A DNA stretch of 64,000 bases, taken from assembly GCA_021201235.1 (NCBI GenBank), contig JAJQFI010000024.1, forward strand, positions 186,001-250,000. Direction: 5' to 3'. The notes beneath the pieces are model-generated. The model was not told where the DNA came from, made no database searches, and saw nothing but the letters and a program-made list of their open reading frames with translations. Numbering within the stretch: the stretch's first letter is position 1; every line of letters begins with the position of its first letter. Both the position numbers and the translations under genes were made by a program. Shown one piece after another: positions 1-64,000 of the stretch. Source of the stretch: Oscillospiraceae bacterium (lineage in GTDB: Bacteria; Bacillota; Clostridia; Oscillospirales; Ruminococcaceae).

Positions 1-193
1 AGTCTTCGAGTGCACTTTCCAGATCCATTGCCCAAGAAATATCTCCAGGTATGACAACCGTATCCTCCGGCTTCACGACATTCTGCCAGTTCCTTTGGAG
101 CCTGTCGACATAGTTGTTCCAACCGCTGAATATATCCATCGGCTTATCCGATGACAAAGAAAGATGCAAATCCGCGATAACAAACAAAGACAT
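1..193 (-). CDS. Metallophosphoesterase (5' part of gene only)
   Basis: The minus strand opens with an ATG at 193 and reads without a stop to the window edge, so only about the first 64 residues are visible. The start MSLFVIADLHLS carries the first metal-binding D-x-H of calcineurin-like phosphoesterases. PGDISWAMD, near residue 53, is the GD-containing second motif typical of this family. The purine-rich stretch AAGGATTGG lies just upstream as a ribosome binding site. The catalytic N-H and H motifs lie outside the window, and the substrate cannot be told. It is divergent from the DUF1540 gene. Confidence 0.7.
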   Translation of the reverse strand, partial: MSLFVIADLHLSLSSDKPMDIFSGWNNYVDRLQRNWQNVVKPEDTVVIPGDISWAMDLESALED

Positions 194-314
194 CTTGGCG
201 ACCAATCCTTAAAAAATAGCAAACATTCAGGCAGAATATAATCCAGACAAAGAGGAATAATACATTTAGTCCGTCTTTGTATGGATTAATACTGTCCGAA
301 AGGAAATAATACAG

Positions 315-485
315 ATGGAAAACGATAAAATTTACGGTATTAAGTGCGACGTGTCCGAATGCGTCTACAACAGAGAAGCCAAGGAGTGCGTTGCAGGAAA
401 GATCGACGTTTGCTCCTGCGGATGCTCGCATCCCAACTGCCCCGCTCAGACAGAGTGCAAAACCTTCAAGCCGAGAAGCTTTTAA
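315..485 (+). CDS. DUF1540 cysteine-rich small protein
   Basis: This 56-residue gene starts MENDKIYGIKCDVSECVYN and ends CPAQTECKTFKPRSF. Eight cysteines are spaced as in DUF1540 proteins (C-x4-C-x-Y-N, a central C-x-C-x-C cluster, then C-x4-C). Such proteins are common in spore formers and presumably bind a metal through the cysteines, but their role is unknown. AAAGGAA sits upstream as a plausible ribosome binding site. The gene stands alone, facing thrC, and is closed by a strong hairpin terminator. Confidence 0.75.
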   Translation: MENDKIYGIKCDVSECVYNREAKECVAGKIDVCSCGCSHPNCPAQTECKTFKPRSF

Positions 486-492
486 GGTTATT

Positions 493-529
493 CAGCATCA
501 GGCTAAATCAGTCTGATGCTGATTTTTTA
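493..529 (+). terminator. Intrinsic terminator of the DUF1540 gene
   Basis: The arms CAGCATCAG (493-501) and CTGATGCTG (513-521) form a perfect 9-bp stem, followed by ATTTTTTATTT. It lies between the convergent DUF1540 and thrC genes. The T run is only on the plus-strand side. Confidence 0.85.
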
Positions 530-531
530 TT

Positions 532-2022
532 TCAGAACAAGAATTCAAGAACAGCATCGCTCATCTTGTCGGGAGAGACTGTATTTGTGAATCTTACGGT
601 CTTATTCTTGATGGATGCTAATGACTCAGGTGCAGGAACTCCACACTTCTCCTCAAGAAGCTTTACCATCTCAAACTCATCAGCACCATCGGCATCACAA
701 CCGAGTGCACCAAGCACGGATGCAGAAAACTTATAAGGGCTTGCGGTAGAAGCAATGACAGTCTTTGTGGTGTCACCTGTTGCCTTGACATAGCTCTCGT
801 AAACCTTCGAAGCTACAGCTGTGTGAGTATCCATAGTATAGGAATACTTCTCAAAAACACTGTTTATCTGCGCTTTGGTTTCCTCATCGGTGCAATAATC
901 GGCATAGAATATCTCACTGAGCTTCTGCTTGATTTCATTAGAAACTTCGAATCTTCCGGTTTCGGACAAATCTTTATAGAGGCTTCTGATATATTCATCA
1001 TCTCCACCTGAAAGCAGGAAGAGAAGTCTTTCGATGTTCGAAGAGATAAGAATATCCATAGAAGGAGAAATAGTCGTATAGAACTTTCTGTTTCTGTCAT
1101 AAACACCGGTACGGATAAAATCGGTGAGAACGTTATTCGAGTTGGAAGCACAGATAAGTTTGCCAACCGGGATTCCCATCATCTTGGCATAGTATGCCGC
1201 CAGGATATTGCCAAAGTTGCCGGTAGGAACACAGAAGTTGAGCTTGTCGCTCATCTTGATTTCTCCGTCTTTGACAAGCTCTACATACGAAGATACATAG
1301 TAAACAATCTGAGGTACTAGTCTGCCCCAGTTTATAGAGTTTGCGCTTGAGAACATCATTCCGCCGTCATCGAGCTTCTTGAGAACCTCGCTGTCGGTGA
1401 ATATCTTCTTGACCCCTGTCTGGGCATCGTCGAAGTTGCCGTCGATAGCGCAAACTGAAACATTGCTTCCCTCCTGAGTGGTCATCTGGAGCTTCTGCAT
1501 TGCGCTGACACCATGAGCCGGATAGAAGACCATTATGCTTGTACCTTCTACATCCTTGAAGCCTTCAAGTGCCGCCTTTCCGGTATCGCCGGAGGTTGCA
1601 ACGAGTATTACAACCTTCTTGTCGATGCCGAGCTTCTTGACAGAGACAGTCAAAAGATACGGCAGAATCTGAAGCGCCATATCCTTGAATGCACATGTGG
1701 GACCGTGCCAGAGCTCGAGCATATATCTGCCGTCGAAGAGATGAGCAAGCTCCATGATGCTCTCGCTGTCAAAATTCCTGGTGTTATAGGCACCCTCGGT
1801 GCAATATCTCAGTTCGGCTTCGGTAAAATCAGTGAGGTATTTCGACAGAACGAAGGAAGCCTTCTCGGGATAACTCATACCCTGAAGAGCAATCAGATCG
1901 GATTCCGTCAGTGTCGGAACCTCTGACGGAATGAAAAGTCCCCCGTCGGACGAAATGCCCTGCGATATAGCCTCGGCAGAGCTGAGATGAAGATTCTTGT
2001 TTCTTGTACTTTGGTAGAACAT
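532..2022 (-). CDS. thrC: Threonine synthase
   Basis: The 496-residue protein converts O-phospho-L-homoserine to L-threonine, a PLP-dependent cytosolic reaction. The PLP lysine is K113 in HGPTCAFKD, and ATSGDTGKAA provides the phosphate-binding loop near residue 143. SSANSINWGRL is characteristic of the family. Length and N-terminal layout (FYQSTRN, ISSDGGLF) match the longer ThrC class. It is the last gene of the lepB-rbgA-rnhB-yraN-thrC operon, 21 bp after yraN. GAAAGGAG precedes the ATG. No regulatory leader is seen directly upstream. Confidence 0.95.
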   Translation of the reverse strand: MFYQSTRNKNLHLSSAEAISQGISSDGGLFIPSEVPTLTESDLIALQGMSYPEKASFVLSKYLTDFTEAELRYCTEGAYNTRNFDSESIMELAHLFDGRYMLELWHGPTCAFKDMALQILPYLLTVSVKKLGIDKKVVILVATSGDTGKAALEGFKDVEGTSIMVFYPAHGVSAMQKLQMTTQEGSNVSVCAIDGNFDDAQTGVKKIFTDSEVLKKLDDGGMMFSSANSINWGRLVPQIVYYVSSYVELVKDGEIKMSDKLNFCVPTGNFGNILAAYYAKMMGIPVGKLICASNSNNVLTDFIRTGVYDRNRKFYTTISPSMDILISSNIERLLFLLSGGDDEYIRSLYKDLSETGRFEVSNEIKQKLSEIFYADYCTDEETKAQINSVFEKYSYTMDTHTAVASKVYESYVKATGDTTKTVIASTASPYKFSASVLGALGCDADGADEFEMVKLLEEKCGVPAPESLASIKNKTVRFTNTVSPDKMSDAVLEFLF

Positions 2023-2043
2023 ATTTTCTCCTTTCGCGTCTTC

Positions 2044-2400
2044 TTAAGCTGTGAAGGCACGTTGAATGTATTTGAAGCCCGTGACCTTGGTTCCCGTTAA
2101 TTCAACGACGGCAACATCAAACACGCACGAGCAGTCAATTCTGTAACGACGGATGTAAAACTTTGCGGTTTTCAATATATGAGCGATTTTGTCGGAACCG
2201 ATTGCCTCCTCGCCCCGCTGAACAGGGTTGGGCTTGCGGGTCTTTACCTCAACAAAATGGACAACATCGCCTTTCTTTGCGACAATGTCAATCTCGCCGC
2301 CTCTGATTGTGAAGTTTCTTGAGAGAATTACACAACCGTTTTTCTCAAGGAATTTTGCGGTGTAATCCTCGCCAATGTTTCCGATTTCTCTTGTGGTCAT
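2044..2400 (-). CDS. yraN: YraN family endonuclease-like protein (UPF0102)
   Basis: This 118-residue protein has the YraN/UPF0102 pattern: N-terminal GEDYTAKFLEKNG, then GGEIDIVAKKG and FVEVKTRK. Together these give the E/D...E-x-K constellation of restriction-endonuclease-like folds (about E36, D38, E51, K53). The cellular role of the family is not settled; a nuclease or Holliday-junction role is only suggested by fold. Its ATG overlaps the rnhB stop by one base (TAATG), so translation is probably coupled. Position after rnhB is the usual context. Confidence 0.9.
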   Translation of the reverse strand: MTTREIGNIGEDYTAKFLEKNGCVILSRNFTIRGGEIDIVAKKGDVVHFVEVKTRKPNPVQRGEEAIGSDKIAHILKTAKFYIRRYRIDCSCVFDVAVVELTGTKVTGFKYIQRAFTA

Positions 2401-3005
2401 TACTTCTCACTCAGATTCTTCAAAAAGCTCTTTCTGTGAACCGGACTTATGCCGTACTTTTTTATCATTTCGTAATGAAGCTTGGTGCCATAGCCCTTGT
2501 GCTTTTCAAACTGATACTCGGGATACTTTTCGGCAAGCTCAACCATGTATCTGTCTCTTTGCACTTTTGCCAAAATCGATGCCGCAGCTATTGACTGTGA
2601 AAGAGCATCTCCGTGAATCACTGTTGTGCATCTGCAAGGCAAATCCGGAGAACGGTTGCCGTCAATCAGGGCAAGCACATTACCGGAATCTATCCCAAGA
2701 CCTTCATATGCCCTTCTCATTGCAAGCATTGCCGCTTCCAGAATATTAATCTCTTCTATCTCTTCCACGGTTGCAACAGCGATCGAATATTTCAGTGCTT
2801 TCTCGGTAATTACATCAAACAACGCTTCCCGCTTTTTAGCTGAAAGCTTCTTTGAGTCGTTGATGCCTCCTATAACAGTGTTTTTATCGAAAACCACTGC
2901 GGCGGCGTAAACATCTCCTGCAAGCGGTCCCCTGCCGGCTTCGTCAATTCCGACGATAACAGGCGCTTCGGTATCATACTGTCGGTCAAATTCGAATAGT
3001 GTCAT
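2400..3005 (-). CDS. rnhB: Ribonuclease HII
   Basis: The 201-residue protein cleaves RNA in RNA-DNA hybrids and misincorporated ribonucleotides. The family signature VGIDEAGRGPLAGDV gives the first acidic pair (D21, E22). LIDGNRSPDLP and AAASILAKVQRD follow with the remaining acidic residues, and the C-terminal HKGYGTKLH is typical. Its start follows the rbgA stop directly, with no spacer. It is the third gene of the lepB operon. Confidence 0.95.
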   Translation of the reverse strand: MTLFEFDRQYDTEAPVIVGIDEAGRGPLAGDVYAAAVVFDKNTVIGGINDSKKLSAKKREALFDVITEKALKYSIAVATVEEIEEINILEAAMLAMRRAYEGLGIDSGNVLALIDGNRSPDLPCRCTTVIHGDALSQSIAAASILAKVQRDRYMVELAEKYPEYQFEKHKGYGTKLHYEMIKKYGISPVHRKSFLKNLSEK

Positions 3006-3866
3006 TTATGGCTCCTCAAGAGAAATTCTTCCGAGCTTTCCTGAGCGGAATTCATCAAGAAGCATAATTGCCGCTCTCTCGGTGTCGATTTCGCCACCTG
3101 AGACCAAAAAGCCACGTTTTTTGCCGATGAGCTCTAAAATCTCGTAATCTGTCAATTCCTCCGAAACCGAAATTTTATATCTCGTCTCGATGGGTGCCAT
3201 ACCGACGGCTCTTAGAGTCCCTATAAAATGCACGGCAAGCGATTCCATATCCATTATATCGTCTTTTACAGCGCCTGTAAACGCAAGCGCAAGCCCGACA
3301 TTCTGGTCTTCAAACTTAGGCCAGAGAACTCCGGGCATATCAAGAAGCTCGAAATCCTTCGAAAGCGTCACCCACTGCTTTCCCTTCGTAACACCCGGTC
3401 TGTCTTCAACCTTGGTGCTCTTTGTCCCCGAAAGGCGATTTATGAGCGAAGACTTTCCGACATTCGGAATTCCGACTATCATGAGTCTTACCGCCCTGCC
3501 GGTCATGCCTTTAGCATTCCAACGTTCTATCGTGTCCTTTAGCGTTTCACGGACAAGAGGAAGAACCTTCGAGACATTCTTGCCACTCTTGCAATCGGTC
3601 GCAAGAGCAGGTATTCCCGATTCCCTATACTTCTGAATCCATTGGCTTGTTATAGTTTCATCGGCGGTGTCGCACTTATTGAGTAATACTATTCTTGGCT
3701 TTCTTCCGACAAGCTCATCCATCTCGGGGTTTCTGCTTGACATAGGAATTCTTGCGTCGGTAACCTCGACAACGGCATCAACCAACTTCAGGCTATCGGT
3801 CATCAACCAACGGGTTTTCGCCATATGTCCCGGAAACCACTGTATCGTTATATCTTTTTCTGCCAC
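3006..3866 (-). CDS. rbgA: Ribosome biogenesis GTPase RbgA (YlqF)
   Basis: This is a circularly permuted GTPase of 286 residues acting in late 50S subunit assembly. The G motifs appear in permuted order: G4 NKCD at 63-66, G1 GIPNVGKSS at about 132-140, and G3 DMPG at about 176-179. The N-terminal QWFPGHMAKTRW is the RbgA signature, and the C-terminal ANTAR-like helical domain is present. It starts 11 bp after lepB in the operon. The lepB-rbgA-rnhB order is common in Firmicutes. Confidence 0.95.
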   Translation of the reverse strand: MAEKDITIQWFPGHMAKTRWLMTDSLKLVDAVVEVTDARIPMSSRNPEMDELVGRKPRIVLLNKCDTADETITSQWIQKYRESGIPALATDCKSGKNVSKVLPLVRETLKDTIERWNAKGMTGRAVRLMIVGIPNVGKSSLINRLSGTKSTKVEDRPGVTKGKQWVTLSKDFELLDMPGVLWPKFEDQNVGLALAFTGAVKDDIMDMESLAVHFIGTLRAVGMAPIETRYKISVSEELTDYEILELIGKKRGFLVSGGEIDTERAAIMLLDEFRSGKLGRISLEEP

Positions 3867-3877
3867 TTAAACCTCCG

Positions 3878-4426
3878 TTATGAGAAAACCGTTATTTCGG
3901 AAAACGGATAGAGTCTCAAAACTACTTTTCCCAAAATATCTTCGCGGTCAACCAAGCCCACAGAAGCATCTCTTGAGTCACGGGAACCCTGACGGTTATC
4001 ACCCATTACAAAGTATTGTCCTTCTCCGACTGTAACCGGATATGTAAATCCGCCCTCGTCGTTGAGCGTAAGATTCCTGATATAAGGCTCGTCCAGAAGC
4101 TCGCCGTCAACATAAACACTTCCGGTCTCAAAGTCGATATCAACCGTTTGCCCCTCAACAGCAATAATTCTCTTGACGATAACTTCATCGAGCCCAGGAC
4201 AGTTTGCAGAAATTATATCTCCCTGCTGAGGAGTGTAAAACAGGCTCCAGAGAATCAGAAAATCGCCGTCCTGAAGAGTATTAGTCATAGAACTGCCGTT
4301 GACAACGGCTGTTCTCACAACAAACGTGAAGAGCAGAACTACAACGGCAAATGTTATGCAAAGCGACTTGAGCCAGTCAAGCGCGCTGTCTATACCACTA
4401 CTTTTTTTCTTTGTATCTTCCATCAT
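3878..4426 (-). CDS. lepB: Signal peptidase I
   Basis: This membrane-bound serine protease removes signal peptides. One N-terminal transmembrane segment (about residues 22-38) is followed by NGSSMTNTLQDGD with the catalytic Ser (about 46) and IVKRIIAVEG with the general-base Lys (about 85). GDNRQGSRDSR is the conserved box E. Three ATG codons lie in tandem (4429, 4426, 4423) behind GGGAG. The second or third has the better spacing, so 4426 is chosen. An in-frame TTG further upstream is unlikely. It is the first gene of a five-gene operon. Confidence 0.93.
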   Translation of the reverse strand: MMEDTKKKSSGIDSALDWLKSLCITFAVVVLLFTFVVRTAVVNGSSMTNTLQDGDFLILWSLFYTPQQGDIISANCPGLDEVIVKRIIAVEGQTVDIDFETGSVYVDGELLDEPYIRNLTLNDEGGFTYPVTVGEGQYFVMGDNRQGSRDSRDASVGLVDREDILGKVVLRLYPFSEITVFS

Positions 4427-4452
4427 CATGTCTCCCAAAAATAAGTATTTCT

Positions 4453-4481
4453 ATTGTAGCAAATTTTTTTTAAAAAAGCAA
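4453..4481 (-). promoter_or_regulatory. Promoter of the lepB operon
   Basis: On the minus strand TTGCTT is followed after 17 bases by TACAAT, some 25 bases before the lepB start. The sequence just upstream is strongly A/T rich. Confidence 0.6.
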
Positions 4482-4536
4482 GAGTTCAGAAGCGATTATT
4501 TGAAATTTGCGAGTCACAGGAAATTTGTGCGAAATT

Positions 4537-4563
4537 AAAGCCCGAGAAACAATCTCGGGCTTT
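4537..4563 (-). terminator. Intrinsic terminator of the lipoprotein gene
   Basis: AAAGCCCGAG and CTCGGGCTTT form a 10-bp stem with a 7-base loop, ending six bases past the lipoprotein stop. It separates that gene from the lepB promoter. Confidence 0.8.
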
Positions 4564-4568
4564 GGATT

Positions 4569-5375
4569 CTATCCAAACGGGTCAATCGGAAGCGGAATGC
4601 GTCCCTCATCATCCGAAACACTTATATAAGGCTTGGTTGTGACAATCGGCTCTGTTGTTGTAGCTTTTGTGGTGGTAACCTCCGTCGCTGTTGTTGTTAC
4701 CGTCGTTGTCGATTCGGTTGAGGGAGCCTCCGTAACAGTTGTAGTAATCGTTGTCGTTGATGCCGGAGCCTCGGTAACGGACGCTTCGGTTGCAGTGGTG
4801 GTCGTTGTTGTAGTCTCAGATGTAGAGCTTTCGGTCACGGATGTTACAAAAGCGTCAGTGTCAAAATCTATGGTAGCAGTGACTATAGGCGAATAATTCG
4901 GATAGTAGAAGTAATGGAATGTCTCTTGGTCAGCATCATCACCTATATCCACAACTTCGTCCCATTCATCAAGAACGACAGAATCATCCGACTCGTCAAG
5001 AATAATCTCATCATAACTGTCACCGGAAGTCGAATCAGGCATTACTGTTAAAGCGGACTTTTCCGTAGCATTTACAGTGGTTGTTGGTACTGACGCCGAA
5101 GTTTCCGGAGCTGTTGTTACAGCAGGCTCAGTTTCGGAAACCGACGGAGACGGCGAAGACGATGACGTCTCAGGCGATGTTGTGACTGTTGCCGGCACTG
5201 TTTCTTCCGTAGGTGCTGTGGTTGTAGCAGGAGTTGTCTGCTGTACATAGGTAATAATCGTGACAGACTTAGATTCAGAAGCGGTTTCAGAGACAGATAT
5301 ACTTACACAGCCTGTGAGCATAACAAAAGCCGCAAGTACCACTGTACCGACAAACATACACTTTTTATGCTTCAT
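4569..5375 (-). CDS. Thr/Ser-rich surface lipoprotein
   Basis: The 268-residue product starts at an ATG behind AAGGGGAGA. It has a lipoprotein signal peptide: MKHKK, a hydrophobic stretch, then the lipobox VMLTGC. The mature part is low complexity with long Thr/Ser/Val/Ala tracts around a short acidic segment (DDSVVLDEWDEVVDIGDD) and a Tyr-rich patch. No catalytic domain is recognised. It looks like a surface-exposed, possibly glycosylated spacer protein. It lies 19 bp downstream of the secreted beta-helix gene and is likely cotranscribed with it. Confidence 0.7.
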   Translation of the reverse strand: MKHKKCMFVGTVVLAAFVMLTGCVSISVSETASESKSVTIITYVQQTTPATTTAPTEETVPATVTTSPETSSSSPSPSVSETEPAVTTAPETSASVPTTTVNATEKSALTVMPDSTSGDSYDEIILDESDDSVVLDEWDEVVDIGDDADQETFHYFYYPNYSPIVTATIDFDTDAFVTSVTESSTSETTTTTTTATEASVTEAPASTTTITTTVTEAPSTESTTTVTTTATEVTTTKATTTEPIVTTKPYISVSDDEGRIPLPIDPFG

Positions 5376-5394
5376 ACTGTCTCCCCTTCTTTCA

Positions 5395-7020
5395 TTATTG
5401 CCAACCGGTGTAGTTGTCAGCCGCAGTGCTGTAATAGTAAATAGCTTTACAAAGATTTGATAGCGCTGTATCAGACGAATCGGCAGTGATAACATTGTTT
5501 ACATACGACAATACACTGTATGACGTGAACTCCTCTCCGTTTTTCATAACAGTAAAGGTTTTGCTCATATTCTTTGCGGAAACCTTGAATTCGACGTAAT
5601 AGGCATAGCTTTCGTTTTCCAAGGCTTGTTTCTCAAGAACCGTTCCGTCGACGGTAAACACATCGCTTTCGCTTGCAACATCGGATGTCATATAAACCCT
5701 GATGACAACAGAATCTCCAAGAAGAAGTGCTTTTGCAGTGCCCTCGGTTTCTGTTCCGGAATATTTGCTCAAATCGGCAGTCCATTCCCCGGCTACGGGA
5801 TCTGTCCACCCGTCAACGCCAACAAGACTGCAAGTGCTGATTCCGGAATAGTATGCGGTCGCATAATTTCCGTAGTTGAGAAGAGCTTTACAGATATCAC
5901 TCTCATCCCAGTCACGTTCAATCGCCTTTTTGCAATAGGTTACCACAGAATAATCATAAGTTGCGGTGCTGTTAGTGCCGTCCGTCAAATAGGCTGAAAT
6001 CGTCGAGCTGAATTGTGTGGGATTCACATACACAGTATAACGATAGTAAACCGCATTGTCGACAGTCATTGATCCGGAAGCCGAAACTGTCTGCATTTCA
6101 TCTGTTCCATCTATGTTGGCGACAAGAGTATAAGCGTCAGGATCAGTCTGGTCGGTCATGTTGAAATAGTATGTAACTCCGACAGAGCCGTCAAGCGTCA
6201 AAGTCTCCCCATAAAGCGCAGGCAACTCAACATCCGCAGTAACAACATAAGGATAATCAGCATCATCCGTTTCACTACAAGTGTAACCGTCAGGGACATA
6301 GTTCGCAACAGTAGTACTATAGTGACCGCCCGTTATAGAAGTCTTGGATACGGTGTTATTAGCAACCGCTTTTATGGAACTATTATATGTTCTGACATAT
6401 GTATTTGGATTGGAAATTGATAAATATGATGACGACATACAGTATATACCATAAGCATCAGAACTGTTAGAATTCAATTATGTTATCTCAACTCTACCAG
6501 TTCCACTAATAGTCACCGAGCCACCATAGGCATAAACCGAATAATTATTAGTTGCTGTTATAGTTCCTGAAGTAATGGTAACAGTGCCCGTTTTGACATA
6601 TATGCCTCGAGGTCCATATAGTGTACCGCCGTACATATTGAAAATTCCATTGCTAGTGACTCTTACTACAGGATTAGCGCTACCATAATTCTGAGTAATG
6701 ATACCACTTGCTTCTTCACTACTATCTACTAAATTGAGCGTTCCTCCGATAATGTTAATCACATACTCGCCTGAATAAGTAATTGACCACCCGTTCAAAT
6801 CTATAGTCACTTCGGTACCAGAGTTAATCTTTAGAGGATTACTTATAGTCACGTCAGTAGTCAACTGATAAATCCCGCTACTAAGGCTACCACCACTTGT
6901 TGGAATAGTAAGATATGTCTCTTCATCATCTGCAAAAACGGTCAGCCCTGCAAAATTGCTGAGCGACAGGCAGAAAATCATCGCAATAGCCGTTAAAATA
7001 CATCCAAATCTTCTAAGCAT
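5395..7020 (-). pseudogene. Secreted repeat protein interrupted by an in-frame TAA
   Basis: A signal peptide (MLRRFGCILTAIAMIFCLSL...VFA) is followed by a beta-helix-like repeat region rich in G-T-V-T-I motifs. At 6478-6480 a TAA stops the frame after 180 codons. Reading resumes in the same frame with LNSNSSDAYGIYCMSSS and stays open to 5395. The repeat pattern (YSVYAYGGSVTI before the stop, YGIYCMSSSYLSI after it) is continuous, so this is one gene of 542 codons with a point nonsense mutation or read-through. The C-terminal half has Ig-like Tyr/Thr-rich domains. No anchor is seen. Function is unknown, perhaps adhesion or glycan binding. Confidence 0.75.
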
Positions 7021-7103
7021 AAGCCCTCACATGCCTTTCATGCCGATTTTGAATCGGCTTATATAGTTTTAAAGCGCAACTCATTGAAGAGAGTCGTGAC
7101 TTA

Positions 7104-7132
7104 ATTCTACCACACCTTAACTTCAATGTCAA
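7104..7132 (-). promoter_or_regulatory. Sigma-A promoter of the secreted repeat protein
   Basis: On the minus strand a perfect TTGACA and TAGAAT are separated by 17 bases, about 75 bases before the start codon at 7020. The consensus fit is very strong. Confidence 0.8.
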
Positions 7133-7239
7133 GAACAATTTTGATGATTTTCAACAAATTTCGATTAAACTTTGCACTATTTCTGCTCGTGTTGACTGTG
7201 CTATAAAATAAACGTCAGAAGTTGAATTGATATTTTGCA

Positions 7240-7268
7240 AAAGAAAGGCTCCCTATGTTTTGGGAGCC
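7240..7268 (-). terminator. Terminator after the ATPase-domain protein gene
   Basis: GGCTCCC (7247-7253) pairs with GGGAGCC (7262-7268) across an 8-base loop. On the minus strand it is followed by TTTCTTTT. The region from here to 7103 holds no gene. Confidence 0.75.
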
Positions 7269-7297
7269 TATCCATTCTTCTTCAATCAGAATTCAAA

Positions 7298-8056
7298 TTA
7301 TCGGGTTGTTTCGAAACTGCTTGGATTATCTTCAACCTTAGCCATGTATACCAAAATGGGCGAAAAATAATTATCCGGAATATAGGACTTTCGGGATTTC
7401 AGAGTTATTTCACCACTCGATGCAAGCGGAAGACGGAAGGAGAAAACAAGACCTCCGTCAGCATTATCGTCAACGATGATGTTGGTGTGGGCTTCACGAC
7501 AAAACTTGCCGACGACCGCCAAGCCGGTGTTACTATCCTTGTCGCAGAGACGTTTTTCAATTTCCTCAAGGTTCGCGCCATAGCCGTTATCCGAAACAAT
7601 AACGGAAGCACTCCCTTTTAGCTTCGATATTTTAATCCTGATTTTACCGTTGTCGTTATCTACATTCCTGATGGCGTTTACAATAAGGTTCATCAGGCAG
7701 GAAGTAAGCCTGTCAGGGTCAGCTTCGACATAGATGCCATCCTCGATTTCGGCGGTAAACTCAACAGAAGAACGCCTTAACTTTGAACGGCAAACGTTAA
7801 TCATATCATCAACCAGATCGGACAGACAGAAAGAAACCGGCTTGTACTCGTCAAGCTTAGCCATTTCTTCGGTGTTGATGACAGCGGAAAGAACCTTGTA
7901 GCAAGATGACACAATCCTTGAGACAGTGTCTATTTCTTCATAAACATCGGCATCTTCGAGAGAGAGCTCCAGACGCTCAGCACAGGAGACTATCTCCATA
8001 AGATTGTTTCTTATGACAGTACATTCATGCTTGTTGAGCTCCAACAATTCGTCCAC
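7298..8056 (-). CDS. Histidine-kinase-like ATPase domain protein
   Basis: The 252-residue soluble protein has an HATPase_c domain: N box LMNLIVNAIRNV, G1 box VSDNGYG, and a short G2-like NTGLAVVGKF. The helical segment before it (NKHECTVIRNNLMEIVSCAERL) resembles a dimerization helix. Its phosphoacceptor H is not in a classical H-E/D-x-x-x-P context. No sensor or transmembrane region exists and no response regulator is adjacent. It may be an orphan kinase, phosphatase or anti-sigma-type ATPase. The GTG start at 8056 follows GGAGGTG. Confidence 0.65.
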   Translation of the reverse strand: MDELLELNKHECTVIRNNLMEIVSCAERLELSLEDADVYEEIDTVSRIVSSCYKVLSAVINTEEMAKLDEYKPVSFCLSDLVDDMINVCRSKLRRSSVEFTAEIEDGIYVEADPDRLTSCLMNLIVNAIRNVDNDNGKIRIKISKLKGSASVIVSDNGYGANLEEIEKRLCDKDSNTGLAVVGKFCREAHTNIIVDDNADGGLVFSFRLPLASSGEITLKSRKSYIPDNYFSPILVYMAKVEDNPSSFETTR

Positions 8057-8241
8057 TGTGACACCTCCCGAAAATCATAATTTTTTGATATCAGCCCTAT
8101 TTGAAGATATCATATCACATTCTTGGAGAAAAGTAAAGTTATATTTCGACTTATTTCGACGGTATACGACATCTCAGTCTTCCTTATCTGTCACCACTTT
8201 TATTATTCTATGTTTTCAAGAATATATTCGTACTTATAGAA

Positions 8242-8275
8242 AGTGCCGTCCCCAATGTGAGAACGGCATTTTTAA
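8242..8275. terminator. Hairpin terminator after the GH130 gene
   Basis: TGCCGT (8244-8249) and ACGGCA (8263-8268) form a 6-bp stem with pyrimidine-rich tails on both strands. The gene that would need it is the minus-strand GH130 gene. Confidence 0.5.
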
Positions 8276-8291
8276 CTTATTCAAATAGATA

Positions 8292-9317
8292 TTATCTTCT
8301 TCCGATTTCGAGCTCAGCAGGACCCGCATTGTCATGGTCGATGATGTACTTGACGAGGTCATCAACCTGAGTGAAAGCAAGACCAACATAGCTGTCGGCA
8401 CAACCATAGTAGATTGCCATCCTGCCGGTTTCGGCATCCTGAAGTGTAGCACACGGGAAGGCAACGTTCGGAACGAAGCCTCTCTCCTCGTACCACTCCT
8501 CGGGAGTGAGAAGATAAGTGGAGCAACGGTGAATAACCTTGGAAGGCTCATCAATATCGAGGATCGCTCCGCCGATGGAATAAACGAAGCCGTTGCAGGT
8601 GTTGGCAACACCGTGATAAATGAGGAGCCAGCCCTCGGAGGTCTCAATCGGAACTGCGCCTGCACCAATCTTGGTTCCCTCCCACCAGTTGTTGTAGGAG
8701 ATGCCCATTACATGGCGGTGATGTCCCCAGTATTCCATATCATAGCTCTCGGAGAGGAAGATATCGCCGAAGGGAGTATGACCGGAGTCGCTCGGGCGGG
8801 AAAGAAGCATATACTTGCCGTTGATCTTTCTCGGGAAGAGAACGCCGTTTCTGTTGAACGGAAGGAAGGGATTTTCGATTCTTACGAACTTCTTGAAGTC
8901 GGTGGTCTTGGCGATACCGAGGGTTGCGCCGTAGCCGTCCTGGCACCAAATCATGTAGAAGGTGTCTTCAATCTTGAGAAGTCTCGGGTCATACATATAG
9001 GCGGGCATGAAGGGCTTGCCTTCCTCGTCTACGAAATTGATTCTGTCCTTCTCAAATTCCCAGTGAATAGCATCATCGCTATAGCCGAGATAGAGGAACG
9101 GTACACCGTTGATTGATTCAGCTCTGAATACGCCGACAAAACGTCCGCCGTAGGTAACTACGGAGCTGTTGAATATTCTTGCAATTCCCTCAATCGGGTT
9201 TCTGCCGATGATTGGGTTTTCTGTGTATCTCCATACGGGGAGATTGTAATTTTCCGGCTTATCCTGCCAAGGAATATTGGGGAGATTTTCGCCGTTTATA
9301 ATCTTTACCTTGTCCAT
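8292..9317 (-). CDS. GH130 beta-1,4-mannosyl phosphorylase
   Basis: The 341-residue protein belongs to glycoside hydrolase family 130. It splits beta-1,4-mannosidic bonds with phosphate to give mannose 1-phosphate. It closely follows the mannooligosaccharide/mannosyl-GlcNAc phosphorylase subgroup: ENPIIGRNP, FNSSVV, YMYDPRLL with the catalytic Asp at about 110, NGVLFPRKINGKYMLLSRPSD, TPFGDIFLSES, and GWLLIYHGV. It is cytosolic with no signal peptide. Substrate choice between mannan oligomers and Man-GlcNAc (N-glycan core) cannot be fixed from sequence. No transporter or mannanase gene is adjacent, so the gene stands alone behind its own promoter. Confidence 0.88.
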   Translation of the reverse strand: MDKVKIINGENLPNIPWQDKPENYNLPVWRYTENPIIGRNPIEGIARIFNSSVVTYGGRFVGVFRAESINGVPFLYLGYSDDAIHWEFEKDRINFVDEEGKPFMPAYMYDPRLLKIEDTFYMIWCQDGYGATLGIAKTTDFKKFVRIENPFLPFNRNGVLFPRKINGKYMLLSRPSDSGHTPFGDIFLSESYDMEYWGHHRHVMGISYNNWWEGTKIGAGAVPIETSEGWLLIYHGVANTCNGFVYSIGGAILDIDEPSKVIHRCSTYLLTPEEWYEERGFVPNVAFPCATLQDAETGRMAIYYGCADSYVGLAFTQVDDLVKYIIDHDNAGPAELEIGRR

Positions 9318-9380
9318 TTTTTGCTCTGTCCTTTCGGTCTGATTTCAGAATTTATATCCCCTTCGGGCTTCTGCAAAATT

Positions 9381-9409
9381 ATTATATCACAGGCTCTCTG
9401 ACATTTCAA
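9381..9409 (-). promoter_or_regulatory. Promoter of the GH130 gene
   Basis: The minus strand reads TTGAAA, 17 bases, TATAAT, about 64 bases upstream of the GH130 start. No sugar-responsive operator is recognised. Confidence 0.65.
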
Positions 9410-9478
9410 GGGGGTGATTATCATTTTCTTTTGAATTGTCAGATAGCACACTGTGAGACTTGACTTTGAGGTCGATGT

Positions 9479-10561
9479 ATGTTAAATTTGATGATAAGGC
9501 ACATTTACCGGAACAAAATGAATGGAGTACTTTTAAAAATGAGTAACAGGAAGAAGTTTATCGAAAGCTGTGAGATGCTTGAGCACAAAATCTATATGCT
9601 CGGCGGACATGAGCAAAAGGTTCTGATAGAAGGAAAGAAAGCGGACAATCCGCTCGTTATATATCTCCACGGCGGTCCCGGCAACCCGATTCCGTTCGGC
9701 GAGGGCTGTAGCGGTCTCTTTCCTGACCTCGAAGAAAAGTGTACGATGGTCTATTGGGATCAGCTCGGTTGCGGCATCAACGACGCAGAGCTTGACGATT
9801 CCATTTGCATAGAAAGCTATGTCAATATGGCATCAGACTTGATAAAAGCATTGCATAAAGACTATCCAGATAACAAGATTTGTCTTTTCGGTGTTTCGTG
9901 GGGTTCGGTTCTGGCGGCGAGATGCGCTATCGAAGTTCCTGAGCTTCTGGATAAAGTGATGGTCTACGGTCAGATCACGAAAGAGCTTTTCTTCAACGAT
10001 GAGGTTTTCTCGGTGCTTGAGAAAAATGTATCAGAAATGAGTAAAAGCGAACTCGAAGCCTATGAGAGAGTCAAGAAAAGTGTCGTCCCGAGAACCGATT
10101 CCGACATAGCCGACATTGGAAATCTGATCAAGAAGTGCACCGACGGTTATCACAACCCGAACGGTGGGAAAACTACCGTCGGGAAGTTTGTAGTCGGAAT
10201 GCTCACAAGCCCGGACTATCATTTTAAAGACTTCAAGGCTGTTTTCGACAACGGCACCCACCGCAAGCCGATTATAATCCGCCAGTTGATGGATGTTGAC
10301 ATGAGAGACACTCTTGCAAAAATAAAGCTCCCCTACCTCATCGTGCAGGGAAGCTCAGACCTTGTTACTTCGACTAATACTATAAGAGACTATCTAAACG
10401 AATGTCCGAATGAGCATATCAGATTCAAAGTTATTCCGAACTCGGGACATATGCCGAGCGGAGAAGCAATGCAGTATCTGATGGAAGAGGGCATGAATTT
10501 CCTGTCGGAGGAAATTGCCGTCAACTGTCAGACTTATCCGGCTTCTTCCGAAGCTTCATAA
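9479..10561 (+). CDS. Alpha/beta hydrolase (proline iminopeptidase-like)
   Basis: This cytosolic hydrolase has 360 residues. The oxyanion-hole motif is YLHGGPGNP, the nucleophile elbow is GVSWGS (Ser about 140), and the acid and base are probably in QGSSDL (about 297) and NSGHMPSG (about 324). The HGGPG motif is typical of proline iminopeptidase-like enzymes, but the true substrate is unknown. GAGGT lies six bases before the ATG at 9479, though internal ATGs at 9518 and 9539 could also serve. Its last 41 bases overlap the 3' end of the convergent MFS gene. Confidence 0.75.
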   Translation: MLNLMIRHIYRNKMNGVLLKMSNRKKFIESCEMLEHKIYMLGGHEQKVLIEGKKADNPLVIYLHGGPGNPIPFGEGCSGLFPDLEEKCTMVYWDQLGCGINDAELDDSICIESYVNMASDLIKALHKDYPDNKICLFGVSWGSVLAARCAIEVPELLDKVMVYGQITKELFFNDEVFSVLEKNVSEMSKSELEAYERVKKSVVPRTDSDIADIGNLIKKCTDGYHNPNGGKTTVGKFVVGMLTSPDYHFKDFKAVFDNGTHRKPIIIRQLMDVDMRDTLAKIKLPYLIVQGSSDLVTSTNTIRDYLNECPNEHIRFKVIPNSGHMPSGEAMQYLMEEGMNFLSEEIAVNCQTYPASSEAS

Positions 10562-11717
10562 GCGCAAGACAGCAAACTATAAGCACTATCGGAAAGACCA
10601 TTGCGGCGGAAAGCCCGGTTTTCAGACTGTCGCCATTGAGTCCGGATACAAATCCAACAAGAGTCGGACCGCTTGTGCATCCGACATCTCCGGCGAATGC
10701 AAGAAGTGCAAAAAGCGCAGTCCCGCCCTTCGGAAATTCAGCAGAAGCCAAACTGTAAACTCCGGGCCACATTACTCCAACGGAAAGCCCGCAGAGCGCA
10801 CAGCCCAAGAGAGACAGAAGCGGCAATGGTGAAAGCACCGTGAGGAGATACGAAATCACGCAAAGGGTTGCGCTTCCTATCATAACCGGAAGTATATCGA
10901 CTTTGTGAGAAATCTTAGAGTTTGCAACTCTTGCGATTCCCATAAGAACCGCGAAGAGGCACGGTCCGGTTAAGTCTCCCACTGCCTTTGAAACCCCGAG
11001 ACCGCTTTCGGCAAACGCAGACGACCACTGGCTCATAGCAAGCTCGCTTGCTCCGGCACATAAAATCATTACTATGAACAGTATGAATATCTTTGATGAG
11101 AACAGGTCACGGATTTTCATCGAGCTTCCGTCTTCGGTAAGGGTTTCAATCGGCACCTGAGTGAACAGGAAAGCGTTAACAGTGGGAAGAACCGCCCAGA
11201 TACAGCACATTATCCTCCAGTTTTCGATTCCGAAAACGCTGAAAAATATTGTTGAGACAAGAATGACCAGAACAGCTCCCCAACAGTAGAACGAGTGAAG
11301 AAGGCTCATTGCGGATGCTTTGTCATCGGTCGGGCAGGCTTCAACAATCGGGCTTATCAGAACTTCTATGAGTCCCCCACCGACGGCGTAGATTATGACT
11401 GAAATCAGAAGTCCTATGTAGGCATTCGGAAGAACTGTCGGGAGAAAAGCAAGCATCAGAATCCCCACCGCCGAGAAGACATGTGCGGCAACGATGCAAG
11501 TCCTATAGCCAAGCTTGTCAATAATCTTGGTGCTGAGTAAATCGACTATCAACTGTGTGAGAAAGTTAAGCGTTGTGATAAGTGTTATCTGGCTTACCGA
11601 TATTCCGAATTCACTGCTGAAGGTCACAAAAAGAAGCGGAGCAAACAGGTTTACCACCGCTTGGGTTATGTATCCGACGTACGAACAACGAATTGTGCTT
11701 TTATAGCTGAGTTTCAT
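10521..11717 (-). CDS. MFS transporter
   Basis: The protein has 398 residues with about 12 predicted membrane segments and a charged C-terminal tail (LRKKPDKSDS). The loop between TM2 and TM3 (STKIIDKLGYRT) fits the MFS motif-A region. The substrate is unknown; sugar and drug efflux subfamilies share this architecture. It lies 78 bp downstream of the iron-type repressor gene, with a hairpin in the gap. The 3' end overlaps the convergent hydrolase gene by 41 bp on the opposite strand. Confidence 0.78.
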   Translation of the reverse strand: MKLSYKSTIRCSYVGYITQAVVNLFAPLLFVTFSSEFGISVSQITLITTLNFLTQLIVDLLSTKIIDKLGYRTCIVAAHVFSAVGILMLAFLPTVLPNAYIGLLISVIIYAVGGGLIEVLISPIVEACPTDDKASAMSLLHSFYCWGAVLVILVSTIFFSVFGIENWRIMCCIWAVLPTVNAFLFTQVPIETLTEDGSSMKIRDLFSSKIFILFIVMILCAGASELAMSQWSSAFAESGLGVSKAVGDLTGPCLFAVLMGIARVANSKISHKVDILPVMIGSATLCVISYLLTVLSPLPLLSLLGCALCGLSVGVMWPGVYSLASAEFPKGGTALFALLAFAGDVGCTSGPTLVGFVSGLNGDSLKTGLSAAMVFPIVLIVCCLALMKLRKKPDKSDS

Positions 11718-11745
11718 AAAAATCTCCCTGTTTTTTGCAAAGATA

Positions 11746-11776
11746 TGTCCCGTTTTTTAAGCGGGACAATTTTTTA
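11746..11776. terminator. Hairpin between the DtxR-like and MFS genes
   Basis: TGTCCCG (11746-11752) pairs with CGGGACA (11762-11768). The better T run (ATTTTTTAT) is on the plus-strand side. On the minus strand, where both flanking genes lie, the tail is poor, so it may only attenuate. Confidence 0.45.
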
Positions 11777-11795
11777 TAAATTTTGAATTGATGAC

Positions 11796-12182
11796 TCACC
11801 ATTCTATTCCGGTGATGCCGTATCCGGCGGCGAATTTCTTGATTGCCGCAAAAGAAGTGTCGCTGATATCGTGCTCCATTTTGCAGGCATCATTCTGAGC
11901 TGTTTCCTCATCAACTCCGAGCCTGACAAGAATCTTTGTGAGTACAGTATGACGCTCGTAGATTTTCTCGGCAACCTCGAGTCCGGCATCGGTAAGAGAA
12001 AGATAGCCGTCCTTATCCACAGTGATATACATTCCGTTTTTGAGAAGCCCGACAGCACGACTTACACTCGGCTTTGAAAATCCCATATACTCGGCAACGT
12101 CCAGTGAACGGACATATCCCTTTTGATGTGAGAGTATATATATAGTCTCAAGATACATTTCACCTGACTCCGCAAGATGCAT
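11796..12182 (-). CDS. DtxR/IdeR-like iron-dependent repressor
   Basis: The 128-residue protein has the DtxR-family winged helix (DVAEYMGFSKPSVSRAVGLLKN) and dimerization domain. The metal-site segment DACKMEHDIS carries C-x-x-E-H as in iron-responsive DtxR/IdeR, rather than the E-x-x-E-H of manganese-responsive MntR. The SH3-like third domain is absent. It is divergent from the feo operon, whose upstream region holds palindromes of DtxR-box type, so it is the likely repressor. That link is inference from sequence and position. Confidence 0.8.
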   Translation of the reverse strand: MHLAESGEMYLETIYILSHQKGYVRSLDVAEYMGFSKPSVSRAVGLLKNGMYITVDKDGYLSLTDAGLEVAEKIYERHTVLTKILVRLGVDEETAQNDACKMEHDISDTSFAAIKKFAAGYGITGIEW

Positions 12183-12231
12183 TCTGACTCCTCCTTCTTG
12201 TGAATCGTAATATTTTGCTTTTCACACATCT

Positions 12232-12260
12232 ATAATAACATCACAAAGCAAAAAATGCAA
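12232..12260 (-). promoter_or_regulatory. Promoter of the DtxR-like repressor gene
   Basis: The minus strand reads TTGCAT, 17 bases, TATTAT, about 50 bases before the repressor start. Confidence 0.5.
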
Positions 12261-12306
12261 GGGGAAGATGAATTTTTGAGCCTTAAAAATTATGCACAAT
12301 TTTGTT

Positions 12307-12322
12307 GTTAGCTTAGGCTAAC
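12307..12322. promoter_or_regulatory. DtxR-type operator 1 (distal feo site)
   Basis: GTTAGC-TTAG-GCTAAC is a perfect 6-bp inverted repeat resembling the DtxR/IdeR box (TTAGG..A..CTAA type). It lies 45 bp upstream of the feo -35 element. Confidence 0.7.
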
Positions 12323-12366
12323 CTCTTGTGAATCCTGCCGAATGTGAAAAAATCGGGAAAAAGATA

Positions 12367-12422
12367 TTGACAAAAACTCGAAAATGAGCTATTCTATATG
12401 AAAACGGTTAGCTTGAGCTAAC
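12367..12422 (+). promoter_or_regulatory. feo promoter with overlapping operator 2
   Basis: TTGACA at 12367-12372 is followed after 17 bases by TATTCT at 12390-12395. A second perfect palindrome, GTTAGC-TTGA-GCTAAC, covers 12407-12422 at the expected transcription start. A repressor bound there would block initiation. Confidence 0.75.
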
Positions 12423-12468
12423 CTCAAGATGTCGTTTTATGTGGATATTTCAACAAGAGGTGACATAT

Positions 12469-12681
12469 ATGATTCCTTTGCCGATGGCAGATGTCGGGGA
12501 AGAATGTGTAATAAAAAAGGTAAACGGCGTGCCGGATGTCAAGTCTCATCTTGAAGACCTGGGATTTGTACCGGGTGCTGTGATAACGATTGTAACCGTA
12601 ATGGGCGGCAACGTAATAGTCAACGTCAAAGATTCCAGAATCGCAATAAGCGAAGAGCTGGCAAGAAAAATCATGGTTTGA
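12469..12681 (+). CDS. feoA: FeoA family protein (first copy)
   Basis: The 70-residue SH3-like protein starts MIPLPMADVGEE at an ATG eight bases after AAGAGGTG. It shows the FeoA pattern DLGFVPGAVITIV followed by GNVIVNVKDSRIAI. FeoA proteins assist FeoB in ferrous iron uptake by an unresolved mechanism. It is the first gene after the operator-controlled promoter. A longer upstream reading (from 12439) would overlap operator-proximal DNA and lacks a ribosome site. Confidence 0.9.
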   Translation: MIPLPMADVGEECVIKKVNGVPDVKSHLEDLGFVPGAVITIVTVMGGNVIVNVKDSRIAISEELARKIMV

Positions 12682-12716
12682 AATTATAATTCAAATATTA
12701 CAAGGAGGTATGTCAG

Positions 12717-12938
12717 GTGAAAACGCTCAGAGATGTAAAAATCGGCGAAACCTGCACGGTTGTAAAGCTTCATGGCGAGGGTGCCGTAAAACGTCGCATC
12801 ATGGACATGGGTATTACAAAAGGTGTTGAAGTTTACGTTCGCAAGGTTGCCCCTCTCGGTGATCCGGTCGAGATAACCGTCAGAGGATATGAGCTTTCTA
12901 TAAGAAAAGCCGACGCTGAAACCATTGAGGTTCAGTAA
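12717..12938 (+). CDS. feoA: FeoA family protein (second copy)
   Basis: The 73-residue product starts at GTG 12717, eight bases after AAGGAGG; the nearby ATG at 12710 is in another frame. The FeoA signature is RRIMDMGITKGVEVYVRKVAPLGDP...GYELSIRKADAE. It differs clearly from the first copy, so the pair is not a recent duplication. Two separate FeoA proteins ahead of FeoB are common in clostridia. Confidence 0.92.
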   Translation: MKTLRDVKIGETCTVVKLHGEGAVKRRIMDMGITKGVEVYVRKVAPLGDPVEITVRGYELSIRKADAETIEVQ

Positions 12939-12975
12939 ACATTTGGGGAGCTATTCCCCATTATTTAAATCATTC

Positions 12976-13024
12976 GATTAGCCTATGCTAATAAGCCTGA
13001 GCTAACTCTCAGACGAGGCTAATC
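12976..13024. promoter_or_regulatory. Internal DtxR-type palindromes before feoB
   Basis: ATTAGC-CTAT-GCTAAT (12977-12992) is a perfect inverted repeat of the same type as the two feo operators. A degenerate copy (TAAGC-CTGA-GCTAA) and a terminal half site GGCTAATC follow within 30 bp. GATTAGCC at 12976 and GGCTAATC at 13017 could also pair in the RNA. A second iron-controlled point between feoA and feoB is suggested. Confidence 0.6.
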
Positions 13025-13044
13025 AGAAGAGAGGAATAACTATT

Positions 13045-15555
13045 ATGGACAAGGAAATAAGAATTGCCCTTGCGGGTAATCCGAACTGCGGTAAAACTAC
13101 GCTGTTCAACGCCCTGACCGGTTCCAACCAATTTGTCGGAAACTGGCCCGGCGTAACTGTTGAAAAGAAGGAAGGAAAGCTCAAAAAGCACGATGGCGTT
13201 ATCGTCACCGACCTTCCGGGTATCTATTCACTTTCCCCCTATACCCTCGAAGAGGTTGTAGCGAGAAACTATCTCATCAATGAGCGTCCCGATGCCATTC
13301 TGAATCTGGTTGACGGAACAAACCTTGAAAGAAACCTTTATCTGACAACCCAGCTCACCGAGCTTGGAATTCCTGTTGTCGTTGCCGTCAACATGATGGA
13401 CATTGTCAAAAAGAACGGCGACAAGGTTAATCTTAACGAGCTTTCCAAGCAGTTGGGATGCAAAGTTCTTGAAATGTCAGCTCTCAAGGGCGACGGTGTT
13501 ATGGAAGCGGCTGAAGCGGCTCTGGACGCCGCAAAGAATGCGAAGACCGTCCCGATGCACACCTTCTCGGGTCCTGTTGAGCACGCTATCGCCCACATCG
13601 AGGAAGCGGCTGTACATAATCTTCCCGAGGAGCAACAGCGCTGGTATGCAATCAAGATTTTCGAAAGAGACGAAAAGGTTCTTGAGCAGTTGAAGCTTGA
13701 TTCAGGAGTTCTCTCACATATTGAAGCGGATATAGTTGCCGCCGAGAAAGAGCTTGACGATGACGCTGAATCCATAATCACAAATGAAAGATACGTCTAT
13801 ATCGGCTCCATAATCAAGTCCTGTCATGTCAAGAAGAATGCAGGAAGCCTTACAGTTTCGGATAAGATTGACAAGGTTGTTACCAACCGTTGGCTCGGTC
13901 TTCCGATATTTGCGGTTATCATGTTCTTGGTTTACTACATCTCGATGGTTACCGTCGGTGCGGCGGCTACCGACTGGGCTAATGATGGTTTATTCGGCGA
14001 TGGCTGGCATCTCTTCGGAATCGGAAGCTCAGCATACAATGAAGATGCCGAAGAATACGGAAATTCGCCTGACATCGTTCTTGCATTTGCAGATGAAGAC
14101 AGCGATCTTGCAGATATTATCGACACTGAAAGCGAAGACTTCAACGCCGCTGTAGCAAAGGCTGAAGTAAACGCACTCGTTGCATCTGTTGACTCTTCCG
14201 CTACCGCAGAGTACGAAGTGGAAGATGAAGAAACGCTCGCCGTTGAAACCGAAACCGCTACATATGAAGATCTGGTTGCGGCGGCTGAAATTCTTGAAAA
14301 ATATGAATATGCAGAGCCTGACCCTGCCGACTACGGTGTCTGGGTCCCCGGTATTCCGGTTCTCATTGAAAGCGGACTCGACGCCATTAATTGCGCTGAC
14401 TGGCTAAAGGGACTTATCCTTGACGGTATTGTTGCCGGTGTCGGTGCGGTTCTCGGATTCGTCCCTCAGATGCTTGTTCTGTTCCTCTTGCTTGCTTTCC
14501 TTGAGGCTTGCGGATATATGGCAAGAATCGCATTCGTCCTCGACAGAATCTTCCGCAGATTCGGTCTTTCCGGCAAATCCTTCATTCCGATTCTTATCGG
14601 TACAGGTTGCGGAATCCCGGGAATCATGGCTTCTCGAACGATTGAAAACGAGCGCGACAGACGTATGACCATCATGACCACAACCTTTATCCCCTGCGGT
14701 GCCAAAATGCCGTTCATCTCGATGATGGCGGGTGCTATCTTCGGAGGCTCTCCTGTAATCGCAGTCGGTGCATATTTCCTCGGTATGGCGGCAATAATCG
14801 TTTCAGGTATTATGCTCAAGAAGACGAAGATGTTCGCAGGAGACCCGGCGCCGTTCGTTATGGAGCTCCCCGCTTACCATATGCCGACACTTGGAAATGT
14901 CCTGAGATCCATGTGGGAGCGTGGCTGGTCCTTCATTAAGAAGGCAGGCACAATCATCCTTCTCTCGACCATCGTTATCTGGTTCACATCCTTCTTCGGA
15001 TGGGCACCCGACGGATTCAGAATGCTCGCTGAGGAAGAAATGGAATACAGCATCCTGGCTAAGATAGGTTCGCTCGTTGCGTGGATATTTGCTCCTCTTG
15101 GCTGGGGCAACTGGCAGGCGGCTGTTGCGGCTGTTACCGGTCTCGTTGCAAAAGAGAATATCGTTGCCACAATGGGCATTCTCTATGCCGGAGGAACCTC
15201 TGCATACGCCTCGATTGCGGAAGCATTCACGACCGTTTCCGGACTTTCGTTCCTCATCTTCAACCTTCTCTGCGCTCCCTGCTTCGCGGCTATGGGTGCA
15301 ATCAAGCGCGAGATGAACAACACAAAGTGGTTCTGGTTTGCAATCGGATATGAGTGCGGATTCGCTTATGCAATCGCCCTTATCGTAAATCAGCTCGGAA
15401 ATCTCTTCACCGGTGCGCTGTTCGCAAGCGGAACTGTAATGGGCGTTGTAAATGTAGTGTCACTTATCGTAGCGGTTGCTCTTATCGTTCTTATGGTTTA
15501 CATGCTTGCTAAGCCCTATAAGCCGGCTGAAAAGCTCACTGTCAGTGCAAAATAA
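13045..15555 (+). CDS. feoB: Ferrous iron transport protein B
   Basis: The 836-residue membrane protein imports Fe2+. The N-terminal G domain has G1 GNPNCGKTT (about 11-19), switch region WPGVTVEKKEG, G3 DLPGIYSL and G4 NMMD. Gate motifs and transmembrane helices run from about 290 to the C terminus (ESGLDAINCADWLKGLILDG, GTGCGIPGIMASRT). Between the first and second membrane segments (about residues 316-431) sits an acidic, Asp/Glu/Ala-rich insert not found in typical FeoB, where the strand goes nearly directly to the W-x-P stretch. The gene follows the internal palindromes by 20 bp. Confidence 0.95.
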   Translation: MDKEIRIALAGNPNCGKTTLFNALTGSNQFVGNWPGVTVEKKEGKLKKHDGVIVTDLPGIYSLSPYTLEEVVARNYLINERPDAILNLVDGTNLERNLYLTTQLTELGIPVVVAVNMMDIVKKNGDKVNLNELSKQLGCKVLEMSALKGDGVMEAAEAALDAAKNAKTVPMHTFSGPVEHAIAHIEEAAVHNLPEEQQRWYAIKIFERDEKVLEQLKLDSGVLSHIEADIVAAEKELDDDAESIITNERYVYIGSIIKSCHVKKNAGSLTVSDKIDKVVTNRWLGLPIFAVIMFLVYYISMVTVGAAATDWANDGLFGDGWHLFGIGSSAYNEDAEEYGNSPDIVLAFADEDSDLADIIDTESEDFNAAVAKAEVNALVASVDSSATAEYEVEDEETLAVETETATYEDLVAAAEILEKYEYAEPDPADYGVWVPGIPVLIESGLDAINCADWLKGLILDGIVAGVGAVLGFVPQMLVLFLLLAFLEACGYMARIAFVLDRIFRRFGLSGKSFIPILIGTGCGIPGIMASRTIENERDRRMTIMTTTFIPCGAKMPFISMMAGAIFGGSPVIAVGAYFLGMAAIIVSGIMLKKTKMFAGDPAPFVMELPAYHMPTLGNVLRSMWERGWSFIKKAGTIILLSTIVIWFTSFFGWAPDGFRMLAEEEMEYSILAKIGSLVAWIFAPLGWGNWQAAVAAVTGLVAKENIVATMGILYAGGTSAYASIAEAFTTVSGLSFLIFNLLCAPCFAAMGAIKREMNNTKWFWFAIGYECGFAYAIALIVNQLGNLFTGALFASGTVMGVVNVVSLIVAVALIVLMVYMLAKPYKPAEKLTVSAK

Positions 15556-15576
15556 TAAACTAATGAGGTGTTTGTA

Positions 15577-15768
15577 ATGGTCATATGGCTCGCCAAAAAT
15601 ATCGGGACAATAATAGTGCTGATAGTTCTTGTTGCGATTGTCGCCGGAATAGTTTTGGCTATGCGCAAGGACAAGAAAAGCGGAAAGCTCAGCTGTGGCG
15701 GAAACTGCGGCAGTTGTGGAGCATGTGCTCATGCGGCATCCTGTGCGGCAGGAAAAAAGAAGATGTGA
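15577..15768 (+). CDS. FeoB-associated Cys-rich membrane peptide
   Basis: The 63-residue peptide has one membrane helix (about 8-29) followed by a short basic cytosolic tail with C-x3-C-x2-C-x2-C spacing (SCGGNCGSCGAC) and a further Cys. This matches the small FeoB-associated cysteine-rich family. A role in receiving or sensing iron at FeoB is inferred. GAGGTG lies six bases before the chosen ATG; a GTG nine bases upstream is less likely. Same operon as feoB. Confidence 0.85.
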   Translation: MVIWLAKNIGTIIVLIVLVAIVAGIVLAMRKDKKSGKLSCGGNCGSCGACAHAASCAAGKKKM

Positions 15769-15859
15769 ACTCTTCCCTGCTACTGTAACAGTACACACTT
15801 ATCAGGCGGAAGAATCGACAGGTTTTCCCGCCTGAATTAATAAAGGAGGAAAATGCAGA

Positions 15860-16108
15860 ATGACTGAAACTGTTCTTAAGATAGACGGTATGATGTGCTC
15901 GATGTGTGAATCGCATATCAATGACGTAGTGAGAAGCAAATTCAAAATAAAAAAGGTTACTTCTTCTCACAAGAAAGGCGAAACTATAATAATCTCAGAA
16001 TCCACTTTACCGATTGATGAACTTTCCGATGCCATAGGTGCTACCGGTTATAGGGTCTTGTCTGTTGACAGTCACCCACACATCAAAAAGGGGCTTTTTT
16101 CAAAATAA
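15860..16108 (+). CDS. Heavy-metal-associated (HMA) domain protein
   Basis: The 82-residue ferredoxin-like fold protein has the metal-binding loop GMMCSMCESH (M-x-C-x-x-C form M-C-S-M-C) near residue 11. HMA domains bind soft metals such as Cu(I) as small chaperones. AAAGGAGG precedes the start at 15860. It lies 91 bp after the Cys-rich peptide, with an 8-bp inverted repeat (TCAGGCGG/CCGCCTGA) but no T run in the gap, so it may be part of the feo transcript. No copper ATPase is adjacent. Confidence 0.75.
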   Translation: MTETVLKIDGMMCSMCESHINDVVRSKFKIKKVTSSHKKGETIIISESTLPIDELSDAIGATGYRVLSVDSHPHIKKGLFSK

Positions 16109-16132
16109 TTTTGAAATTCGACAAAATTCGAG

Positions 16133-16160
16133 TTGATGTTTTCGAAATATGTGGTATAAT
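16133..16160 (+). promoter_or_regulatory. Promoter of the Spo0A-C gene
   Basis: TTGATG is followed after 16 bases by a consensus TATAAT with TG-G before it. It lies about 54 bases ahead of the start codon. Confidence 0.65.
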
Positions 16161-16213
16161 ATAGGAAGAAGGCGAATAAAGCCGATAACAAATAACTATA
16201 GAGAGGGTTTAAC

Positions 16214-16702
16214 ATGGAAAACGCAATGTATAGTCTCACTAAGATTACTGAGGATGCCGGGGCAAGAGTTTGCTGTACCGGCGACATATCGGAAATCATG
16301 AAATTCGTTGCAAAAGAAAACACGCCGGCAGGAATCCACAATGCCTCACCTGAATTCGAACCGTATCTGTCTGACTTACTGGCAAAGTTGGGCATGCCCG
16401 CAAGTCTCCGCGGTTATGAGTATCTCAAAGCCGCAATAAAACTTACTTTGGACTCCCCTACATTTCTTTATCGACATGTTACATCGTGCCTTTACCCCGA
16501 GATTGCAACTCTGTCTGACACAAACGCGGCATGTGTCGAGCGAGCTATTCGTCACGCAATCTCTGTCCTTTGGGACAGAGGAGATTCAGAACAGCTGAAC
16601 GATATTTTCGGCAATAGTATTTCGGCGAAGACCGGAAAAGTTACCAATTCCGAATTTATCGCGAGAATCTCGGAAATGGTCAGAAACAACGTAACGCTCT
16701 GA
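16214..16702 (+). CDS. Stand-alone Spo0A C-terminal DNA-binding domain protein
   Basis: The 162-residue protein matches the DNA-binding effector domain of Spo0A from about residue 50 on: LGMPASLRGYEYLKAAI, YPEIATLSDTNAACVERAIRHAI, WDRGDSEQLNDIFG, TNSEFIARIS. The usual phosphoacceptor receiver domain is missing. It is replaced by about 50 residues without a recognised fold and without the Asp pocket. It therefore cannot be switched on by the phosphorelay in the usual way. It could be a constitutive or competing regulator of 0A boxes (inference). spoIIID lies about 400 bp downstream on the other strand. Confidence 0.85.
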   Translation: MENAMYSLTKITEDAGARVCCTGDISEIMKFVAKENTPAGIHNASPEFEPYLSDLLAKLGMPASLRGYEYLKAAIKLTLDSPTFLYRHVTSCLYPEIATLSDTNAACVERAIRHAISVLWDRGDSEQLNDIFGNSISAKTGKVTNSEFIARISEMVRNNVTL

Positions 16703-16730
16703 TATTCAGAAGACAACAGCATAAAATAAT

Positions 16731-16762
16731 AAAGCCTCTTCGCATTTTACGGAGAGGCTTTT
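16731..16762. terminator. Bidirectional terminator
   Basis: AAAGCCTCT (16731-16739) and AGAGGCTTT (16753-16761) form a 9-bp stem between the convergent Spo0A-C gene and the 41-residue peptide gene. T-rich tails exist on both strands. Confidence 0.8.
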
Positions 16763-16777
16763 GATGCTCAGTTTTCA

Positions 16778-16903
16778 CTAATACTCATCATTGGAATCAA
16801 TCATTCCTAAGCTATAACCATTAACATTGCCCGAAGTCACAATCCACTCGTTTTCTTCATAGTTGATGATTTCCATCTCGTGCTTTTCGTATTCTTTGTC
16901 CAT
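16778..16903 (-). CDS. 41-residue acidic peptide of unknown function
   Basis: This small gene starts at ATG 16903, seven bases after GGAGGG, and encodes MDKEYEKHEMEIINY ... ending MIDSNDEY. It has a perfect-spacing promoter about 70 bp upstream and its own terminator, so it is very likely expressed. The N-terminal E-x-E-I-I stretch and the central VTSGNVNG recall short clostridial peptides of unknown role with a conserved TS/TSG end, some of which look like precursor peptides. No modifying enzyme or exporter gene is adjacent. Function is unassigned. Confidence 0.6.
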   Translation of the reverse strand: MDKEYEKHEMEIINYEENEWIVTSGNVNGYSLGMIDSNDEY

Positions 16904-16975
16904 ATAATTGCCCTCCTATATATGATTTTTGATTTTGTTTGCTCAGATGGTATCTGATTTTTGTGAAGTACGTTC

Positions 16976-17004
16976 ATGATACCACGTTTCGACGCGCTTG
17001 TCAA
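16976..17004 (-). promoter_or_regulatory. Strong promoter of the 41-residue peptide gene
   Basis: The minus strand reads TTGACA, 17 bases, TATCAT, preceded by a T-rich stretch. The leader between the -10 and the start is about 70 bases. Confidence 0.75.
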
Positions 17005-17065
17005 GCACTTTTTACAATAATTTTTGTATAAGTATCAATTTTTCTTGTCTATCTTGACTTATCCG

Positions 17066-17105
17066 TACAAAAGAAAAGCCGCACCAAGTTTAAATGGTGC
17101 GGCTT
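17066..17105 (-). terminator. Terminator of spoIIID
   Basis: AAGCCGCACCA and TGGTGCGGCTT pair over 11 bp with an 8-base loop, followed on the minus strand by TTCTTTT. It lies ten bases after the spoIIID stop. Confidence 0.9.
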
Positions 17106-17115
17106 GATATTTACT

Positions 17116-17385
17116 TCAGCGGTTGTGCATAGCCGCCATCTCATATTTCCTCTTGGTGGCTTCTCCGCCACGGATATGCCTTTCCTTCTTGTTGATATCA
17201 AGGATAATCTTGACCTCTTCGTAGAGCGACGGTTCTACTTTTTGCAGTCTTTTGCTGACGTCCTGATGAACCGTGGATTTGCTGATTCCGAACTCTTTTG
17301 CCGCCTGTCGGACGGTCGCCCTGTTTTCAACTATGTATTCGCCTAAAATTATCGGGCGTTCTCTGTCCATCGGTATTTCCGTCAT
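17116..17385 (-). CDS. spoIIID: Sporulation transcriptional regulator SpoIIID
   Basis: The 89-residue protein regulates mother-cell genes during sporulation. The family signature is plain: ILGEYIVENRATVRQAAKEFGISKSTVHQDVSKRL (helix-turn-helix) followed by IRGGEATKRKYE. An ATG at 17385 is chosen; a second at 17370 is also possible, with AGGAG about 13 bases upstream. A sigma-E type promoter is expected, but none is clear in the 250 bp shared with gap. This is direct evidence that the organism can sporulate or descends from spore formers. Confidence 0.95.
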   Translation of the reverse strand: MTEIPMDRERPIILGEYIVENRATVRQAAKEFGISKSTVHQDVSKRLQKVEPSLYEEVKIILDINKKERHIRGGEATKRKYEMAAMHNR

Positions 17386-17572
17386 AAGCTCGCTCTCACT
17401 CCTAATGCTTTTTACTAATTTATATTACGAGCAAGACAAAAATAGAAGTATCGAGTCTGCCAAACGGCGAATCTTTAGGAAGCAGTTCGACCTAAACGGA
17501 CATTTATCTTGTCTTATGAAGCCCTTAACGAAAAATTTTCCTGCAAACATGCGCATTTTTCGGACAAAGGTC

Positions 17573-17601
17573 TTGCAAACTGCGACAAAATGGTGTAGAA
17601 T
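17573..17601 (+). promoter_or_regulatory. Promoter of gap
   Basis: TTGCAA, 17 bases, TAGAAT, about 38 bases before the start codon. Confidence 0.7.
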
Positions 17602-17639
17602 ATAAGAGCATAAAAAACACTATTGGAGGTTTTTATATT

Positions 17640-18716
17640 ATGTCTAAGTCTGTAAAAGTAGCGATTAACGGATTCGGCAGAATCGGACGTCTTGCTTTCC
17701 GCCAGATGTTCGGTGCTGAAGGATACGAAATCGTAGCAATCAACGATCTCACAAAGCCTGAGATGCTCGCTCACCTTCTCAAATATGATACCGCTCAGGG
17801 CGGCTACTGCGGGAGAATCGGCGAGAACGCTCACACCGTTGATGTAAAGCCTGCTGTTTATGCTGAGGACGGCAAGACCGTTACAGTTCCCGGTGCTATC
17901 ATCGTCGACGGTAAGGAAATCACCATTTATGCAAAGCCCAACGCTTCCGAGCTTCCTTGGAGCGAGCTTGGAGTTGACGTAGTTCTCGAGTGCACCGGCT
18001 TCTACTGCTCAAAGGCAAAGAGCCAGGCTCACATCGACGCCGGCGCAAAGAAGGTTGTTATCTCTGCTCCCGCAGGCAATGATCTTCCCACTATCGTTTA
18101 CAGCGTCAACGAGAAGACCCTCACTGCTGAGGACACCATCATCTCTGCAGCTTCCTGCACCACCAACTGCTTGGCTCCTATGGCTAAGGCTCTCAATGAT
18201 TATGCTCCTATCCAGAGCGGTATCATGTCCACCATCCATGCTTACACCGGCGACCAGATGATCCTCGACGGTCCTCACCGCAAGGGCGACCTTCGTCGTG
18301 CAAGAGCAGGTGCTGCAAACATTGTTCCTAACTCCACCGGTGCCGCTAAGGCTATCGGATTGGTAATCCCCGAACTCAACGGCAAGCTCATCGGCTCCGC
18401 TCAGAGAGTTCCTGTTACCACCGGTTCCACCACCATCCTCACTGCTGTTGTCAAGGGCGAGAACATCACCAAGGAAGGCATCAACGCCGCTATGAAGGCT
18501 GCTTCTTCCGAGTCCTTCGGTTACAACGAAGATCCTATCGTTTCTTCTGACGTTGTCGGCATGAGATACGGTTCTCTCTTCGATGCAACTCAGACCATGG
18601 TTGCTAAGCTCACCGATGACCTCTATCAGGTACAGGTAGTTTCCTGGTATGACAACGAGAACTCCTACACCAGCCAGATGGTCAGAACCATCAAGTACTT
18701 CGCAGAGCTCGCTTAA
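17640..18716 (+). CDS. gap: Type I glyceraldehyde-3-phosphate dehydrogenase
   Basis: The 358-residue glycolytic enzyme oxidises glyceraldehyde 3-phosphate with NAD+ and phosphate. The dinucleotide fold starts [14 protein letters not shown], and the active-site Cys is in [26 protein letters not shown] is the C-terminal signature. It is about 20 residues longer than the common 335, through small inserts in the N-terminal half (for example [12 protein letters not shown]). Codon use is strongly biased (AAG, CTC, GGC), as in highly expressed genes. GGAGG lies 10 bases before the ATG. It is monocistronic. Confidence 0.97.
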
Positions 18717-18743
18717 TCGAAGCTTATAACTTAGTACAAAATA

Positions 18744-18786
18744 ATCCCGTTTCTCTTTTCCTGAGAAACGGGATTTTGTTATTTTT
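18744..18786. terminator. Bidirectional terminator between gap and the sensor kinase gene
   Basis: ATCCCGTTTCTC (18744-18755) pairs perfectly with GAGAAACGGGAT (18763-18774), followed by TTTGTTATTTTT. Both convergent genes end here; the kinase gene stop lies inside the T-rich tail. Confidence 0.9.
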
Positions 18787-21154
18787 CGACTACAACCGCC
18801 GGAAGAGTTTCTTCGTTCGACGGCTCCGGCTCGGGTGGAAGCTCATCCATTGTGAGCTCAGCCTTGTACAAGTCTCCGTCAATTACGATATTGAAATCGA
18901 CGTTATTGAGAGCACAGAGACTCTTTGCAATCGAAAGCTCCAAGCCGCTACCTTCGGTTGAGCGGGAGGAATCTCCCCTGACGAAGCGCTCCATAAGCTC
19001 ATCGCTTGAGATATTGAGCTCGTATTTCGAGATGTTTTTAAAGATAATCTGTATTTTGCCGTCAAGCTCTTCCGCAGAGACATAGACCCGAGTGTTCGGC
19101 TGAGCATATTTAAGGATATTCCCCATCAGGTTGTCAAACACTCTCCACATAAGCCTTCCGTCGACCAAAGCCATCATTGGCTTTTCGGGAGTCGTTACGA
19201 CGAGCTTAAGCCCTGTTGCCTCGAGCCTGTCCGCATATTCAGCTGTTGCCTGAGTCAGGAGTATCGACATATCTGTCTTCTCAAGGGCTACGGGAATCGC
19301 ACCAGCCTGAGCCTTTGAAGCTTCGACAAGGTCATCAATAAGCTTCTTCATTCTTTGGGATTGGCGGACAAGCACGTCAACATATTCTTTTGCGGAATCG
19401 GGCTGGATGTTCTCTTTTGAGAGGATATCGACATAATTGACTATGGAAGTCAAAGGCGTTTTCAAATCGTGAGAGACGTTCGTAATAAGCTCGGTCTTCA
19501 GCCTTTCGGAGCGAAGGCTCTCGTCGACAGCCGCCTGTATGCCGTCGTTGATGTTGTTCAGGTGTCCGGCAAATTTTCCGAGCCCGAAATAAAGCCCTTC
19601 ATTATCGACAACCGTCTCGGTCTTGCCTTCGGATATAGCCTGAGCGGCTTCTTCAAGTTTCCTGACACCCATAGCATAAACAAGAGCCGCAATCAGGACT
19701 GCGAGGTTTCCTACAGTGAACATGAGAAGCCCCATGAAGACATCCACGAGAAGTAACAAAAAGCACAAAAAATCATATACCAGACCGCCTATAAAGATAA
19801 ATTTAAGCTTTGTTGCATATTTGCGGTTTCTGATGAGCTTCCTGAAGAAGTTAAACAGCCATATCAGTGAGCCGAAAATGATTGTGTTCTTAAAGAACCG
19901 CCTTGCCTTGACTCTTGCAGAGCAGGTAATCAGGACAAGCATCACCACGCCCACCGATACTCCCGCACAAAGTGCAAAAATCAGATATTGAAGCAACCTT
20001 GCTTCAAGGTCAATATAGATAATTTCAGAGACGATGTACAAAGAGCCGAAAAGCACCACGCCAACAGGAATCAGGTATAGTTCGAGCGGAATCTTATCGG
20101 CAAAAATGAGGTGAATGCCTTCATATTCCGGGAAATGACCGGCAGTCGTCATCAAGACTATAAAGCAAGCCAGTGCAACTACTACAGTCACTATCATCAT
20201 AGCTATGAAGTGATTTTTATTGCTTAGAAGTGTGTTAATTCTCGTAAGCTTGATATAGACATCGTCATGAACTGTAAAATCGGTGAGATTGGCAGGAAGA
20301 CTCGCAGTTACAGTCAGAGTTTCAGACAGGACCTGAGAGAGCACAATATGGGTGCAATAAATTATCTCGCCGTCTTCATAATCAATCGAAATCTCAAAGC
20401 CCAAAACTTCAACCAAGTCGTCGAGCTCTGAAAACATGCTGAGGCAACTTACGGCTTCTTCATAACTGTAGGTGATAACCTCGACGACCATTGGTTCACC
20501 CATAACTGTGACGGTATAATCCTCCGATGAAGATGTCAGGTCAGTATCCTCACCATCTGCAAAAGCATAATTAGAATAAAGTGTCTCATTGGCTGAGTTA
20601 CTCACATCAATCCTGAAATTGCTTCTGCCTTCGGGATAGTAAATCTCAATATAATCACCGAAGCTTTCGAGGTCTTCTTCGGTAATCAGGGTTTCAGATT
20701 CCGCATATGAAACGTTGAAAATCTCTCTGAGCCACTCCATTGGCGTCTCGTCCTCGTAATAGTAGAAGCCGAACAGAGGTGAAATATCTTCGTAATCGTC
20801 GTAGTTGATGGCATAGTATTCGATAAATTCATCATCAAAGAGATAGCTATACTCAGTGGTAGCATCATAACGCTCATATGAGTCATAGAAAACTGCCTCA
20901 TCCAACGCCTCGGCAGAATAGCCGTATGGCTCATACCACGAAAGATATACCCCAGCAAGATTCTTCTTGAGCTCGGTTTCATTGGAAATATAATCATCCA
21001 TAATGGTGTAATTATCGAGATAATAGGCGTCGTTATAGTAAAGGATAATTGCGGCGAGTGCACTGCCCGCAAATATCATCACAGCTAAGACAAGGCAGAC
21101 GAATGCCGTTACTTTTACCCAGAGTTTTCCCCGCTTTCTTGTGCCACTTATCAT
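18779..21154 (-). CDS. Membrane sensor histidine kinase
   Basis: This 791-residue kinase has an N-terminal membrane anchor, a large acidic Tyr-rich extracellular domain (about 35-300), then several membrane segments (about 310-500). A HisKA domain (NVSHDLKTPLTS, phosphoacceptor His about 562) and an ATPase domain with N-box-like NLMGNILKYAQ and late GSGLELSIAKSLC follow. The classical G1 D-x-G-x-G is replaced by a segment with KISKYELNIS. It pairs with the response regulator gene 51 bp upstream. The signal is unknown; the architecture resembles envelope-stress kinases of clostridia. Confidence 0.9.
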   Translation of the reverse strand: MISGTRKRGKLWVKVTAFVCLVLAVMIFAGSALAAIILYYNDAYYLDNYTIMDDYISNETELKKNLAGVYLSWYEPYGYSAEALDEAVFYDSYERYDATTEYSYLFDDEFIEYYAINYDDYEDISPLFGFYYYEDETPMEWLREIFNVSYAESETLITEEDLESFGDYIEIYYPEGRSNFRIDVSNSANETLYSNYAFADGEDTDLTSSSEDYTVTVMGEPMVVEVITYSYEEAVSCLSMFSELDDLVEVLGFEISIDYEDGEIIYCTHIVLSQVLSETLTVTASLPANLTDFTVHDDVYIKLTRINTLLSNKNHFIAMMIVTVVVALACFIVLMTTAGHFPEYEGIHLIFADKIPLELYLIPVGVVLFGSLYIVSEIIYIDLEARLLQYLIFALCAGVSVGVVMLVLITCSARVKARRFFKNTIIFGSLIWLFNFFRKLIRNRKYATKLKFIFIGGLVYDFLCFLLLLVDVFMGLLMFTVGNLAVLIAALVYAMGVRKLEEAAQAISEGKTETVVDNEGLYFGLGKFAGHLNNINDGIQAAVDESLRSERLKTELITNVSHDLKTPLTSIVNYVDILSKENIQPDSAKEYVDVLVRQSQRMKKLIDDLVEASKAQAGAIPVALEKTDMSILLTQATAEYADRLEATGLKLVVTTPEKPMMALVDGRLMWRVFDNLMGNILKYAQPNTRVYVSAEELDGKIQIIFKNISKYELNISSDELMERFVRGDSSRSTEGSGLELSIAKSLCALNNVDFNIVIDGDLYKAELTMDELPPEPEPSNEETLPAVVVEK

Positions 21155-21205
21155 AACTCAAGCCTCCTGTTCTCCAGTGCGGGCGGATAATATCCGCCCT
21201 TACAA

Positions 21206-21907
21206 TCAGTTCTTCGGTCTTTCAAATTTATAACCCTTTCCCCATACAACTTTCAAGTATCTCGGAGCCGCAGAGTCAATCTCTATCTTCTCTCTTAAGT
21301 GCCGCATATGTACAGCCACGGCGTTGTTGACACCTATCGGAACATCTCCCCATACGGCACGATATATTTCCGGAGGTGAAAAGCATTCGCCCGGGTGCTC
21401 CATGAGAAATTTCAGAATGCTGTATTCCTTCGGAGTGAGCGAGACGATCTCACCGTCGACGGTCACTTGCTTGTCCTCGTATCTTATCTGGATTCCGCCG
21501 ATTTTGAGAGTGTCGGGACTTGCGGGAGCACTTCCAAGCATAGTGTATCTTCTGATTTGCGAACGTATTCTCGCAGTGAGTTCAACGGCATTGAAAGGCT
21601 TCGTGACATAGTCGTCGGCACCGAGGTTCAGTTCCAGAACTTTGTCGGTGTCCTCAGACTTCGCCGTCAGGAATATAACCGGGACATTTGAAAAGCTTCT
21701 CAGCTCACTCAATGTTGCGATTCCGTCCATCTCCGGCATCATGATGTCCATAACACATACATCTATTTTCTCGTCATGAAGGATTCTCAAAGCATCCCGA
21801 CCGTTATAAGCGGCAAAGAAATCATATCCCTCGTTTTTAAGATAAATCTTCAGAGCATTCACAATATCCGGCTCGTCGTCGCAGATAAGTACGCTATAAT
21901 TTCCCAT
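21206..21907 (-). CDS. OmpR/VanR-type response regulator
   Basis: The 233-residue regulator has a receiver domain with acidic pocket DDEPD (10-14), phosphoacceptor D54 in CVMDIMMPEMDG and K in FLTAKSED. A winged-helix DNA-binding domain follows (LTPKEYSILKFLMEHPGECFS ... VHMRHLREKIE). It is the partner of the membrane kinase encoded immediately downstream. Direct ATCTTAAT repeats lie just upstream of its start region and may be its own operator (inference). Confidence 0.95.
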   Translation of the reverse strand: MGNYSVLICDDEPDIVNALKIYLKNEGYDFFAAYNGRDALRILHDEKIDVCVMDIMMPEMDGIATLSELRSFSNVPVIFLTAKSEDTDKVLELNLGADDYVTKPFNAVELTARIRSQIRRYTMLGSAPASPDTLKIGGIQIRYEDKQVTVDGEIVSLTPKEYSILKFLMEHPGECFSPPEIYRAVWGDVPIGVNNAVAVHMRHLREKIEIDSAAPRYLKVVWGKGYKFERPKN

Positions 21908-21967
21908 GAATTTCTTCCTCTTTTCTTCTCCATCTTATGATGATATAGATATTGTACCACAAAAGAG

Positions 21968-21998
21968 ATTAAGATGCCATACAAAAAGATATTAAGAT
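21968..21998. promoter_or_regulatory. Direct repeats upstream of the response regulator gene
   Basis: ATTAAGAT occurs at 21968-21975 and 21991-21998, 23 bp apart (two helical turns), flanking the probable -35 region; TACAAT follows on the minus strand. Binding of the OmpR-type regulator here is inferred only from spacing. Confidence 0.4.
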
Positions 21999-22054
21999 TT
22001 CGCCCGATTTCTTAATAATTGTTCGCCCACATTCCCCTTTTTGGGACAAAATGC

Positions 22055-22083
22055 TTGAAAACGAATGAAATATCGGTTATACT
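22055..22083 (+). promoter_or_regulatory. Promoter of the plsY operon
   Basis: TTGAAA, 17 bases, TATACT, about 40 bases before plsY. Confidence 0.6.
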
Positions 22084-22122
22084 TAGTGTAAGGGTAAAAT
22101 ATATACTGAGCAAGGTCGTGAT

Positions 22123-22767
22123 TTGATGTTTCCGTTGACAATACTGCCATTCGTTATTTTGGGATATCTTTCGGGCAGTGTTCTGTTTGCACCGATATGG
22201 GCAAAGGCTTTTCATAAGGGAGACATAATCGAAAAGGCAAAAGGCCGCAATCCCGGAGCATCGAATGCTTTTACATACGGAGGACTCTGGTGCGGAATAC
22301 TCACGCTTATATGTGATGTTCTCAAGGGTATAATCCCGATAAGACTTTTCCTTACCTTCGGTACATATTCGGATGCAACGCCTTGCACCGATGTTGCATT
22401 CGCATTCGTTCTTGCTGCTCCTGTTATCGGACACGCATTTTCAATCTTCAACAGCTTCAACGGTGGAAAAGGAATTGCCACGACATTTGGCTGTCTTATC
22501 GGGTTGGTTCCAATTTATCAGCCTCTGCTCTTCATGGCAATTTTGTTCATCTTTTTCTCTCTTATTCTGAAAATATCACCCCATTTATACAGAACGGCAA
22601 TATCATATTTAACCACTCTGGTTGCATTATGTATTTTCGGTCTTAAAACCAAAATGGTCGCTCTGCCGATTGGGTTTATTTTCATCACTGTAGCGGTGAT
22701 GTACAGACTCCACAGGAGTCCTGAAGAAAGGGAAGAAATTGAGGTGAATCTGGCGTGGAAGCATTGA
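22123..22767 (+). CDS. plsY: PlsY-like glycerol-3-phosphate acyltransferase
   Basis: The 214-residue membrane protein has six or seven hydrophobic segments. PlsY motifs are present in order: GYLSGSVLFAPIWAK (motif 1), GRNPGASNAFTYGG in place of the usual GSGNIGATNVLRT (motif 2), and FNGGKGIATTFG (motif 3). The family transfers acyl from acyl-phosphate to glycerol 3-phosphate, the first step of phospholipid synthesis. This copy is divergent, so a second canonical plsY may exist elsewhere. It overlaps the glycosyltransferase gene by 13 bp. Confidence 0.82.
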   Translation: MMFPLTILPFVILGYLSGSVLFAPIWAKAFHKGDIIEKAKGRNPGASNAFTYGGLWCGILTLICDVLKGIIPIRLFLTFGTYSDATPCTDVAFAFVLAAPVIGHAFSIFNSFNGGKGIATTFGCLIGLVPIYQPLLFMAILFIFFSLILKISPHLYRTAISYLTTLVALCIFGLKTKMVALPIGFIFITVAVMYRLHRSPEEREEIEVNLAWKH

Positions 22768-23894
22768 TACTTTCGATGGGCACCGGTGGCGGTCACAACG
22801 CCGCGGCTCAGGCTGTCCAGGAAGAGCTTGAAAGGCGAGGACACACCGCCGTACTGATGAACCCATACAATCTCAAAAGCGGTAAGATGGCAAAGTTTGT
22901 TGACTCAGCTTATATCGCAACTGTCAGATATGTCCCGGAGTTATTCGGACTCGTTTATAAGATAGGCAGTGCGGTTTCAAAGCTTCCGGTTCAACGCTCC
23001 ATCATATATATGATAAACCGCAAGCCGGCAAAGGCACTCGGAAAATACCTGAAAGAAAACCGCTATGATGCCATCATCACAACTCACCTGTTCTCGGGAG
23101 AAATGCTGACATACCTCAGGGACGAAAAATTCGGCCTGCCGAAAACAATATTTATTGCCACGGACTATGCCTGCATTCCTTTTGAAGGTGAAGTCGAAAC
23201 CGACGCCTGCATTGTGCCCTCAAACGACTATATAGAAGAGTTTGCACGATGCGGAGTTGCCTTGAGCAGATGCTACGGATACGGAATTCCGACAAAGAGC
23301 GCATTCGGGACAAAAGCTTCAAAAGAGGACTTGAAGAAAGAACTTGGGCTCGACCCCGCCTGCAAGTATATTCTCATATGCGGCGGAAGCATGGGTGCGG
23401 GTAGCATTGTAAAGACAGTAAGACATGTTGTTGAGAGGACATCAAAGCTTGAGCGCACAAAGGTTATCGTCGTATGCGGAAGCAACAACAAGCTTTTCGA
23501 AAAGCTCTTTGCTATCTATGGAGACGAGATAATACTGTATCGCTTCACCGATAAGATGCCCGAGCTTTTCAAGCTTTGCGAAATGTGCTTCACAAAGCCG
23601 GGAGGGCTGACCACAACGGAAGCCGCAGTGAGCGACACGCCTCTCGTCCATATGCCCCCTATTCCCGGCTGTGAAACGAGAAACGTGAACTACTATGTAT
23701 CAAACAAGATGAGTGTCAGAGTGAACACTTCAAAAAAGAGTATCAATCGTGCTATAGACTATCTTTCCGACAGGCAAAATTGCCTTGACATGATAAAGAA
23801 ACAGCACGAATTAATAAATCCAGATGCGGCGACGGATATATGCAACCTTGCCGAAAGGCTGATTGCAGAAGTAACTGCCGAAGTCGAAAATTAA
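22755..23894 (+). CDS. Diacylglycerol glycosyltransferase (MGDG synthase family)
   Basis: The 379-residue GT28-type enzyme starts at GTG 22755, eight bases after GAGGTG. The N-terminal MGTGGGHNAAAQAVQEEL is the acceptor-side signature of MGDG synthase/UgtP proteins. FTDKMPELFKLCEMCFTKPGGLTTTEA is the nucleotide-sugar binding motif. Such enzymes add sugar from a UDP donor to diacylglycerol at the inner membrane leaflet. Coupling to plsY suggests a lipid-supply and glycolipid module. Whether glucose or galactose is used cannot be told. Confidence 0.88.
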   Translation: MEALILSMGTGGGHNAAAQAVQEELERRGHTAVLMNPYNLKSGKMAKFVDSAYIATVRYVPELFGLVYKIGSAVSKLPVQRSIIYMINRKPAKALGKYLKENRYDAIITTHLFSGEMLTYLRDEKFGLPKTIFIATDYACIPFEGEVETDACIVPSNDYIEEFARCGVALSRCYGYGIPTKSAFGTKASKEDLKKELGLDPACKYILICGGSMGAGSIVKTVRHVVERTSKLERTKVIVVCGSNNKLFEKLFAIYGDEIILYRFTDKMPELFKLCEMCFTKPGGLTTTEAAVSDTPLVHMPPIPGCETRNVNYYVSNKMSVRVNTSKKSINRAIDYLSDRQNCLDMIKKQHELINPDAATDICNLAERLIAEVTAEVEN

Positions 23895-23910
23895 TAAGGA
23901 GATGTATGAT

Positions 23911-24957
23911 ATGCCTGAGATGGACATAAAATACCGCGATTTTGCAAGAAAGAAAGCCTGTGAACTTTTAGCTATAGACAGCCCATCGGGTTACACCGAA
24001 AGAGCCGCGGCTTGGGTGAAGGATGAATTTGAAGGTTTGGGCTTTAAGGCTACCATCACTGAAAAAGGCGGAGTTATCGTCGATTTGGGCGGAGTTGCCA
24101 AGGACGATGCCCTGCTTCTTGAAGCTCACACTGATACCTTGGGCGGTATGGTCTGCGAAATTACCGGCTCAGGAAGGCTTAAAATCACTAACTTGGGCGG
24201 AATGGAAGCAAACAATGCCGAAGCAGAAAACGTAAGAATTTATACCCGTGAGCAATTTGTTTATGAAGGAACCCTACAGCTCTGCAATGCAAGCGTCCAC
24301 GTCAACGGAGAATATCATTCCACAAAGAGAAGTTTCGACACGATGGAAGTCGTGATTGACGAGAATGTAAAGTCTGCCGATGATGTCAGGAAGCTTGGAA
24401 TTGCAGTCGGGGACATAGTCTGCTTCGAACCGAGGACCAGACTTACCCAGTCGGGATATATCAAATCAAGATTCCTTGACGACAAGCTTTCCGTCGGAAT
24501 ACTCTTAGGCTTTGCGAACTATATCGCCGACAACAACATCAAGCTCCTGAGAAAGACCTATGTACACGTTACTGTTTATGAGGAAGTCGGTCACGGTGGT
24601 TCCGGCTCTGTTCCCGAAGGCGTTACCGAAGCAATCAGCGTAGATATGGGATGCGTCGGGAACGGGCTTACCTGCACCGAAAGACAGGTTTCTATCTGCG
24701 CAAAGGACTCCGGCGGACCATATAACTATCAGGTGGTTTCAAAGCTCATTGCCGCCGCCAAAAAAGAAGGTGCGGACTATGCTGTCGATGTCTATCCGCA
24801 CTACGGTTCCGATGTTGAGGCTACCCTGAGAGCGGGATATGACATCCGTCACGGGCTTATCGGAGCGGGCGTTTATGCAAGCCATGGCTATGAAAGAAGC
24901 CATGTTGACGGAATTATGAACACCCTGAAGGTATTGAAGGGCTATCTGAATATCTGA
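23911..24957 (+). CDS. M42 family metallopeptidase
   Basis: The enzyme is a di-zinc aminopeptidase/endoglucanase-like protein. Metal and catalytic motifs are LLEAHTDTLGGM, the bridging Asp in SRFLDDKLSVG, EEVGHGGSG with the catalytic Glu, VDMGCVGNG and the C-terminal ASHGYERSH. ATG 23911 has nine bases behind AAGGAG; ATG 23902 abuts it directly. About 348 residues, normal for M42. It is 16 bp after the glycosyltransferase gene and probably cotranscribed. Confidence 0.88.
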   Translation: MPEMDIKYRDFARKKACELLAIDSPSGYTERAAAWVKDEFEGLGFKATITEKGGVIVDLGGVAKDDALLLEAHTDTLGGMVCEITGSGRLKITNLGGMEANNAEAENVRIYTREQFVYEGTLQLCNASVHVNGEYHSTKRSFDTMEVVIDENVKSADDVRKLGIAVGDIVCFEPRTRLTQSGYIKSRFLDDKLSVGILLGFANYIADNNIKLLRKTYVHVTVYEEVGHGGSGSVPEGVTEAISVDMGCVGNGLTCTERQVSICAKDSGGPYNYQVVSKLIAAAKKEGADYAVDVYPHYGSDVEATLRAGYDIRHGLIGAGVYASHGYERSHVDGIMNTLKVLKGYLNI

Positions 24958-24972
24958 AAACTAATAAACACG

Positions 24973-25004
24973 AAAAAAGCCGAAGGATCAGACCTTCGGC
25001 TTTT
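24973..25004. terminator. Bidirectional terminator between the M42 gene and rpsR
   Basis: AAAAGCCGAAGG and CCTTCGGCTTTT form a 12-bp stem with a short loop and T/A tails on both sides, serving two convergent operons. Confidence 0.88.
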
Positions 25005-25025
25005 GATATTACTTGAACTGTTCTA

Positions 25026-25271
25026 TCAGTCGGAAGAATAAGGCAGGAGTGCAACGTATCTTGCTCTCTTGACAGCCTTGGTGAGTTCGCGCTGATGATA
25101 TGCACAGGTTCCGGTTACACGTCTGGGCAATATCTTGGAACGCTCGGTAAGGCACTTACGAAGCTTTGCAGTGTCTTTGTAATCAATGGTCTCTGCTCTG
25201 TCAGCACAGAACATGCAAACCTTTTTTCTGGGTCTCTTTGTCGGTCTTGCACCGACAGTATTTCTTTCCAT
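25026..25271 (-). CDS. rpsR: 30S ribosomal protein S18
   Basis: 81 residues with the S18 core: [66 protein letters not shown] (given here only as landmarks RVTGTC and [13 protein letters not shown]). C-x2-C with later C and H suggests the zinc-binding variant. Last gene of rpsF-ssb-rpsR. GAAAGGAG lies ahead of the start. Confidence 0.97.
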
Positions 25272-25312
25272 GGTGAAATTCTCCTTTCAAAGATTATCGC
25301 GTTCTGACTGAA

Positions 25313-25786
25313 TCAGAACGGGACGCCGTCGTCGCTCAGAATCTCTTCGAAATCGTCCATATTTCCGATAGCGATAGGATTCGAAGACGGCTCATTATAA
25401 GCAGGTTGTTGCTGTGTAGGCTGGCGATAGTTGGACTGATACGAGGATGAACCGCTGTTATCAGACGCTTTCTCGCCGGTGAACGACGCGTTGTCAACTA
25501 TAACCTCAGTGACATAGTGCTTGGTTCCGTTCTTGTCATCATAGGTTCTTGATTGAAGACTTCCCTCGATGGCAATCATTCTGCCCTTGCCAAAATATTT
25601 GTTGATAAATTCGGCACGCTGATTGAACGCAACACAACTGATGAAATCAGACTGACGCTCTTCACCCTGTCTGACATAGTTCCTGTCGACAGCAACGGTG
25701 AAGTTAAGAATCGAAGTTCCGCTTGCAGACTGCTTGATTTCAAGGTCACGGGTTATTCTGCCCATCAATATTACTCTGTTAAGCAT
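25313..25786 (-). CDS. ssb: Single-stranded DNA-binding protein
   Basis: The 157-residue OB-fold protein begins MLNRVILMGRITRDLE. Conserved FTVAVDRNY and FISCVAFNQRAEFI lie in the core, and the Gln/Ser-rich linker ends in the acidic tip DDFEEILSDDGVPF. That C terminus recruits repair and replication proteins. Middle gene of rpsF-ssb-rpsR, the standard Firmicutes order. Confidence 0.97.
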   Translation of the reverse strand: MLNRVILMGRITRDLEIKQSASGTSILNFTVAVDRNYVRQGEERQSDFISCVAFNQRAEFINKYFGKGRMIAIEGSLQSRTYDDKNGTKHYVTEVIVDNASFTGEKASDNSGSSSYQSNYRQPTQQQPAYNEPSSNPIAIGNMDDFEEILSDDGVPF

Positions 25787-25800
25787 TACTATTCCTCCAA

Positions 25801-26097
25801 TCAGCTGTTCTTAGCGATGACTAAGGAACGAAGTACGCCGTCGGTAATGTTGAGGACACGGTCAAACTCAGCCGGGAAATCAGGCTTGGACTCGAAAGTG
25901 TAGACAACGTAGTAGCCCTCAGTCTCGTAGTTGATGGCATAGGCAAGCTTGCGCTTTCCCCATTCGTCAACTTCGGCAAGAGTTCCGTTTGCTTCAATCA
26001 TGTCCTTGAATTTAGCGACAAGCTCAGCTACTGCCTCATCGCCCGCTTTGGTTGAGAAAACCACCATAGCTTCGTAGTTCTCAGATAATTTTGCCAT
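25801..26097 (-). CDS. rpsF: 30S ribosomal protein S6
   Basis: The 98-residue protein starts MAKLSENYEAMVVFS at ATG 26097, seven bases after AAGGAGG; the longer frame from 26142 is leader. KRKLAYAINYETEGYYVVYTF is the S6 core that contacts S18. First gene of the operon. The leader between the -10 and the start may carry the S6:S18 autoregulatory motif (see the regulatory entry). Confidence 0.97.
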   Translation of the reverse strand: MAKLSENYEAMVVFSTKAGDEAVAELVAKFKDMIEANGTLAEVDEWGKRKLAYAINYETEGYYVVYTFESKPDFPAEFDRVLNITDGVLRSLVIAKNS

Positions 26098-26155
26098 AAT
26101 TGCACCTCCTTCTGGATTCCGCCCGCCACTCACGACGGACAAGGATAACTAAGAT
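26098..26155 (-). promoter_or_regulatory. rpsF leader, candidate S6:S18 binding structure
   Basis: The leader RNA contains TCCG ... CGGA pairing around a GTCGTGAGTGGCGGG segment just before AGAAGGAGG. Known rpsF leaders in many bacteria carry a CCG-containing bulge next to a hairpin bound by S6:S18. The fit here is only by eye. Confidence 0.4.
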
Positions 26156-26184
26156 AGTATATCAAAATAAATCGGATTTGTCAA
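26156..26184 (-). promoter_or_regulatory. Promoter of rpsF-ssb-rpsR
   Basis: The minus strand reads TTGACA, 17 bases, TATACT. The -35 lies inside the inverted repeat 26173-26205. Confidence 0.8.
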
Positions 26185-26205
26185 GCAAAACTTTGAGCAA
26201 ATCCG
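26173..26205. terminator. Inverted repeat after the RING-type gene, overlapping the rpsF -35
   Basis: CGGATTTG and CAAATCCG pair over 8 bp with a 17-base loop. On the minus strand ATTTATTTTG follows, so it may end the upstream membrane-protein transcript while the next promoter sits in its stem. Confidence 0.5.
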
Positions 26206-26220
26206 AAGTATTTTTTTACG

Positions 26221-27270
26221 CTATGAAGATGTTCCTGTGCCCATTCCCATAACTATCATCATAACAGCCAAGAATATAACCGTAAGTGCAACTACCGAAC
26301 CTATCGCATAAGCCATAGAAGTTCCGCCTTTTGTCAGGAGAGCCTGACGCTGAGAGTTATACTCAACGATGTCATTCTTGATTGTGTCAAGGTCGTTCTT
26401 TGCTTTTCTGTAGTAAATATAGTTAGCGAAAAGTCCGACGCCGAGATTCAAAACATAAGACAGTATCGAACAAGCGTTATAAATCACTGCAAATGATGAT
26501 GTGCTTACAATCTCTTCTCCGATAATTCCATAAGCATAAAGGTAATAGATAAGAGTCGGGATTGAAAGCAAAGCTGTCAGAAGAAGGACAACTATTCCCT
26601 CACGAATCATCTTCCGATAGAACAGATAGATATGTGGGAAGAAGAACGCTGAGAAGTTGAATGACCACTTTCTGCCGCTTTCGAATCTTACAAACTTCGG
26701 AATGAAGTAAGGACTGTTGGAGCCGACATAGTCGGAATACTCAGCAACAGTGTGGTCTCCTATGAGATAATCAGCGCTGTATGCACCGTTTCCGAAGAAT
26801 GAAAATCCCCTGCCCATGCCACCCATATACGGGTTTCCGTATGGACGACCATAGCCGTTTTGGTTCTGGTTCTGATTCTGATAGTTGCCGTTCTGATTCT
26901 GGTAATTTCCGTTCCGGTAGCCGCTGTTACCATACGGATTCTGATTGTATCCGGTATTAGTTCTCTGATAGCCGCCCGAAGCCTTCTCCATGTTTACAGG
27001 AGAGCCACAGTTACAGCAAAAAGCCGCATCCGGCGAGTTCTCGGCACCGCAGTTGGGGCAGATGAGCTTTTCGGGCTTCTTTTCTTCCTGCTTTATTGTC
27101 GGTTGCCAGCTCTCACCTGTTTCGTGGAGCTTTTGATTGGTGCACTTTCCTTCACTTATATAGCAATCTCTATGATACGGAGAACCGCATTCCGGACATA
27201 CGACGATATTGTCGGTTTTGGTTAATATCCTGCCGCATGACGAGCAGGGCTGACCTACATAAATTGGCAT
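26221..27270 (-). CDS. Zinc-finger membrane protein (prokaryotic RING type 1, DUF2628-like)
   Basis: The 349-residue protein begins with CSSCGRIL ... VVCPECGSPYHRDCY, a RING-like C3HC array. A zinc ribbon follows (ICPNCGAENSPDAAFCCNCGSP, about 70-91). A Gln/Asn/Tyr/Gly-rich disordered stretch (about 100-155) precedes a DUF2628-like segment (WSFNFSAFFFPHIYLFYRKM) and about four membrane helices. The fingers face the cytosol. No enzymatic function is assigned; a sensory or scaffold role at the membrane is possible. Confidence 0.8.
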   Translation of the reverse strand: MPIYVGQPCSSCGRILTKTDNIVVCPECGSPYHRDCYISEGKCTNQKLHETGESWQPTIKQEEKKPEKLICPNCGAENSPDAAFCCNCGSPVNMEKASGGYQRTNTGYNQNPYGNSGYRNGNYQNQNGNYQNQNQNQNGYGRPYGNPYMGGMGRGFSFFGNGAYSADYLIGDHTVAEYSDYVGSNSPYFIPKFVRFESGRKWSFNFSAFFFPHIYLFYRKMIREGIVVLLLTALLSIPTLIYYLYAYGIIGEEIVSTSSFAVIYNACSILSYVLNLGVGLFANYIYYRKAKNDLDTIKNDIVEYNSQRQALLTKGGTSMAYAIGSVVALTVIFLAVMMIVMGMGTGTSS

Positions 27271-27303
27271 TGGCTCTCTCCTTTCTACATTCGTACTAAT
27301 TTA

Positions 27304-27331
27304 AGTATAACACGTTTTTTTGAGAATGCAA
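27304..27331 (-). promoter_or_regulatory. Promoter of the zinc-finger membrane protein
   Basis: Minus strand TTGCAT, 16 bases, TATACT, about 35 bases before the start. Confidence 0.6.
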
Positions 27332-27443
27332 ACGAATTGATAAACTTTCATTTCGATTTCACCGAATATGCAAAATGAAACCGGCATTTGTGTTCAGGCT
27401 TTCATCAATTCCCGCTACTGTGAAAAATTTAGTGATTCCAAGG

Positions 27444-27472
27444 TTTACATGAAGGGCAAAATATGCTATAAT
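27444..27472 (+). promoter_or_regulatory. Promoter of lepA
   Basis: TTTACA, 17 bases, TATAAT with a TGC extension, about 45 bases before the chosen start. Confidence 0.65.
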
Positions 27473-27517
27473 AGATGTCTATGAATAATGATTACAGAAA
27501 GAAAGGTGTGGGCGGCA

Positions 27518-29332
27518 ATGGACAGCATTGAACAGGAAAACATAAGAAATTTTTGCATTATCGCGCACATAGACCACGGTAAGTCTACACTCGCCGACAG
27601 AATTCTTGAATTAACGGAAACTGTCGCATTAAGAGATATGTCAGACCAGCTTCTTGACAACATGGATATAGAACGCGAAAGAGGCATTACAATAAAGGCT
27701 CGGGCGGTCCGGCTTAATTATAAAGCTGACAACGGCAAGACTTATGTGTTCAATCTAATAGATACACCCGGTCACGTTGACTTTAACTATGAGGTTTCAC
27801 GCTCGCTTGCGGCTTGCGAAGGCGCAATTCTGGTTGTCGACGCTTCTCAGGGAATTGAGGCACAAACGCTTGCGAATACCTACCTGGCGCTTGAGCACGA
27901 CCTCGAAATCCTGCCAGTCATAAACAAGATTGATCTGCCAAGTGCAAACCCCGAGGGAGCTATTGCTGAGATAGAAAACGTGATAGGGCTTCCCGCAGAG
28001 GATGCACCGAGGATTTCCGCAAAATTGGGCATCAATATCCGTGAGGTTCTCGAAAGAGCCATCACCGACTTCCCTGCCCCTAAGGGCGACCCTGATGCCC
28101 CGCTTCAATGCCTTATATTCGACAGCTATTACGATTCATATAAAGGCGTTATTATTTATGTTCGCGTCAAGCAAGGCACAGTTAAGGTCGGCGACACAAT
28201 TCGTCTGATGGCAACAGGTTCCGAATTCCAGACGGTTGAAATCGGATATATGGGTGCAACCGAGCTCATACCTTCCGGATGCCTTAAAGCCGGAGAAGTC
28301 GGCTATATTGCGGCATCTATAAAGAGTATCAGAGATACAAAGGTCGGCGACACCGTCACCAACGCCGCCAATCCATGTGACAAGCCCCTTCCCGGATACA
28401 GAAACGTTCAGTCGATGGTATTCTCCGGAATATATCCCGCAGACGGTTCAAAATACGGAGATCTGAGAGATGCTCTTGAAAAGCTCCAACTTAATGATGC
28501 TTCGCTTACGTTTGAGCCGGAGACATCGGTAGCCTTGGGCTTCGGCTTCAGATGCGGTTTCCTGGGACTTCTTCACATGGACATAATTCAGGAGAGGCTT
28601 GAAAGAGAATATAATCTCGACCTCATCACAACCGCTCCGTCGGTTATTTATAGAGTCACCATGATGAACGATGAAGTCAGATATATTGCCAACCCTACAG
28701 ACTATCCTGACCCGTCTTTAATCAAGCTTGCCGAGGAGCCGATTATCAGCGCTCATATATTCTCGCCGAGCGATTATGTAGGAAACATCATGGAGCTTTG
28801 TCAGGAGCGCAGGGGCACCTTCAAGGATATGAAGTATATCGACGACACAAGAGTCGATATTCACTATGTGTTGCCGCTGAACGAAGTAATATATGACTTC
28901 TTCGACACGCTTAAATCGAGAACCAGAGGCTATGCTTCTTATGACTATGAGCCGATTGGATATCAGGAGAGCAAGCTTGTTAAGCTCGATTTGCTCCTCA
29001 ACGGCGAGATTGTCGATGCTCTTTCGTTTATTGTCCATCAGGACAGAGCTTATCCGAGAGCAAGAAGACTTTGCGAAAAGCTTCGGGACAACATCCCACG
29101 TCAGCTCTTCGAGATTCCGATTCAGGCGGCTATCGGCGGAAAGATTATCGCCCGTGAAACCGTAAAGGCTTATCGCAAGGACGTTCTGGCGAAATGCTAC
29201 GGCGGCGATATAACGAGAAAGAAGAAGCTCCTTGAAAAACAGAAGGAAGGCAAGAAGCGGATGAGACAGGTTGGCTCCGTTGAAATTCCGCAGGAGGCGT
29301 TCATGAGCGTTCTTAAGCTTGACTCAGATTAA
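27518..29332 (+). CDS. lepA: Elongation factor 4 (LepA)
   Basis: This 604-residue translational GTPase back-translocates ribosomes. G1 is AHIDHGKST, switch [11 protein letters not shown]3 DTPGHVDF and G4 NKID. The LepA-specific C-terminal domain ends [42 protein letters not shown]. The start [12 protein letters not shown] at 27518 is chosen over an upstream in-frame ATG because AAAGGTG has suitable spacing and the length then fits the family. Confidence 0.97.
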
Positions 29333-29373
29333 TCCCCACAGATTACAATTCAAATACAAATATCACCGCAGAC

Positions 29374-29402
29374 TTGCTTTTTTGCACGCCGTCAGGTATA
29401 AT
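29374..29402 (+). promoter_or_regulatory. Promoter of the membrane protein at 29434
   Basis: TTGCTT, 17 bases, TATAAT; AAAGGAG follows 15 bases later. Confidence 0.6.
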
Positions 29403-29433
29403 CTATTTAAGTTCTGAAAGGAGCGATGACAGC

Positions 29434-30294
29434 TTGGACAAACTCACCATCTCAAATAAATACGTTCGGTTCGGCATTTTCTGCTTTAACCTTCTGTATC
29501 TTTTTCTCATAAGTGTATTGGCAATGTGGACATTTCTCTATACAATAGAGCTAAAGAACGAAACAACCTTCTACGTCGTCTATATCGCCCTGAACGTCAT
29601 CTTCTTTATACTGATGATGATGACAAGAAATCAGTTCTTTACGAGGATTGTTTCCCTGCTACTGTTGATTCCGGTCTTTGTATTGGTTCTGTTCAGCTCT
29701 GCGCCGGCACTGTTTATCCCACCGTTTGTTGTGGGAGTGCTGATGTTCTTCATCTGCGGTGCGGGAGACACGCCAAAAATCATCTGGGGCTCGTTCTATC
29801 TGATTCTGTTTATAGTCGGCATTATCGTATTCTATATCATGAGCACCCTGTTCGGCGGCTCCGCAGTTGAGACGATTCTCGACTCGAGCGTCACCGACAC
29901 AGCCATCACCGAAGAATACGACATGGATAAAATCGCCGAGCTCAACGCCAATAGCGTCTCCCCTGACGGCAAATACCGATACTACATCATCGACGTTCAG
30001 GACAACGACCGAGGCAAGGTTATTATCGTTGTCGAGCCGAATGACATGGACATCAATTACCGCTTCTTCACTCTTGTCGAAGAAGGCTATTCCATAAGAA
30101 TTGCGAAATACTCCACCCGAGGAGTCACCCCCGATATCGAATGGGTTGTGAACGAAGACTATGACGAATCTGGCGAAACGACAGCCGTTTCCTATAAGCT
30201 ACGCTACCGATTCGGAGAAAACGCCGAATGGAAAACCTCGACCATCAACATCCCGACAAGCAAGAATTATCTCACGTTTCTGAATGTGGATTAA
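29434..30294 (+). CDS. Membrane protein of unknown function
   Basis: The 286-residue protein starts at TTG 29434, ten bases after AAAGGAG; an in-frame ATG is lacking nearby. Four or five hydrophobic helices (about 12-135) are followed by a soluble C-terminal domain (about 150-286) with NANSVSPDGKYRYYIIDVQDNDRGK and RYRFGENAEWKTS. The layout suggests an N-terminal membrane bundle with an external beta-rich domain. No family was recognised. It is monocistronic with a strong terminator. Confidence 0.6.
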   Translation: MDKLTISNKYVRFGIFCFNLLYLFLISVLAMWTFLYTIELKNETTFYVVYIALNVIFFILMMMTRNQFFTRIVSLLLLIPVFVLVLFSSAPALFIPPFVVGVLMFFICGAGDTPKIIWGSFYLILFIVGIIVFYIMSTLFGGSAVETILDSSVTDTAITEEYDMDKIAELNANSVSPDGKYRYYIIDVQDNDRGKVIIVVEPNDMDINYRFFTLVEEGYSIRIAKYSTRGVTPDIEWVVNEDYDESGETTAVSYKLRYRFGENAEWKTSTINIPTSKNYLTFLNVD

Positions 30295-30301
30295 AACAGA
30301 T

Positions 30302-30340
30302 AAAGACTCCCCGAGGCATAAAGCTTCGGGGAGTCTTTTG
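30302..30340 (+). terminator. Terminator
   Basis: AAGACTCCCCGA and TCGGGGAGTCTT form a 12-bp stem with an 11-base loop, followed by TTG TCTATT. Confidence 0.85.
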
Positions 30341-30381
30341 TCTATTGACAGTAAAAATTTCTCGATATATTGAAATAGTCC

Positions 30382-30410
30382 TTGCAATTACTTGCAAAAT
30401 GTGGTATTAT
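30382..30410 (+). promoter_or_regulatory. Promoter of the FtsX-like permease gene
   Basis: TTGCAA, 17 bases, TATTAT, about 37 bases before the start. Confidence 0.6.
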
Positions 30411-30447
30411 AATAATTGAAAAGAAAAATGACGGCGAGGTAAAAATT

Positions 30448-32457
30448 ATGATTAAAAACATCTTTTCACTTGCAATTCAAGGAATGCGACGAAGAAAAAG
30501 ACAGTCTCTGTTGATTTTCTTCGTTCTGCTGATCTCCTTCGCGTTTGCTATTATGCTTCTGAGCTATTCGAGCAGTATTTCTTCGACCAACTCACAGCTA
30601 TATTCCGACACCTTTGGAACATGGTATGCTTCGTTCATTTCCGAGGATGAAACCGCAGACAGGGAGTATCTTGAGTCGAACGACTGGCTTGACGATATCG
30701 GCGTAAGTGTGAACTATGGCATCGTTTCGGAGTGTGACGAGAACTACTTGTATTTTGGAATCAAGGGTACTGATTCCTTAGGCATCGGCACTGTCGATGA
30801 AGCTCTTATCGACATGGGAATCCAGATGTCAAGCGGTAGAATGCCGAAGAAAAGCGATGAAATCGCAGTTGAATCAGCTGTCCTTTCAAATCTCGGCTTA
30901 GGTTCGAGCCTTGGACAAAAGGTCGAGCTCGTTGTCACCTTCACTGTGGACGAACACGAGTATGATGTGGTGAGAGAATTCACACTTGTCGGAATCATCA
31001 GCTCGTACACGAGCATCTGGAATGTTAGCAGTACGCTGAACAGCGCTATCGTCACCGAGGATTGCATCAATGAGCTCTGGGACGAAGCAACTTCGAACGT
31101 GTATGAAGCGTTCAGAGACACTCTTGAGATTCCAGCCGAGGTTACAACCTTTTTCTCTGCCAAGGAAGGAATGGAGAAAAACGTCCAGAGCAAGGTCAGC
31201 TCCTATCTCGTGTCCAACCACTCAACAGCAGCAACCCGCAAGCTTTCGGTCAATACAGCCGTCGAGCTTGATGAAGAAAACGCCGAGGTCAATACGTTCT
31301 ATGTCTGGCTTATTCTAGCTGTAACTCTTTTGGCGGTTGTCATCATCTATGTTCTGCAGATGCAGACTGAGGTCAAACGGATTGTCAGGATGCGAAGCCT
31401 TGGAGGCTCAAAAGGACAACTGAGGCTACTTATATTCGTTGAAACGATGATTTTGTGCATACCTGCAATGATTCTGGGAGCCGCACTCGGGAGCCTTGGA
31501 CTGTGGGGACTCCTGAGAATCAGCACCTATACCGGCTCAACTTCGATTATAATCAATATCCCGTGGAATTATCTTCTTATTTCAGCAGGTCTGTGGATTG
31601 CAGGCGTTCTCATAATAAGAATGATAACCTTCCAGATAGCTCTTGCCACTCCCCTGACAGGAAGAATGGTCATGCAGAGGCGCAAGTCGAAATTCTATAT
31701 GAAATTCAGGCATGCACTCGTCATGTTAATGTCCATAGTTTTATGCGTGTCGATTGTATTCACGGCGTTCAGCCTAGCAGAACCCTTGAATAACTATAAC
31801 GGCTGGTCGTCGCAGTGGTCGTACTATTTCTGGACATCCAGTTACATGAACTACAGCATTGAGACTCCAGTCAACGATGAACTTCTCTCAACTATTTCCA
31901 GTGTTGAAGGCATCAGCGATGCTATAGGTGTTGAAACTATTATAGCAATGGTCACTATTGATGACTTTGACCCAATTTATCTTCAGATTTGCGTGATGGA
32001 TTCAGATGAGCTTGAAAACTATACTGACCTTTCAAGGGTTGATGTTGATGCTTACGACAACGGCGAAAGCGTTATAATCCAGTATCACGAGGAAGAGGGG
32101 TACGCCACTTATTATAACAGCCATGGAAAAGAGCTTATCACTACTTCCTCCTTAGTAGACACCGGGCTGTTGGATTATATCGGTGTTGGTTCGAGCGTTA
32201 CTATCTCTATCGACTACAGCAACGGATATGGTCTTCCCCTATCGACAGAAGATGAAGGCATAATCAGCGTTGACGCCGTTTTATGCTCGCTTGAAAAAGT
32301 AAACAAGGACGATGGTCTGCAAAAATTGGAAGATGACTTCAGCCGTGGTTCCTCATCTGGCACATACTCAGGTTTTTATTATGCTCTTAATGACTTCTGG
32401 CGTACCAACGTCATCTCATGCTCAGAACTGCGTTTGCCTTGCGTAGGTCATCCTTGA
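30448..32457 (+). pseudogene. FtsX-like ABC permease, 3' truncated
   Basis: The protein starts MIKNIFSLAIQGMRRRKRQS with a first membrane helix, an external MacB-like domain and three helices around residues 290-400. MVMQRRKSKFYMKFRHALVMLMS then opens a second repeat with another external domain. In this family that domain must be followed by three more helices. Instead the frame leaves the domain at YALNDFW and ends after a 15-residue unrelated tail (VISCSELRLPCVGHP) antisense to the next gene. The 3' end, including the last helices, is therefore lost near 32,400. No ATPase partner gene is adjacent. Probably non-functional. Confidence 0.7.
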
Positions 32458-32920
32458 TTCCCCTGCGCCTGACGCGACAATCGTGGAGCATCTTGTACAT
32501 CTTATAACCGTCACTGGCGTTGTAGTTGAAGAACTCGATAGCGTGCTCAATGTCGCAGAGCTCTGCCTCGACCTTGGCTAATTCTTTCTGGAGATATTCT
32601 CTGTAATCACGAATGCCTCGATAAGAGCCCATGATATTGTTGATATAATTGTCCCAATGGAACTCTGCGTCCGATTCCGAAAAATCCAAATCTGTTCGGA
32701 ACCTTTGTTTCGAATCCTTTGGCGGGTTCACCTCTGCGGTGACTACAATCCACTCGTCCCGCTTCTTCTTTGGCATCTGGTTGCCAAGAAAGTTGTAGGC
32801 TTTCGTTATGTCAAAGAAAAACTCGGCTTGGTTGACGTCCGTCGTCACCGATATCCTGCGGCAGTCGTCGAAGTATATGTACCTGTCACGGGTCAGGCTT
32901 GTCAGAACAAAGCATTCCAT
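32411..32920 (-). CDS. Uncharacterised 169-residue protein
   Basis: It starts MECFVLTSLTRDRYIYFDD at ATG 32920, nine bases after AAGGAG. The N-terminal half looks globular (beta-rich, VTTDVNQAEFFFDITKAYNFLG). The C-terminal half is a charged helix (YREYLQKELAKVEAELCDIEHAIEFFN), likely coiled coil, ending in a basic tail. No family is recognised. It lies 35 bp after a small membrane peptide gene that shares its promoter. Its 3' end overlaps the truncated permease on the other strand by 47 bp, so it probably arrived with the event that cut the permease. Confidence 0.65.
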   Translation of the reverse strand: MECFVLTSLTRDRYIYFDDCRRISVTTDVNQAEFFFDITKAYNFLGNQMPKKKRDEWIVVTAEVNPPKDSKQRFRTDLDFSESDAEFHWDNYINNIMGSYRGIRDYREYLQKELAKVEAELCDIEHAIEFFNYNASDGYKMYKMLHDCRVRRRGIKDDLRKANAVLSMR

Positions 32921-32955
32921 AATATCACACTCCTTCGTTAAGGTTGTCCTGTCGC

Positions 32956-33054
32956 TCATTTCTCCGTGCTTTTCAGAATTGAAACCGACAGCAAAATAAT
33001 TGTGACCGCCGACAGCAAGATATTGATTTTCGACAATGTTCTGGAGAGATTCAC
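32956..33054 (-). CDS. 32-residue membrane peptide
   Basis: A GTG at 33054, five bases after AGGAGGTGG, opens a 32-codon frame encoding a basic N terminus (MNLSRTLSKIN), one hydrophobic helix (ILLSAVTIILLSVSIL) and a charged end (KSTEK). The strong ribosome site and promoter argue that it is translated. The shape recalls short membrane toxins or leader peptides, but no antitoxin RNA is identified. It is the first gene ahead of the 169-residue protein. Confidence 0.5.
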   Translation of the reverse strand: MNLSRTLSKINILLSAVTIILLSVSILKSTEK

Positions 33055-33086
33055 GCGCCCACCTCCTCTCGATAATTTTCAACTTA

Positions 33087-33114
33087 ATTGTACCACCGAA
33101 AGCTCCGATGTCAA
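33087..33114 (-). promoter_or_regulatory. Promoter of the membrane peptide operon
   Basis: Minus strand TTGACA, 16 bases ending TGG, TACAAT; about 33 bases before the GTG. Confidence 0.75.
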
Positions 33115-33216
33115 TAAAAGTAAGTACAAAAAAGAGGACTAACTCATGCTTAATTGCAAAAGTTAGTCCGGATTTTCGCCCCATCCCGCAAAATTTCATT
33201 TTCCCGAAAATAATAC

Positions 33217-33245
33217 TTGCATTCTTCGAGAAAATGTGGTAGAAT
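33217..33245 (+). promoter_or_regulatory. Promoter of tRNA-Ser
   Basis: TTGCAT, 17 bases, TAGAAT, 14 bases ahead of the mature tRNA 5' end. Confidence 0.65.
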
Positions 33246-33259
33246 ATCATGGTTGATAC

Positions 33260-33351
33260 GGAGCGGTATCGAAGAGGTCATAACGGGAACGACTCGAAAT
33301 CGTTTGGTGGACTGAATCCGCCCGTGGGTTCGAATCCCACCCGCTCCGCCA
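33260..33351 (+). tRNA. tRNA-Ser (anticodon CGA), CCA encoded
   Basis: The acceptor stem GGAGCGG (33260-33266) pairs with CCGCTCC (33341-33347), with discriminator G and encoded CCA. The anticodon stem AACGA/TCGTT holds the loop CTCGAAA, so the anticodon is CGA (codon UCG). A long variable arm (GGTGGA/TCCGCC) confirms a serine tRNA. The T arm contains GTTCGAATC. The tyrosine integrase gene lies 97 bp downstream, so the 3' end of this gene is the probable attachment site. Confidence 0.96.
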
Positions 33352-33356
33352 TGTGC

Positions 33357-33398
33357 TAAAAGCCTGTAAAACCTTGCGTTTACGGGCTTTTTGCTTTT
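33357..33398 (+). terminator. Terminator after tRNA-Ser
   Basis: AAGCCTGTAAA and TTTACGGGCTT pair (one G-T) and are followed by TTTGCTTTT. Confidence 0.75.
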
Positions 33399-33448
33399 AA
33401 TTAAGTGCTTAATTGCTTTGCTTGGAGAACACGATTTTTTTGTTAGTC

Positions 33449-34612
33449 TTAACAGTCAGACTCCATGCCCAAACCACTGAGCATTGCATCTGCTGAGTTG
33501 AGTTTTGAGCTGTAGTCGAGATGAGCGTAGATGTTTGCCGTTGTGGAGAAGTCGCTGTGACCGAGCCATTCTTGGATTTGCTTCATCGGAACACCGTTTG
33601 CCAGGAGAAGCGAGGCACAACTATGTCTCAAGTCATGGAATCGAATGTGCCTGAAGCCGTTGCTCTTAAGAAATCTTGAAAAGCCGCTTGTAACAGCCTG
33701 TGGCGTTATAATATCGCCAAGCTCGTTTACACAGACGTAATCAAGATATTCCTTGTTGTAACAACGTCCGCAAAGGCGACGGTTTTCCTCCTGTTCTTCT
33801 CTTTTGATTAAGAGCCGTTCTTTAACGAAAGGCACGAGAGGAAGCGTCCTCATACTCGACTTCGTTTTCGTTGTGTCCGATGCAACAAGAGTGAGCTTTC
33901 CATCCAGATTGCACGCTGTAACCGTGTGCTGGACGGTGATGGTGTTACGCTCAAAGTCAATGGCATCCCATTTCATTCCTATTGCTTCACTCCGCCTGAG
34001 TCCATAGAATGCACCAAACATAATGGGCAATTCAAGATTAGTTCCTTTGGAAGCTTCAAAGAGAGCATTGATTTCATCAGCATCGTAGAAGCTTCCGACA
34101 AAGCGTTCTTTCCTTGGACGTTCAACCTTGTCCGCCGGATTCACATCTATCAGGTCCGTCTTCACAGCATACTTCAATGACCTGTGAATGTTTGCGTGAT
34201 AGTGAATTACCGTCGAAGCACTGACACGTTCCAACTCGTGAAGATAAAACTCCTGAATGTCGGTAGCTCTCAGATCCTTGAGAGCTATTTGTTTTTTACG
34301 AAAGTACGGTGCAATAACGCCCTTTACCATCATCGAGTAGGAAGAATATGTCGGAACCGCCACGGTGCTTTTTACAATCTCAAGCCACTGTTCTATGAAA
34401 TCTGCGAACAATATGTCGCCATTCATAGTTTTTGGCTCGTCTGGAACAAAGCTGCGTCTGGCATCCGCAAGGAATGCTTCGGCTTTCTTCTTGTTTCCCT
34501 TTACGGGAAGACCGGTTTTGAGCCACTTGGTTTTCCTTTTTCCAAGAGAATCGGTATAACTTAATACGGCATAGTAATAGCCGCTTTTTTCACTTAAATG
34601 TCCTGCTACCAT
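33449..34612 (-). CDS. int: Tyrosine recombinase (integrase)
   Basis: The 387-residue phage/ICE-type integrase starts MVAGHLSEKSGYYYAV at ATG 34612 behind AAGGAGG; the frame extends far upstream without support. A Tn916-type arm-binding domain, SAM-like core (FADFIEQWLEIVKSTV) and catalytic domain follow. The catalytic residues are seen: R in GLRRSEAIGMKW, H-x-x-R in HDLRHSCASLLL and the nucleophile Y in TTANIYAHLD. It is transcribed toward the tRNA-Ser gene, the usual arrangement for integration there. Confidence 0.95.
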   Translation of the reverse strand: MVAGHLSEKSGYYYAVLSYTDSLGKRKTKWLKTGLPVKGNKKKAEAFLADARRSFVPDEPKTMNGDILFADFIEQWLEIVKSTVAVPTYSSYSMMVKGVIAPYFRKKQIALKDLRATDIQEFYLHELERVSASTVIHYHANIHRSLKYAVKTDLIDVNPADKVERPRKERFVGSFYDADEINALFEASKGTNLELPIMFGAFYGLRRSEAIGMKWDAIDFERNTITVQHTVTACNLDGKLTLVASDTTKTKSSMRTLPLVPFVKERLLIKREEQEENRRLCGRCYNKEYLDYVCVNELGDIITPQAVTSGFSRFLKSNGFRHIRFHDLRHSCASLLLANGVPMKQIQEWLGHSDFSTTANIYAHLDYSSKLNSADAMLSGLGMESDC

Positions 34613-34655
34613 AAATGTAACCTCCTTCTTTGTGTAGCAGATACACCTACTTATG

Positions 34656-34684
34656 CCGGGTTCCATTATACCAGAACCGGGTTC
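34656..34684 (-). promoter_or_regulatory. Integrase promoter bracketed by direct repeats
   Basis: On the plus strand CCGGGTTC occurs at 34656-34663 and 34677-34684. Between them lies ATTATA, the complement of an extended -10 (TGGTATAAT). A repressor binding both repeats would cover the core promoter. Confidence 0.5.
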
Positions 34685-34742
34685 AAAATGGAGGACGTTC
34701 TGACACACTTTTTTGTAAATTTTTTGTGTCCAAAAAATTGGG

Positions 34743-34976
34743 TCATGCTGATTTCGCACAACCGATGCAGAGATAAGTAAAAAGATGAGCCTTCGGAATA
34801 CGATAGGCTCTGCCAACCTTGAGGCAACAGATTTTGCCTTCACGCAAAATGCGATAGCCTGTTTTAGTGCTGATGCCGAGTATTTCATACATCTGCTCAA
34901 TACTCATAACGTCGGGATAATCCTTAAGCATGAGCCTGTATGCTTCTCTCTGAGATATTTTTGAAGCGGTATTCAT
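34743..34976 (-). CDS. xis: Excisionase-like helix-turn-helix protein
   Basis: The 77-residue protein has the MerR/excisionase-type winged helix: VMSIEQMYEILGISTKTGYRILREGKI followed by KVGRAYRIPKAHLFTYL. It starts MNTASKISQREA at ATG 34976, eight bases after AAGGAGG. Located 130 bp upstream of int, it is the likely directionality factor for excision. Confidence 0.8.
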   Translation of the reverse strand: MNTASKISQREAYRLMLKDYPDVMSIEQMYEILGISTKTGYRILREGKICCLKVGRAYRIPKAHLFTYLCIGCAKSA

Positions 34977-34989
34977 TCGTCTCACCTCC

Positions 34990-35324
34990 TTAAAAATTTT
35001 CGCTTATCAGCATAATGATAGGCAGCGACATCAAGCCACTGCCCATAGTTTATACTGATAACCCTTTTGAGAATATTACAGTGTTTTGTTTTCAACATAT
35101 TTGCAGCTCGCACCCCTGCTGAAATGAGCATCAATAGCTCAGGGAATACTACGGACTACCGACGGTTTATCGGTATCATGGGACTCTCACCCCTCAGAGG
35201 ATCTCTCCGAGCCGCCCCGGAAATCCAGGACGGAAGTATCATTGTACCAGCTTTTCCATCATCGCAAACAGACGCACCACACGGCTGTTCTGTCTCTCTG
35301 TTGATCGCTCGTTCATGTTGGAGG
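34990..35324. other. Non-coding stretch with several short inverted repeats
   Basis: No supported gene is seen. Short pairings are present (for example TCGGAGAGATCCTCTGA and GGGGTGAGAGTCCC on the minus strand) in a locally GC-rich segment at 35,150-35,240. It may be a structured RNA or an eroded gene; nothing was identified. Confidence 0.3.
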
Positions 35325-35471
35325 TCATGGCGGCAGAAGACAAGTCGCTTGAATTAGCTTCATGACATCACGAGCTACCTCCGTCACCTCGCCGGTGAGC
35401 TTAACTCTCACCATGCACTTTCCGTCCTCCGTAGTCCAAAGGTCGTAGTCAAATTCGATTGGAGTTTTCAT
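35325..35471 (-). pseudogene. N-terminal remnant of an element-encoded sigma-like protein
   Basis: The 48-codon frame starts MKTPIEFDYDLWTTEDGK and continues VRVKLTGEVTEVARDVMKL. From memory, this start is typical of sigma-70-like small regulators found in clostridial conjugative elements, which are about 150 residues long. After MKL the reading becomes unrelated and stops. AAAGGA lies six bases ahead of the ATG within a hairpin. The rest of the gene appears deleted. Confidence 0.5.
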
Positions 35472-35480
35472 TTTGTTTCC

Positions 35481-35506
35481 TTTCCGCTGGAATGGAACAG
35501 CGGAAA
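35481..35506 (-). promoter_or_regulatory. Hairpin that encloses the remnant gene's ribosome site
   Basis: TTTCCGCTG and CAGCGGAAA form a perfect 9-bp stem with an 8-base loop immediately upstream of the sigma-like start. The GGAAAGGA ribosome site lies at its edge, so the structure could gate translation. Confidence 0.45.
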
Positions 35507-35515
35507 GGTGAACAT

Positions 35516-35598
35516 AAAAAGAGCCGCACGACGGAGAGCTTTAATCCCAAACCGATAAAACAGATGCTTCTGTAACAGAAACTCTGTTCATGCGGCTC
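35516..35598 (-). ncRNA. Candidate small structured RNA ending in a terminator
   Basis: On the minus strand GAGCCGCA (from 35598) pairs with TGCGGCTC (to 35521), followed by TTTTTATG. The roughly 60-base interior contains a further AACAGAG/CTGTT pairing. It could be a terminator with a large structured loop, or a leader upstream of the sigma-like gene. No family was recognised. Confidence 0.35.
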
Positions 35599-35665
35599 AG
35601 GAAGACTCACCGTTCAGCGGCTCCATAGCACAGCTATAAATATTTATATTTTGTTATCTCCACAT

Positions 35666-35914
35666 TCAGCTCTTATAGCTGGTAGGGAGTTGTAACCGTC
35701 TCATGTTGAGAACGTCAAACACCGTCTCACGTCCACATGCCTTGCACTTGGCTTGGACATGACCCCGTGTGTCCTCAAATACTGCGATTGAATTGTGATG
35801 GCAATACGGGCATTTCACCATCCGCTTTTTCTGCGATGCAATAGCATTGCAAGCCCGTTGGATTTTCATCTGCATCTCAGCAGATGGTTCAGTTATACGA
35901 ATATCTCTCCTCAT
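35666..35914 (-). CDS. Small zinc-ribbon protein
   Basis: The 82-residue protein carries VKCPYCHHNSIAV and AKCKACGRETV, a C-x2-C ... C-x2-C zinc ribbon, after a helical N terminus. Its ATG overlaps the stop of the metallopeptidase gene (ATGA). Such small ribbons accompany regulators in mobile elements; no specific role is known. Confidence 0.6.
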   Translation of the reverse strand: MRRDIRITEPSAEMQMKIQRACNAIASQKKRMVKCPYCHHNSIAVFEDTRGHVQAKCKACGRETVFDVLNMRRLQLPTSYKS

Positions 35915-36642
35915 GCAATCGCCTCTATAGGGTCGTAAAACTCTGAGCGTGGGCGGTCATCAAGATAGCCGAGATGTCTCAGTCGGATGATGACAGCAGT
36001 TCTTGAAACACCGAATGTATCACAAAGCTGGTCAAGAGTTATCTGGTCACGACAGCAGAACTTTTCTTCAAAGCTCGTTAGGTTCTTGCCGTTTGAATAA
36101 AAAAGCATTGCAAGCTCAATTTCTCTTTGTGGCATAAGAATCGCTGCGCCTAATACGTTTGCTTGCCATTCATTCCAGTCTTCACGGGTTTTGAGATCCC
36201 GTGGAGAGTAAGATTTGCGAGTAGCATATTGCTTCCGACAGGCAACCTTATTTTCCTCAGACTCAAGCTGATAGAGAATCTGATGGGCGCATTCATGTGC
36301 AAGGGTAAATCTCCGCTTTCCGCAAAGCTTTTCAACCTGTCCGGGACGCATGAAGCTCTCGTCTAAAAGAACCTGATTCTGCTTGAGCGGAATTGACCAT
36401 CTTCCTTCCTTGGTGTCGATCTCATACCACGTGTTGACATATGCAGTTAGACCACAGATGCTGCCATCAGGAGAAAGTTTTGCGAATGACACATCAAGTC
36501 CGAGGTAGTCAGTTGCAAGCCTCTCAATCGGGGTACACCATGGACGACGGACACCCTTGCCGGGTTTGTAGTCGAAGACTCTGTTGAAGTCCTTCATGAC
36601 GGCGACCGCAATTTCTTCGAGATTACCGTAGGATAAAATCAT
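35911..36642 (-). CDS. ImmA/IrrE-type zinc metallopeptidase (first)
   Basis: The 243-residue protein starts at ATG 36642, seven bases after AAGGAGG. The zinc protease motif is FTLAHECAHQILYQLE (HEXXH). A C-terminal helix-turn-helix-like segment (ITLDQLCDTFGVSRTAVIIRLRHLGYL) suggests its own DNA or repressor contact. ImmA/IrrE peptidases cleave repressors to switch mobile elements on. It is in a three-gene run with the preceding small protein and the zinc ribbon, divergent from the Xre repressor. Confidence 0.8.
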   Translation of the reverse strand: MILSYGNLEEIAVAVMKDFNRVFDYKPGKGVRRPWCTPIERLATDYLGLDVSFAKLSPDGSICGLTAYVNTWYEIDTKEGRWSIPLKQNQVLLDESFMRPGQVEKLCGKRRFTLAHECAHQILYQLESEENKVACRKQYATRKSYSPRDLKTREDWNEWQANVLGAAILMPQREIELAMLFYSNGKNLTSFEEKFCCRDQITLDQLCDTFGVSRTAVIIRLRHLGYLDDRPRSEFYDPIEAIA

Positions 36643-36899
36643 TAGCATCCCTCCTTTGCTTCTACAAACCATCTGTTACCTTCTTGAAACAGAAACGACT
36701 CCTGTCCTTTAATCAGAACAGTATACCGTAATCCTCCACCACTGACTGCCATCGAAGTGGCACGGCACTTGTAGAGTACTTTCTCGATGTGATAGACAAG
36801 CCCGTTTTTCCAAATGACGAAGCACGGCATGATGTTGCCCTGCTCATCGATATTGACGTTTACTGAAACATAAGCTTTTTTACGCTGAACGTTATTCAT
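36642..36899 (-). CDS. Uncharacterised small element protein
   Basis: The 85-residue product starts MNNVQRKKAYVSVNVNID at ATG 36899 with GGAG seven bases ahead. It looks like a compact beta-rich domain (IWKNGLVYHIEKVLYKCRA, RYTVLIKGQESFLF). The stop overlaps the metallopeptidase start by one base. It is the first gene of the run controlled by the palindrome array. No family recognised. Confidence 0.6.
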   Translation of the reverse strand: MNNVQRKKAYVSVNVNIDEQGNIMPCFVIWKNGLVYHIEKVLYKCRATSMAVSGGGLRYTVLIKGQESFLFQEGNRWFVEAKEGC

Positions 36900-36955
36900 G
36901 AGCGTTCTCCAATCTTTAAGATTTACCGGCACGAACAAAAATTTTCATTTTGCTA

Positions 36956-37044
36956 TTGACACACGTCTTGTTCGTGTGGTATTATATTCACGAACAGCCT
37001 GTTCGTGTAAATGAAGTATAGCACGAACATAATATTCGTGTCAA
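36956..37044. promoter_or_regulatory. Divergent promoters with Xre operator array
   Basis: The plus-strand promoter is TTGACA, 18 bases, TATTAT (36956-36985). The minus-strand one is TTGACA, 18 bases, TATACT (37044-37015). CACGAACAG-C-CTGTTCGTG (36989-37007) is a perfect 19-bp palindrome and 37022-37040 is a near-perfect copy. Further half sites (TTGTTCGTG, CTGTTCGTG, CACGAACA) lie near 36969, 37064 and 36930. The adjacent Xre protein is the likely ligand. Confidence 0.75.
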
Positions 37045-37100
37045 GTGTTTTTGCGAAATTTCTGTTCGTGTTCACAAAAATAATTTGAAAGAGGTGCCTT

Positions 37101-37523
37101 ATGGGATTTAAGGAACGATTAAAAGAAAAGCGACTTGAAGCCGGTTTGACACAGGTGCAACTTGCGGAAATGGTTTCTGTAACTGCGAGAACAATTCAGA
37201 ATTATGAGCTAGGAGCGAGGAAGCCCACTAAGCTTGAGATTGTAGAAAAAATAGCTGCTGCTCTGAATACAACAACAGATTACTTGCTCAGCAGTTCCGA
37301 GATGTATGTACTCGAAGCTCAGGAGCAAGGCGGTACGAAAGCAGCCAAAGATATTGATGCCCTTGTGAGTGAAGTAACTGGTCTCTTTGCTGGTGGCGAA
37401 TTGAGCGAAGACGCTCTTGAAGGTGCGATGAAAGCACTGAATGATGCTTACTGGATTGCAAAGGAAAAGAATAAAAAGTACACGCCCAAGAAGTACAGGG
37501 AGAGTGGAGAAAAGACAGAATGA
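37101..37523 (+). CDS. Xre-family transcriptional repressor
   Basis: The 140-residue protein has an N-terminal Cro/CI helix-turn-helix (RLEAGLTQVQLAEMVSVTARTIQNYELGARKPT). A C-terminal acidic helical part may be the cleavage or dimerization region. AGAGGTG lies just ahead of ATG 37101. It is followed by an ImmA-type peptidase gene, the classic repressor/antirepressor pair of integrative elements. It probably binds the CACGAACAG palindromes upstream and controls both directions. Confidence 0.85.
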   Translation: MGFKERLKEKRLEAGLTQVQLAEMVSVTARTIQNYELGARKPTKLEIVEKIAAALNTTTDYLLSSSEMYVLEAQEQGGTKAAKDIDALVSEVTGLFAGGELSEDALEGAMKALNDAYWIAKEKNKKYTPKKYRESGEKTE

Positions 37524-37571
37524 GATTCTTCTACTACATGGTATTATTTTCTCAGAGACGGAGGTGGAACG

Positions 37572-38081
37572 ATGGACGCTGAATATCTTTCAAAGGTTGC
37601 CGACAACATTGTAAAGCGTTGTGGCACACGAGACCTTTTTCGCATTGCCGAGGAGTTGGGCATAGAGGTTCTTTTTTGCGAAAACTTAAGTCCTCTCAAG
37701 GGAATGTACAGAGTAATCAAACGCAATCGCTTTATTTTCATCAACAGCGATTTGAGTCCTGAGATGCAAAAGATTGTTTGCGCTCATGAAATCGGACATG
37801 ACCAGTTGCATAGGAATCTGGCAAAAGACGGTGCCATCCGTGAGTTTATGCTGTACTATTTGGCAACAAAGCCGGAATACGAGGCAAACATCATTGCCGC
37901 CGAGATTCTTCTGGATACGGATACTATTCTGGAATACATCCGTGAATACAAATATACCTCAGTTCAAATTGCACAGGCAATGAATACAGATATTAGCTTG
38001 GTTGCCTTGAAGGTTTCTCATTTGGCAGAGTCAGGCTATGACTTCAGCCGTGTAGAATACCAAAGAGATTTCTTGAAGTAG
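37572..38081 (+). CDS. ImmA/IrrE-type zinc metallopeptidase (second)
   Basis: The 169-residue protein has the motif KIVCAHEIGHDQLHR (HEIGH) and the family start RCGTRDLFRIAEELGIEVLF. It would inactivate the Xre repressor encoded 48 bp upstream, as ImmA does for ImmR in ICEBs1 (known system; extension here is inference). CGGAGGTGG precedes the ATG. Confidence 0.85.
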   Translation: MDAEYLSKVADNIVKRCGTRDLFRIAEELGIEVLFCENLSPLKGMYRVIKRNRFIFINSDLSPEMQKIVCAHEIGHDQLHRNLAKDGAIREFMLYYLATKPEYEANIIAAEILLDTDTILEYIREYKYTSVQIAQAMNTDISLVALKVSHLAESGYDFSRVEYQRDFLK

Positions 38082-38133
38082 TGAGGAGCTATCACGCAAA
38101 GAACCGCAACTCGCAGATTGGAGGACATAAGGC

Positions 38134-38709
38134 GTGAGGAATATTGAACACCGCTGTTCCTATGTGAACATGAAGAATCCGCTTTACATCAGCTATCACG
38201 ATACAGAGTGGGGCGTGCCGGAGCATTCCGACCGGAAGCTCTATGAATTTCTTGTTCTTGAGTTCTTCCAAGCCGGTCTGTCGTGGGAGTGTATCCTTAA
38301 CAAGCGGGAGAATTTCCGCATTGCCTTTGATGGCTTTGACATCGACAAAATCTGTACTTATGATGAGACAAAGTGTACAGAGCTGATGAGCAACCCCGGC
38401 ATCATACGCAACCGACGGAAGATTATGGCGGCAATCAACAACAGCAAAATCTTTAAAGAAATTCAGCGGGAATTCGGCTCCTTCGATGCGTATATCTGGA
38501 GCTTCACCGATGGCGAAACCATTGTGGAGGATTACCACCTCCGCACCGTTTCTCCGCTCTCCGACATTATCTCGAAAGATTTAAAAAAGCGTGGTATGAC
38601 CTTCGTCGGCTCCACCACCATTTATTCTTACCTGCAAGCCATCGGAATTTTGAATGCGCACGGTTTGGAATGTGATTTGTGTCCCGGCAAATTGGAGGTT
38701 AAGCAATGA
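38134..38709 (+). CDS. tag: DNA-3-methyladenine glycosylase I
   Basis: The 191-residue enzyme removes 3-methyladenine from alkylated DNA. The Tag signature RCSYVNMKNPLYISYHDTEWGVP is at the N terminus (shown as landmarks: C8, Y23-H24, W27), and the C-terminal CDLCPG with the earlier Cys and His completes the zinc-binding set. FQAGLSWECILNKRENFR is the core. The GTG start at 38134 has GGAGG nine bases ahead. It overlaps the YolD-like gene by 4 bp (ATGA), so the two form a cargo unit. Confidence 0.93.
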   Translation: MRNIEHRCSYVNMKNPLYISYHDTEWGVPEHSDRKLYEFLVLEFFQAGLSWECILNKRENFRIAFDGFDIDKICTYDETKCTELMSNPGIIRNRRKIMAAINNSKIFKEIQREFGSFDAYIWSFTDGETIVEDYHLRTVSPLSDIISKDLKKRGMTFVGSTTIYSYLQAIGILNAHGLECDLCPGKLEVKQ

Positions 38710-39146
38710 GATATGATTACAGCGACATCATCAACCTTCCTCATCACATCTCCAAGACCCATCCTCAGATGTCCATGCAGGACAGAGCCGCTCAGTTTTC
38801 TCCGTTCGCCGCTCTCACCGGCTACGATGATGCTATCGACGAGACCGCCCGTCTGACCGGCAGGAGGATTGAACTCAGCGAGGAAGCGAAAGAAATCCTC
38901 GACAGGAAGCTACAATATCTTCGGGACTCGATCTCCGACCAGCCGGAAATTTCGGTCACATATTTTGTGCCGGATGAGAAGAAGGACGGCGGAGAATACG
39001 TTACTGTGAAAGGGAATCTGAAGCGGATTGATGAGTATGAGAGAGTAATTATTATGACGGATGGGAAGAAAATTCTAATGGAGGAGATTATGGATATTGA
39101 AAGCGAATTGTTTACGGGGGATTTCTACGAGGGATACGATTTTTGA
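38706..39146 (+). CDS. YolD-like family protein
   Basis: The 146-residue protein matches YolD-like proteins: DIINLPHHISKTHPQMS, DRAAQFSPFAALTGYDDAI, and a C-terminal beta domain (YVTVKGNLKRIDEYERVIIMTDGKKI). These usually accompany Y-family DNA polymerases in mobile elements. Here the partner is a methyladenine glycosylase instead. Its biochemical role is unknown. Translation is coupled to tag by overlap. Confidence 0.85.
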   Translation: MRYDYSDIINLPHHISKTHPQMSMQDRAAQFSPFAALTGYDDAIDETARLTGRRIELSEEAKEILDRKLQYLRDSISDQPEISVTYFVPDEKKDGGEYVTVKGNLKRIDEYERVIIMTDGKKILMEEIMDIESELFTGDFYEGYDF

Positions 39147-39188
39147 GAATAGTAAGCACAGCCGGTGTTGCCACACTCGGCGATTTTC

Positions 39189-39242
39189 GATTAAGGAAAC
39201 CCTGCCCTTAATCTTTAATTTTGCTTGTTGGGATAGTCCCAA
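39189..39242. other. Candidate transfer origin (oriT) of the first mobilization module
   Basis: Just upstream of mobC lie GATTAAGG/CCTTAATC (39189-39213, 8-bp arms) and TTGGGA-TAG-TCCCAA (39228-39242). Paired hairpins directly ahead of MobC/relaxase genes are where oriT is normally found. The nick site is not identified. Confidence 0.45.
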
Positions 39243-39270
39243 ACCCTTTTTATTTTTGTGAGAGGATAGG

Positions 39271-39606
39271 ATGCTTATGGTGAACAGGACGAGACCGATT
39301 GTGCTTCGTCTTGCAGTTACAGAAGATGAAAAGAAACTCATCGAGAGCAAGATGCAGCAACTCGGAACGAAAAACTTTGGAGCTTATGCACGGAAAATGT
39401 TGATTGACGGCTATATCATAAAAGTAGATTATACCGAGCAGAAAAAGCTTGCAGCGGCGGTCAGCAATGTTGCTTCAAACATCAATCAGGTTTGCAAGCG
39501 CATCAACTCGACTGGGCATTTTTACGAAGACGACGTTACAGAATTGAAAGAGAGACAAAAGGAAATATGGCAGTTACTAAAATCAAGCCAATCCAAGGAA
39601 CTGTAG
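39271..39606 (+). CDS. MobC-like relaxosome accessory protein (first)
   Basis: The 111-residue protein has an N-terminal ribbon-helix-helix (RPIVLRLAVTEDEKKLIESKMQQLGTKNFGAYARKML). The MobC core AAAVSNVASNINQVCKRINSTGHFYEDDVTEL follows. MobC proteins bind oriT and help the relaxase melt and nick it. GAGG lies ahead of ATG 39271. It overlaps the relaxase start by 40 bp. Confidence 0.85.
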   Translation: MLMVNRTRPIVLRLAVTEDEKKLIESKMQQLGTKNFGAYARKMLIDGYIIKVDYTEQKKLAAAVSNVASNINQVCKRINSTGHFYEDDVTELKERQKEIWQLLKSSQSKEL

Positions 39607-40930
39607 ACAAGGCGATTGCATACATAACCCTGAGAAAACTGATGATACGGTTCTTGTATCATCGTTCGGCTGTGCAGCTGCGGATAGTGCTGCCAATGAA
39701 TTTGAATGGACAAGAAATCTTGCCGAGCAACGTGGAGCAATACCTCCAAAAGTAATTGCGAGGCATCTAATTCAGTCATTCGATGTGGGAGAGGTTTCGC
39801 CGGAGGTTGCACATGAAATCGGCAAGCAATTTGCAGACGAGTTGCTGAAAGGAAAGCATGAATATGTAATCGCCACTCACATAGACAAGGGTCATTACCA
39901 CAATCATATTATCTTCAATGCCGTCAACTTTGTAGATTACCATTACTACAGAAGCAACAAGCGAACATACCAAGAGTTGAGGCAACTTAGTGATGATATT
40001 TGCAAGGAGCATGGGCTGTCTGTTATTCCTTCGTCACAAAGTAAAGGCATGGAATACAAGGAATATTCTGAAGCAAAGAAAGGCACGAGCTGGAAGCAAA
40101 AGCTCAAGCAAACGATTGACCGACTGGTCATCACTGCGAAAGATTACGATGAGTTTTTGAAGCTCATGCAGGAAGCCGGGTATGAAGCTAAGCCCGGCAA
40201 ATACATTTCATTCCGAGCCGAGGGGCAAGAGCGTTTTACCCGTGCAAAAACCATCGGCGAGAATTACACCGAGGAGCGCATCAAGGAACGCATTCAAGGA
40301 CGTAATCCCAAAAAGCAAAGACAGCTCACGGAACGAAAAGGCATCTCTCTTATTATCGACATTGAGAACAGCATCAAGGCTCAGGAAAGCAAGGGTTATG
40401 AACACTGGGCGAAGATAAATAATCTCAAGGAAGCTGCCAAAACTCTCAACTATCTCACTGAGAATAATCTTCTTCAGTATTCAGATCTTGAAGCTAAAGC
40501 GAATGACATCCATGGTTCTTATGACCGCACCGGCGAGGAGCTGAAAAGAGTTGAAGCGAGGCTCCGTGAAGTTCAACCACTCATCAAGAATATCGGAAAT
40601 TACAGGCAGCTCAAGCCAATCTATGATGACTACCAGAAGTCAAAAAATAAGCCCGACTTCCGGGCAAAGCATGAAGCCGAGCTTGTCATTTTTGAAACAG
40701 CAAAAAGTTCGCTCCTCGCCACTCAAGGGAGCGAAAAGCTTCCAAGCCTGAAAGCTCTCCACGCCGAGAAGAAGCAGCTTCTTGAAGAACAGCAGAGGCT
40801 CTACGATGAAAGAGCCAAGCTTAAAAAGCAGGTCAAGGAGATTGATACTATCAAGGCAAATGTTGATAGCTATCTGAGTCCAAATGCTTCTCAGGTGAGG
40901 GAGAGCAAGAGGAGTAGCGAGTTGGAATAA
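39567..40930 (+). pseudogene. Relaxase/mobilization nuclease, frameshifted near the N terminus
   Basis: The gene starts MAVTKIKPIQGTVDKAIAYIT at ATG 39567. After about 20 codons (39,627-39,631) the frame is lost; one base or four are missing where ITNPEKT is expected. The other frame continues NPEKTDDTVLVSSFGCA through GEVSPEVAHEIGKQFADELL, HEYVIATHIDKGHYHNHIIFNAVN with the HUH-type metal histidines, and a long coiled-coil C terminus. The full length of about 455 codons fits MOBP-type relaxases. As it stands the product would lack the nucleophile-side N terminus. Confidence 0.8.
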
Positions 40931-40940
40931 TATTGCGATG

Positions 40941-40976
40941 AAAAGCACTGATCACATCTTTGGGTCAGTGCTTTTT
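40941..40976 (+). terminator. Terminator after the relaxase gene
   Basis: AAAAGCACTGA and TCAGTGCTTTTT pair over 11 bp with a 13-base loop. Confidence 0.85.
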
Positions 40977-41079
40977 CAAAATATCAAAGGCTTGATTTGT
41001 TATGAGCATTGTTGTATAACAATAGGGAATAGACTTGTATGAATTCATTTACGGTAAAAACATAGTTGATAATGATTCA

Positions 41080-41113
41080 AAAAGCGACCTCATAAAAACG
41101 AAGTCGCTTTTCG
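41080..41113. terminator. Terminator at the end of the glycan locus
   Basis: AAAGCGACCTC and GAAGTCGCTTT pair with one mismatch around a short A-rich loop. On the minus strand TTTTTGAATC follows, so it closes the minus-strand operon. Confidence 0.65.
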
Positions 41114-41160
41114 CGTATTTAACTCATCCAAGTCCTATCTATGCGTTGGAAGTTTAAACT

Positions 41161-41589
41161 TTATCGAATACTATCCGTATCGTTAGCATCCACTCTAAAA
41201 TTCAATCTAATTCTCTTCACCACATCACTCGGATTCCTCATAACGCATATCAGGACATCCTCTGTTGTTATAGCCTTTAAGCCCTTTTCCTCAGCACGCC
41301 TTTCTGCCTGACCAATCATATCTTGCATATAAAGCGAATCATCGAAAGAATTCTTGCTAGTTCGGATATACGCCATCAGTGTCTTTCTGGCTGCCTCGAA
41401 ATCATCTATGTAAGTCCCAAGAAGCCATTCCAAGTGGGAAAGCTCAGCACTCTTGTCGGAATCAGGTGTGTCTCGGATTTTGTCGATGAGGGCAACGATA
41501 AACCTTTCTTCTGTGAACATTCCCAGAGGAGGACTCGCTATTTCGATTGCTCTCTTTTCTATTTCTTTCAGCAAAAAGCTATTGTCCAT
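41161..41589 (-). CDS. Uncharacterised protein with weak Clp-N-like C terminus
   Basis: The 142-residue protein starts MDNSFLLKEIEKRAIE at ATG 41589 behind AGGAGGA. It is entirely helical by eye. The C-terminal TTEDVLICVMRNPSDVVKRI resembles one repeat of the Clp N-terminal domain (T-x-E-D/H-L-L-x-A-L), but a single repeat proves nothing. It lies 20 bp after the chimeric gene and may be the intact neighbour of that gene's foreign 3' half. Confidence 0.5.
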   Translation of the reverse strand: MDNSFLLKEIEKRAIEIASPPLGMFTEERFIVALIDKIRDTPDSDKSAELSHLEWLLGTYIDDFEAARKTLMAYIRTSKNSFDDSLYMQDMIGQAERRAEEKGLKAITTEDVLICVMRNPSDVVKRIRLNFRVDANDTDSIR

Positions 41590-41609
41590 ATTGAGTCCTC
41601 CTGAGTTTA

Positions 41610-42299
41610 TTACAGAGTGACAATGACATAAATAGCATAGACAATGGTAACGACCAGCAGGCATATCGCTAATGCTGTAAGAACCCAGTATGCTATCTGC
41701 AGAATCAGAGCGATGACAATCGCAATCAGACGACGGATTCCCTTGGAACCGGAATGGAGAAGTTCCATGCGATACTCCTTACTTGAGAGCCATCTCTTGA
41801 CCTCATCATTGATGCTTTCAACTCCGCACAATATACTGATAACATTCTCTCCTATGCTATTCTTGATGGGGAGAATGCTCAAGGGTGCCATTCCGAAATT
41901 AAAGAATGCGACAACGTTTGCAGTCTCGCAGAGTGAATGGTTCGTCAAGCCTATAATGCTTGCTATGTAGGCAAGAATCAGATTCATCTCTATGCCTGCA
42001 AGATAGAATTGGATGGCTCCAGCTTTTGTTGTAATCTTACCTGTTTCGTATTCACCGAAACATCCAACGGGAATAATCCGAAATAGTAGCATGCAGTTCG
42101 GAATAACCTTTTCATCTATGTACTGTGTTCGTCCGGATGCACTACCCTTCTTCCCATCAATGTATCCCATTTCGATAACATCAACTCCGGAAGCTTCCTG
42201 CGCCGCCAGTATCTTTTCCATATATACTTGTCCAAAATTAAAATCATTTACACAACCGCCATCACGCAAAGTGACGTCCAGAACCTTTAAGGAATTCAT
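41610..42299 (-). pseudogene. Chimera: aldolase N terminus fused to a membrane protein C terminus
   Basis: The first 65 or so residues (LKVLDVTLRDGGCVNDFNFG, GVDVIEMGYIDGKKGSASG) are the start of a DRE-TIM/HMG-CoA-lyase-type aldolase with the L-R-D-G-G metal motif. Such aldolases accompany cytidylyltransferases in clostridial glycan loci and are far longer. After IDEKVIPN the sequence changes to an unrelated membrane protein (about 160 residues, helices near 100-125, 135-150 and 190-229). Its GIEMNLILAYIASIIGL/FFNFGMAPLSILP part loosely resembles M50 peptidases. The join lies near 42,100. The aldolase must be inactive. Confidence 0.65.
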
Positions 42300-42330
42300 A
42301 ACTTTTCTCCTTTGCCTTTATAATCGTCCT

Positions 42331-42975
42331 CTACAACTCAATATTCAGTAAAGCTTTTGCCAAGGCAAAATCTTCCGGGTTATTAATATCCACAGCTTCT
42401 TTGAACGATACTTCTTTTACAAACGGCTTTAAGCCAATACGTCTATGGCACTTTTGATAAGCTTCCTTTGTAAACGCATATACACCGGATGTCTCACGAT
42501 ATATAGGCTTAATATTCTGACTTCTGGGAACATTGGTTGCATCGAAATTCAAAGGCTCGCCATTCTGCCAGAGATAATCCTGAATCTTTGAAGCACAGAA
42601 TGCAGAATCATATTCACCGGACACGACAGCCTCTATACATTGACGCATCGTATCTACAGTGATATACGGAGCTGTAGCATGAGCGTATACATAAATATCT
42701 GCATCCACTGTTTTCATGAAGTTATCGAATATCTGTGAGAAATTAGATGTAGGTAAATCAAGATATTCCGGTCTCTTGATGAAATTTACACCGTCAGGCA
42801 AGTACGGAATCACCGCTTCGTCGCTACAATACACATTGATGCTATCGAGCAATCCTGTTGCCTTCAAACTATCAAGCTCGTATTGAAGCAATGGCTTGTC
42901 CCCAAGCATTTTTGTGTTCTTGCCTGGGAGGCGCTCGTTATTTAATTTTATTGGCATTATTGAGACTATGTTCAT
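42331..42975 (-). CDS. Acylneuraminate cytidylyltransferase-like CMP-sugar synthetase
   Basis: The 214-residue enzyme activates a sialic-acid-like or other nonulosonic/ulosonic sugar with CTP. The nucleotide-binding start is SIMPIKLNNERLPGKNTKMLGDKPLLQYELDSL (P-loop-like R-x-P-G-K-N). YAHATAPYI and the C-terminal DINNPEDFALAKALL are typical. It overlaps the flippase stop (ATGA), supporting that the flippase gene should read to 42972. The chimeric aldolase follows 31 bp later; the two are normally a functional pair. Confidence 0.85.
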   Translation of the reverse strand: MNIVSIMPIKLNNERLPGKNTKMLGDKPLLQYELDSLKATGLLDSINVYCSDEAVIPYLPDGVNFIKRPEYLDLPTSNFSQIFDNFMKTVDADIYVYAHATAPYITVDTMRQCIEAVVSGEYDSAFCASKIQDYLWQNGEPLNFDATNVPRSQNIKPIYRETSGVYAFTKEAYQKCHRRIGLKPFVKEVSFKEAVDINNPEDFALAKALLNIEL

Positions 42976-44406
42976 TTTCTAATTTCTCCAATCAAACTTA
43001 TTATTTTCTTGTAATTCAAAACTACAGCCATGAGCAAGCAGGCTAATATTAAGTATCTTATTACAATGTGTTCATAAACCAATAGCATCAACTGACTGAA
43101 AACAACTAATGCCGCGCCAATCAAAAAAAACTGCTTTAGTGTTAAATACCTTTTTTCCATCAATGTTTTCTTTAGCAACCTTTTTGACAAAGAAAGCATG
43201 AGAAACTGCAAAAAGAATATAACAAATCAGCGTTGTATATCCAGCAGCGATATAACCAAATAGGCGAATTCCAAAATAGTTCAAAATGATATTCAGAATA
43301 GCTCCTGAAATTGAAGCGTACGTTATGTATGTATTCTTCATATAGTAAAATTCAACGTTTGCGAAAATCTGAAACGCAAAATTAAAATATAGGCTTGCCG
43401 CTACAGATGGAATAATCCAAATAGCATCCTTATATGCACTTCCACCGAAAATAATTACACACTCATGAGCAAATGCAACAAGTGCCATTATCATAACTGC
43501 AGTAAACGCAAATATTGGTGTAGTAACCTTCGGAATGTCGTCATATTCCTCTTTCTTCAATTTCCCATATATCCAAGGCGCGAAGCTTTGATTGATTGCA
43601 TTTGTGACAACATTCAAGACCATCGATGCCGAGTAGGCTAAACTATATATTCCAGCCTCAGAACTTCCAATCATCCTTTTTATCATAATTCGATCTGCTT
43701 GATTCAGTATGATGCCAGACAAATAATGAGGAATAAGAGGAACGTTAAACTTTAAGCCAAATCTCCAGAAATCCCTGTTATAAAACGAATGACCTTTAAA
43801 AACATTGTGGAGATACAGAGGAGAACATAAAATCACCACAAACAATGCGTTCAAAAAGACTTTTGTCTCATATGCAACATCAGATGGAGCAATCAAAATG
43901 CCTATGATAGCGGCTATGGACGGAACAGACGCGACTAATAACGTATATATAATCAGTTTTTTATACCGATACTCGAAACGTTCTCTTGCAGACCAAAATG
44001 ACAGAGCAGAATGAAACAGTATCTCAACAAACATGACCGAAACCATCCAGGAATCCATTTCAAAAATGTTATTCCAGAAGTTACGGGTCAGTAAATAGAT
44101 AATATACAGGATGCCAGTAGTAGCTGTTACCAGACCTTGCATAGAAGACAAATACTCATCCCTGCGGTCTTCATAGCGAACCATGCCATTATTGAACCCG
44201 CCATAAAACAGATTCAGAGTGAGGAATATTGTCAAGATGTTGTACCAAGACAAATATGTGCTTACATCGCCATATTGCTCTGTGGTCAACAATCTGGTGA
44301 ATATCGGTGTCGTTATAAACTGTATTCCCTTTTGAAGAATACCGCAAATTGCGAACCATATAGCTGCTTTTGCAGGAGTACTCATTTTTTTATACTTATC
44401 TAACAT
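42972..44406 (-). pseudogene. wzx: Wzx-type polysaccharide flippase, frameshifted at a T8 tract
   Basis: The main frame gives 14-helix flippase features from MLDKYKKMSTPAKAAIWFAICGILQKG through NVPLIPHYLSGIILNQADRIMI to HAFFVKKVAKENIDGKKV. At 43123-43130 the coding strand has eight Ts and the frame ends after a junk tail (FDWRGISC). With seven Ts it continues VFLIGAALVVFSQLM ... IGEIRK to a stop overlapping the next gene. Total length 1435 (one more than a multiple of 3) fits a single inserted T. The loss is only the last two helices, so partial function is possible. Reversible slippage, decay or assembly error cannot be told apart here. Confidence 0.8.
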
Positions 44407-45624
44407 TACCTTTTCCTAAGAATAATCTTTACTTTATGATGTTCACTCGACGTAAGTCTTAACGTATCGGCATAGTATGTAATCATTATGAAGAAATACA
44501 TTACAACATCCGTTTTTGCAGATTCCATTGTAAAAAGGATTGCATACCCTAGGATAGCAAAAAGCAAAGCTTTTGCTTGTATTGAGCCACGAATTGTTTC
44601 TAAACGAGCCGAGAGTACTTTAAAAATATACACAAATAATAAAAATAATATAACGCCCCCAACATACAACAAATCGAGGTACTTATTATGGGCTTGTGAT
44701 ATGTCTGCCCAAGACAGCTGTGAAATTAATGATGTGGTTCCATTCCCCATATTGGACTTCTAAGAAATAAGCTTATGGCTGCTGTCCATATTGCAGTTCT
44801 CCCTGAGAAGTCTGCAGACTTTTCAAACAGCCTTTGTACGATTTGATTAACCATTTCTAATTGCACTCCAGTTATAAGTATGAAACTAACCATAACCGAG
44901 CAAAACAGCATTGTGACGGGATTAAATAACTTAGGGAAATTCTTCTCTCTCAAAAACAACAATAGGATAGAAACCACAAGCACAGCAACAGTTGTCGTAG
45001 ATGAGCCCACCAGAAAACCAGAAATCACAGCTAAAAGTGTCACCACTATAGTTCTTACGCTAATGCAATTCTTATTTTCTAAATCTCGAAGCGGTGCAAG
45101 ACCAATATAAGGCAAGAAATAATAAATATGTCGATTTTTGTAACCAAGTAGATAATTTTCTGTTCTACCAACTGCAGTAACTGTATCTCTATACATTCCC
45201 GAAGGAAATACTATTATTGACATGAAGTTCAGTACTATATATATTCCGAAAATCAATACTACTATATTTATCAAATCTCTGACCAAATCATAACCAGCAT
45301 AGACCTCTACAAGAAGGCAAATTCCACAAGTGATAACAACATGAGCCAAATCTTTTGTTATACTTACCCCATTAATCAGATCAGCCACCAAATAAAACAA
45401 TTGGAATAAAACAATCGCAATGGTTATTTTAGAAACATGGATTTTACATTTAATCGCCGCTAAGGCTATTACAAATAATCCAATATATTGAAATACTGTC
45501 AATAGTCCCGAAACTACCTTCCACCCCCCGCAGCATATGTTGCTAAATCAGCTATACCACTAGGCTTAAGAAGACCAAGAATAATTATTGTTATAAAAGC
45601 CTTATTTTCTAATATTTTTTTCAT
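44406..45624 (-). pseudogene. O-antigen/EPS polymerase (Wzy) with two frameshifts
   Basis: The gene starts MKKILENKAFITIIILGLLKPSGI at ATG 45624. A G6 tract (45524-45529) ends the frame; seven Gs would join it to GWKVVSGLLTVFQYIG. The middle part (10 helices, YLLGYKNRHIYYF) fails again at a G4 run (44745-44748), where one more G gives PIWGNGTTSL and then QAHNKYLDLLYVGG, the conserved late loop. The total length agrees with two single-base losses. It is a tandem paralogue of the intact gene upstream (shared MGYKN, RTAIW/RTLIW and HNKYLDLL motifs). It overlaps the flippase start by 1 bp. Confidence 0.8.
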
Positions 45625-45647
45625 TGCTCACAATATCCTTGTAATAA

Positions 45648-46883
45648 TTAATTCAGCCGCAATTTAATTCTAATTCTTTTTTTACTCGATGACGGATTTT
45701 TTTCAAATGAGTTCTCCATAGCTGGCATCATATACATAATTGACATAAACATCAATGAAAAGACATCATCCCTTGCGCCTTCCATTAAGTAAAGAATCCC
45801 ATATCCGATTGAACAAATCAAGAACCAATTTTTTATCTTATAATGTATGTAATACTTTTCAAGGGCATTACTTGCAAGAAGTATCATAAAGACCCAACAG
45901 ATAAAGAGTACAACTCCGCCCACAACGAGTAAATCAAGATACTTATTGTGATATTGAGATAGATTGCCTATCTCTACTCTTGTGCTATTTCCAACACCCA
46001 CGATGGGATTACTTAAAAACTTCTCTATTCCTTCTGCCCAAATCAAGGTTCTCCTCGATGCAGACGCATCCTTCTCAAACAATTGCATTAAAACTTCGGA
46101 GAAATTGCTCAAGAAAGAGAAGAAAATAACCAATATGCTGATAAATATAGACGTCGCATAAACCCAAACTAGTCTTACTTTGGAGAAAAACTCTCTATTT
46201 ATAAATAGTATCAAGCAGAAGGCAACTGCAACAATAGCAACAATAGATGTTGTAGAACCGGTCAAAATCAACGATACCGAGATTAACGCTATCATCACAT
46301 ATGTGCCAATGCTAATTTCTTCTCTTTTCAGCAAATTGCTCAATCCAGCTGAAATTAAGTAAGCCATATAAGAATATATAAAATTATTCTTATATCCCAT
46401 CAGCCAGTTCGAAGACAAACCGTTGCTATTAATATACATACCGTTTGGATACGCAATTATTGTAATAAGATTGAATATAATAATTACAGATAAAATTGTC
46501 GCCATTGATGACAATAGCTGGGCAATCTCATCGTTTTTAATATAAATATAGACCCAGGTGGTAATTCCACAAATCGATATTGCAAGCGTCAATGTAGACG
46601 TAACATCTGAATTATTATTTAGAAGATCGCTCAAAACAAGCAACGCCCCGTATATAAACCCTGGCAACAAATATTTAAATGCAGTTCTTGACAACATTTT
46701 AGAGGACAAATAAACAAAGGCAAAAGCAATAGACAATCCTTTAAAAAACAAAAAGATCAAATTGATTGTAGTCCAAATTCCACCGTTTGCCGTTGCCATG
46801 CCGCCTATTCCAATAGGTCTGAGATAGCCAATTAGTATCATGAAGATAAAAAATTTATTAGTAAGTATATTCAATCGTCTCAC
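45648..46883 (-). CDS. wzy: O-antigen/EPS polymerase (Wzy), intact copy
   Basis: The 411-residue protein has about 11 membrane helices and a large periplasm-side loop with RTLIWAEGIEKFLSNPIVGVGNSTR and YHNKYLDLLVVGGV, the pattern of Wzy/WaaL polymerases. It joins exported repeat units into polysaccharide. The GTG start at 46883 overlaps the preceding gene's TGA (GTGA); an upstream TTG is less likely. It is a diverged paralogue of the broken gene downstream, at clearly under half identity by eye. Confidence 0.8.
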   Translation of the reverse strand: MRRLNILTNKFFIFMILIGYLRPIGIGGMATANGGIWTTINLIFLFFKGLSIAFAFVYLSSKMLSRTAFKYLLPGFIYGALLVLSDLLNNNSDVTSTLTLAISICGITTWVYIYIKNDEIAQLLSSMATILSVIIIFNLITIIAYPNGMYINSNGLSSNWLMGYKNNFIYSYMAYLISAGLSNLLKREEISIGTYVMIALISVSLILTGSTTSIVAIVAVAFCLILFINREFFSKVRLVWVYATSIFISILVIFFSFLSNFSEVLMQLFEKDASASRRTLIWAEGIEKFLSNPIVGVGNSTRVEIGNLSQYHNKYLDLLVVGGVVLFICWVFMILLASNALEKYYIHYKIKNWFLICSIGYGILYLMEGARDDVFSLMFMSIMYMMPAMENSFEKNPSSSKKRIRIKLRLN

Positions 46884-47975
46884 TTCAACGTCCCTATCTT
46901 TCCCAAATAACAATCCAGCTCATCTTCACTTTCAGGAATAAAGAAACGGCTCTTATCGTTATAACATTCTTTAAATTGTTGATAAAATCGATCCGTTTCT
47001 TCCAGATTATCTATTTTCCCTTTTACAATTTTATATAAAAGAATAACCCTTGGCTCCTGAGACCAAAACAGTTTAGGGGTAATAACGCTTGTTGAATCCC
47101 AAGCAATTAAAATCTTGCTTGTTATATCCTGCATTGAGGCTATAAGTTCAAAAGGTGCATTCCCTTCAATATATTTTCTATTTTTATATTTATCCCTTCC
47201 ATCTCTTGGATGTCGCTTGAATACTACATCTCCATTCTCTGCAGTTTTAACTTTTTCATACAGTCCTTCAAGCCTTTTATTTGCCGTATCAGACAAATAA
47301 TCATCTGCCTTGCATTCGATAACAACTGTATTCTGCTTTATCATGTTTGCATTCGTGATATTATAGAATTTCAAAAGAACTTCTCTATTCTTTTTTCGAA
47401 ATGGGATGCAATTTTTCAATGTCGAAATCTGAGCCGTTAAGTCTCTCGAACAAGTCTGGCATATAAAGCAAACACGTCACATTTATTTTCCCAATGCTCA
47501 ACTCAACAATTTTTCTGAAATACTTAGCGAATCCATTTTTTGCCAAACAATGGTTTACATTCCGGTATGTCATCACTCCGTCATCAAAAAGATAAAATTT
47601 TGAATTTCAATTTTTCTTTGCATAGAAGATGATTTCGACGAAAGAATGTGCGGTAGCAAAAAAAATAGCATCATACTTTTTGTTCGGTACAAGAACAGTC
47701 TCTGCAGTTTTATCATACATAATATACTTTTGTATTTCTTCAAGATGAGTTACAATCTTCGGAGAAGAAGCTGTCTTCTTTCGTATTTGACCTATCTCGT
47801 ATGCTTTAACATTTTCAAATATACCCGTTTCTTTTACCTTTTCAGCGAGATTCTTATATCCAGTGAAATTTCCCAAAATATATAGGTCGTATGTGTACTC
47901 ATGAAGTTGTTCGGTTATCGCTATTGCGGATAATAATTGAAACGGTGTTGATACCAAAACAGCCGCATTTTCCAT
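46880..47975 (-). pseudogene. Sialyltransferase-like glycosyltransferase (GT52/polysialyltransferase type), broken
   Basis: ATG 47975 behind GAGGTGA opens MENAAVLVSTPFQLLSAIA. At 47607-47609 an in-frame TGA follows FYAKKN, after which the same frame continues KFYLFDDGV. At an A6 run (47391-47396) the frame slips; with five As it would continue KNREVLLKFYN ... FKRHPRD to 46880. The opening FQLL and the late K-R-H-P motif are landmarks of CMP-sialic-acid-using transferases of this class. Total length fits one inserted base. Two independent lesions make decay more likely than slippage for this gene. Confidence 0.65.
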
Positions 47976-48031
47976 AATCTTCACCTCACAAATCACATCA
48001 ATACGATGCCAATTCGGCATCAGCATATATC

Positions 48032-48937
48032 TTACTGATTTGACTTAGGTTTTTTCGATAGGATATTTTCTAATATATCTCTATCAAAAACCTCAAGTTT
48101 TCCGCCTCTCGTCAGATTTTTAATGATAATCCCATGCTCGTCACAATAGTTCTTTGCAAATTTATAACCATTTTCGTTAGTATACTTAAGCAGATAGCAT
48201 ACATTCTTAGGATCAGTATAATCTCCTCCAGAGAAATGTGTTTTTTCTTCTCCGGTATAGTGCTTTTTCCCTTTTCGGTCTTTATAGTAAGGGTAGCTAA
48301 AATCAACACCGAGCAAATATATTTCTTTAAACCCCATATAAATAGCCAACTGGATTGCTGAAAAAGTAACCGTCAGTGCATTTCCGAATTTTACGTCGCA
48401 ATTTTCACTCACTTTACATCCTTTATAATCAAACATATTTATGATGTATTCACGATTGAAAAGAGCATAAACGACATCTTCTTGACTGCCTAATTCTTTG
48501 TACGCTGACCAATTTATAAAGGATTTTTGCGCATTAATTTTATTCAAGTCTAAACCAATCTCACTTACGATAGAACCTAAATCCATGCATAAATAGTATG
48601 TCGGTCTCCATATCGTTCTATCATATATCGTATATATTTTATTTGCCGCAAATGTGTATTCTGATGCAATTCTATCCAAATCCTCACCAGTTAAACTAGG
48701 ACCATTTCCAATAATAAAACATCTTTCTCCCCTATGACAGTCTTTATATTCCCTAATCATTTCTGGGTACCCTGATTTCTTGTAACTCCTACTCAATGTC
48801 AACTTGCGTAAGGCTCCAATAGGGAAAACCAACGTTCGAAACAACTTACTGTTCTGAATATCCCTTGAGAATAGAAAATCAGATATCAATCTAGTCTGTT
48901 TCAATCTGCCTAATAAACCCACATTAAATCCCACCAA
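48032..48937 (-). CDS. DUF115/MptE-like putative glycosyltransferase
   Basis: The 301-residue protein has the Rossmann-type start RCFIIGNGPSL. KIYTIYDRTIWRPTYYLCMD and GNALTVTFSAIQLAIYMGFKEIYLLGVDFSY follow, as in DUF115 proteins and the similarly folded Campylobacter Cst sialyltransferases. In glycan loci such proteins act as transferases. The exact start is unsure: TTG 48937 or GTG 48922, the latter better spaced from GGTGGG. Strongly A/T-rich codon use, unlike the host genes before 33 kb. Confidence 0.7.
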   Translation of the reverse strand: MVGFNVGLLGRLKQTRLISDFLFSRDIQNSKLFRTLVFPIGALRKLTLSRSYKKSGYPEMIREYKDCHRGERCFIIGNGPSLTGEDLDRIASEYTFAANKIYTIYDRTIWRPTYYLCMDLGSIVSEIGLDLNKINAQKSFINWSAYKELGSQEDVVYALFNREYIINMFDYKGCKVSENCDVKFGNALTVTFSAIQLAIYMGFKEIYLLGVDFSYPYYKDRKGKKHYTGEEKTHFSGGDYTDPKNVCYLLKYTNENGYKFAKNYCDEHGIIIKNLTRGGKLEVFDRDILENILSKKPKSNQ

Positions 48938-48984
48938 ACACTTTTATAATTCTCATCGTGCATCACAGCAAATCCAATTTCTAA

Positions 48985-49493
48985 TCACATATTGATTCTT
49001 CGCTTTTTCTTCAATTCTTCTGTATACCCTATGCAACGTGCCGGTACCCCCCCACAATCTCGCCAGATGGTACATCCCTTTGCACAACTGCGCCAGCCGC
49101 AACAACCACATTATCCCCAATAGATACACCAGGAAGGATTAGCGCATTTTGTCCAACAAAAACGTTGTTACCAATAGAAATCCTACCGATATTGTGAGAA
49201 TAGTTGTGTTCGAAATTATCAGATGCACTCAATACTCTTGCAATTTCATCGTGCGTTACAAGAACGACTCCTGAGGCAATAACTGTATTATTCCCGATAG
49301 AAATCATATCTCCCTCAGTTGGAATTGTAACAGGCGTATACCAAATGTTATCTCCAATGTGTGAAAAGTATTTAGTACGACGTAGCAAGTCAGCTCTCTT
49401 AGAAGGATTTATAAATAGCAATCGAAATCTTATCAGCTTACGTCTAAACAAATATATTTTCCTTCGAATACTCAATTCTTTCACCTTCGCCAA
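48985..49493 (-). pseudogene. Hexapeptide-repeat acetyltransferase, frame set by a poly-G tract
   Basis: The gene starts MAKVKELSIRRKIYLFRR and runs through left-handed beta-helix repeats (ISIGNNTVIASGVVLVTHDE, ISIGNNVFVGQNALILPGVSIGDNVVVAAGAVVQRD). It then reaches GEIVGG, where the family continues VPAR. Here seven Gs (plus-strand C7, 49047-49053) give GYRHVA and a stop at 49029. Eight Gs would give GGVPARCIGYTEELKKK and a stop at 48985. Only the last 20 residues depend on the tract, so the short form may still work. It is a likely O- or N-acetyltransferase for a glycan sugar. Confidence 0.8.
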
Positions 49494-49511
49494 AAACGTC
49501 TTAGTTATTTC

Positions 49512-50573
49512 TCACGCTCCGTGAACTTCCTGCTCCTTCAGCTTAATAAACAACCCCGGCATTATTTTTCTCACTATGCTGATTCCAGAACCGATTGCCA
49601 TGCTTAAAGTAACGTTTTTCCAACGCATAGGAGCAACCATGATTTTCATCTTTTTTGACATTGTCTTTGCCTTCTTTAAAGCATCAACTGTTACTGGGTC
49701 ATTTACTATTTCTTTAACCTTTTCTCTACGCTCTGCCTTAGATATTTTATTATTATCAACCAGTTCCTGCACACACTGTGCGAGACGTCCTGCGTAATAA
49801 GAACTCACTGCATCTATACTTGCAGAATCATGCAGTCCCCAATGGTCATACAACTGAATGATGTGTTCGTAATGTTCTTTTCTTTTTTCAAACATATGTA
49901 TATCCGAATAATTAATCATGGTCTCTGAGCCTTTTCTTGAACGATACCAGTGATAGTCCGTAGCAGAACTGAGAACCACATTTTTGCAACCCATCAGATA
50001 ATCCATGCAGAAGTGATGATCATCCCATTTGGTATTTCGGAAGCGAAGATTCTTACGTTTAATATTCTCCATCAAAAATAATTTATTCCAAGGCAATGAC
50101 AAAACTGAGTTATTCAAATAATGATATGCGTCCAAACGAAATTCTTCAATATTTGAATAGGTCTTATCTGGACATTTTGTCTTATAAGTAACATCGCGAC
50201 CGTCCTGATAATATTCCATGCAGAAGCCTTCAACAATCAAATCGGCATTATTACTTTCTGCCAGGTTATACATCTTTTCAAGCATATCAGACTCAATCCA
50301 GTCATCTGAATCAATAAAATAGACGTATTTCCCGCTTGCCAAATCTAACGCAGCATTTCTGGCTGCCGGTGCGCCTTGATTCTTTTGGTGTATGACAGTC
50401 ATCCTTGAATCTTTAACGGCATACTCATCACATATTTTTCCACTGTTATCTGGTGAACCATCATCAACAGCGAAGAATTCAAAATCCGTCAACGTCTGCC
50501 CCAATACACTTTCAATCGTCTTTGAAACATATTCTTCGACCTTATACACAGGCATAATTATTGAGATTTTCAT
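49512..50573 (-). CDS. Family 2 glycosyltransferase
   Basis: The 353-residue GT-A enzyme starts MKISIIMPVYKVEEYVSKTIESV. FEFFAVDDGSPDNS binds the nucleotide, YVYFIDSDDWIESDML is the D-x-D metal site, and a C-terminal membrane-associated basic helix follows. It transfers a sugar to the growing repeat unit at the inner membrane. It is intact, 21 bp downstream of the epimerase gene. Donor and acceptor unknown. Confidence 0.9.
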   Translation of the reverse strand: MKISIIMPVYKVEEYVSKTIESVLGQTLTDFEFFAVDDGSPDNSGKICDEYAVKDSRMTVIHQKNQGAPAARNAALDLASGKYVYFIDSDDWIESDMLEKMYNLAESNNADLIVEGFCMEYYQDGRDVTYKTKCPDKTYSNIEEFRLDAYHYLNNSVLSLPWNKLFLMENIKRKNLRFRNTKWDDHHFCMDYLMGCKNVVLSSATDYHWYRSRKGSETMINYSDIHMFEKRKEHYEHIIQLYDHWGLHDSASIDAVSSYYAGRLAQCVQELVDNNKISKAERREKVKEIVNDPVTVDALKKAKTMSKKMKIMVAPMRWKNVTLSMAIGSGISIVRKIMPGLFIKLKEQEVHGA

Positions 50574-50594
50574 ACTATATCTCCTTGTAGATTC

Positions 50595-51599
50595 TTATTC
50601 CAAGCACTCTCCGTTGCAATCCTCAAACCAATCCTTAAAGCTCTCCTCAAGCGTATAATGGAACTTATACCCACTCTCACTCAGCTTCACGCCGCTGATA
50701 TTGGTCGAGACCATAAGCTTCTTGACTCGTGCCGGATGGATGCCGACTTTCTTGCCGCCGATGGGACCGAGAATTCTCGCCGCGGTCATAAGCAAACCGC
50801 CGGGGATGAGTGGGATATGCCGCTTCATGCCGGTTGCTTTTTGCATCGTCTCACAGATTTGCTGAATGTTGTATGCAGGCTCGAAGGTGCAGTTGTATAG
50901 GTCGATGCCGGGGAAGCTGTTGTCAATCATGCGATACTTGAAGAACAGACAGAGCTCTTTGACGTAAGCGCAAGCCTTGATGGTGTCTTTTCTGCCGGTG
51001 TAGACGAAGTAGTGACCTTTCTGACCTTTGTAAAGACGGGTCATGTTGCCGTGTTCGCCTTTACCATAGACGATGCCGGGGCGGACGATTGTCAGCTCTC
51101 TCGACTTGTCCTGAACCTGCCACTTTTCGTGAATCTTCTCGGCGACGAGCTTACTGATGCCGTAAGCCGATTCGGGCGTTGGCAACGTATCCTCAAACTT
51201 CTCGTCCTCACCGGGACCATATGGAGCGATTGAACTTGTGAACAGAAGCTTTTTGATTCCATACTTCTCGGCGAAAGCAGTCACGTTCTCTGCACCACGG
51301 ATATTCGTCTCGAAATACTCGTAGTCCTTGTGTCCGGGAGTTCTGTGAACAGCCGCCAGATTGAAGATGATGTCATCGGGAGTCGGCGTGAAATCGAAGT
51401 CGATTGGCTTGCGGACGTCCAGACGGACATACTCGACACCCTCGTTTTTCTCGACGATTCCGGGAACAACTCCCTCCTCGCCGGGCATGACGATGTCCAG
51501 GTCGTAGATTTTGTCGCCCTGCTTCACGCAGTCGGATTTTAACAGGTGTATAAGGTGCGTTCCGATGAAGCTGGAACCGCCGAAGATTATGTAGTTCAT
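50595..51599 (-). CDS. NAD-dependent epimerase/dehydratase
   Basis: The 334-residue extended short-chain dehydrogenase has FGGSSFIGTHLIHLL (G-x-x-x-x-x-G NAD site), FTSSIAPYG and catalytic Y-x-x-x-K in YGISKLVAEKI. It acts on a nucleotide sugar, with specificity unknown. GC content and codon use are higher than in the genes from 42 to 50 kb and like the core chromosome. It sits between glf and the glycosyltransferase. Confidence 0.85.
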   Translation of the reverse strand: MNYIIFGGSSFIGTHLIHLLKSDCVKQGDKIYDLDIVMPGEEGVVPGIVEKNEGVEYVRLDVRKPIDFDFTPTPDDIIFNLAAVHRTPGHKDYEYFETNIRGAENVTAFAEKYGIKKLLFTSSIAPYGPGEDEKFEDTLPTPESAYGISKLVAEKIHEKWQVQDKSRELTIVRPGIVYGKGEHGNMTRLYKGQKGHYFVYTGRKDTIKACAYVKELCLFFKYRMIDNSFPGIDLYNCTFEPAYNIQQICETMQKATGMKRHIPLIPGGLLMTAARILGPIGGKKVGIHPARVKKLMVSTNISGVKLSESGYKFHYTLEESFKDWFEDCNGECLE

Positions 51600-51678
51600 G
51601 AATGGTTTCCTTCCTTTACCTTTTGCAACTAAGAAATGCTATAGGAATCACTTCGATTTTCCATTTATCTATTTAATG

Positions 51679-52785
51679 TTAAATGCTTTCGCACCTCTCC
51701 AGTGCCGCCGCAATCGCCTGATCCATATCGTAATACTTATACTCGCCGAGGCGTCCGCCGAAGATGACATTGGTCTCCTGCTCTGCGAGCTCTTTGTACT
51801 GCTGATACAGCTTGCCGTTCTTCTCGTCATTAACGGGGTAATAAGGCTCATCGCCGGGCTTCCACTCGGAGCTGTATTCACGGCTGATGACGGTTTTTGG
51901 CAGGTCGTTGCCGTTCTCATCCTTGCCAAACTCGAACCACTTGTGCTCTATAATTCTCGTCCAAGGCGTCTCACGGTCGGTGTAATTGACAGCCGCATTG
52001 CCCTGGAAGTTCGGAATGTCGAGCAGTTCCGTCTCGAAACGAACCGAGCGGTACTCAAGATAACCGAGCTTATAGCCGAAGTAGGCATCAATCGGACCGG
52101 TGTACACAACCTTCCCTGCCAGAGCATCCAACTCAGCCTTATTCTCCAAATAGTCGGTATTAAGACGAACTTCAATGCCGTCAAGAAGATTCTCAATCAG
52201 CTTCGTGTAGCCGCCAATCGGGATGCCCTGATAGAGAGCGTTGAAGTAGTTGTTGTCGAAGGTCAGGCGCACCGGAAGACGCTTGATGATGAACGACGGG
52301 AGGTCTTTGCAATCTCTGCCCCACTGCTTCTCGGTGTAGCCCTTGACAAGCTTTTCATAGACATCTCTGCCAACGAGCGAAATTGCCTGTTCTTCGAGGT
52401 TCTGCGGCTCGTGAGTTATCTCCGCCCTCTGCTCGTTTATCTTAGCCTCGGCTTCTTCGGGAGTGACAACGCCCCACATCTTGTTGAACGTGTACATATT
52501 GAACGGCATCGAGTAAAGCTCGCCCTTGTAGTTCGCAACGGGAGAGTTGGTGAAGCGGTTGAACTCTGCAAATTGGTTCACATAGTCCCAGACCTTCTTG
52601 TTATTGGTGTGGAAGATGTGCGCGCCATACTTGTGGACGTTGATGCCCTCGATTTTCTCCGTGTAGACATTGCCGCCGATGTTCGGACGCTTGTCCACAA
52701 CAAGGACGGACTTGCCCTTTGCCTTCGCCTCGTGTGCGAAGATTGCTCCGTATAAGCCGGAGCCGACTATTAGGTAGTTGTACAT
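51679..52785 (-). CDS. glf: UDP-galactopyranose mutase
   Basis: The flavoenzyme converts UDP-Galp to UDP-Galf for cell-surface galactofuranose. The FAD motif is LIVGSGLYGAIFAHEA with VLVVDKRPNIGGNVYT. HKYGAHIFHTNNKKVW, KQWGRDCKDLP and the late EYKYYDMDQ are all conserved. The start MYNYLIVGSG at 52785 is preferred; an upstream ATG at 52806 adds seven residues. It is the first gene of the minus-strand glycan locus. Base composition is higher in GC than in the central genes. Confidence 0.95.
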   Translation of the reverse strand: MYNYLIVGSGLYGAIFAHEAKAKGKSVLVVDKRPNIGGNVYTEKIEGINVHKYGAHIFHTNNKKVWDYVNQFAEFNRFTNSPVANYKGELYSMPFNMYTFNKMWGVVTPEEAEAKINEQRAEITHEPQNLEEQAISLVGRDVYEKLVKGYTEKQWGRDCKDLPSFIIKRLPVRLTFDNNYFNALYQGIPIGGYTKLIENLLDGIEVRLNTDYLENKAELDALAGKVVYTGPIDAYFGYKLGYLEYRSVRFETELLDIPNFQGNAAVNYTDRETPWTRIIEHKWFEFGKDENGNDLPKTVISREYSSEWKPGDEPYYPVNDEKNGKLYQQYKELAEQETNVIFGGRLGEYKYYDMDQAIAAALERCESI

Positions 52786-52841
52786 ACTTACACTGACCTT
52801 CCACATTTGTATCTTGTATATAACAGTAAACAGTGCTAAAT

Positions 52842-52895
52842 AACTTTGTCTTATCGCCGCGACGTCAAGTGACGTCTGTGAGACAGAACAAAGTT
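52842..52895. repeat. Nested inverted repeats upstream of glf
   Basis: AACTTTGT (52842-52849) pairs with ACAAAGTT (52888-52895), enclosing GACGTCA-AG-TGACGTC (52861-52876). It lies in a 500-bp gene-free stretch between the divergent glf and AbiE genes and may be an operator, a leader structure or an element end. Confidence 0.5.
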
Positions 52896-53241
52896 TCCAT
52901 TATTAAAATTCACCTTTTGTATCGAGAAGAAAAAGCAAAAAAATAAGCCCTTTTAAAAGGACTTTAAATCAATCAGTATTCTTGTCTCTAAGTCATAGAG
53001 CTTAAACTTAGGGCGCAATCGTACTAAGTTGGAGATAGATTGCAATGAACAAATAGGTTTTCGCTCAGATTACCTTGTCCTATTATTATCATAATATGCT
53101 TGCCCAATCATGTACTCCAATCAAGCCATTATCAAGTTCACTGTTATGGTAATTTCGTTTTTAAAAATCATCAAAATCATAGTATACACTCTGATTTCGT
53201 GGGATTTTAAAAATTGTCGTTTCTAAATTTGCACAAAATCA
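52896..53241. other. Gene-free A/T-rich stretch
   Basis: No coding frame, RNA gene or clear repeat was recognised between the nested repeat and the AbiE promoter. Confidence 0.4.
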
Positions 53242-53270
53242 TTGTATTTTCTCTGACTTTGTGGTAAAAT
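53242..53270 (+). promoter_or_regulatory. Promoter of the AbiE pair
   Basis: TTGTAT, 17 bases ending TGG, TAAAAT; 21 bases before the antitoxin start. Confidence 0.6.
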
Positions 53271-53291
53271 AGAAACGGAGGAGGGATTGCA

Positions 53292-54056
53292 ATGGATCTG
53301 TATAAAGAATTATCAGCCTTGCGTTGCTTTACCTACAGTGACATGATCCAGCTTACTGATTCGGCAAGTTCAGCACAGTGGCAGATAAGAGACTACCTCG
53401 AAAAAGGATACATCGAAAGAGTGCGGCGGAATTTGTATGCCGTCATAAGCATGGAGACGGAGCAACCGATACCAAGCAGATTCCAAATCGCTTCTCGCAT
53501 AACCGATGATGCCTGCGTGTCTCACCACAGTGCTTTTGAATTCTACGGATATGCAAATCAGGTATTTTATGACGTGTATTTCACAACAGAGAAGACCGTG
53601 CTACCGTTCGACTACGACGGCGTGCATTATCAGCCTGTATTATGGCGAGATAACACAGGTATAGTAGAAACGAATACCGGAGTGAGGGTTACTTCTCTTG
53701 AACGAACCGTAATAGATAGCATAGCTGACTTTACAAAAATCGGTGGATTGGAAGAATTACTGCGTTGCCTCGCTCTTATACCTTCCCTTGATGAAAATAA
53801 GCTTCTTGAAGCATTGGAAATGCACAATCGGAGTCAGCTTTATCAGAAAGCGGGGTATATTCTCGAAGCTTGTGCGGAAGATTTGGCACTGTCGGATGAG
53901 TTCTTTTCTAAATGTGTGGCTAAATCATCCTCCAGTAAAACCTATCTGTTTGACAAACAGGATGATTTCGTGTTTCATAAAAAGTGGCGACTGTATGCGC
54001 CGGCAGACTTGAAGAAAATTATCGATAAGGGAGTAGACGATTATGATGCAGTTTGA
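53292..54056 (+). CDS. AbiEi-type antitoxin
   Basis: The 254-residue protein begins with a winged helix (LRCFTYSDMIQLTDSASSAQWQIRDYLEKGYIERVRRNLYAV). The AbiEi core follows (SRITDDACVSHHSAFEFYGYANQVFYDVYFTT, TSLERTVIDSIADFTKIGGLEE). AbiEi proteins repress their own operon and neutralise the AbiEii toxin in type IV toxin-antitoxin abortive-infection systems. GGAGGG precedes the ATG. It overlaps the toxin gene by 14 bp. Confidence 0.88.
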   Translation: MDLYKELSALRCFTYSDMIQLTDSASSAQWQIRDYLEKGYIERVRRNLYAVISMETEQPIPSRFQIASRITDDACVSHHSAFEFYGYANQVFYDVYFTTEKTVLPFDYDGVHYQPVLWRDNTGIVETNTGVRVTSLERTVIDSIADFTKIGGLEELLRCLALIPSLDENKLLEALEMHNRSQLYQKAGYILEACAEDLALSDEFFSKCVAKSSSSKTYLFDKQDDFVFHKKWRLYAPADLKKIIDKGVDDYDAV

Positions 54057-54996
54057 CCGCATATCGCTTGGCAGACAGGCAAAGGAATTGGGATTTGTCA
54101 GGGACACTTTTGAGAAGGTATGCAGACTTACGGATGTTCTCTCTTTCATGGAAAGCGACAAGTTGCTGTCTGAGAGTCTTGCATTGAAAGGCGGAACGGC
54201 TATAAATCTGACTGTATTTAATCTGCCACGTCTATCTGTAGATATTGACCTGGATTATTCCCATAACGTACCGAGAGAAACTATGCTTCAGGAGCGGGAA
54301 CAAATTAACAGCCGTATTCAAAAATACATGGTTGCTTCGGGATATGTTCTAAGCCCAAAATCAAAGCAGTACCATGCTCTGGATTCCTTTGTATATGAGT
54401 ATATCAATGCCGGTGGAATGAGAGACAACCTGAAAATCGAAATAAACTATATGCTACGGTGTCATGTGTTTCCTGCTTCTCGCAGAACTGTGAGACTGCC
54501 TTGGAGCGAAAGCGAGATTACTGTTCTTAGTGTTGATCCTATGGAAATCTTCTCAGCAAAAGTTGTCGCATTGTTCAATCGTTCAGCCGCAAGAGATTTG
54601 TACGACATTTTCAATTTGCAAAAATACAAGCTACTTGACGAGTCGCAAGAGGAGTTATTCAAGAAGTGCATCATCTTTTACTTCGCCATAGCTTCAGAAA
54701 CAGTACCAGAACACTTCGATTTCGACAAGATTGAGAAAATCTCAGCACAGAAAATAAGAACAGATTTAGTTCCAGTGCTGAGAAAAGCCGAACACTTCAA
54801 TCTTTCTGAGGCACAGGAACAAGTGGAGGGATATCTGAAAGGAATCCTTCTACCGGAGGGTGATCTGTCGTTTTGGACTGAGTTTGCAAGTGGTGAATAC
54901 AAGCCGGAATTATTGTTTGATGATACTGAGATATTGGCGAGAATTGGGCAACATCCGATGGCGGTTTGGAAATGCCGTAAGAAAACACTGAAATAG
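54043..54996 (+). CDS. AbiEii-type nucleotidyltransferase toxin
   Basis: The 317-residue protein has the AbiEii/MenT signature: LALKGGTAINLTVFNLPRLSVDIDLDY (G-G-x-A and D-x-D metal site). Then come NLKIEINYMLRC, IFSAKVVALFNRSAARDLYDIFNL. The family stops growth on phage infection, some members by adding nucleotides to tRNA. The C-terminal helical domain is complete. It carries the defence cargo between the glycan locus and the serine recombinase module. Confidence 0.9.
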   Translation: MMQFDRISLGRQAKELGFVRDTFEKVCRLTDVLSFMESDKLLSESLALKGGTAINLTVFNLPRLSVDIDLDYSHNVPRETMLQEREQINSRIQKYMVASGYVLSPKSKQYHALDSFVYEYINAGGMRDNLKIEINYMLRCHVFPASRRTVRLPWSESEITVLSVDPMEIFSAKVVALFNRSAARDLYDIFNLQKYKLLDESQEELFKKCIIFYFAIASETVPEHFDFDKIEKISAQKIRTDLVPVLRKAEHFNLSEAQEQVEGYLKGILLPEGDLSFWTEFASGEYKPELLFDDTEILARIGQHPMAVWKCRKKTLK

Positions 54997-54998
54997 AG

Positions 54999-55035
54999 AA
55001 ATAGCGGTCACATCAACGTTGACCGCTATTTTTTC
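54999..55035. terminator. Bidirectional terminator between AbiE and the recombinase operon
   Basis: AAATAGCGGTCA and TGACCGCTATTT pair over 12 bp with a 9-base loop and T/A tails on both sides. The edge of the second mobile module must lie close by. Confidence 0.88.
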
Positions 55036-56677
55036 ATCCCACCATCTTCTCCACTCCAACCTCGCTCACCACTTTTTCTGCTTCAGCTACATCACTAAGC
55101 GCCTTCTCCACCAAATCCTCACACTTCCATGTTATCTCAATACACCATTTATCGTAAACGGTAACCTTCTCGATAAAAGTATCTGCCATCTTACAAGTCA
55201 AACGATTCTCATTTTCAAATAGCCTGACACTCTCCATCAAGTCGTCAAGTTCCGGCTTTCTGCGGTTTCTCGTCTTTCGGAGCTTCGCCTCTTTTTCATG
55301 AAGTTTGTTAAGTTCGACTCTAATGGAATCAATTTCGGCTGAAAGCTTCTCTTTCTGAGTGCTGAATTCTTCTTTACTTATCTGCCCATCACTATAGCTT
55401 TCGTATAGTTCAAGCTTCTTAGATTGCAAGGTTTTAAACTCAGCTTGGAGGTTTTCTGCTTCATCACTCAGAATCCGTATCCCTTCCCATCGCTTCTGCT
55501 CGGCTTCGTCAACATTTCCGCAAGCAACCTCCAAAAGCATCATCCATGACTTAAGTTGTGTGAGCACTCTGGCACCAAGGAATTCTTCCATAATGCGTTC
55601 ATCAGAACATCCATCATTATTCCCGGTCTCCATAGTGTGATTACAGTAGAAATAACACTCATCATAAACGTTATCCCGGTACGCCATTGCATAACCGCAG
55701 TTACCACAGAATACTTTGGATTTCAACGGATAACGTCTGCCTACAGCGTATTTGGACTGCCTGCTTTTAAAAATCTCTTGAGCTTTTTCGAACGTCTCCA
55801 CACTTATGATTGCCGGGTGATTGTTGGGAATTTTCACAGGGTTTCTAACTTCAACGGTTTTCTTCATTCCCGCTATTACTTGCTTTCTTCTCTGACTTAT
55901 ATATGTCCCAGTGTAAAACTCATTAAGCAGAATATTTCTGACCTTTGTACCTGTCCATGCGGCATACTCACTTTTCTCAGGCGAAACCATTTTGCCTCTC
56001 ATTTTATTTCTCTCATTGTACGAAGCAATGGTGGGAATATTCTCTTTATTAAGAATTTTAGCTATTTCACTTACTTGTTTTCCGTCGCAAGCAAGTGAGA
56101 AAACAAGCCGCACTATCTCAGCTGCTTCTTCATCGATGAGTACCTTGCCTTTGTGCTTCATATCTTTTACATATCCAAATGGCACATTGAAGAATATCTC
56201 GCCACGTTCACGCTTCATATCGAACGTCGTGGTTACTTTTCGGGACAAGTCCTGAGAGTAGTAGGAGTTGACAATGTTCTTCATTGCGACTTCAATCTGC
56301 CGGTCTTCATTTTGTTTTCCACTGTCATAGTTGTCTGAAACAGAAATGAATCTTGTGCCTAAAAACGGGAAGAGCTTTTCTAAATAGTCAGCGCACTCAA
56401 CATAGTTTCTACCGAAGCGGGAGAAGTCTTTTACAATAACTGTCGTCACTACTCTTTTCTTAATAAGAGCGAGCATTCTTTGAAACGCGGGTCTTTGAAA
56501 GTTAGTGCCGCTATAACCGTCGTCAATAAATTCCTCAACATCTTCTCCTCGTAAATCTGGCAATTCTTCGAGATACTCGTTCAGAAGTCTCCGCTGATTC
56601 TCGACACTGTTACTCACCTGTTTGTACTCATCTAAATCATCATCCAAACGTGAAAGTCTTATGTACAAACCAACCAT
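55034..56677 (-). CDS. Large serine recombinase 1
   Basis: This 547-residue site-specific recombinase has the resolvase catalytic domain at the N terminus: GLYIRLSRLDDD with nucleophile S9, YSGTNFQRPAFQRM, and VKDFSRFGRNYVEC with the catalytic Args. A recombinase domain (NVPFGYVKD ... NEFYTGTY), zinc ribbon (FCGNCGYAMAYRDN with later C and H) and a coiled coil follow. It ends the five-gene recombinase operon, 4 bp after recombinase 2. All catalytic residues are in place. Confidence 0.93.
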   Translation of the reverse strand: MVGLYIRLSRLDDDLDEYKQVSNSVENQRRLLNEYLEELPDLRGEDVEEFIDDGYSGTNFQRPAFQRMLALIKKRVVTTVIVKDFSRFGRNYVECADYLEKLFPFLGTRFISVSDNYDSGKQNEDRQIEVAMKNIVNSYYSQDLSRKVTTTFDMKRERGEIFFNVPFGYVKDMKHKGKVLIDEEAAEIVRLVFSLACDGKQVSEIAKILNKENIPTIASYNERNKMRGKMVSPEKSEYAAWTGTKVRNILLNEFYTGTYISQRRKQVIAGMKKTVEVRNPVKIPNNHPAIISVETFEKAQEIFKSRQSKYAVGRRYPLKSKVFCGNCGYAMAYRDNVYDECYFYCNHTMETGNNDGCSDERIMEEFLGARVLTQLKSWMMLLEVACGNVDEAEQKRWEGIRILSDEAENLQAEFKTLQSKKLELYESYSDGQISKEEFSTQKEKLSAEIDSIRVELNKLHEKEAKLRKTRNRRKPELDDLMESVRLFENENRLTCKMADTFIEKVTVYDKWCIEITWKCEDLVEKALSDVAEAEKVVSEVGVEKMVG

Positions 56678-56681
56678 AATG

Positions 56682-58400
56682 TCAATCTCCTTTCGCTGTT
56701 AATAGCTTCTCTACATAGTCCTCGCATTTCAAAGTAATTGTGAAACTACCATCTACGCTGTATTCCAACCGCTCTATAAAAGTTTCCACGAGTCCTCTGG
56801 TGAGTCCTCTGCGAAGTAATCTCTCAATCATATCTGGTTCATCATCTGCTACTATCTCTACACTCGAATGTTCAGTTAGCTGTACCATTCCCACGGTTTC
56901 GCTACCTAACTCATCTCCGAATAGCTTTTTCTTAAGTTCTGCCCAAGGGTCGATATCACTATTCACGCACTCCTCCAAGTTTAGCTGTTCTTGAACCGCC
57001 TTTAACTGTTCTGAGTAAGCCGACCGGATTTCTATGTACTCATCCTCGGTTATTACCTTATCTGCATAATCTTCATAGAGTTTCCGAATCTTCTGCTTCA
57101 AAGCGGTTTCCTTATCTTTAATAGCTGTGTTCTGTTGCTTCTTCTTTTTGGCATCTGCACCAAGAAGGCTCTCCAACTTTTCAAGCTCAAGTCCTGCCCT
57201 GAGTTGTACTCTTATCTGGTCGAGAACAAACTTGTAAACTAAATGGTCAGAAACGCTTATGCGTGTCACTGCACATAGCGGTGCTCCCTCGTCAGTTTTT
57301 CTGTATTTATTATTGCTACAATGATACCTGAAGTTTCTGAGTACCTGAGTTAGTCCCGTTTTATCGAGAGACATTGCGTGTCCGCAATCTCCGCAATAGA
57401 AAATTCCTTGCAGTACATTCGGATATTTCTCGCTTCTCGATTTTCCTTTCTTCATAGCTTCTTTTTTCTTTGCACCACGCCTTGCTATTTCTGCGCTAAT
57501 GGCTTCGAAAGTTTCTTCATCCACCAACGCTTCATGAGTGTTGGGGATTACTTTGTACTCGCCTTTACCATGCGTATTGTAAATAGTAGCACCTGTGTAA
57601 GTTCGATTTTTAAGTATGTTCAGAACGCCCGAATGTTTCCAATTATCGCGGCATTCCACATTTTTATACTTTCCTTTCGACTTCATGTAGTTCATTGGAG
57701 TGGGTGCACCCATCTGATTCAGCCGGTCGGCGATTGCTACAGCTCCGAGTCCACCCGCTTTTAGCCTAAATATGAGACGAACGTAATCAGCGACTTCTTC
57801 ATCAGGCAGTAGATGATAGTTGCAATCAGGGTCAACCATATAACCATATGGAATCATGAAAAATGCTCTCTCGTTTTTCTTTTCCTTCGCTCTGAATGTT
57901 GCAAGAATTTTTCTTTGAGTGTCCCGTGCATACATCTCATTAATCATATTTTTTAGAGGCACCATCATGCCGTCTTTCTTTGATTCGTCCATACTATCAA
58001 AGTTGTCATTGACAGAGATGAATCGAACATCTAACTGAGGAAAGATAGTTTCGAGATAGTAACCGGCTTCTATGTGATTTCTTCCGAAGCGGGACAAGTC
58101 TTTGACTACAATACAGTTAATCTTCCCGTCTTTCACATCTTCCATCATTTGCTGAAACTCTGCTCTCTCAAAGTTCGTGCCGGTCATCCCATTATCCACA
58201 TAGCGGTCCACAAGCAACAAGTCGGGATGTTTATCTATGTAATCTTCGAGATACTTTATTTGATTCTGAAGCGAATGGTCGTCCTCATAGCCGTTGTTTT
58301 CTTCAGACAGTCTTGCATAAAGAGCAGTTTTCCATTCTGTCGTCTGAGTTCTTTTTAAGTATCTCTGCGTAGACTGTGCTACTCGGTCTCGTCTTCCCAT
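56682..58400 (-). CDS. Large serine recombinase 2
   Basis: The 572-residue recombinase has ALYARLSEENN (nucleophile about S32), MTGTNFERAEFQQM and VKDLSRFGRNHIEAG in the catalytic domain. The recombinase domain, zinc ribbon (FYCGDCGHAMSLD) and a long coiled coil (KKKQQNTAIKDKETALKQKIRK) follow. It overlaps the degenerate recombinase-like gene by 22 bp. It is catalytically complete and clearly diverged from recombinases 1 and 3. Confidence 0.93.
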   Translation of the reverse strand: MGRRDRVAQSTQRYLKRTQTTEWKTALYARLSEENNGYEDDHSLQNQIKYLEDYIDKHPDLLLVDRYVDNGMTGTNFERAEFQQMMEDVKDGKINCIVVKDLSRFGRNHIEAGYYLETIFPQLDVRFISVNDNFDSMDESKKDGMMVPLKNMINEMYARDTQRKILATFRAKEKKNERAFFMIPYGYMVDPDCNYHLLPDEEVADYVRLIFRLKAGGLGAVAIADRLNQMGAPTPMNYMKSKGKYKNVECRDNWKHSGVLNILKNRTYTGATIYNTHGKGEYKVIPNTHEALVDEETFEAISAEIARRGAKKKEAMKKGKSRSEKYPNVLQGIFYCGDCGHAMSLDKTGLTQVLRNFRYHCSNNKYRKTDEGAPLCAVTRISVSDHLVYKFVLDQIRVQLRAGLELEKLESLLGADAKKKKQQNTAIKDKETALKQKIRKLYEDYADKVITEDEYIEIRSAYSEQLKAVQEQLNLEECVNSDIDPWAELKKKLFGDELGSETVGMVQLTEHSSVEIVADDEPDMIERLLRRGLTRGLVETFIERLEYSVDGSFTITLKCEDYVEKLLTAKGD

Positions 58401-58903
58401 GTGCAGTAAATCCTCCTTCTATCTCTATATTTCTTGTGTGGCTTGTGCTTCACAGTATACCTGAAATCGCTGTTCTTTTTCTTCAAGTAGCTCTCTAAGT
58501 CACCGTCAATAGTATCAAACCTTGCTTCTCGAATACCGCAGGGAACGAAATATTCCCTCACCAAGTATGCAATTCCCGCAAAGCTTGGTGCGACAGTCCT
58601 TGCGGCATAAATTACAACTGCCTCTATAGCCGAAGTCTCAGTGTCCCTGAGAAGCTTTCTCCAAGCATCATTACCTTCTGCACTTAGCGGTTTTCTTTTA
58701 CCATCCTTTTTTTCTTCCTCACTGGTTCGGATAATCTTGACTTGTTCATCCCGATAAATCCGCATGAGCTTCAGGTCATCATTTTTTCTTACAAATGCTT
58801 TGCAATCATCGAGTGCTTCTTCCATATTCACAGGTAATCCATAAGCAGACGGTGCTATGTAAATCGCCGCCCTCTTATACTGCTTTTCTGATTCTCGAAT
58901 CAT
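58379..58903 (-). CDS. Degenerate recombinase-like protein (catalytic domain only)
   Basis: The 174-residue protein aligns by pattern with only the N-terminal resolvase domain: RAAIYIAPSAYG, then DDCKAFVRKNDDLKLMRIYRDEQ, AWRKLLRDTETSAIEAVVIYAARTVAPSFAGIAYL, and GIREARFDTIDGDLESYL. The Ser position is kept, but the Arg-rich motifs (normally VKDLSRFGRN) are replaced by ARTVAPSFAG, so catalysis is unlikely. The DNA-binding, zinc and coiled-coil parts are absent. It overlaps both neighbours and has a basic C terminus (KHKPHKKYRDRRR). It could modulate its neighbours by hetero-oligomerisation (inference). Confidence 0.65.
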   Translation of the reverse strand: MIRESEKQYKRAAIYIAPSAYGLPVNMEEALDDCKAFVRKNDDLKLMRIYRDEQVKIIRTSEEEKKDGKRKPLSAEGNDAWRKLLRDTETSAIEAVVIYAARTVAPSFAGIAYLVREYFVPCGIREARFDTIDGDLESYLKKKNSDFRYTVKHKPHKKYRDRRRIYCTWEDETE

Positions 58904-60557
58904 ATATAACTACCTCCTCAATAATTTCGTTATATCCGTAAGCTTCAAGAGTTGCCTCAATGGAGTTTGAATCTTTGAATTCAATCTCCATTCTCCCGCC
59001 CGGATAAACAAGTACCTGTTCCAAAAGCTCGGCAAGAATCGGTCGCTCAAGGCTTGTTATGTTCCTGTACTTCTTAAAAGTCTTAATCCACTTGGCTTCT
59101 TCGAAATTAGCAATCGCTCGTCTGCGTTCTTCAGCTACATTTCTCATAGCATCCCTCGCAGAATTAATTTTGCTTGAATACGTTTGCGAATAGTCCATGT
59201 ATTCTTCTCGGCTCAGTATTCCGCATTTGTAATCTTCATAGAGTCCGCTTTTTATTCGCGCATATCTGTCCATCTCCTCTTGAAGCTGAACAAGCTGTCC
59301 GTCGAGGCGAGTTACCTCCCTACTTTGTTCGGGCAAACTATCTGCTTCATCTATAAGCTTTTCCATCCTTACTGCAAGTTCTGCCATCTTCTGAATAGCG
59401 TTAAGAATCGCCGCATATGCTTTTTTCTCACTCACACGTTTTGTCTTTCTGCCATCATCTCTGCAATCTTTACAAGTGTAGTAATTGTACTTCTTGCCTT
59501 TGTAATACGAAGGTTGCAGTATGAGCTGCCTACCACACTCTCCGCAGAATAAAAATCCAGAAAGCAATTCCACTTGTGTTTTGCCGCCGGCTATTCTCGT
59601 TTCCTTCTCCATAATTTCTTGAACCATGTCAAAAAGTTCTGGTTCAATAATAGCTTCATGAGTTCCTTCTACTCTCGTCCACTTCTCTTTTGGTAAAAGC
59701 AATCTTTCTTTGGAGCGATAGTCGAGTACTTTTTGCTTTCCCTGTACCATTGTACCCCTGTACCATTCATTATGAAGAATATTATACACAGTTCCCCTTG
59801 CCCATTGTGCTTTATCTGATTTCTTGAAATTCCCTGAAACATAATTGCCAATAGAGGTTTGATATTCGAAAGGCGAAAGAATTCCTTGCTCGTTCAATTT
59901 ATCTGCGATAACCTTGTCGCTATATCCTTCTAATTTCCAAATGAATATTTGCTTTACGTTTCCCGCTACTGTTTCATCAACAATGATTTTGGAGTGATCC
60001 TTAGGATTTTTCTTATACCCATATGGAATGCAAGGCGATACACACTCTCCACGTCTTCTCATAGCCTCAAGCTGAGTGGTAATTTTCTTTGAGATGTCCT
60101 TGCAGTAGATGTCATTGATGAGGTTCTTCATCGGAACGGTAAGAGCGTCACCATTCTGCCATTCGTTCAACGTATCGAAGTTATCGTTGATGGCGACAAG
60201 TCTGACTCCGAGAACAGGAAAAATCATCTGAAGGTACCTGCCGACTTCAATGTAGTTTCTGCCGAAACGGGAAAGGTCTTTTACGACGATACAGTTGACA
60301 GCTCCACACTCTAAGTCCTCGTAAAGTTGTTTCCACGCAGGTCTTTCAAAGTTCGAGCCGGAGTAACCGTCATCGACATACTCATCCACCAAGCAAAACT
60401 CAGGTTTGTTCTCTATGTAATCAGTTATGAGTTTCCGCTGATTTGAGATAGAGTCACTTTCGTACTTGTCGCCGTCATCACGGGAAAGGCGCAGATAGAT
60501 GGCGGTTCTGTATATTGTCTGATTTGTTTTTCTTCTTGGATTGTAATCTGTAGTCAT
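58875..60557 (-). CDS. Large serine recombinase 3
   Basis: The 560-residue recombinase has AIYLRLSRDDGD (nucleophile S25), YSGSNFERPAWKQL and VKDLSRFGRNYIEVG. The recombinase domain (SPCIPYGYKKNPKDH), zinc ribbon (FLFCGECGRQLILQ ... YTCKDC) and a coiled coil ending in a basic hydrophobic tail follow. It overlaps the degenerate gene by 29 bp and starts 37 bp after the small upstream gene. First of the recombinase genes in the operon. Confidence 0.93.
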   Translation of the reverse strand: MTTDYNPRRKTNQTIYRTAIYLRLSRDDGDKYESDSISNQRKLITDYIENKPEFCLVDEYVDDGYSGSNFERPAWKQLYEDLECGAVNCIVVKDLSRFGRNYIEVGRYLQMIFPVLGVRLVAINDNFDTLNEWQNGDALTVPMKNLINDIYCKDISKKITTQLEAMRRRGECVSPCIPYGYKKNPKDHSKIIVDETVAGNVKQIFIWKLEGYSDKVIADKLNEQGILSPFEYQTSIGNYVSGNFKKSDKAQWARGTVYNILHNEWYRGTMVQGKQKVLDYRSKERLLLPKEKWTRVEGTHEAIIEPELFDMVQEIMEKETRIAGGKTQVELLSGFLFCGECGRQLILQPSYYKGKKYNYYTCKDCRDDGRKTKRVSEKKAYAAILNAIQKMAELAVRMEKLIDEADSLPEQSREVTRLDGQLVQLQEEMDRYARIKSGLYEDYKCGILSREEYMDYSQTYSSKINSARDAMRNVAEERRRAIANFEEAKWIKTFKKYRNITSLERPILAELLEQVLVYPGGRMEIEFKDSNSIEATLEAYGYNEIIEEVVIYDSRIRKAV

Positions 60558-60594
60558 CTCTGTCTGCCTCCTCTCTTTTGATGTTGTTGCTTCA

Positions 60595-60909
60595 TTAGCT
60601 ACAAATAGTTCTGATATAATGCCTGAGTGCTTCCTCCATGGATTTCTTTCCGGCGAAACTAATTTTTATCACCATGCCGTGGTCAAGATAACAATACGGG
60701 TTCTTGATTTGGCGGATGTAGTCTACGATTCTTTCCGCCGGCGGGAGAGTTGTATCAATCTTGACGGTGTTGATGTCAACAAGGGTGGATTTATCCACAG
60801 TTCGCACATCAACGTTCTTCATTTCTTCAAGTTGCCTAAGAAGCTCTCTTGCTTCCTCTTGGGTTACGGGCGTGTACTCTTTTTTCTGCTCAGTTTTCGT
60901 CTTTGCCAT
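60595..60909 (-). CDS. Element-associated small protein (DUF6870-like)
   Basis: The 104-residue protein starts MAKTKTEQKKEYTPVTQEE at ATG 60909 with AGGAG 11 bases ahead. The core VDVRTVDKSTLVDINTVKID and IVDYIRQIKNPYCYLDHGMVIKISF is the pattern I associate with DUF6870 proteins of clostridial mobile elements; that name is tentative. Function unknown. It is the first gene of the recombinase operon and might be the recombination directionality or control factor. Confidence 0.6.
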   Translation of the reverse strand: MAKTKTEQKKEYTPVTQEEARELLRQLEEMKNVDVRTVDKSTLVDINTVKIDTTLPPAERIVDYIRQIKNPYCYLDHGMVIKISFAGKKSMEEALRHYIRTICS

Positions 60910-60927
60910 TACTCTTGTTTCTCCTGT

Positions 60928-60956
60928 AGTATAACACATTTTGCTTTGCAAGTCAA
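60928..60956 (-). promoter_or_regulatory. Promoter of the recombinase operon
   Basis: Minus strand TTGACT, 17 bases ending TGTGT, TATACT; about 18 bases before the start of the small protein. Confidence 0.65.
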
Positions 60957-61024
60957 TGCTTTAAAGCAATAAAATCTTATTTCCTTGCAAATAATTTTTC
61001 TGAAGTAGGAAAAACCTTGAGGTT

Positions 61025-61147
61025 TTTATCCCCTTCACTAACACAGACGGCACTTACCTCTTGACAAGCTTTTTTTGAAAATTTCGAATTTTCTTTTCAA
61101 GTAGCTTTTCAAAAGTGGTCTGAAATCTGTGTTAATGAGGGGATAAA
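61025..61147. repeat. Long imperfect inverted repeat between the recombinase operon and mobC
   Basis: The 23-base arm at 61025-61047 pairs with 61126-61147 with two imperfections. Nearer the centre GAAAATT-TCG-AATTTTC and AAGCT/AGCTT also pair, so the whole 123 bp can fold. A TTGACA lies in the left half. It could be part of oriT, a replication origin, or a regulatory structure. Confidence 0.65.
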
Positions 61148-61217
61148 GTAGCAAGAGCCAGATACGCCCACGTCAGACAATAACTCCAAAAGGGTTATTT
61201 TCGACAGGCAATTCTGG

Positions 61218-61260
61218 ATGGGAATTTCGATTTCCCATACCCTCGACTAACGCAAAACTG
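61218..61260. other. Candidate transfer origin (oriT) of the second mobilization module
   Basis: ATGGGAA-TTTCGAT-TTCCCAT (61218-61238) is a perfect 7-bp hairpin followed by ACCCTCGACTAACGC. Like the first module, a hairpin ending in CCC and followed by ACCC lies upstream of mobC. Confidence 0.45.
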
Positions 61261-61351
61261 AAAAGTTTTAATTTTGGCTCCCATTAAAAATGGTCACAGC
61301 GGCGAAGCCGGTTGCCGGTGGCAAATTAAAAACGTAAAGGAGAAAACGATT

Positions 61352-61765
61352 ATGGCAAGACCAAAAAAAGAAAAAGAATTGGTGCGAGAAAATCGCATCA
61401 CAATTCGGCTGAGCGATATTGAGTATGAGTTGGTATGCAAACAAGCAGAACGGAGTGGATTATCCGTATCTGAATTTGTACGCAAGGCTATCAGTCACGA
61501 GAACATCCAGATTACTCATGTCATTCAAGCTGAGTTCCCCGACGTCACCGAGCAGATGAAAGCAATCTGTTCCGAACTTCATTCTGTCGGAAGTAATCTG
61601 AATCAGATTGCCAAGTATTTTAACATGGGTGGACTAAGGTCGAAAGCAATGCAAGATGAAATCTGTAATTGCTTCAACACGATTATGAAAATTCAAAAAG
61701 ACACAGAAAGGATTGCGAACGACGTCAATGGCAATATTAAAGCATCTATCAAGCAAAAACGCTGA
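61352..61765 (+). CDS. MobC-like relaxosome accessory protein (second)
   Basis: The 137-residue protein starts MARPKKEKELVRENRI at ATG 61352 behind AAAGGAGA. A ribbon-helix-helix (RITIRLSDIEYELVCKQAERSGLSVSEFVRKAI) and the MobC core (VGSNLNQIAKYFNMGG) are seen. It overlaps the relaxase start by 38 bp, so translation is coupled. It is not a close copy of the first MobC. Confidence 0.9.
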   Translation: MARPKKEKELVRENRITIRLSDIEYELVCKQAERSGLSVSEFVRKAISHENIQITHVIQAEFPDVTEQMKAICSELHSVGSNLNQIAKYFNMGGLRSKAMQDEICNCFNTIMKIQKDTERIANDVNGNIKASIKQKR

Positions 61766-63413
61766 CTACGGAAATGCTCTTACATATCTCACCTGCGAAC
61801 ATGATGAGCTGGCAAACAAGCCAGTCTTGAATCCTGACGGTTCATATATACGACGACAAGAGTTTTATCTGGATGGTCTGAACTGTGAACCATATAGTTT
61901 TGCCTATGAGTGCAAAGAACTCAACCGTCGGTATAATAAAAACCTGAAAAGAAATGAAGTGAAGTCTCACCATTACATCATCAGCTTCGACCCGCTTGAT
62001 CAATCTGAGTGCGGCTTAACCGGTGAGAAGGCACAAGCTCTCGGCATAGAATTTGCTAAAAAGAATTTTCCCGGGCATCAAGCTTTGGTCTGTACTCACA
62101 TGGATGGACATAATCACAGTGGAAATATTCATGTTCATATCGTGATTAACAGCCTGCGAAAGCTTGACGTGGAACCACAAGAAGCAACAGAGAGACTTTG
62201 CGATTGCAAGGCAGGGTTCAAACATCACCAGACTCGAAGTCTGCTGACTCATATGCAGAAATCTCTTATGGATATTTGCGAACGAGAGGGACTTCACCAA
62301 GTTGATTTGCTTTCACGAGCAGAGGAGAAAAATGGAGATCTTGAATATTGGGTAAGGCAACGTGGGCAAGCTGAACTGGATAAAAAGAATAAAGAAGTAA
62401 TCGAATTTTGTCTCACGCCTGCGAGGACTAAATTTCAAACACAGGTACAGTTTCTCCATGATGCCATAACTGACATAGCTAATACATCAACATCTTTTGA
62501 AGAATTTCAAAAGGAGCTATGTGAGAAATATTCGATTCATGTCACGGATAAGAAAGGTCGTTACTCCTATCTCCACCCTGAGCGGAGTAAAAACATAACG
62601 GAACGTGCCTTGGGTACGAATTACGGTAAAGAGTATCTGATGAAGTTGTTCGAGGAGAACTCACTAAAGGGTAAAGTTGAAAAAAGCCTTCTTGAAGAAA
62701 ATCCCCTTGATTCATTTGAAGATGAAAACGACATCCAAGACATTCAGATAGATTATTCATTCTCGCCATCTATCTTCGGAGATTCACCTCCGGACTACGT
62801 TGAAGTATTCTTCCTGAAATCCGATTTGCGATTAGTCGTTGACTTGCAGAATAACGTCAAAGCTCAGCAGAGCAGAGCATATGCGCAGAAAGTTAAGCTC
62901 ACCAATTTGAAGCAGATGGCGCAAACTATCGTATATGTTCAGGAGCATGGTTACGATACGAGGGACAGTCTTCAAAATTCTTACGATGAAATTTCCGCAA
63001 AAAGAAGCGAAGCCCGACAAGAGCTTCGTGAAACGGAAGTTAAATTGAAAGATGTCAACGAAGTGATTCATTACATGGGACAGTATCTCTCCAACAAAAA
63101 AGTTTATGGTGAGATGCTTGCGGCAAAGAATAAGAAGAAGTTCCGCGAAGCGCACTCGTCGGAGATTGCGGTTTATGAAACGGCAGTGAAGTTTCTAAAA
63201 GGGCGATACACTGATGGCAGAATTCCGTCTATGAAGGCCCTGCAACAGGAGAAGCAAAGCTTGACTATTCGCAGAGACGCAAAGCAGAACACTTACAATT
63301 ACCTTCGAGACTATGCAAATGAGTTGAAGACAGTATGCTCGAATGTGGATGCGATTTTGAATCCGCCGCAGGAGAAGAAAGTTAAGAAGACGAAACAGCA
63401 AGAGATTTCTTGA
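61728..63413 (+). CDS. Relaxase/mobilization nuclease, intact
   Basis: The 561-residue protein starts MAILKHLSSKNADYGNALTYL at ATG 61728; the N-terminal Tyr residues are candidates for the nucleophile. The HUH metal motif is HMDGHNHSGNIHVHIVINS. A long C-terminal helical region (about 330-560) has coiled-coil character. It nicks oriT and pilots the strand during mobilization by a helper conjugative element. Unlike the relaxase at 39.6 kb, this one is uninterrupted. No coupling protein or secretion genes are in the window. Confidence 0.9.
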   Translation: MAILKHLSSKNADYGNALTYLTCEHDELANKPVLNPDGSYIRRQEFYLDGLNCEPYSFAYECKELNRRYNKNLKRNEVKSHHYIISFDPLDQSECGLTGEKAQALGIEFAKKNFPGHQALVCTHMDGHNHSGNIHVHIVINSLRKLDVEPQEATERLCDCKAGFKHHQTRSLLTHMQKSLMDICEREGLHQVDLLSRAEEKNGDLEYWVRQRGQAELDKKNKEVIEFCLTPARTKFQTQVQFLHDAITDIANTSTSFEEFQKELCEKYSIHVTDKKGRYSYLHPERSKNITERALGTNYGKEYLMKLFEENSLKGKVEKSLLEENPLDSFEDENDIQDIQIDYSFSPSIFGDSPPDYVEVFFLKSDLRLVVDLQNNVKAQQSRAYAQKVKLTNLKQMAQTIVYVQEHGYDTRDSLQNSYDEISAKRSEARQELRETEVKLKDVNEVIHYMGQYLSNKKVYGEMLAAKNKKKFREAHSSEIAVYETAVKFLKGRYTDGRIPSMKALQQEKQSLTIRRDAKQNTYNYLRDYANELKTVCSNVDAILNPPQEKKVKKTKQQEIS

Positions 63414-63423
63414 CATAAAAAAT

Positions 63424-63486
63424 AAGCCCGGACGATTACTCCCGACTGCTTTCGCAGTGAGATATAACCGTCTGGGCTTTTTTATT
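63424..63486. terminator. Terminator after the second relaxase gene
   Basis: AAGCCCGGACG and CGTCTGGGCTT pair (one G-T) around a loop holding a second small hairpin (ACTGC/GCAGT), then TTTTTTATT. The convergent acetyltransferase gene ends just beyond. Confidence 0.85.
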
Positions 63487-63510
63487 GTTATCTACAGAGC
63501 TACCTCTGTA

Positions 63511-64000
63511 TCAAAGGAATCTCATGAGCTGAATATATTTGATTCCATCATCGTCCGATACTCTCTCCCAAAACGGAGAAAAAGCGTTAGGTTCTCTGGT
63601 ATAGAAATCTAATAACTCACTATGGTCTTCACTTTCAAGAAAAACAACGCCACCGCCTACCAGTGTCTGTATCTCCTCAATTACGGACAACGCATCTTTC
63701 ATCAAATCAGTGCCACTTATACGCTCGTCAGATGGAATATTATAATTCTTACTGAACTGTGCAATAAGAAAAGCTGAGACACTATAAGCATCAAGGACTT
63801 CGTCGTACTTTGCATATCGTTGCATTTTTCTAATGCCTGTCTTTGACTTTAATGCTACAGCGGGGATAATAATAGGTTTATGAGTTAGCGTGAAATATCC
63901 AGCAACCCTGCTCTTGTTGTCCAAAACAAGATATGTAATCGACATCTTTCGTCTTGAAAAGTCTATCGCATTGTTTTGAAGAAACTGCTCTACTTCATTG
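63511..64000 (-). CDS. GNAT acetyltransferase-like protein (5' end outside window)
   Basis: The minus-strand frame is open to the edge: NEVEQFLQNNAIDFSRR leads into MSITYLVLD and continues RVAGYFTLTHKPIII, then YSVSAFLIAQFSKNY and a C-terminal GGGVVFLESEDHSELLDFYTREPNAFSPF. The layout is that of GNAT acetyltransferases, with the late strand-helix-strand matching the N-acetyltransferase core. Some relatives act as tRNA-acetylating toxins with a small antitoxin partner, which would lie outside the window. About 163 codons are visible. Confidence 0.65.
   Translation of the reverse strand, partial: NEVEQFLQNNAIDFSRRKMSITYLVLDNKSRVAGYFTLTHKPIIIPAVALKSKTGIRKMQRYAKYDEVLDAYSVSAFLIAQFSKNYNIPSDERISGTDLMKDALSVIEEIQTLVGGGVVFLESEDHSELLDFYTREPNAFSPFWERVSDDDGIKYIQLMRFL

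What the first reader, a model, noticed from the sequence alone, without database searches (positions are those of the whole stretch)
41161..52785. Glycan-export locus in which four genes hang on homopolymer tracts
Within 6 kb, flippase (T8), Wzy (G6 and G4), sialyltransferase-like gene (A6) and acetyltransferase (G7) are each out of frame by one base at or beside a mononucleotide run. In every case adding or removing one base restores a family-consistent protein, and gene lengths modulo 3 agree. The first 32 kb of the window show no frameshifts. Known systems: surface-glycan contingency loci switch by slippage. Competing readings: progressive decay after transfer, or homopolymer assembly errors.
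Basis: partly seen in the sequence, partly recalled or inferred. Interest (0 to 1): 0.85.

Follow-up and report, generated by a model that had tools for sequence, protein, structure and literature searches.

The report
Broken glycan locus, one slippage switch
A set of genes for a sugar coat in an unnamed gut-type bacterium looks permanently damaged, but one of its broken genes carries a run of Gs of a kind that related bacteria seem to use to switch sugar-coat genes on and off.

Summary
The frame breaks are real. Homologs place them at or beside the T8 (flippase), G6 and G4 (second Wzy) and G7 (acetyltransferase) runs; the sialyltransferase-like break is not clearly in the A6 run. So the locus as a whole is decayed, not switching.

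One tract stands out. Long G runs with flanks G[C/T]-Gn-TA[C/A] are enriched in glycan stretches of this genus: 37 runs of 7 or more Gs in 529 kb against 3 in 395 kb of housekeeping stretches, length mode 9. They cut acyltransferases, a glycosyltransferase and a dehydrogenase into out-of-frame halves in some species; similar acyltransferases are read through in others. One gene has nine Gs in one species (split) and ten in another (open). The window's acetyltransferase G7 fits this class; its other runs do not. Switching within a strain was not testable.

The parts
51679..52806 (-). UDP-galactopyranose mutase (Glf), intact, first gene of the operon
   Evidence: Pfam GLF E=1.7e-81; 89% DNA identity to a same-genus genome with no gaps over 51688-52782
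50595..51599 (-). NAD-dependent epimerase/dehydratase, intact
   Evidence: Pfam Epimerase E=4e-21; only 3-base gaps against L169
49512..50573 (-). Family 2 glycosyltransferase, open frame of 353 codons
   Evidence: Pfam Glycos_transf_2 E=7.9e-35
49029..49493 (-). Hexapeptide-repeat acetyltransferase, open frame that loses its homologous tail at the G7 run
   Evidence: Pfam Hexapep E=3.9e-12; 5 of 5 usable homologs change frame at 49045-49055
49047..49053 (-). G7 tract (C7 on +) with flanks GT-G7-TAC, the genus contingency type, out of frame here
48985..49053 (-). Out-of-frame continuation carrying the GGVPA tail of the acetyltransferase
48032..48937 (-). MptE-like (DUF115) protein, intact
   Evidence: Pfam MptE-like E=1.8e-11; 3 of 3 homologs align without a lesion
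46880..48026 (-). Polysialyltransferase-like gene in three open pieces: one in-frame stop and one frame change
   Evidence: Window piece matches PF07388 only weakly (E=0.047, below cut-off), but homologs L172 and L128 match it above cut-off; lesions located
47607..47609 (-). In-frame TGA in the polysialyltransferase-like gene, not reversible by slippage
   Evidence: 3 of 3 homologs align straight through it (printed)
47391..47436 (-). Interval that most likely contains the frame change of the polysialyltransferase-like gene (A6 run at 47391-47396)
   Evidence: one of three homologs places it upstream at 47462-47465
45648..46913 (-). First Wzy-like polymerase, intact
   Evidence: Pfam Wzy_C E=1.9e-17; no lesion against its one homolog
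44406..45624 (-). Second Wzy-like polymerase, broken twice
   Evidence: Frame changes at 45524-45525 and 44748-44749 against the intact neighbour; pieces match Wzy_C, the smaller one below cut-off
45524..45529 (-). G6 run at the first break of the second Wzy; flanks do not fit the genus type
42972..44406 (-). Flippase (Wzx type), last part in another frame after the T8 run 43123-43130
   Evidence: Pfam Polysacc_synt E=7e-24
42331..42975 (-). CMP-sugar synthetase-like (CTP_transf_3), intact
   Evidence: Pfam E=9.3e-14; 2 of 2 homologs without lesion
42093..42299 (-). Remnant of an HMGL-like aldolase (about 56 of 525 residues matched)
   Evidence: intact relative L133:12246-13823 matches HMGL-like E=7.1e-22
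41213..42092 (-). DNA of another locus fused in frame to the aldolase remnant
   Evidence: 87% identical, no gaps, to G002:C65; the longer protein there is shown
39567..40930 (+). Relaxase gene of the neighbouring mobilizable element, cut by a 4-base deletion near 39627 relative to relatives
   Evidence: 4 of 4 spanning relatives; Pfam Relaxase on the second piece

Best explanation
The locus is a Wzy/Wzx-type surface-glycan operon in an unnamed Ruminococcus-like genus. In this genome it has been damaged beyond reversal by slippage: the aldolase end was cut by a rearrangement, the polysialyltransferase-like gene has a nonsense codon as well as a frame change, one Wzy is broken twice, and the flippase is broken near its end. 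Most of these frame changes sit at short runs because that is where replication slips, as expected of a locus no longer under selection. One lesion is different. The acetyltransferase G7 run belongs to a class of long sense-strand G runs with shared flanks (G[C/T]-Gn-TA[C/A]) found in surface-glycan genes of many genomes of the genus. In relatives such runs leave the same kinds of gene read through or cut in two. The likely mechanism is replication slippage that changes the run length and so switches O-acetylation and other decorations of the glycan on or off. Shown: the lesions, the enrichment, the flanks, both frame states across species, and one gene with nine Gs in one species and ten in another. 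Inferred: reversible switching inside a strain, loss of enzyme activity when the tail is lost, and any benefit against phages or host immunity.
For: Lesions.
Enrichment: 37 runs of G>=7 in 529,005 bases of genus glycan stretches against 3 in 394,856 bases of housekeeping stretches, Fisher p=1.2e-6. Leaving out the early stretches and the neighbours of earlier stretches, 21 in 289,257 bases (p=7.9e-6). Densities 6.81 against 0.76 per 100 kb, and 0.73 in 80 named threonine-synthase loci. Runs of G>=9: 22 observed, 0.2 expected from a second-order Markov model, 5 simulations.
Flanks: 32 of 36 genus glycan runs of G>=7 with both flanks held are followed by TA.
State: 8 of 15 split genes were tested; in 7 both halves match successive parts of one profile (5) or the N- and C-terminal domains of one enzyme type (2). 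Four acyltransferase-3 genes are read through at G9, G9, G9 and G7.
Ortholog pair: G9 in G004 (split), G10 in G011 (open to the contig end), 91.7% identity over 350 columns.
Own genome: the acetyltransferase paralog at C28:40073 is out of frame at G6 with the same flanks, and an acyltransferase-3 at C32:138649 at G8.
Against: No strain-level or read-level data, so reversibility is not shown. G7 is at the lower limit of the published cut-off.
Breaks at G runs are not confined to glycan genes: a prophage-type D5 helicase gene is broken at a G6 run (L303), and 3 of 17 G6 runs in housekeeping stretches were classed as split by the same rule (unchecked) against 9 of 25 in glycan stretches.
Some broken glycan genes lack the flanks: the window Wzy, the C22 flippase-like gene and the L330 split.
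Ten of 37 genus runs lie in the last 30 codons of a frame, where on and off cannot be told apart without homologs, and 7 lie outside frames. One of 8 split pairs had no match in its second half.
A G run at the GGVPA motif is rare: the pattern searches matched no more often than the same pattern read backwards (33 against 41 in 31 genus genomes; 26 against 30 by my count in 396 family genomes).
The Markov model predicts too many G>=7 runs in the controls (21.2 against 3 seen), so it is only a rough yardstick.
Confidence: 0.73

Rival explanations
1. Pure decay: every lesion, including the acetyltransferase G7, is neutral slippage or mutation in a locus that no longer matters.
For: Nonsense codon, truncated aldolase, double break in one Wzy, broken neighbouring relaxase. 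Frame loss at homopolymers is a common way for genes to decay (recalled). Another own-genome glycan locus also looks fragmented (L310).
Against: The excess, length mode at G9, shared flanks and both frame states of G runs in glycan genes across the genus are not expected from decay, and the window run has those flanks.
Confidence: 0.15
2. One reading: flippase, Wzy, sialyltransferase-like gene and acetyltransferase are all slippage-switched contingency genes.
For: Breaks lie at or near runs in all four genes.
Against: In-frame TGA; two separate breaks in one Wzy; T8, A6, G6 and G4 are below published cut-offs (PMC6321876, passages); the Wzy G6 lacks the genus flanks; the terminal aldolase is truncated.
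Confidence: 0.06
3. Homopolymer assembly errors in this genome.
For: Base counts in G runs are hard to call and can be wrong in records (PMC9187656, passages seen). No reads were available.
Against: Twelve own-genome G6 runs lie in frames open at least 30 codons on both sides and 250 or more in all (gene identities not checked). The nonsense codon, the 4-base deletion and the truncation are not homopolymer errors. The enrichment of long runs does not depend on exact counts.
Confidence: 0.06

Closest known systems
Campylobacter poly-G contingency loci (phasome) in surface-glycan genes
   Same: Poly-G runs of 7 or more, mostly in reading frames, length peak at 9, on and off states (PMC6321876, passages seen)
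   Different: Different phylum; here the runs carry shared flanks G[C/T]-Gn-TA[C/A] (whether Campylobacter runs do was not checked); only comparative evidence, no switching measured
Bifidobacterium breve pilus G-tract switch
   Same: Gut commensal, intragenic G-tract whose length sets whether two frames join (PMC9187656, passages seen)
   Different: Pilus genes rather than glycan genes; measured there by deep sequencing, not here
Phase-variable acyltransferase-3 O-acetyltransferase oafA of Haemophilus influenzae
   Same: Acyltransferase-3 gene whose expression is phase variable (PMC9558356, passages seen)
   Different: There tetranucleotide repeats, according to a reference title in that paper; here G runs; the window gene is a hexapeptide acetyltransferase
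Neisseria porA-type promoter-spacer poly-G (recalled, not looked up)
   Same: Some intergenic G runs here lie between -35-like and -10-like elements
   Different: Not part of the window locus; promoter activity not tested

Membership tests
Simple-sequence (poly-G) contingency locus: window acetyltransferase | Homopolymer run of at least 7 G inside the reading frame | tested here: met
   G7 at 49047-49053
Simple-sequence (poly-G) contingency locus: window acetyltransferase | Run type over-represented in the relevant gene class beyond chance | tested here: met
   for glycan stretches of the genus. Not met for the GGVPA-motif pattern alone, which is no commoner than its reversed control
Simple-sequence (poly-G) contingency locus: window acetyltransferase | Both frame states seen for the same tract | tested here: inconclusive
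   Of 9 hexapeptide acetyltransferases noticed with a G run of 6 or more at or just before the PA tail, 3 are in frame (L225, L247, L169) and 6 out (window, L191, L238 twice, L258, L326); these are different genes, not one tract in two strains
Simple-sequence (poly-G) contingency locus: window acetyltransferase | Frequent reversible length change within a strain | not testable with these tools
   One genome per species held, no reads
Simple-sequence contingency locus: flippase T8, Wzy G6 and G4, sialyltransferase-like A6 | Run at or above published cut-offs (G/C 7, A/T 10) | tested here: not met
   Lengths 8, 6, 4, 6; cut-offs from PMC6321876 (passages)
Simple-sequence contingency locus: sialyltransferase-like gene | No further lesion that slippage cannot reverse | tested here: not met
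   In-frame TGA at 47607-47609, 3 of 3 homologs
Wzy/Wzx-dependent surface-glycan locus | Flippase, Wzy polymerase and glycosyltransferase together | tested here: met
   Pfam Polysacc_synt, Wzy_C, Glycos_transf_2
Wzy/Wzx-dependent surface-glycan locus | Priming glycosyltransferase and chain-length regulator present | not tested
   None among the ORFs sent to Pfam in 41161-52806; the rest of the genome was not searched for them
Alpha-2,8-polysialyltransferase (PF07388) | Match above the curated cut-off | tested here: inconclusive
   Window piece 13.7 bits against a cut-off of 23.3; homologs L172 and L128 above it

The most novel reading that the evidence does not exclude
A poly-G contingency system with a common DNA signature, G[C/T]-Gn-TA[C/A], operates across surface-glycan loci of this Ruminococcus-like genus and of other Clostridia families. 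It switches O-acetyltransferases of two unrelated folds, glycosyltransferases, dehydrogenases and perhaps promoters. The signature appears in different genes and reading frames, so it is a DNA-level element (a preferred slip site, or a site kept by a dedicated factor), and not a by-product of protein coding.
Probability: 0.5. Interest if true: 0.75.

Novelty: new variant of a known kind. Interest (0 to 1): 0.52.

Why it matters
Slippage switches are best known from Gram-negative pathogens (recalled). A poly-G phasome in gut-type Clostridia would mean that such commensals generate surface-glycan variants at random, which bears on phage resistance, strain persistence and immune recognition. It also gives a cheap, direct test: count tract lengths in existing metagenome reads. 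The shared flanks raise a question that a plain reporter assay can answer. The window locus also shows how such loci decay, and that several broken frames at runs do not by themselves mean a switch.

Tried and rejected
Dead ends. The two genome-contig scans named no member of the genus: the DUF115 query found nothing, and threonine synthase gave 61-69% matches to Ruminococcus-type and Clostridia records, best 80 kept of 589. The organism is therefore placed only near Ruminococcus. A viral-contig scan with the flippase found nothing. No repeat of 13 bases or more of the tRNA-Ser end was found that would mark the right end of the mobilizable element. An invertible-promoter reading of the region upstream of glf was looked at and not followed.

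Rejected readings. I first leaned to plain decay after finding the in-frame TGA; the paralog broken at the same motif made me test the genus. A glycan-only rule for broken G runs was rejected because a D5 helicase gene is also broken at one. Translational or transcriptional slippage rescue was considered but not tested.

Counts and choices. Glycan stretches were picked from flippase, acetyltransferase, glf or polysialyltransferase hits or beside them; they hold other genes too. One search was made after I had seen tracts in some of these contigs; four of its 20 stretches lie next to earlier ones, and leaving these and the 9 early stretches out gives 21 runs in 289,257 bases. Control stretches were picked around mostly long, housekeeping-type acetyltransferase hits and have higher GC (0.498 against 0.437). 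One search drops one edge run (36 of 37). Split genes tested by Pfam: 5 of 6 at G>=7 and 3 of 9 at G6; for a further one only the first half was sent (L324). Read-through genes sent to Pfam: 7 of 10, of which 4 are acyltransferase-3 and one matched nothing. The DNA search of the genus scored only 9 candidate places per genome. The Pfam check of own-genome genes with in-frame G6 runs failed and was not repeated.

Papers. Passages were seen of PMC11868660, PMC6437147, PMC9187656, PMC9558356, PMC6321876 and PMC13317340; all others in search listings only. That I found no report of this pattern rests on the searches in an open-access library.
Full report
What was checked. The finding claims that four genes of a glycan locus at 41161-52785 are each out of frame by one base at or beside a mononucleotide run. 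I listed the frames, named the genes with Pfam, and placed each break by aligning homologous proteins from unnamed relatives to the window DNA with frame changes allowed.

Gene content. On the minus strand, from 52806 downward: glf, an epimerase, a family 2 glycosyltransferase, a hexapeptide acetyltransferase, an MptE-like protein, a polysialyltransferase-like gene, two Wzy-like polymerases, a flippase, a CMP-sugar synthetase-like gene and the start of an HMGL-like aldolase. The middle of the operon has low GC (0.34-0.38). Apart from a short flippase stretch, it gave no DNA match in the 31 genus genomes searched, whereas both flanks did (only 9 candidate places per genome were scored).

Where the breaks are. 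For the flippase 4 of 8 homologs place it inside the run, 3 within 13 bases of it, and 1 about 70 bases away. For the acetyltransferase, 5 of 5 homologs with an open GGxPA tail agree; 5 further loci had no such frame. The polysialyltransferase-like break lies somewhere near 47391-47436; two of three homologs favour 47417-47423 and one 47462-47465.

The polysialyltransferase-like gene has an in-frame TGA at 47607-47609; 3 of 3 homologs align through it without a frame change there. The aldolase stops at 42092/42093. Beyond that point lies DNA 87% identical to a different locus in G002, fused in frame. A relative of the aldolase is 525 residues long and matches HMGL-like; searched against this genome's assembly it found only the 56-residue remnant. 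The second Wzy is broken twice. Just outside the locus, the relaxase of a mobilizable element differs from 4 of 4 spanning relatives by a 4-base deletion. Slippage at runs cannot undo the TGA, the truncation or the fusion. The locus as a whole is therefore decayed.

Why decay is not the whole story. The same genome carries a second hexapeptide acetyltransferase, at C28:40073, that is out of frame at a G6 run at the same motif. I listed all G runs of 6 or more in the genome: 57 overlapping matches, which are 43 distinct tracts, 11 of them 7 or longer. Eight that I could recognise sit in glycan-type genes: the window acetyltransferase and Wzy, the C28 acetyltransferase, three acyltransferase-3 genes, a FrhB-like gene and a flippase-like gene. 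By reading frames six of these look broken at the run; only the two window genes were tested against homologs. The FrhB-like gene and one acyltransferase-3 gene (C3:144363) are uncertain. Six of the eight share the flanks GT-Gn-TA; over the whole genome 10 of 43 do, some of them between genes. Against a strict glycan rule, a D5-type helicase gene is broken at a G6 run as well. Twelve other G6 runs lie in long open frames (genes not identified).

Pattern searches. A search for a G run at the GGVPA motif found further acetyltransferases of this type in G004, G021 and two other family members, but the pattern as such was not commoner than the same pattern read backwards: 33 against 41 matches in 31 genus genomes, 26 against 30 by my count in 396 family genomes. 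So this motif is a rare site, and the case rests on the wider test that follows. Of 9 hexapeptide acetyltransferases noticed with such a run, 3 are in frame and 6 are not.

Genus-wide test. I took 20 further stretches near glycan genes and 20 near housekeeping genes from genus genomes and added 9 glycan stretches already held. Glycan stretches (529,005 bases) hold 62 runs of G>=6, 37 of G>=7 and 24 of G>=8; control stretches (394,856 bases) hold 20, 3 and 2. For G>=7 Fisher p is 1.2e-6. With the 9 early stretches and four neighbours of earlier stretches left out, 21 runs in 289,257 bases remain (p=7.9e-6). A second-order Markov model expects 13.2 runs of G>=7 and 0.2 of G>=9 in the glycan set (5 simulations); 37 and 22 are seen. 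The same model expects 21.2 and 1.8 in the controls, where 3 and 2 are seen, so it is rough. The length mode is 9. Of 36 glycan runs with both flanks held, 32 are followed by TA; the base before the run is C or T in 33, and the base before that is G in 25. Glycan stretches of other families of the order and class hold 11 runs (4.79 per 100 kb), 8 followed by TA; 80 named threonine-synthase loci hold 2 (0.73 per 100 kb).

On and off. By open frames alone, the 37 genus runs of G>=7 fall into 10 read through, 6 split, 10 within the last 30 codons, 4 near a start and 7 outside frames. Of the 25 G6 runs in glycan stretches 9 were classed as split, and of the 17 in controls 3 (the control ones were not checked further). 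I sent both halves of 8 of the 15 split glycan genes, at runs of 6 to 9 Gs, to Pfam separately. In 7 the halves fit one protein: a short-chain dehydrogenase and four acyltransferase-3 genes (successive parts of one profile), a family 4 glycosyltransferase and a FrhB-like gene (N- and C-terminal domains). In one the second half had no match. Four acyltransferase-3 genes are read through, at G9, G9, G9 and G7. One dehydrogenase gene has G9 in G004, where it is split, and G10 in G011, where it is open to the contig end; the two are 91.7% identical over 350 aligned columns.

Reading. The window acetyltransferase G7 has the sense strand, position and flanks of this class and a length within its range, so I take it as one member, caught out of frame. 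The T8, G6, G4 and A-run breaks are shorter than the cut-offs used elsewhere (G/C 7, A/T 10; PMC6321876, passages) and sit in a locus with irreversible lesions; I take them as decay. The consequence of losing the acetyltransferase tail is inferred; that the GGxPA region matters for the cofactor site is recalled, not tested.

Limits. The genus is unnamed; only relatedness to Ruminococcus-type records at 61-69% protein identity is shown. One genome per species was available and no reads, so switching within a strain is inference. Base counts in G runs can be wrong in assemblies (PMC9187656, passages), which affects single states more than the enrichment.

Change made on checking. Confidence in the main explanation was lowered from 0.74 to 0.73, and pure decay raised from 0.14 to 0.15, because the reversed-pattern controls and the split G6 runs in control stretches had been left out.

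Noticed in passing
L202 4387 (own genome C9), L301 1501 and L302 1501 (own genome C28); relatives L155, L183, L236, L314: G runs of 6-10 lie between a -35-like and a -10-like element; possible promoter-spacing switches. Downstream of the C9 case is an ABC transporter.
   Followed up: partly
L310 (own genome C32:130000-148000), about 8600-17350: Another glycan locus of this genome with an acyltransferase-3 out of frame at a G8 run and several gene pieces that look fragmented.
   Followed up: partly
window 33326-41019: A mobilizable element beginning in the end of tRNA-Ser, about 92-97% identical over most of its length in five same-genus genomes; its relaxase is cut here by a 4-base deletion and no right-end repeat was found.
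   Followed up: partly
window 5395-7020: A secreted-type protein of about 540 codons is interrupted by one in-frame stop at 6478-6480, outside the glycan locus.
   Followed up: no
L303 1500 (own genome C28:253432): A prophage-type D5 helicase gene changes frame at a G6 run without the genus flanks.
   Followed up: no
window 52842-52896: A 55-base stretch with an imperfect inverted repeat upstream of glf has an 89% copy at own genome C28:40686-40740, beside the other acetyltransferase.
   Followed up: no
window 53292-56677: AbiE-type toxin-antitoxin pair and a large serine recombinase next to the glycan locus, partly 81-88% identical to same-genus DNA.
   Followed up: no
L326 6665 against L123 13173-13539: A gene with a G9 run in one species aligns at 82% to a relative that has ordinary sequence in its place, which hints that such runs are gained.
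   Followed up: no
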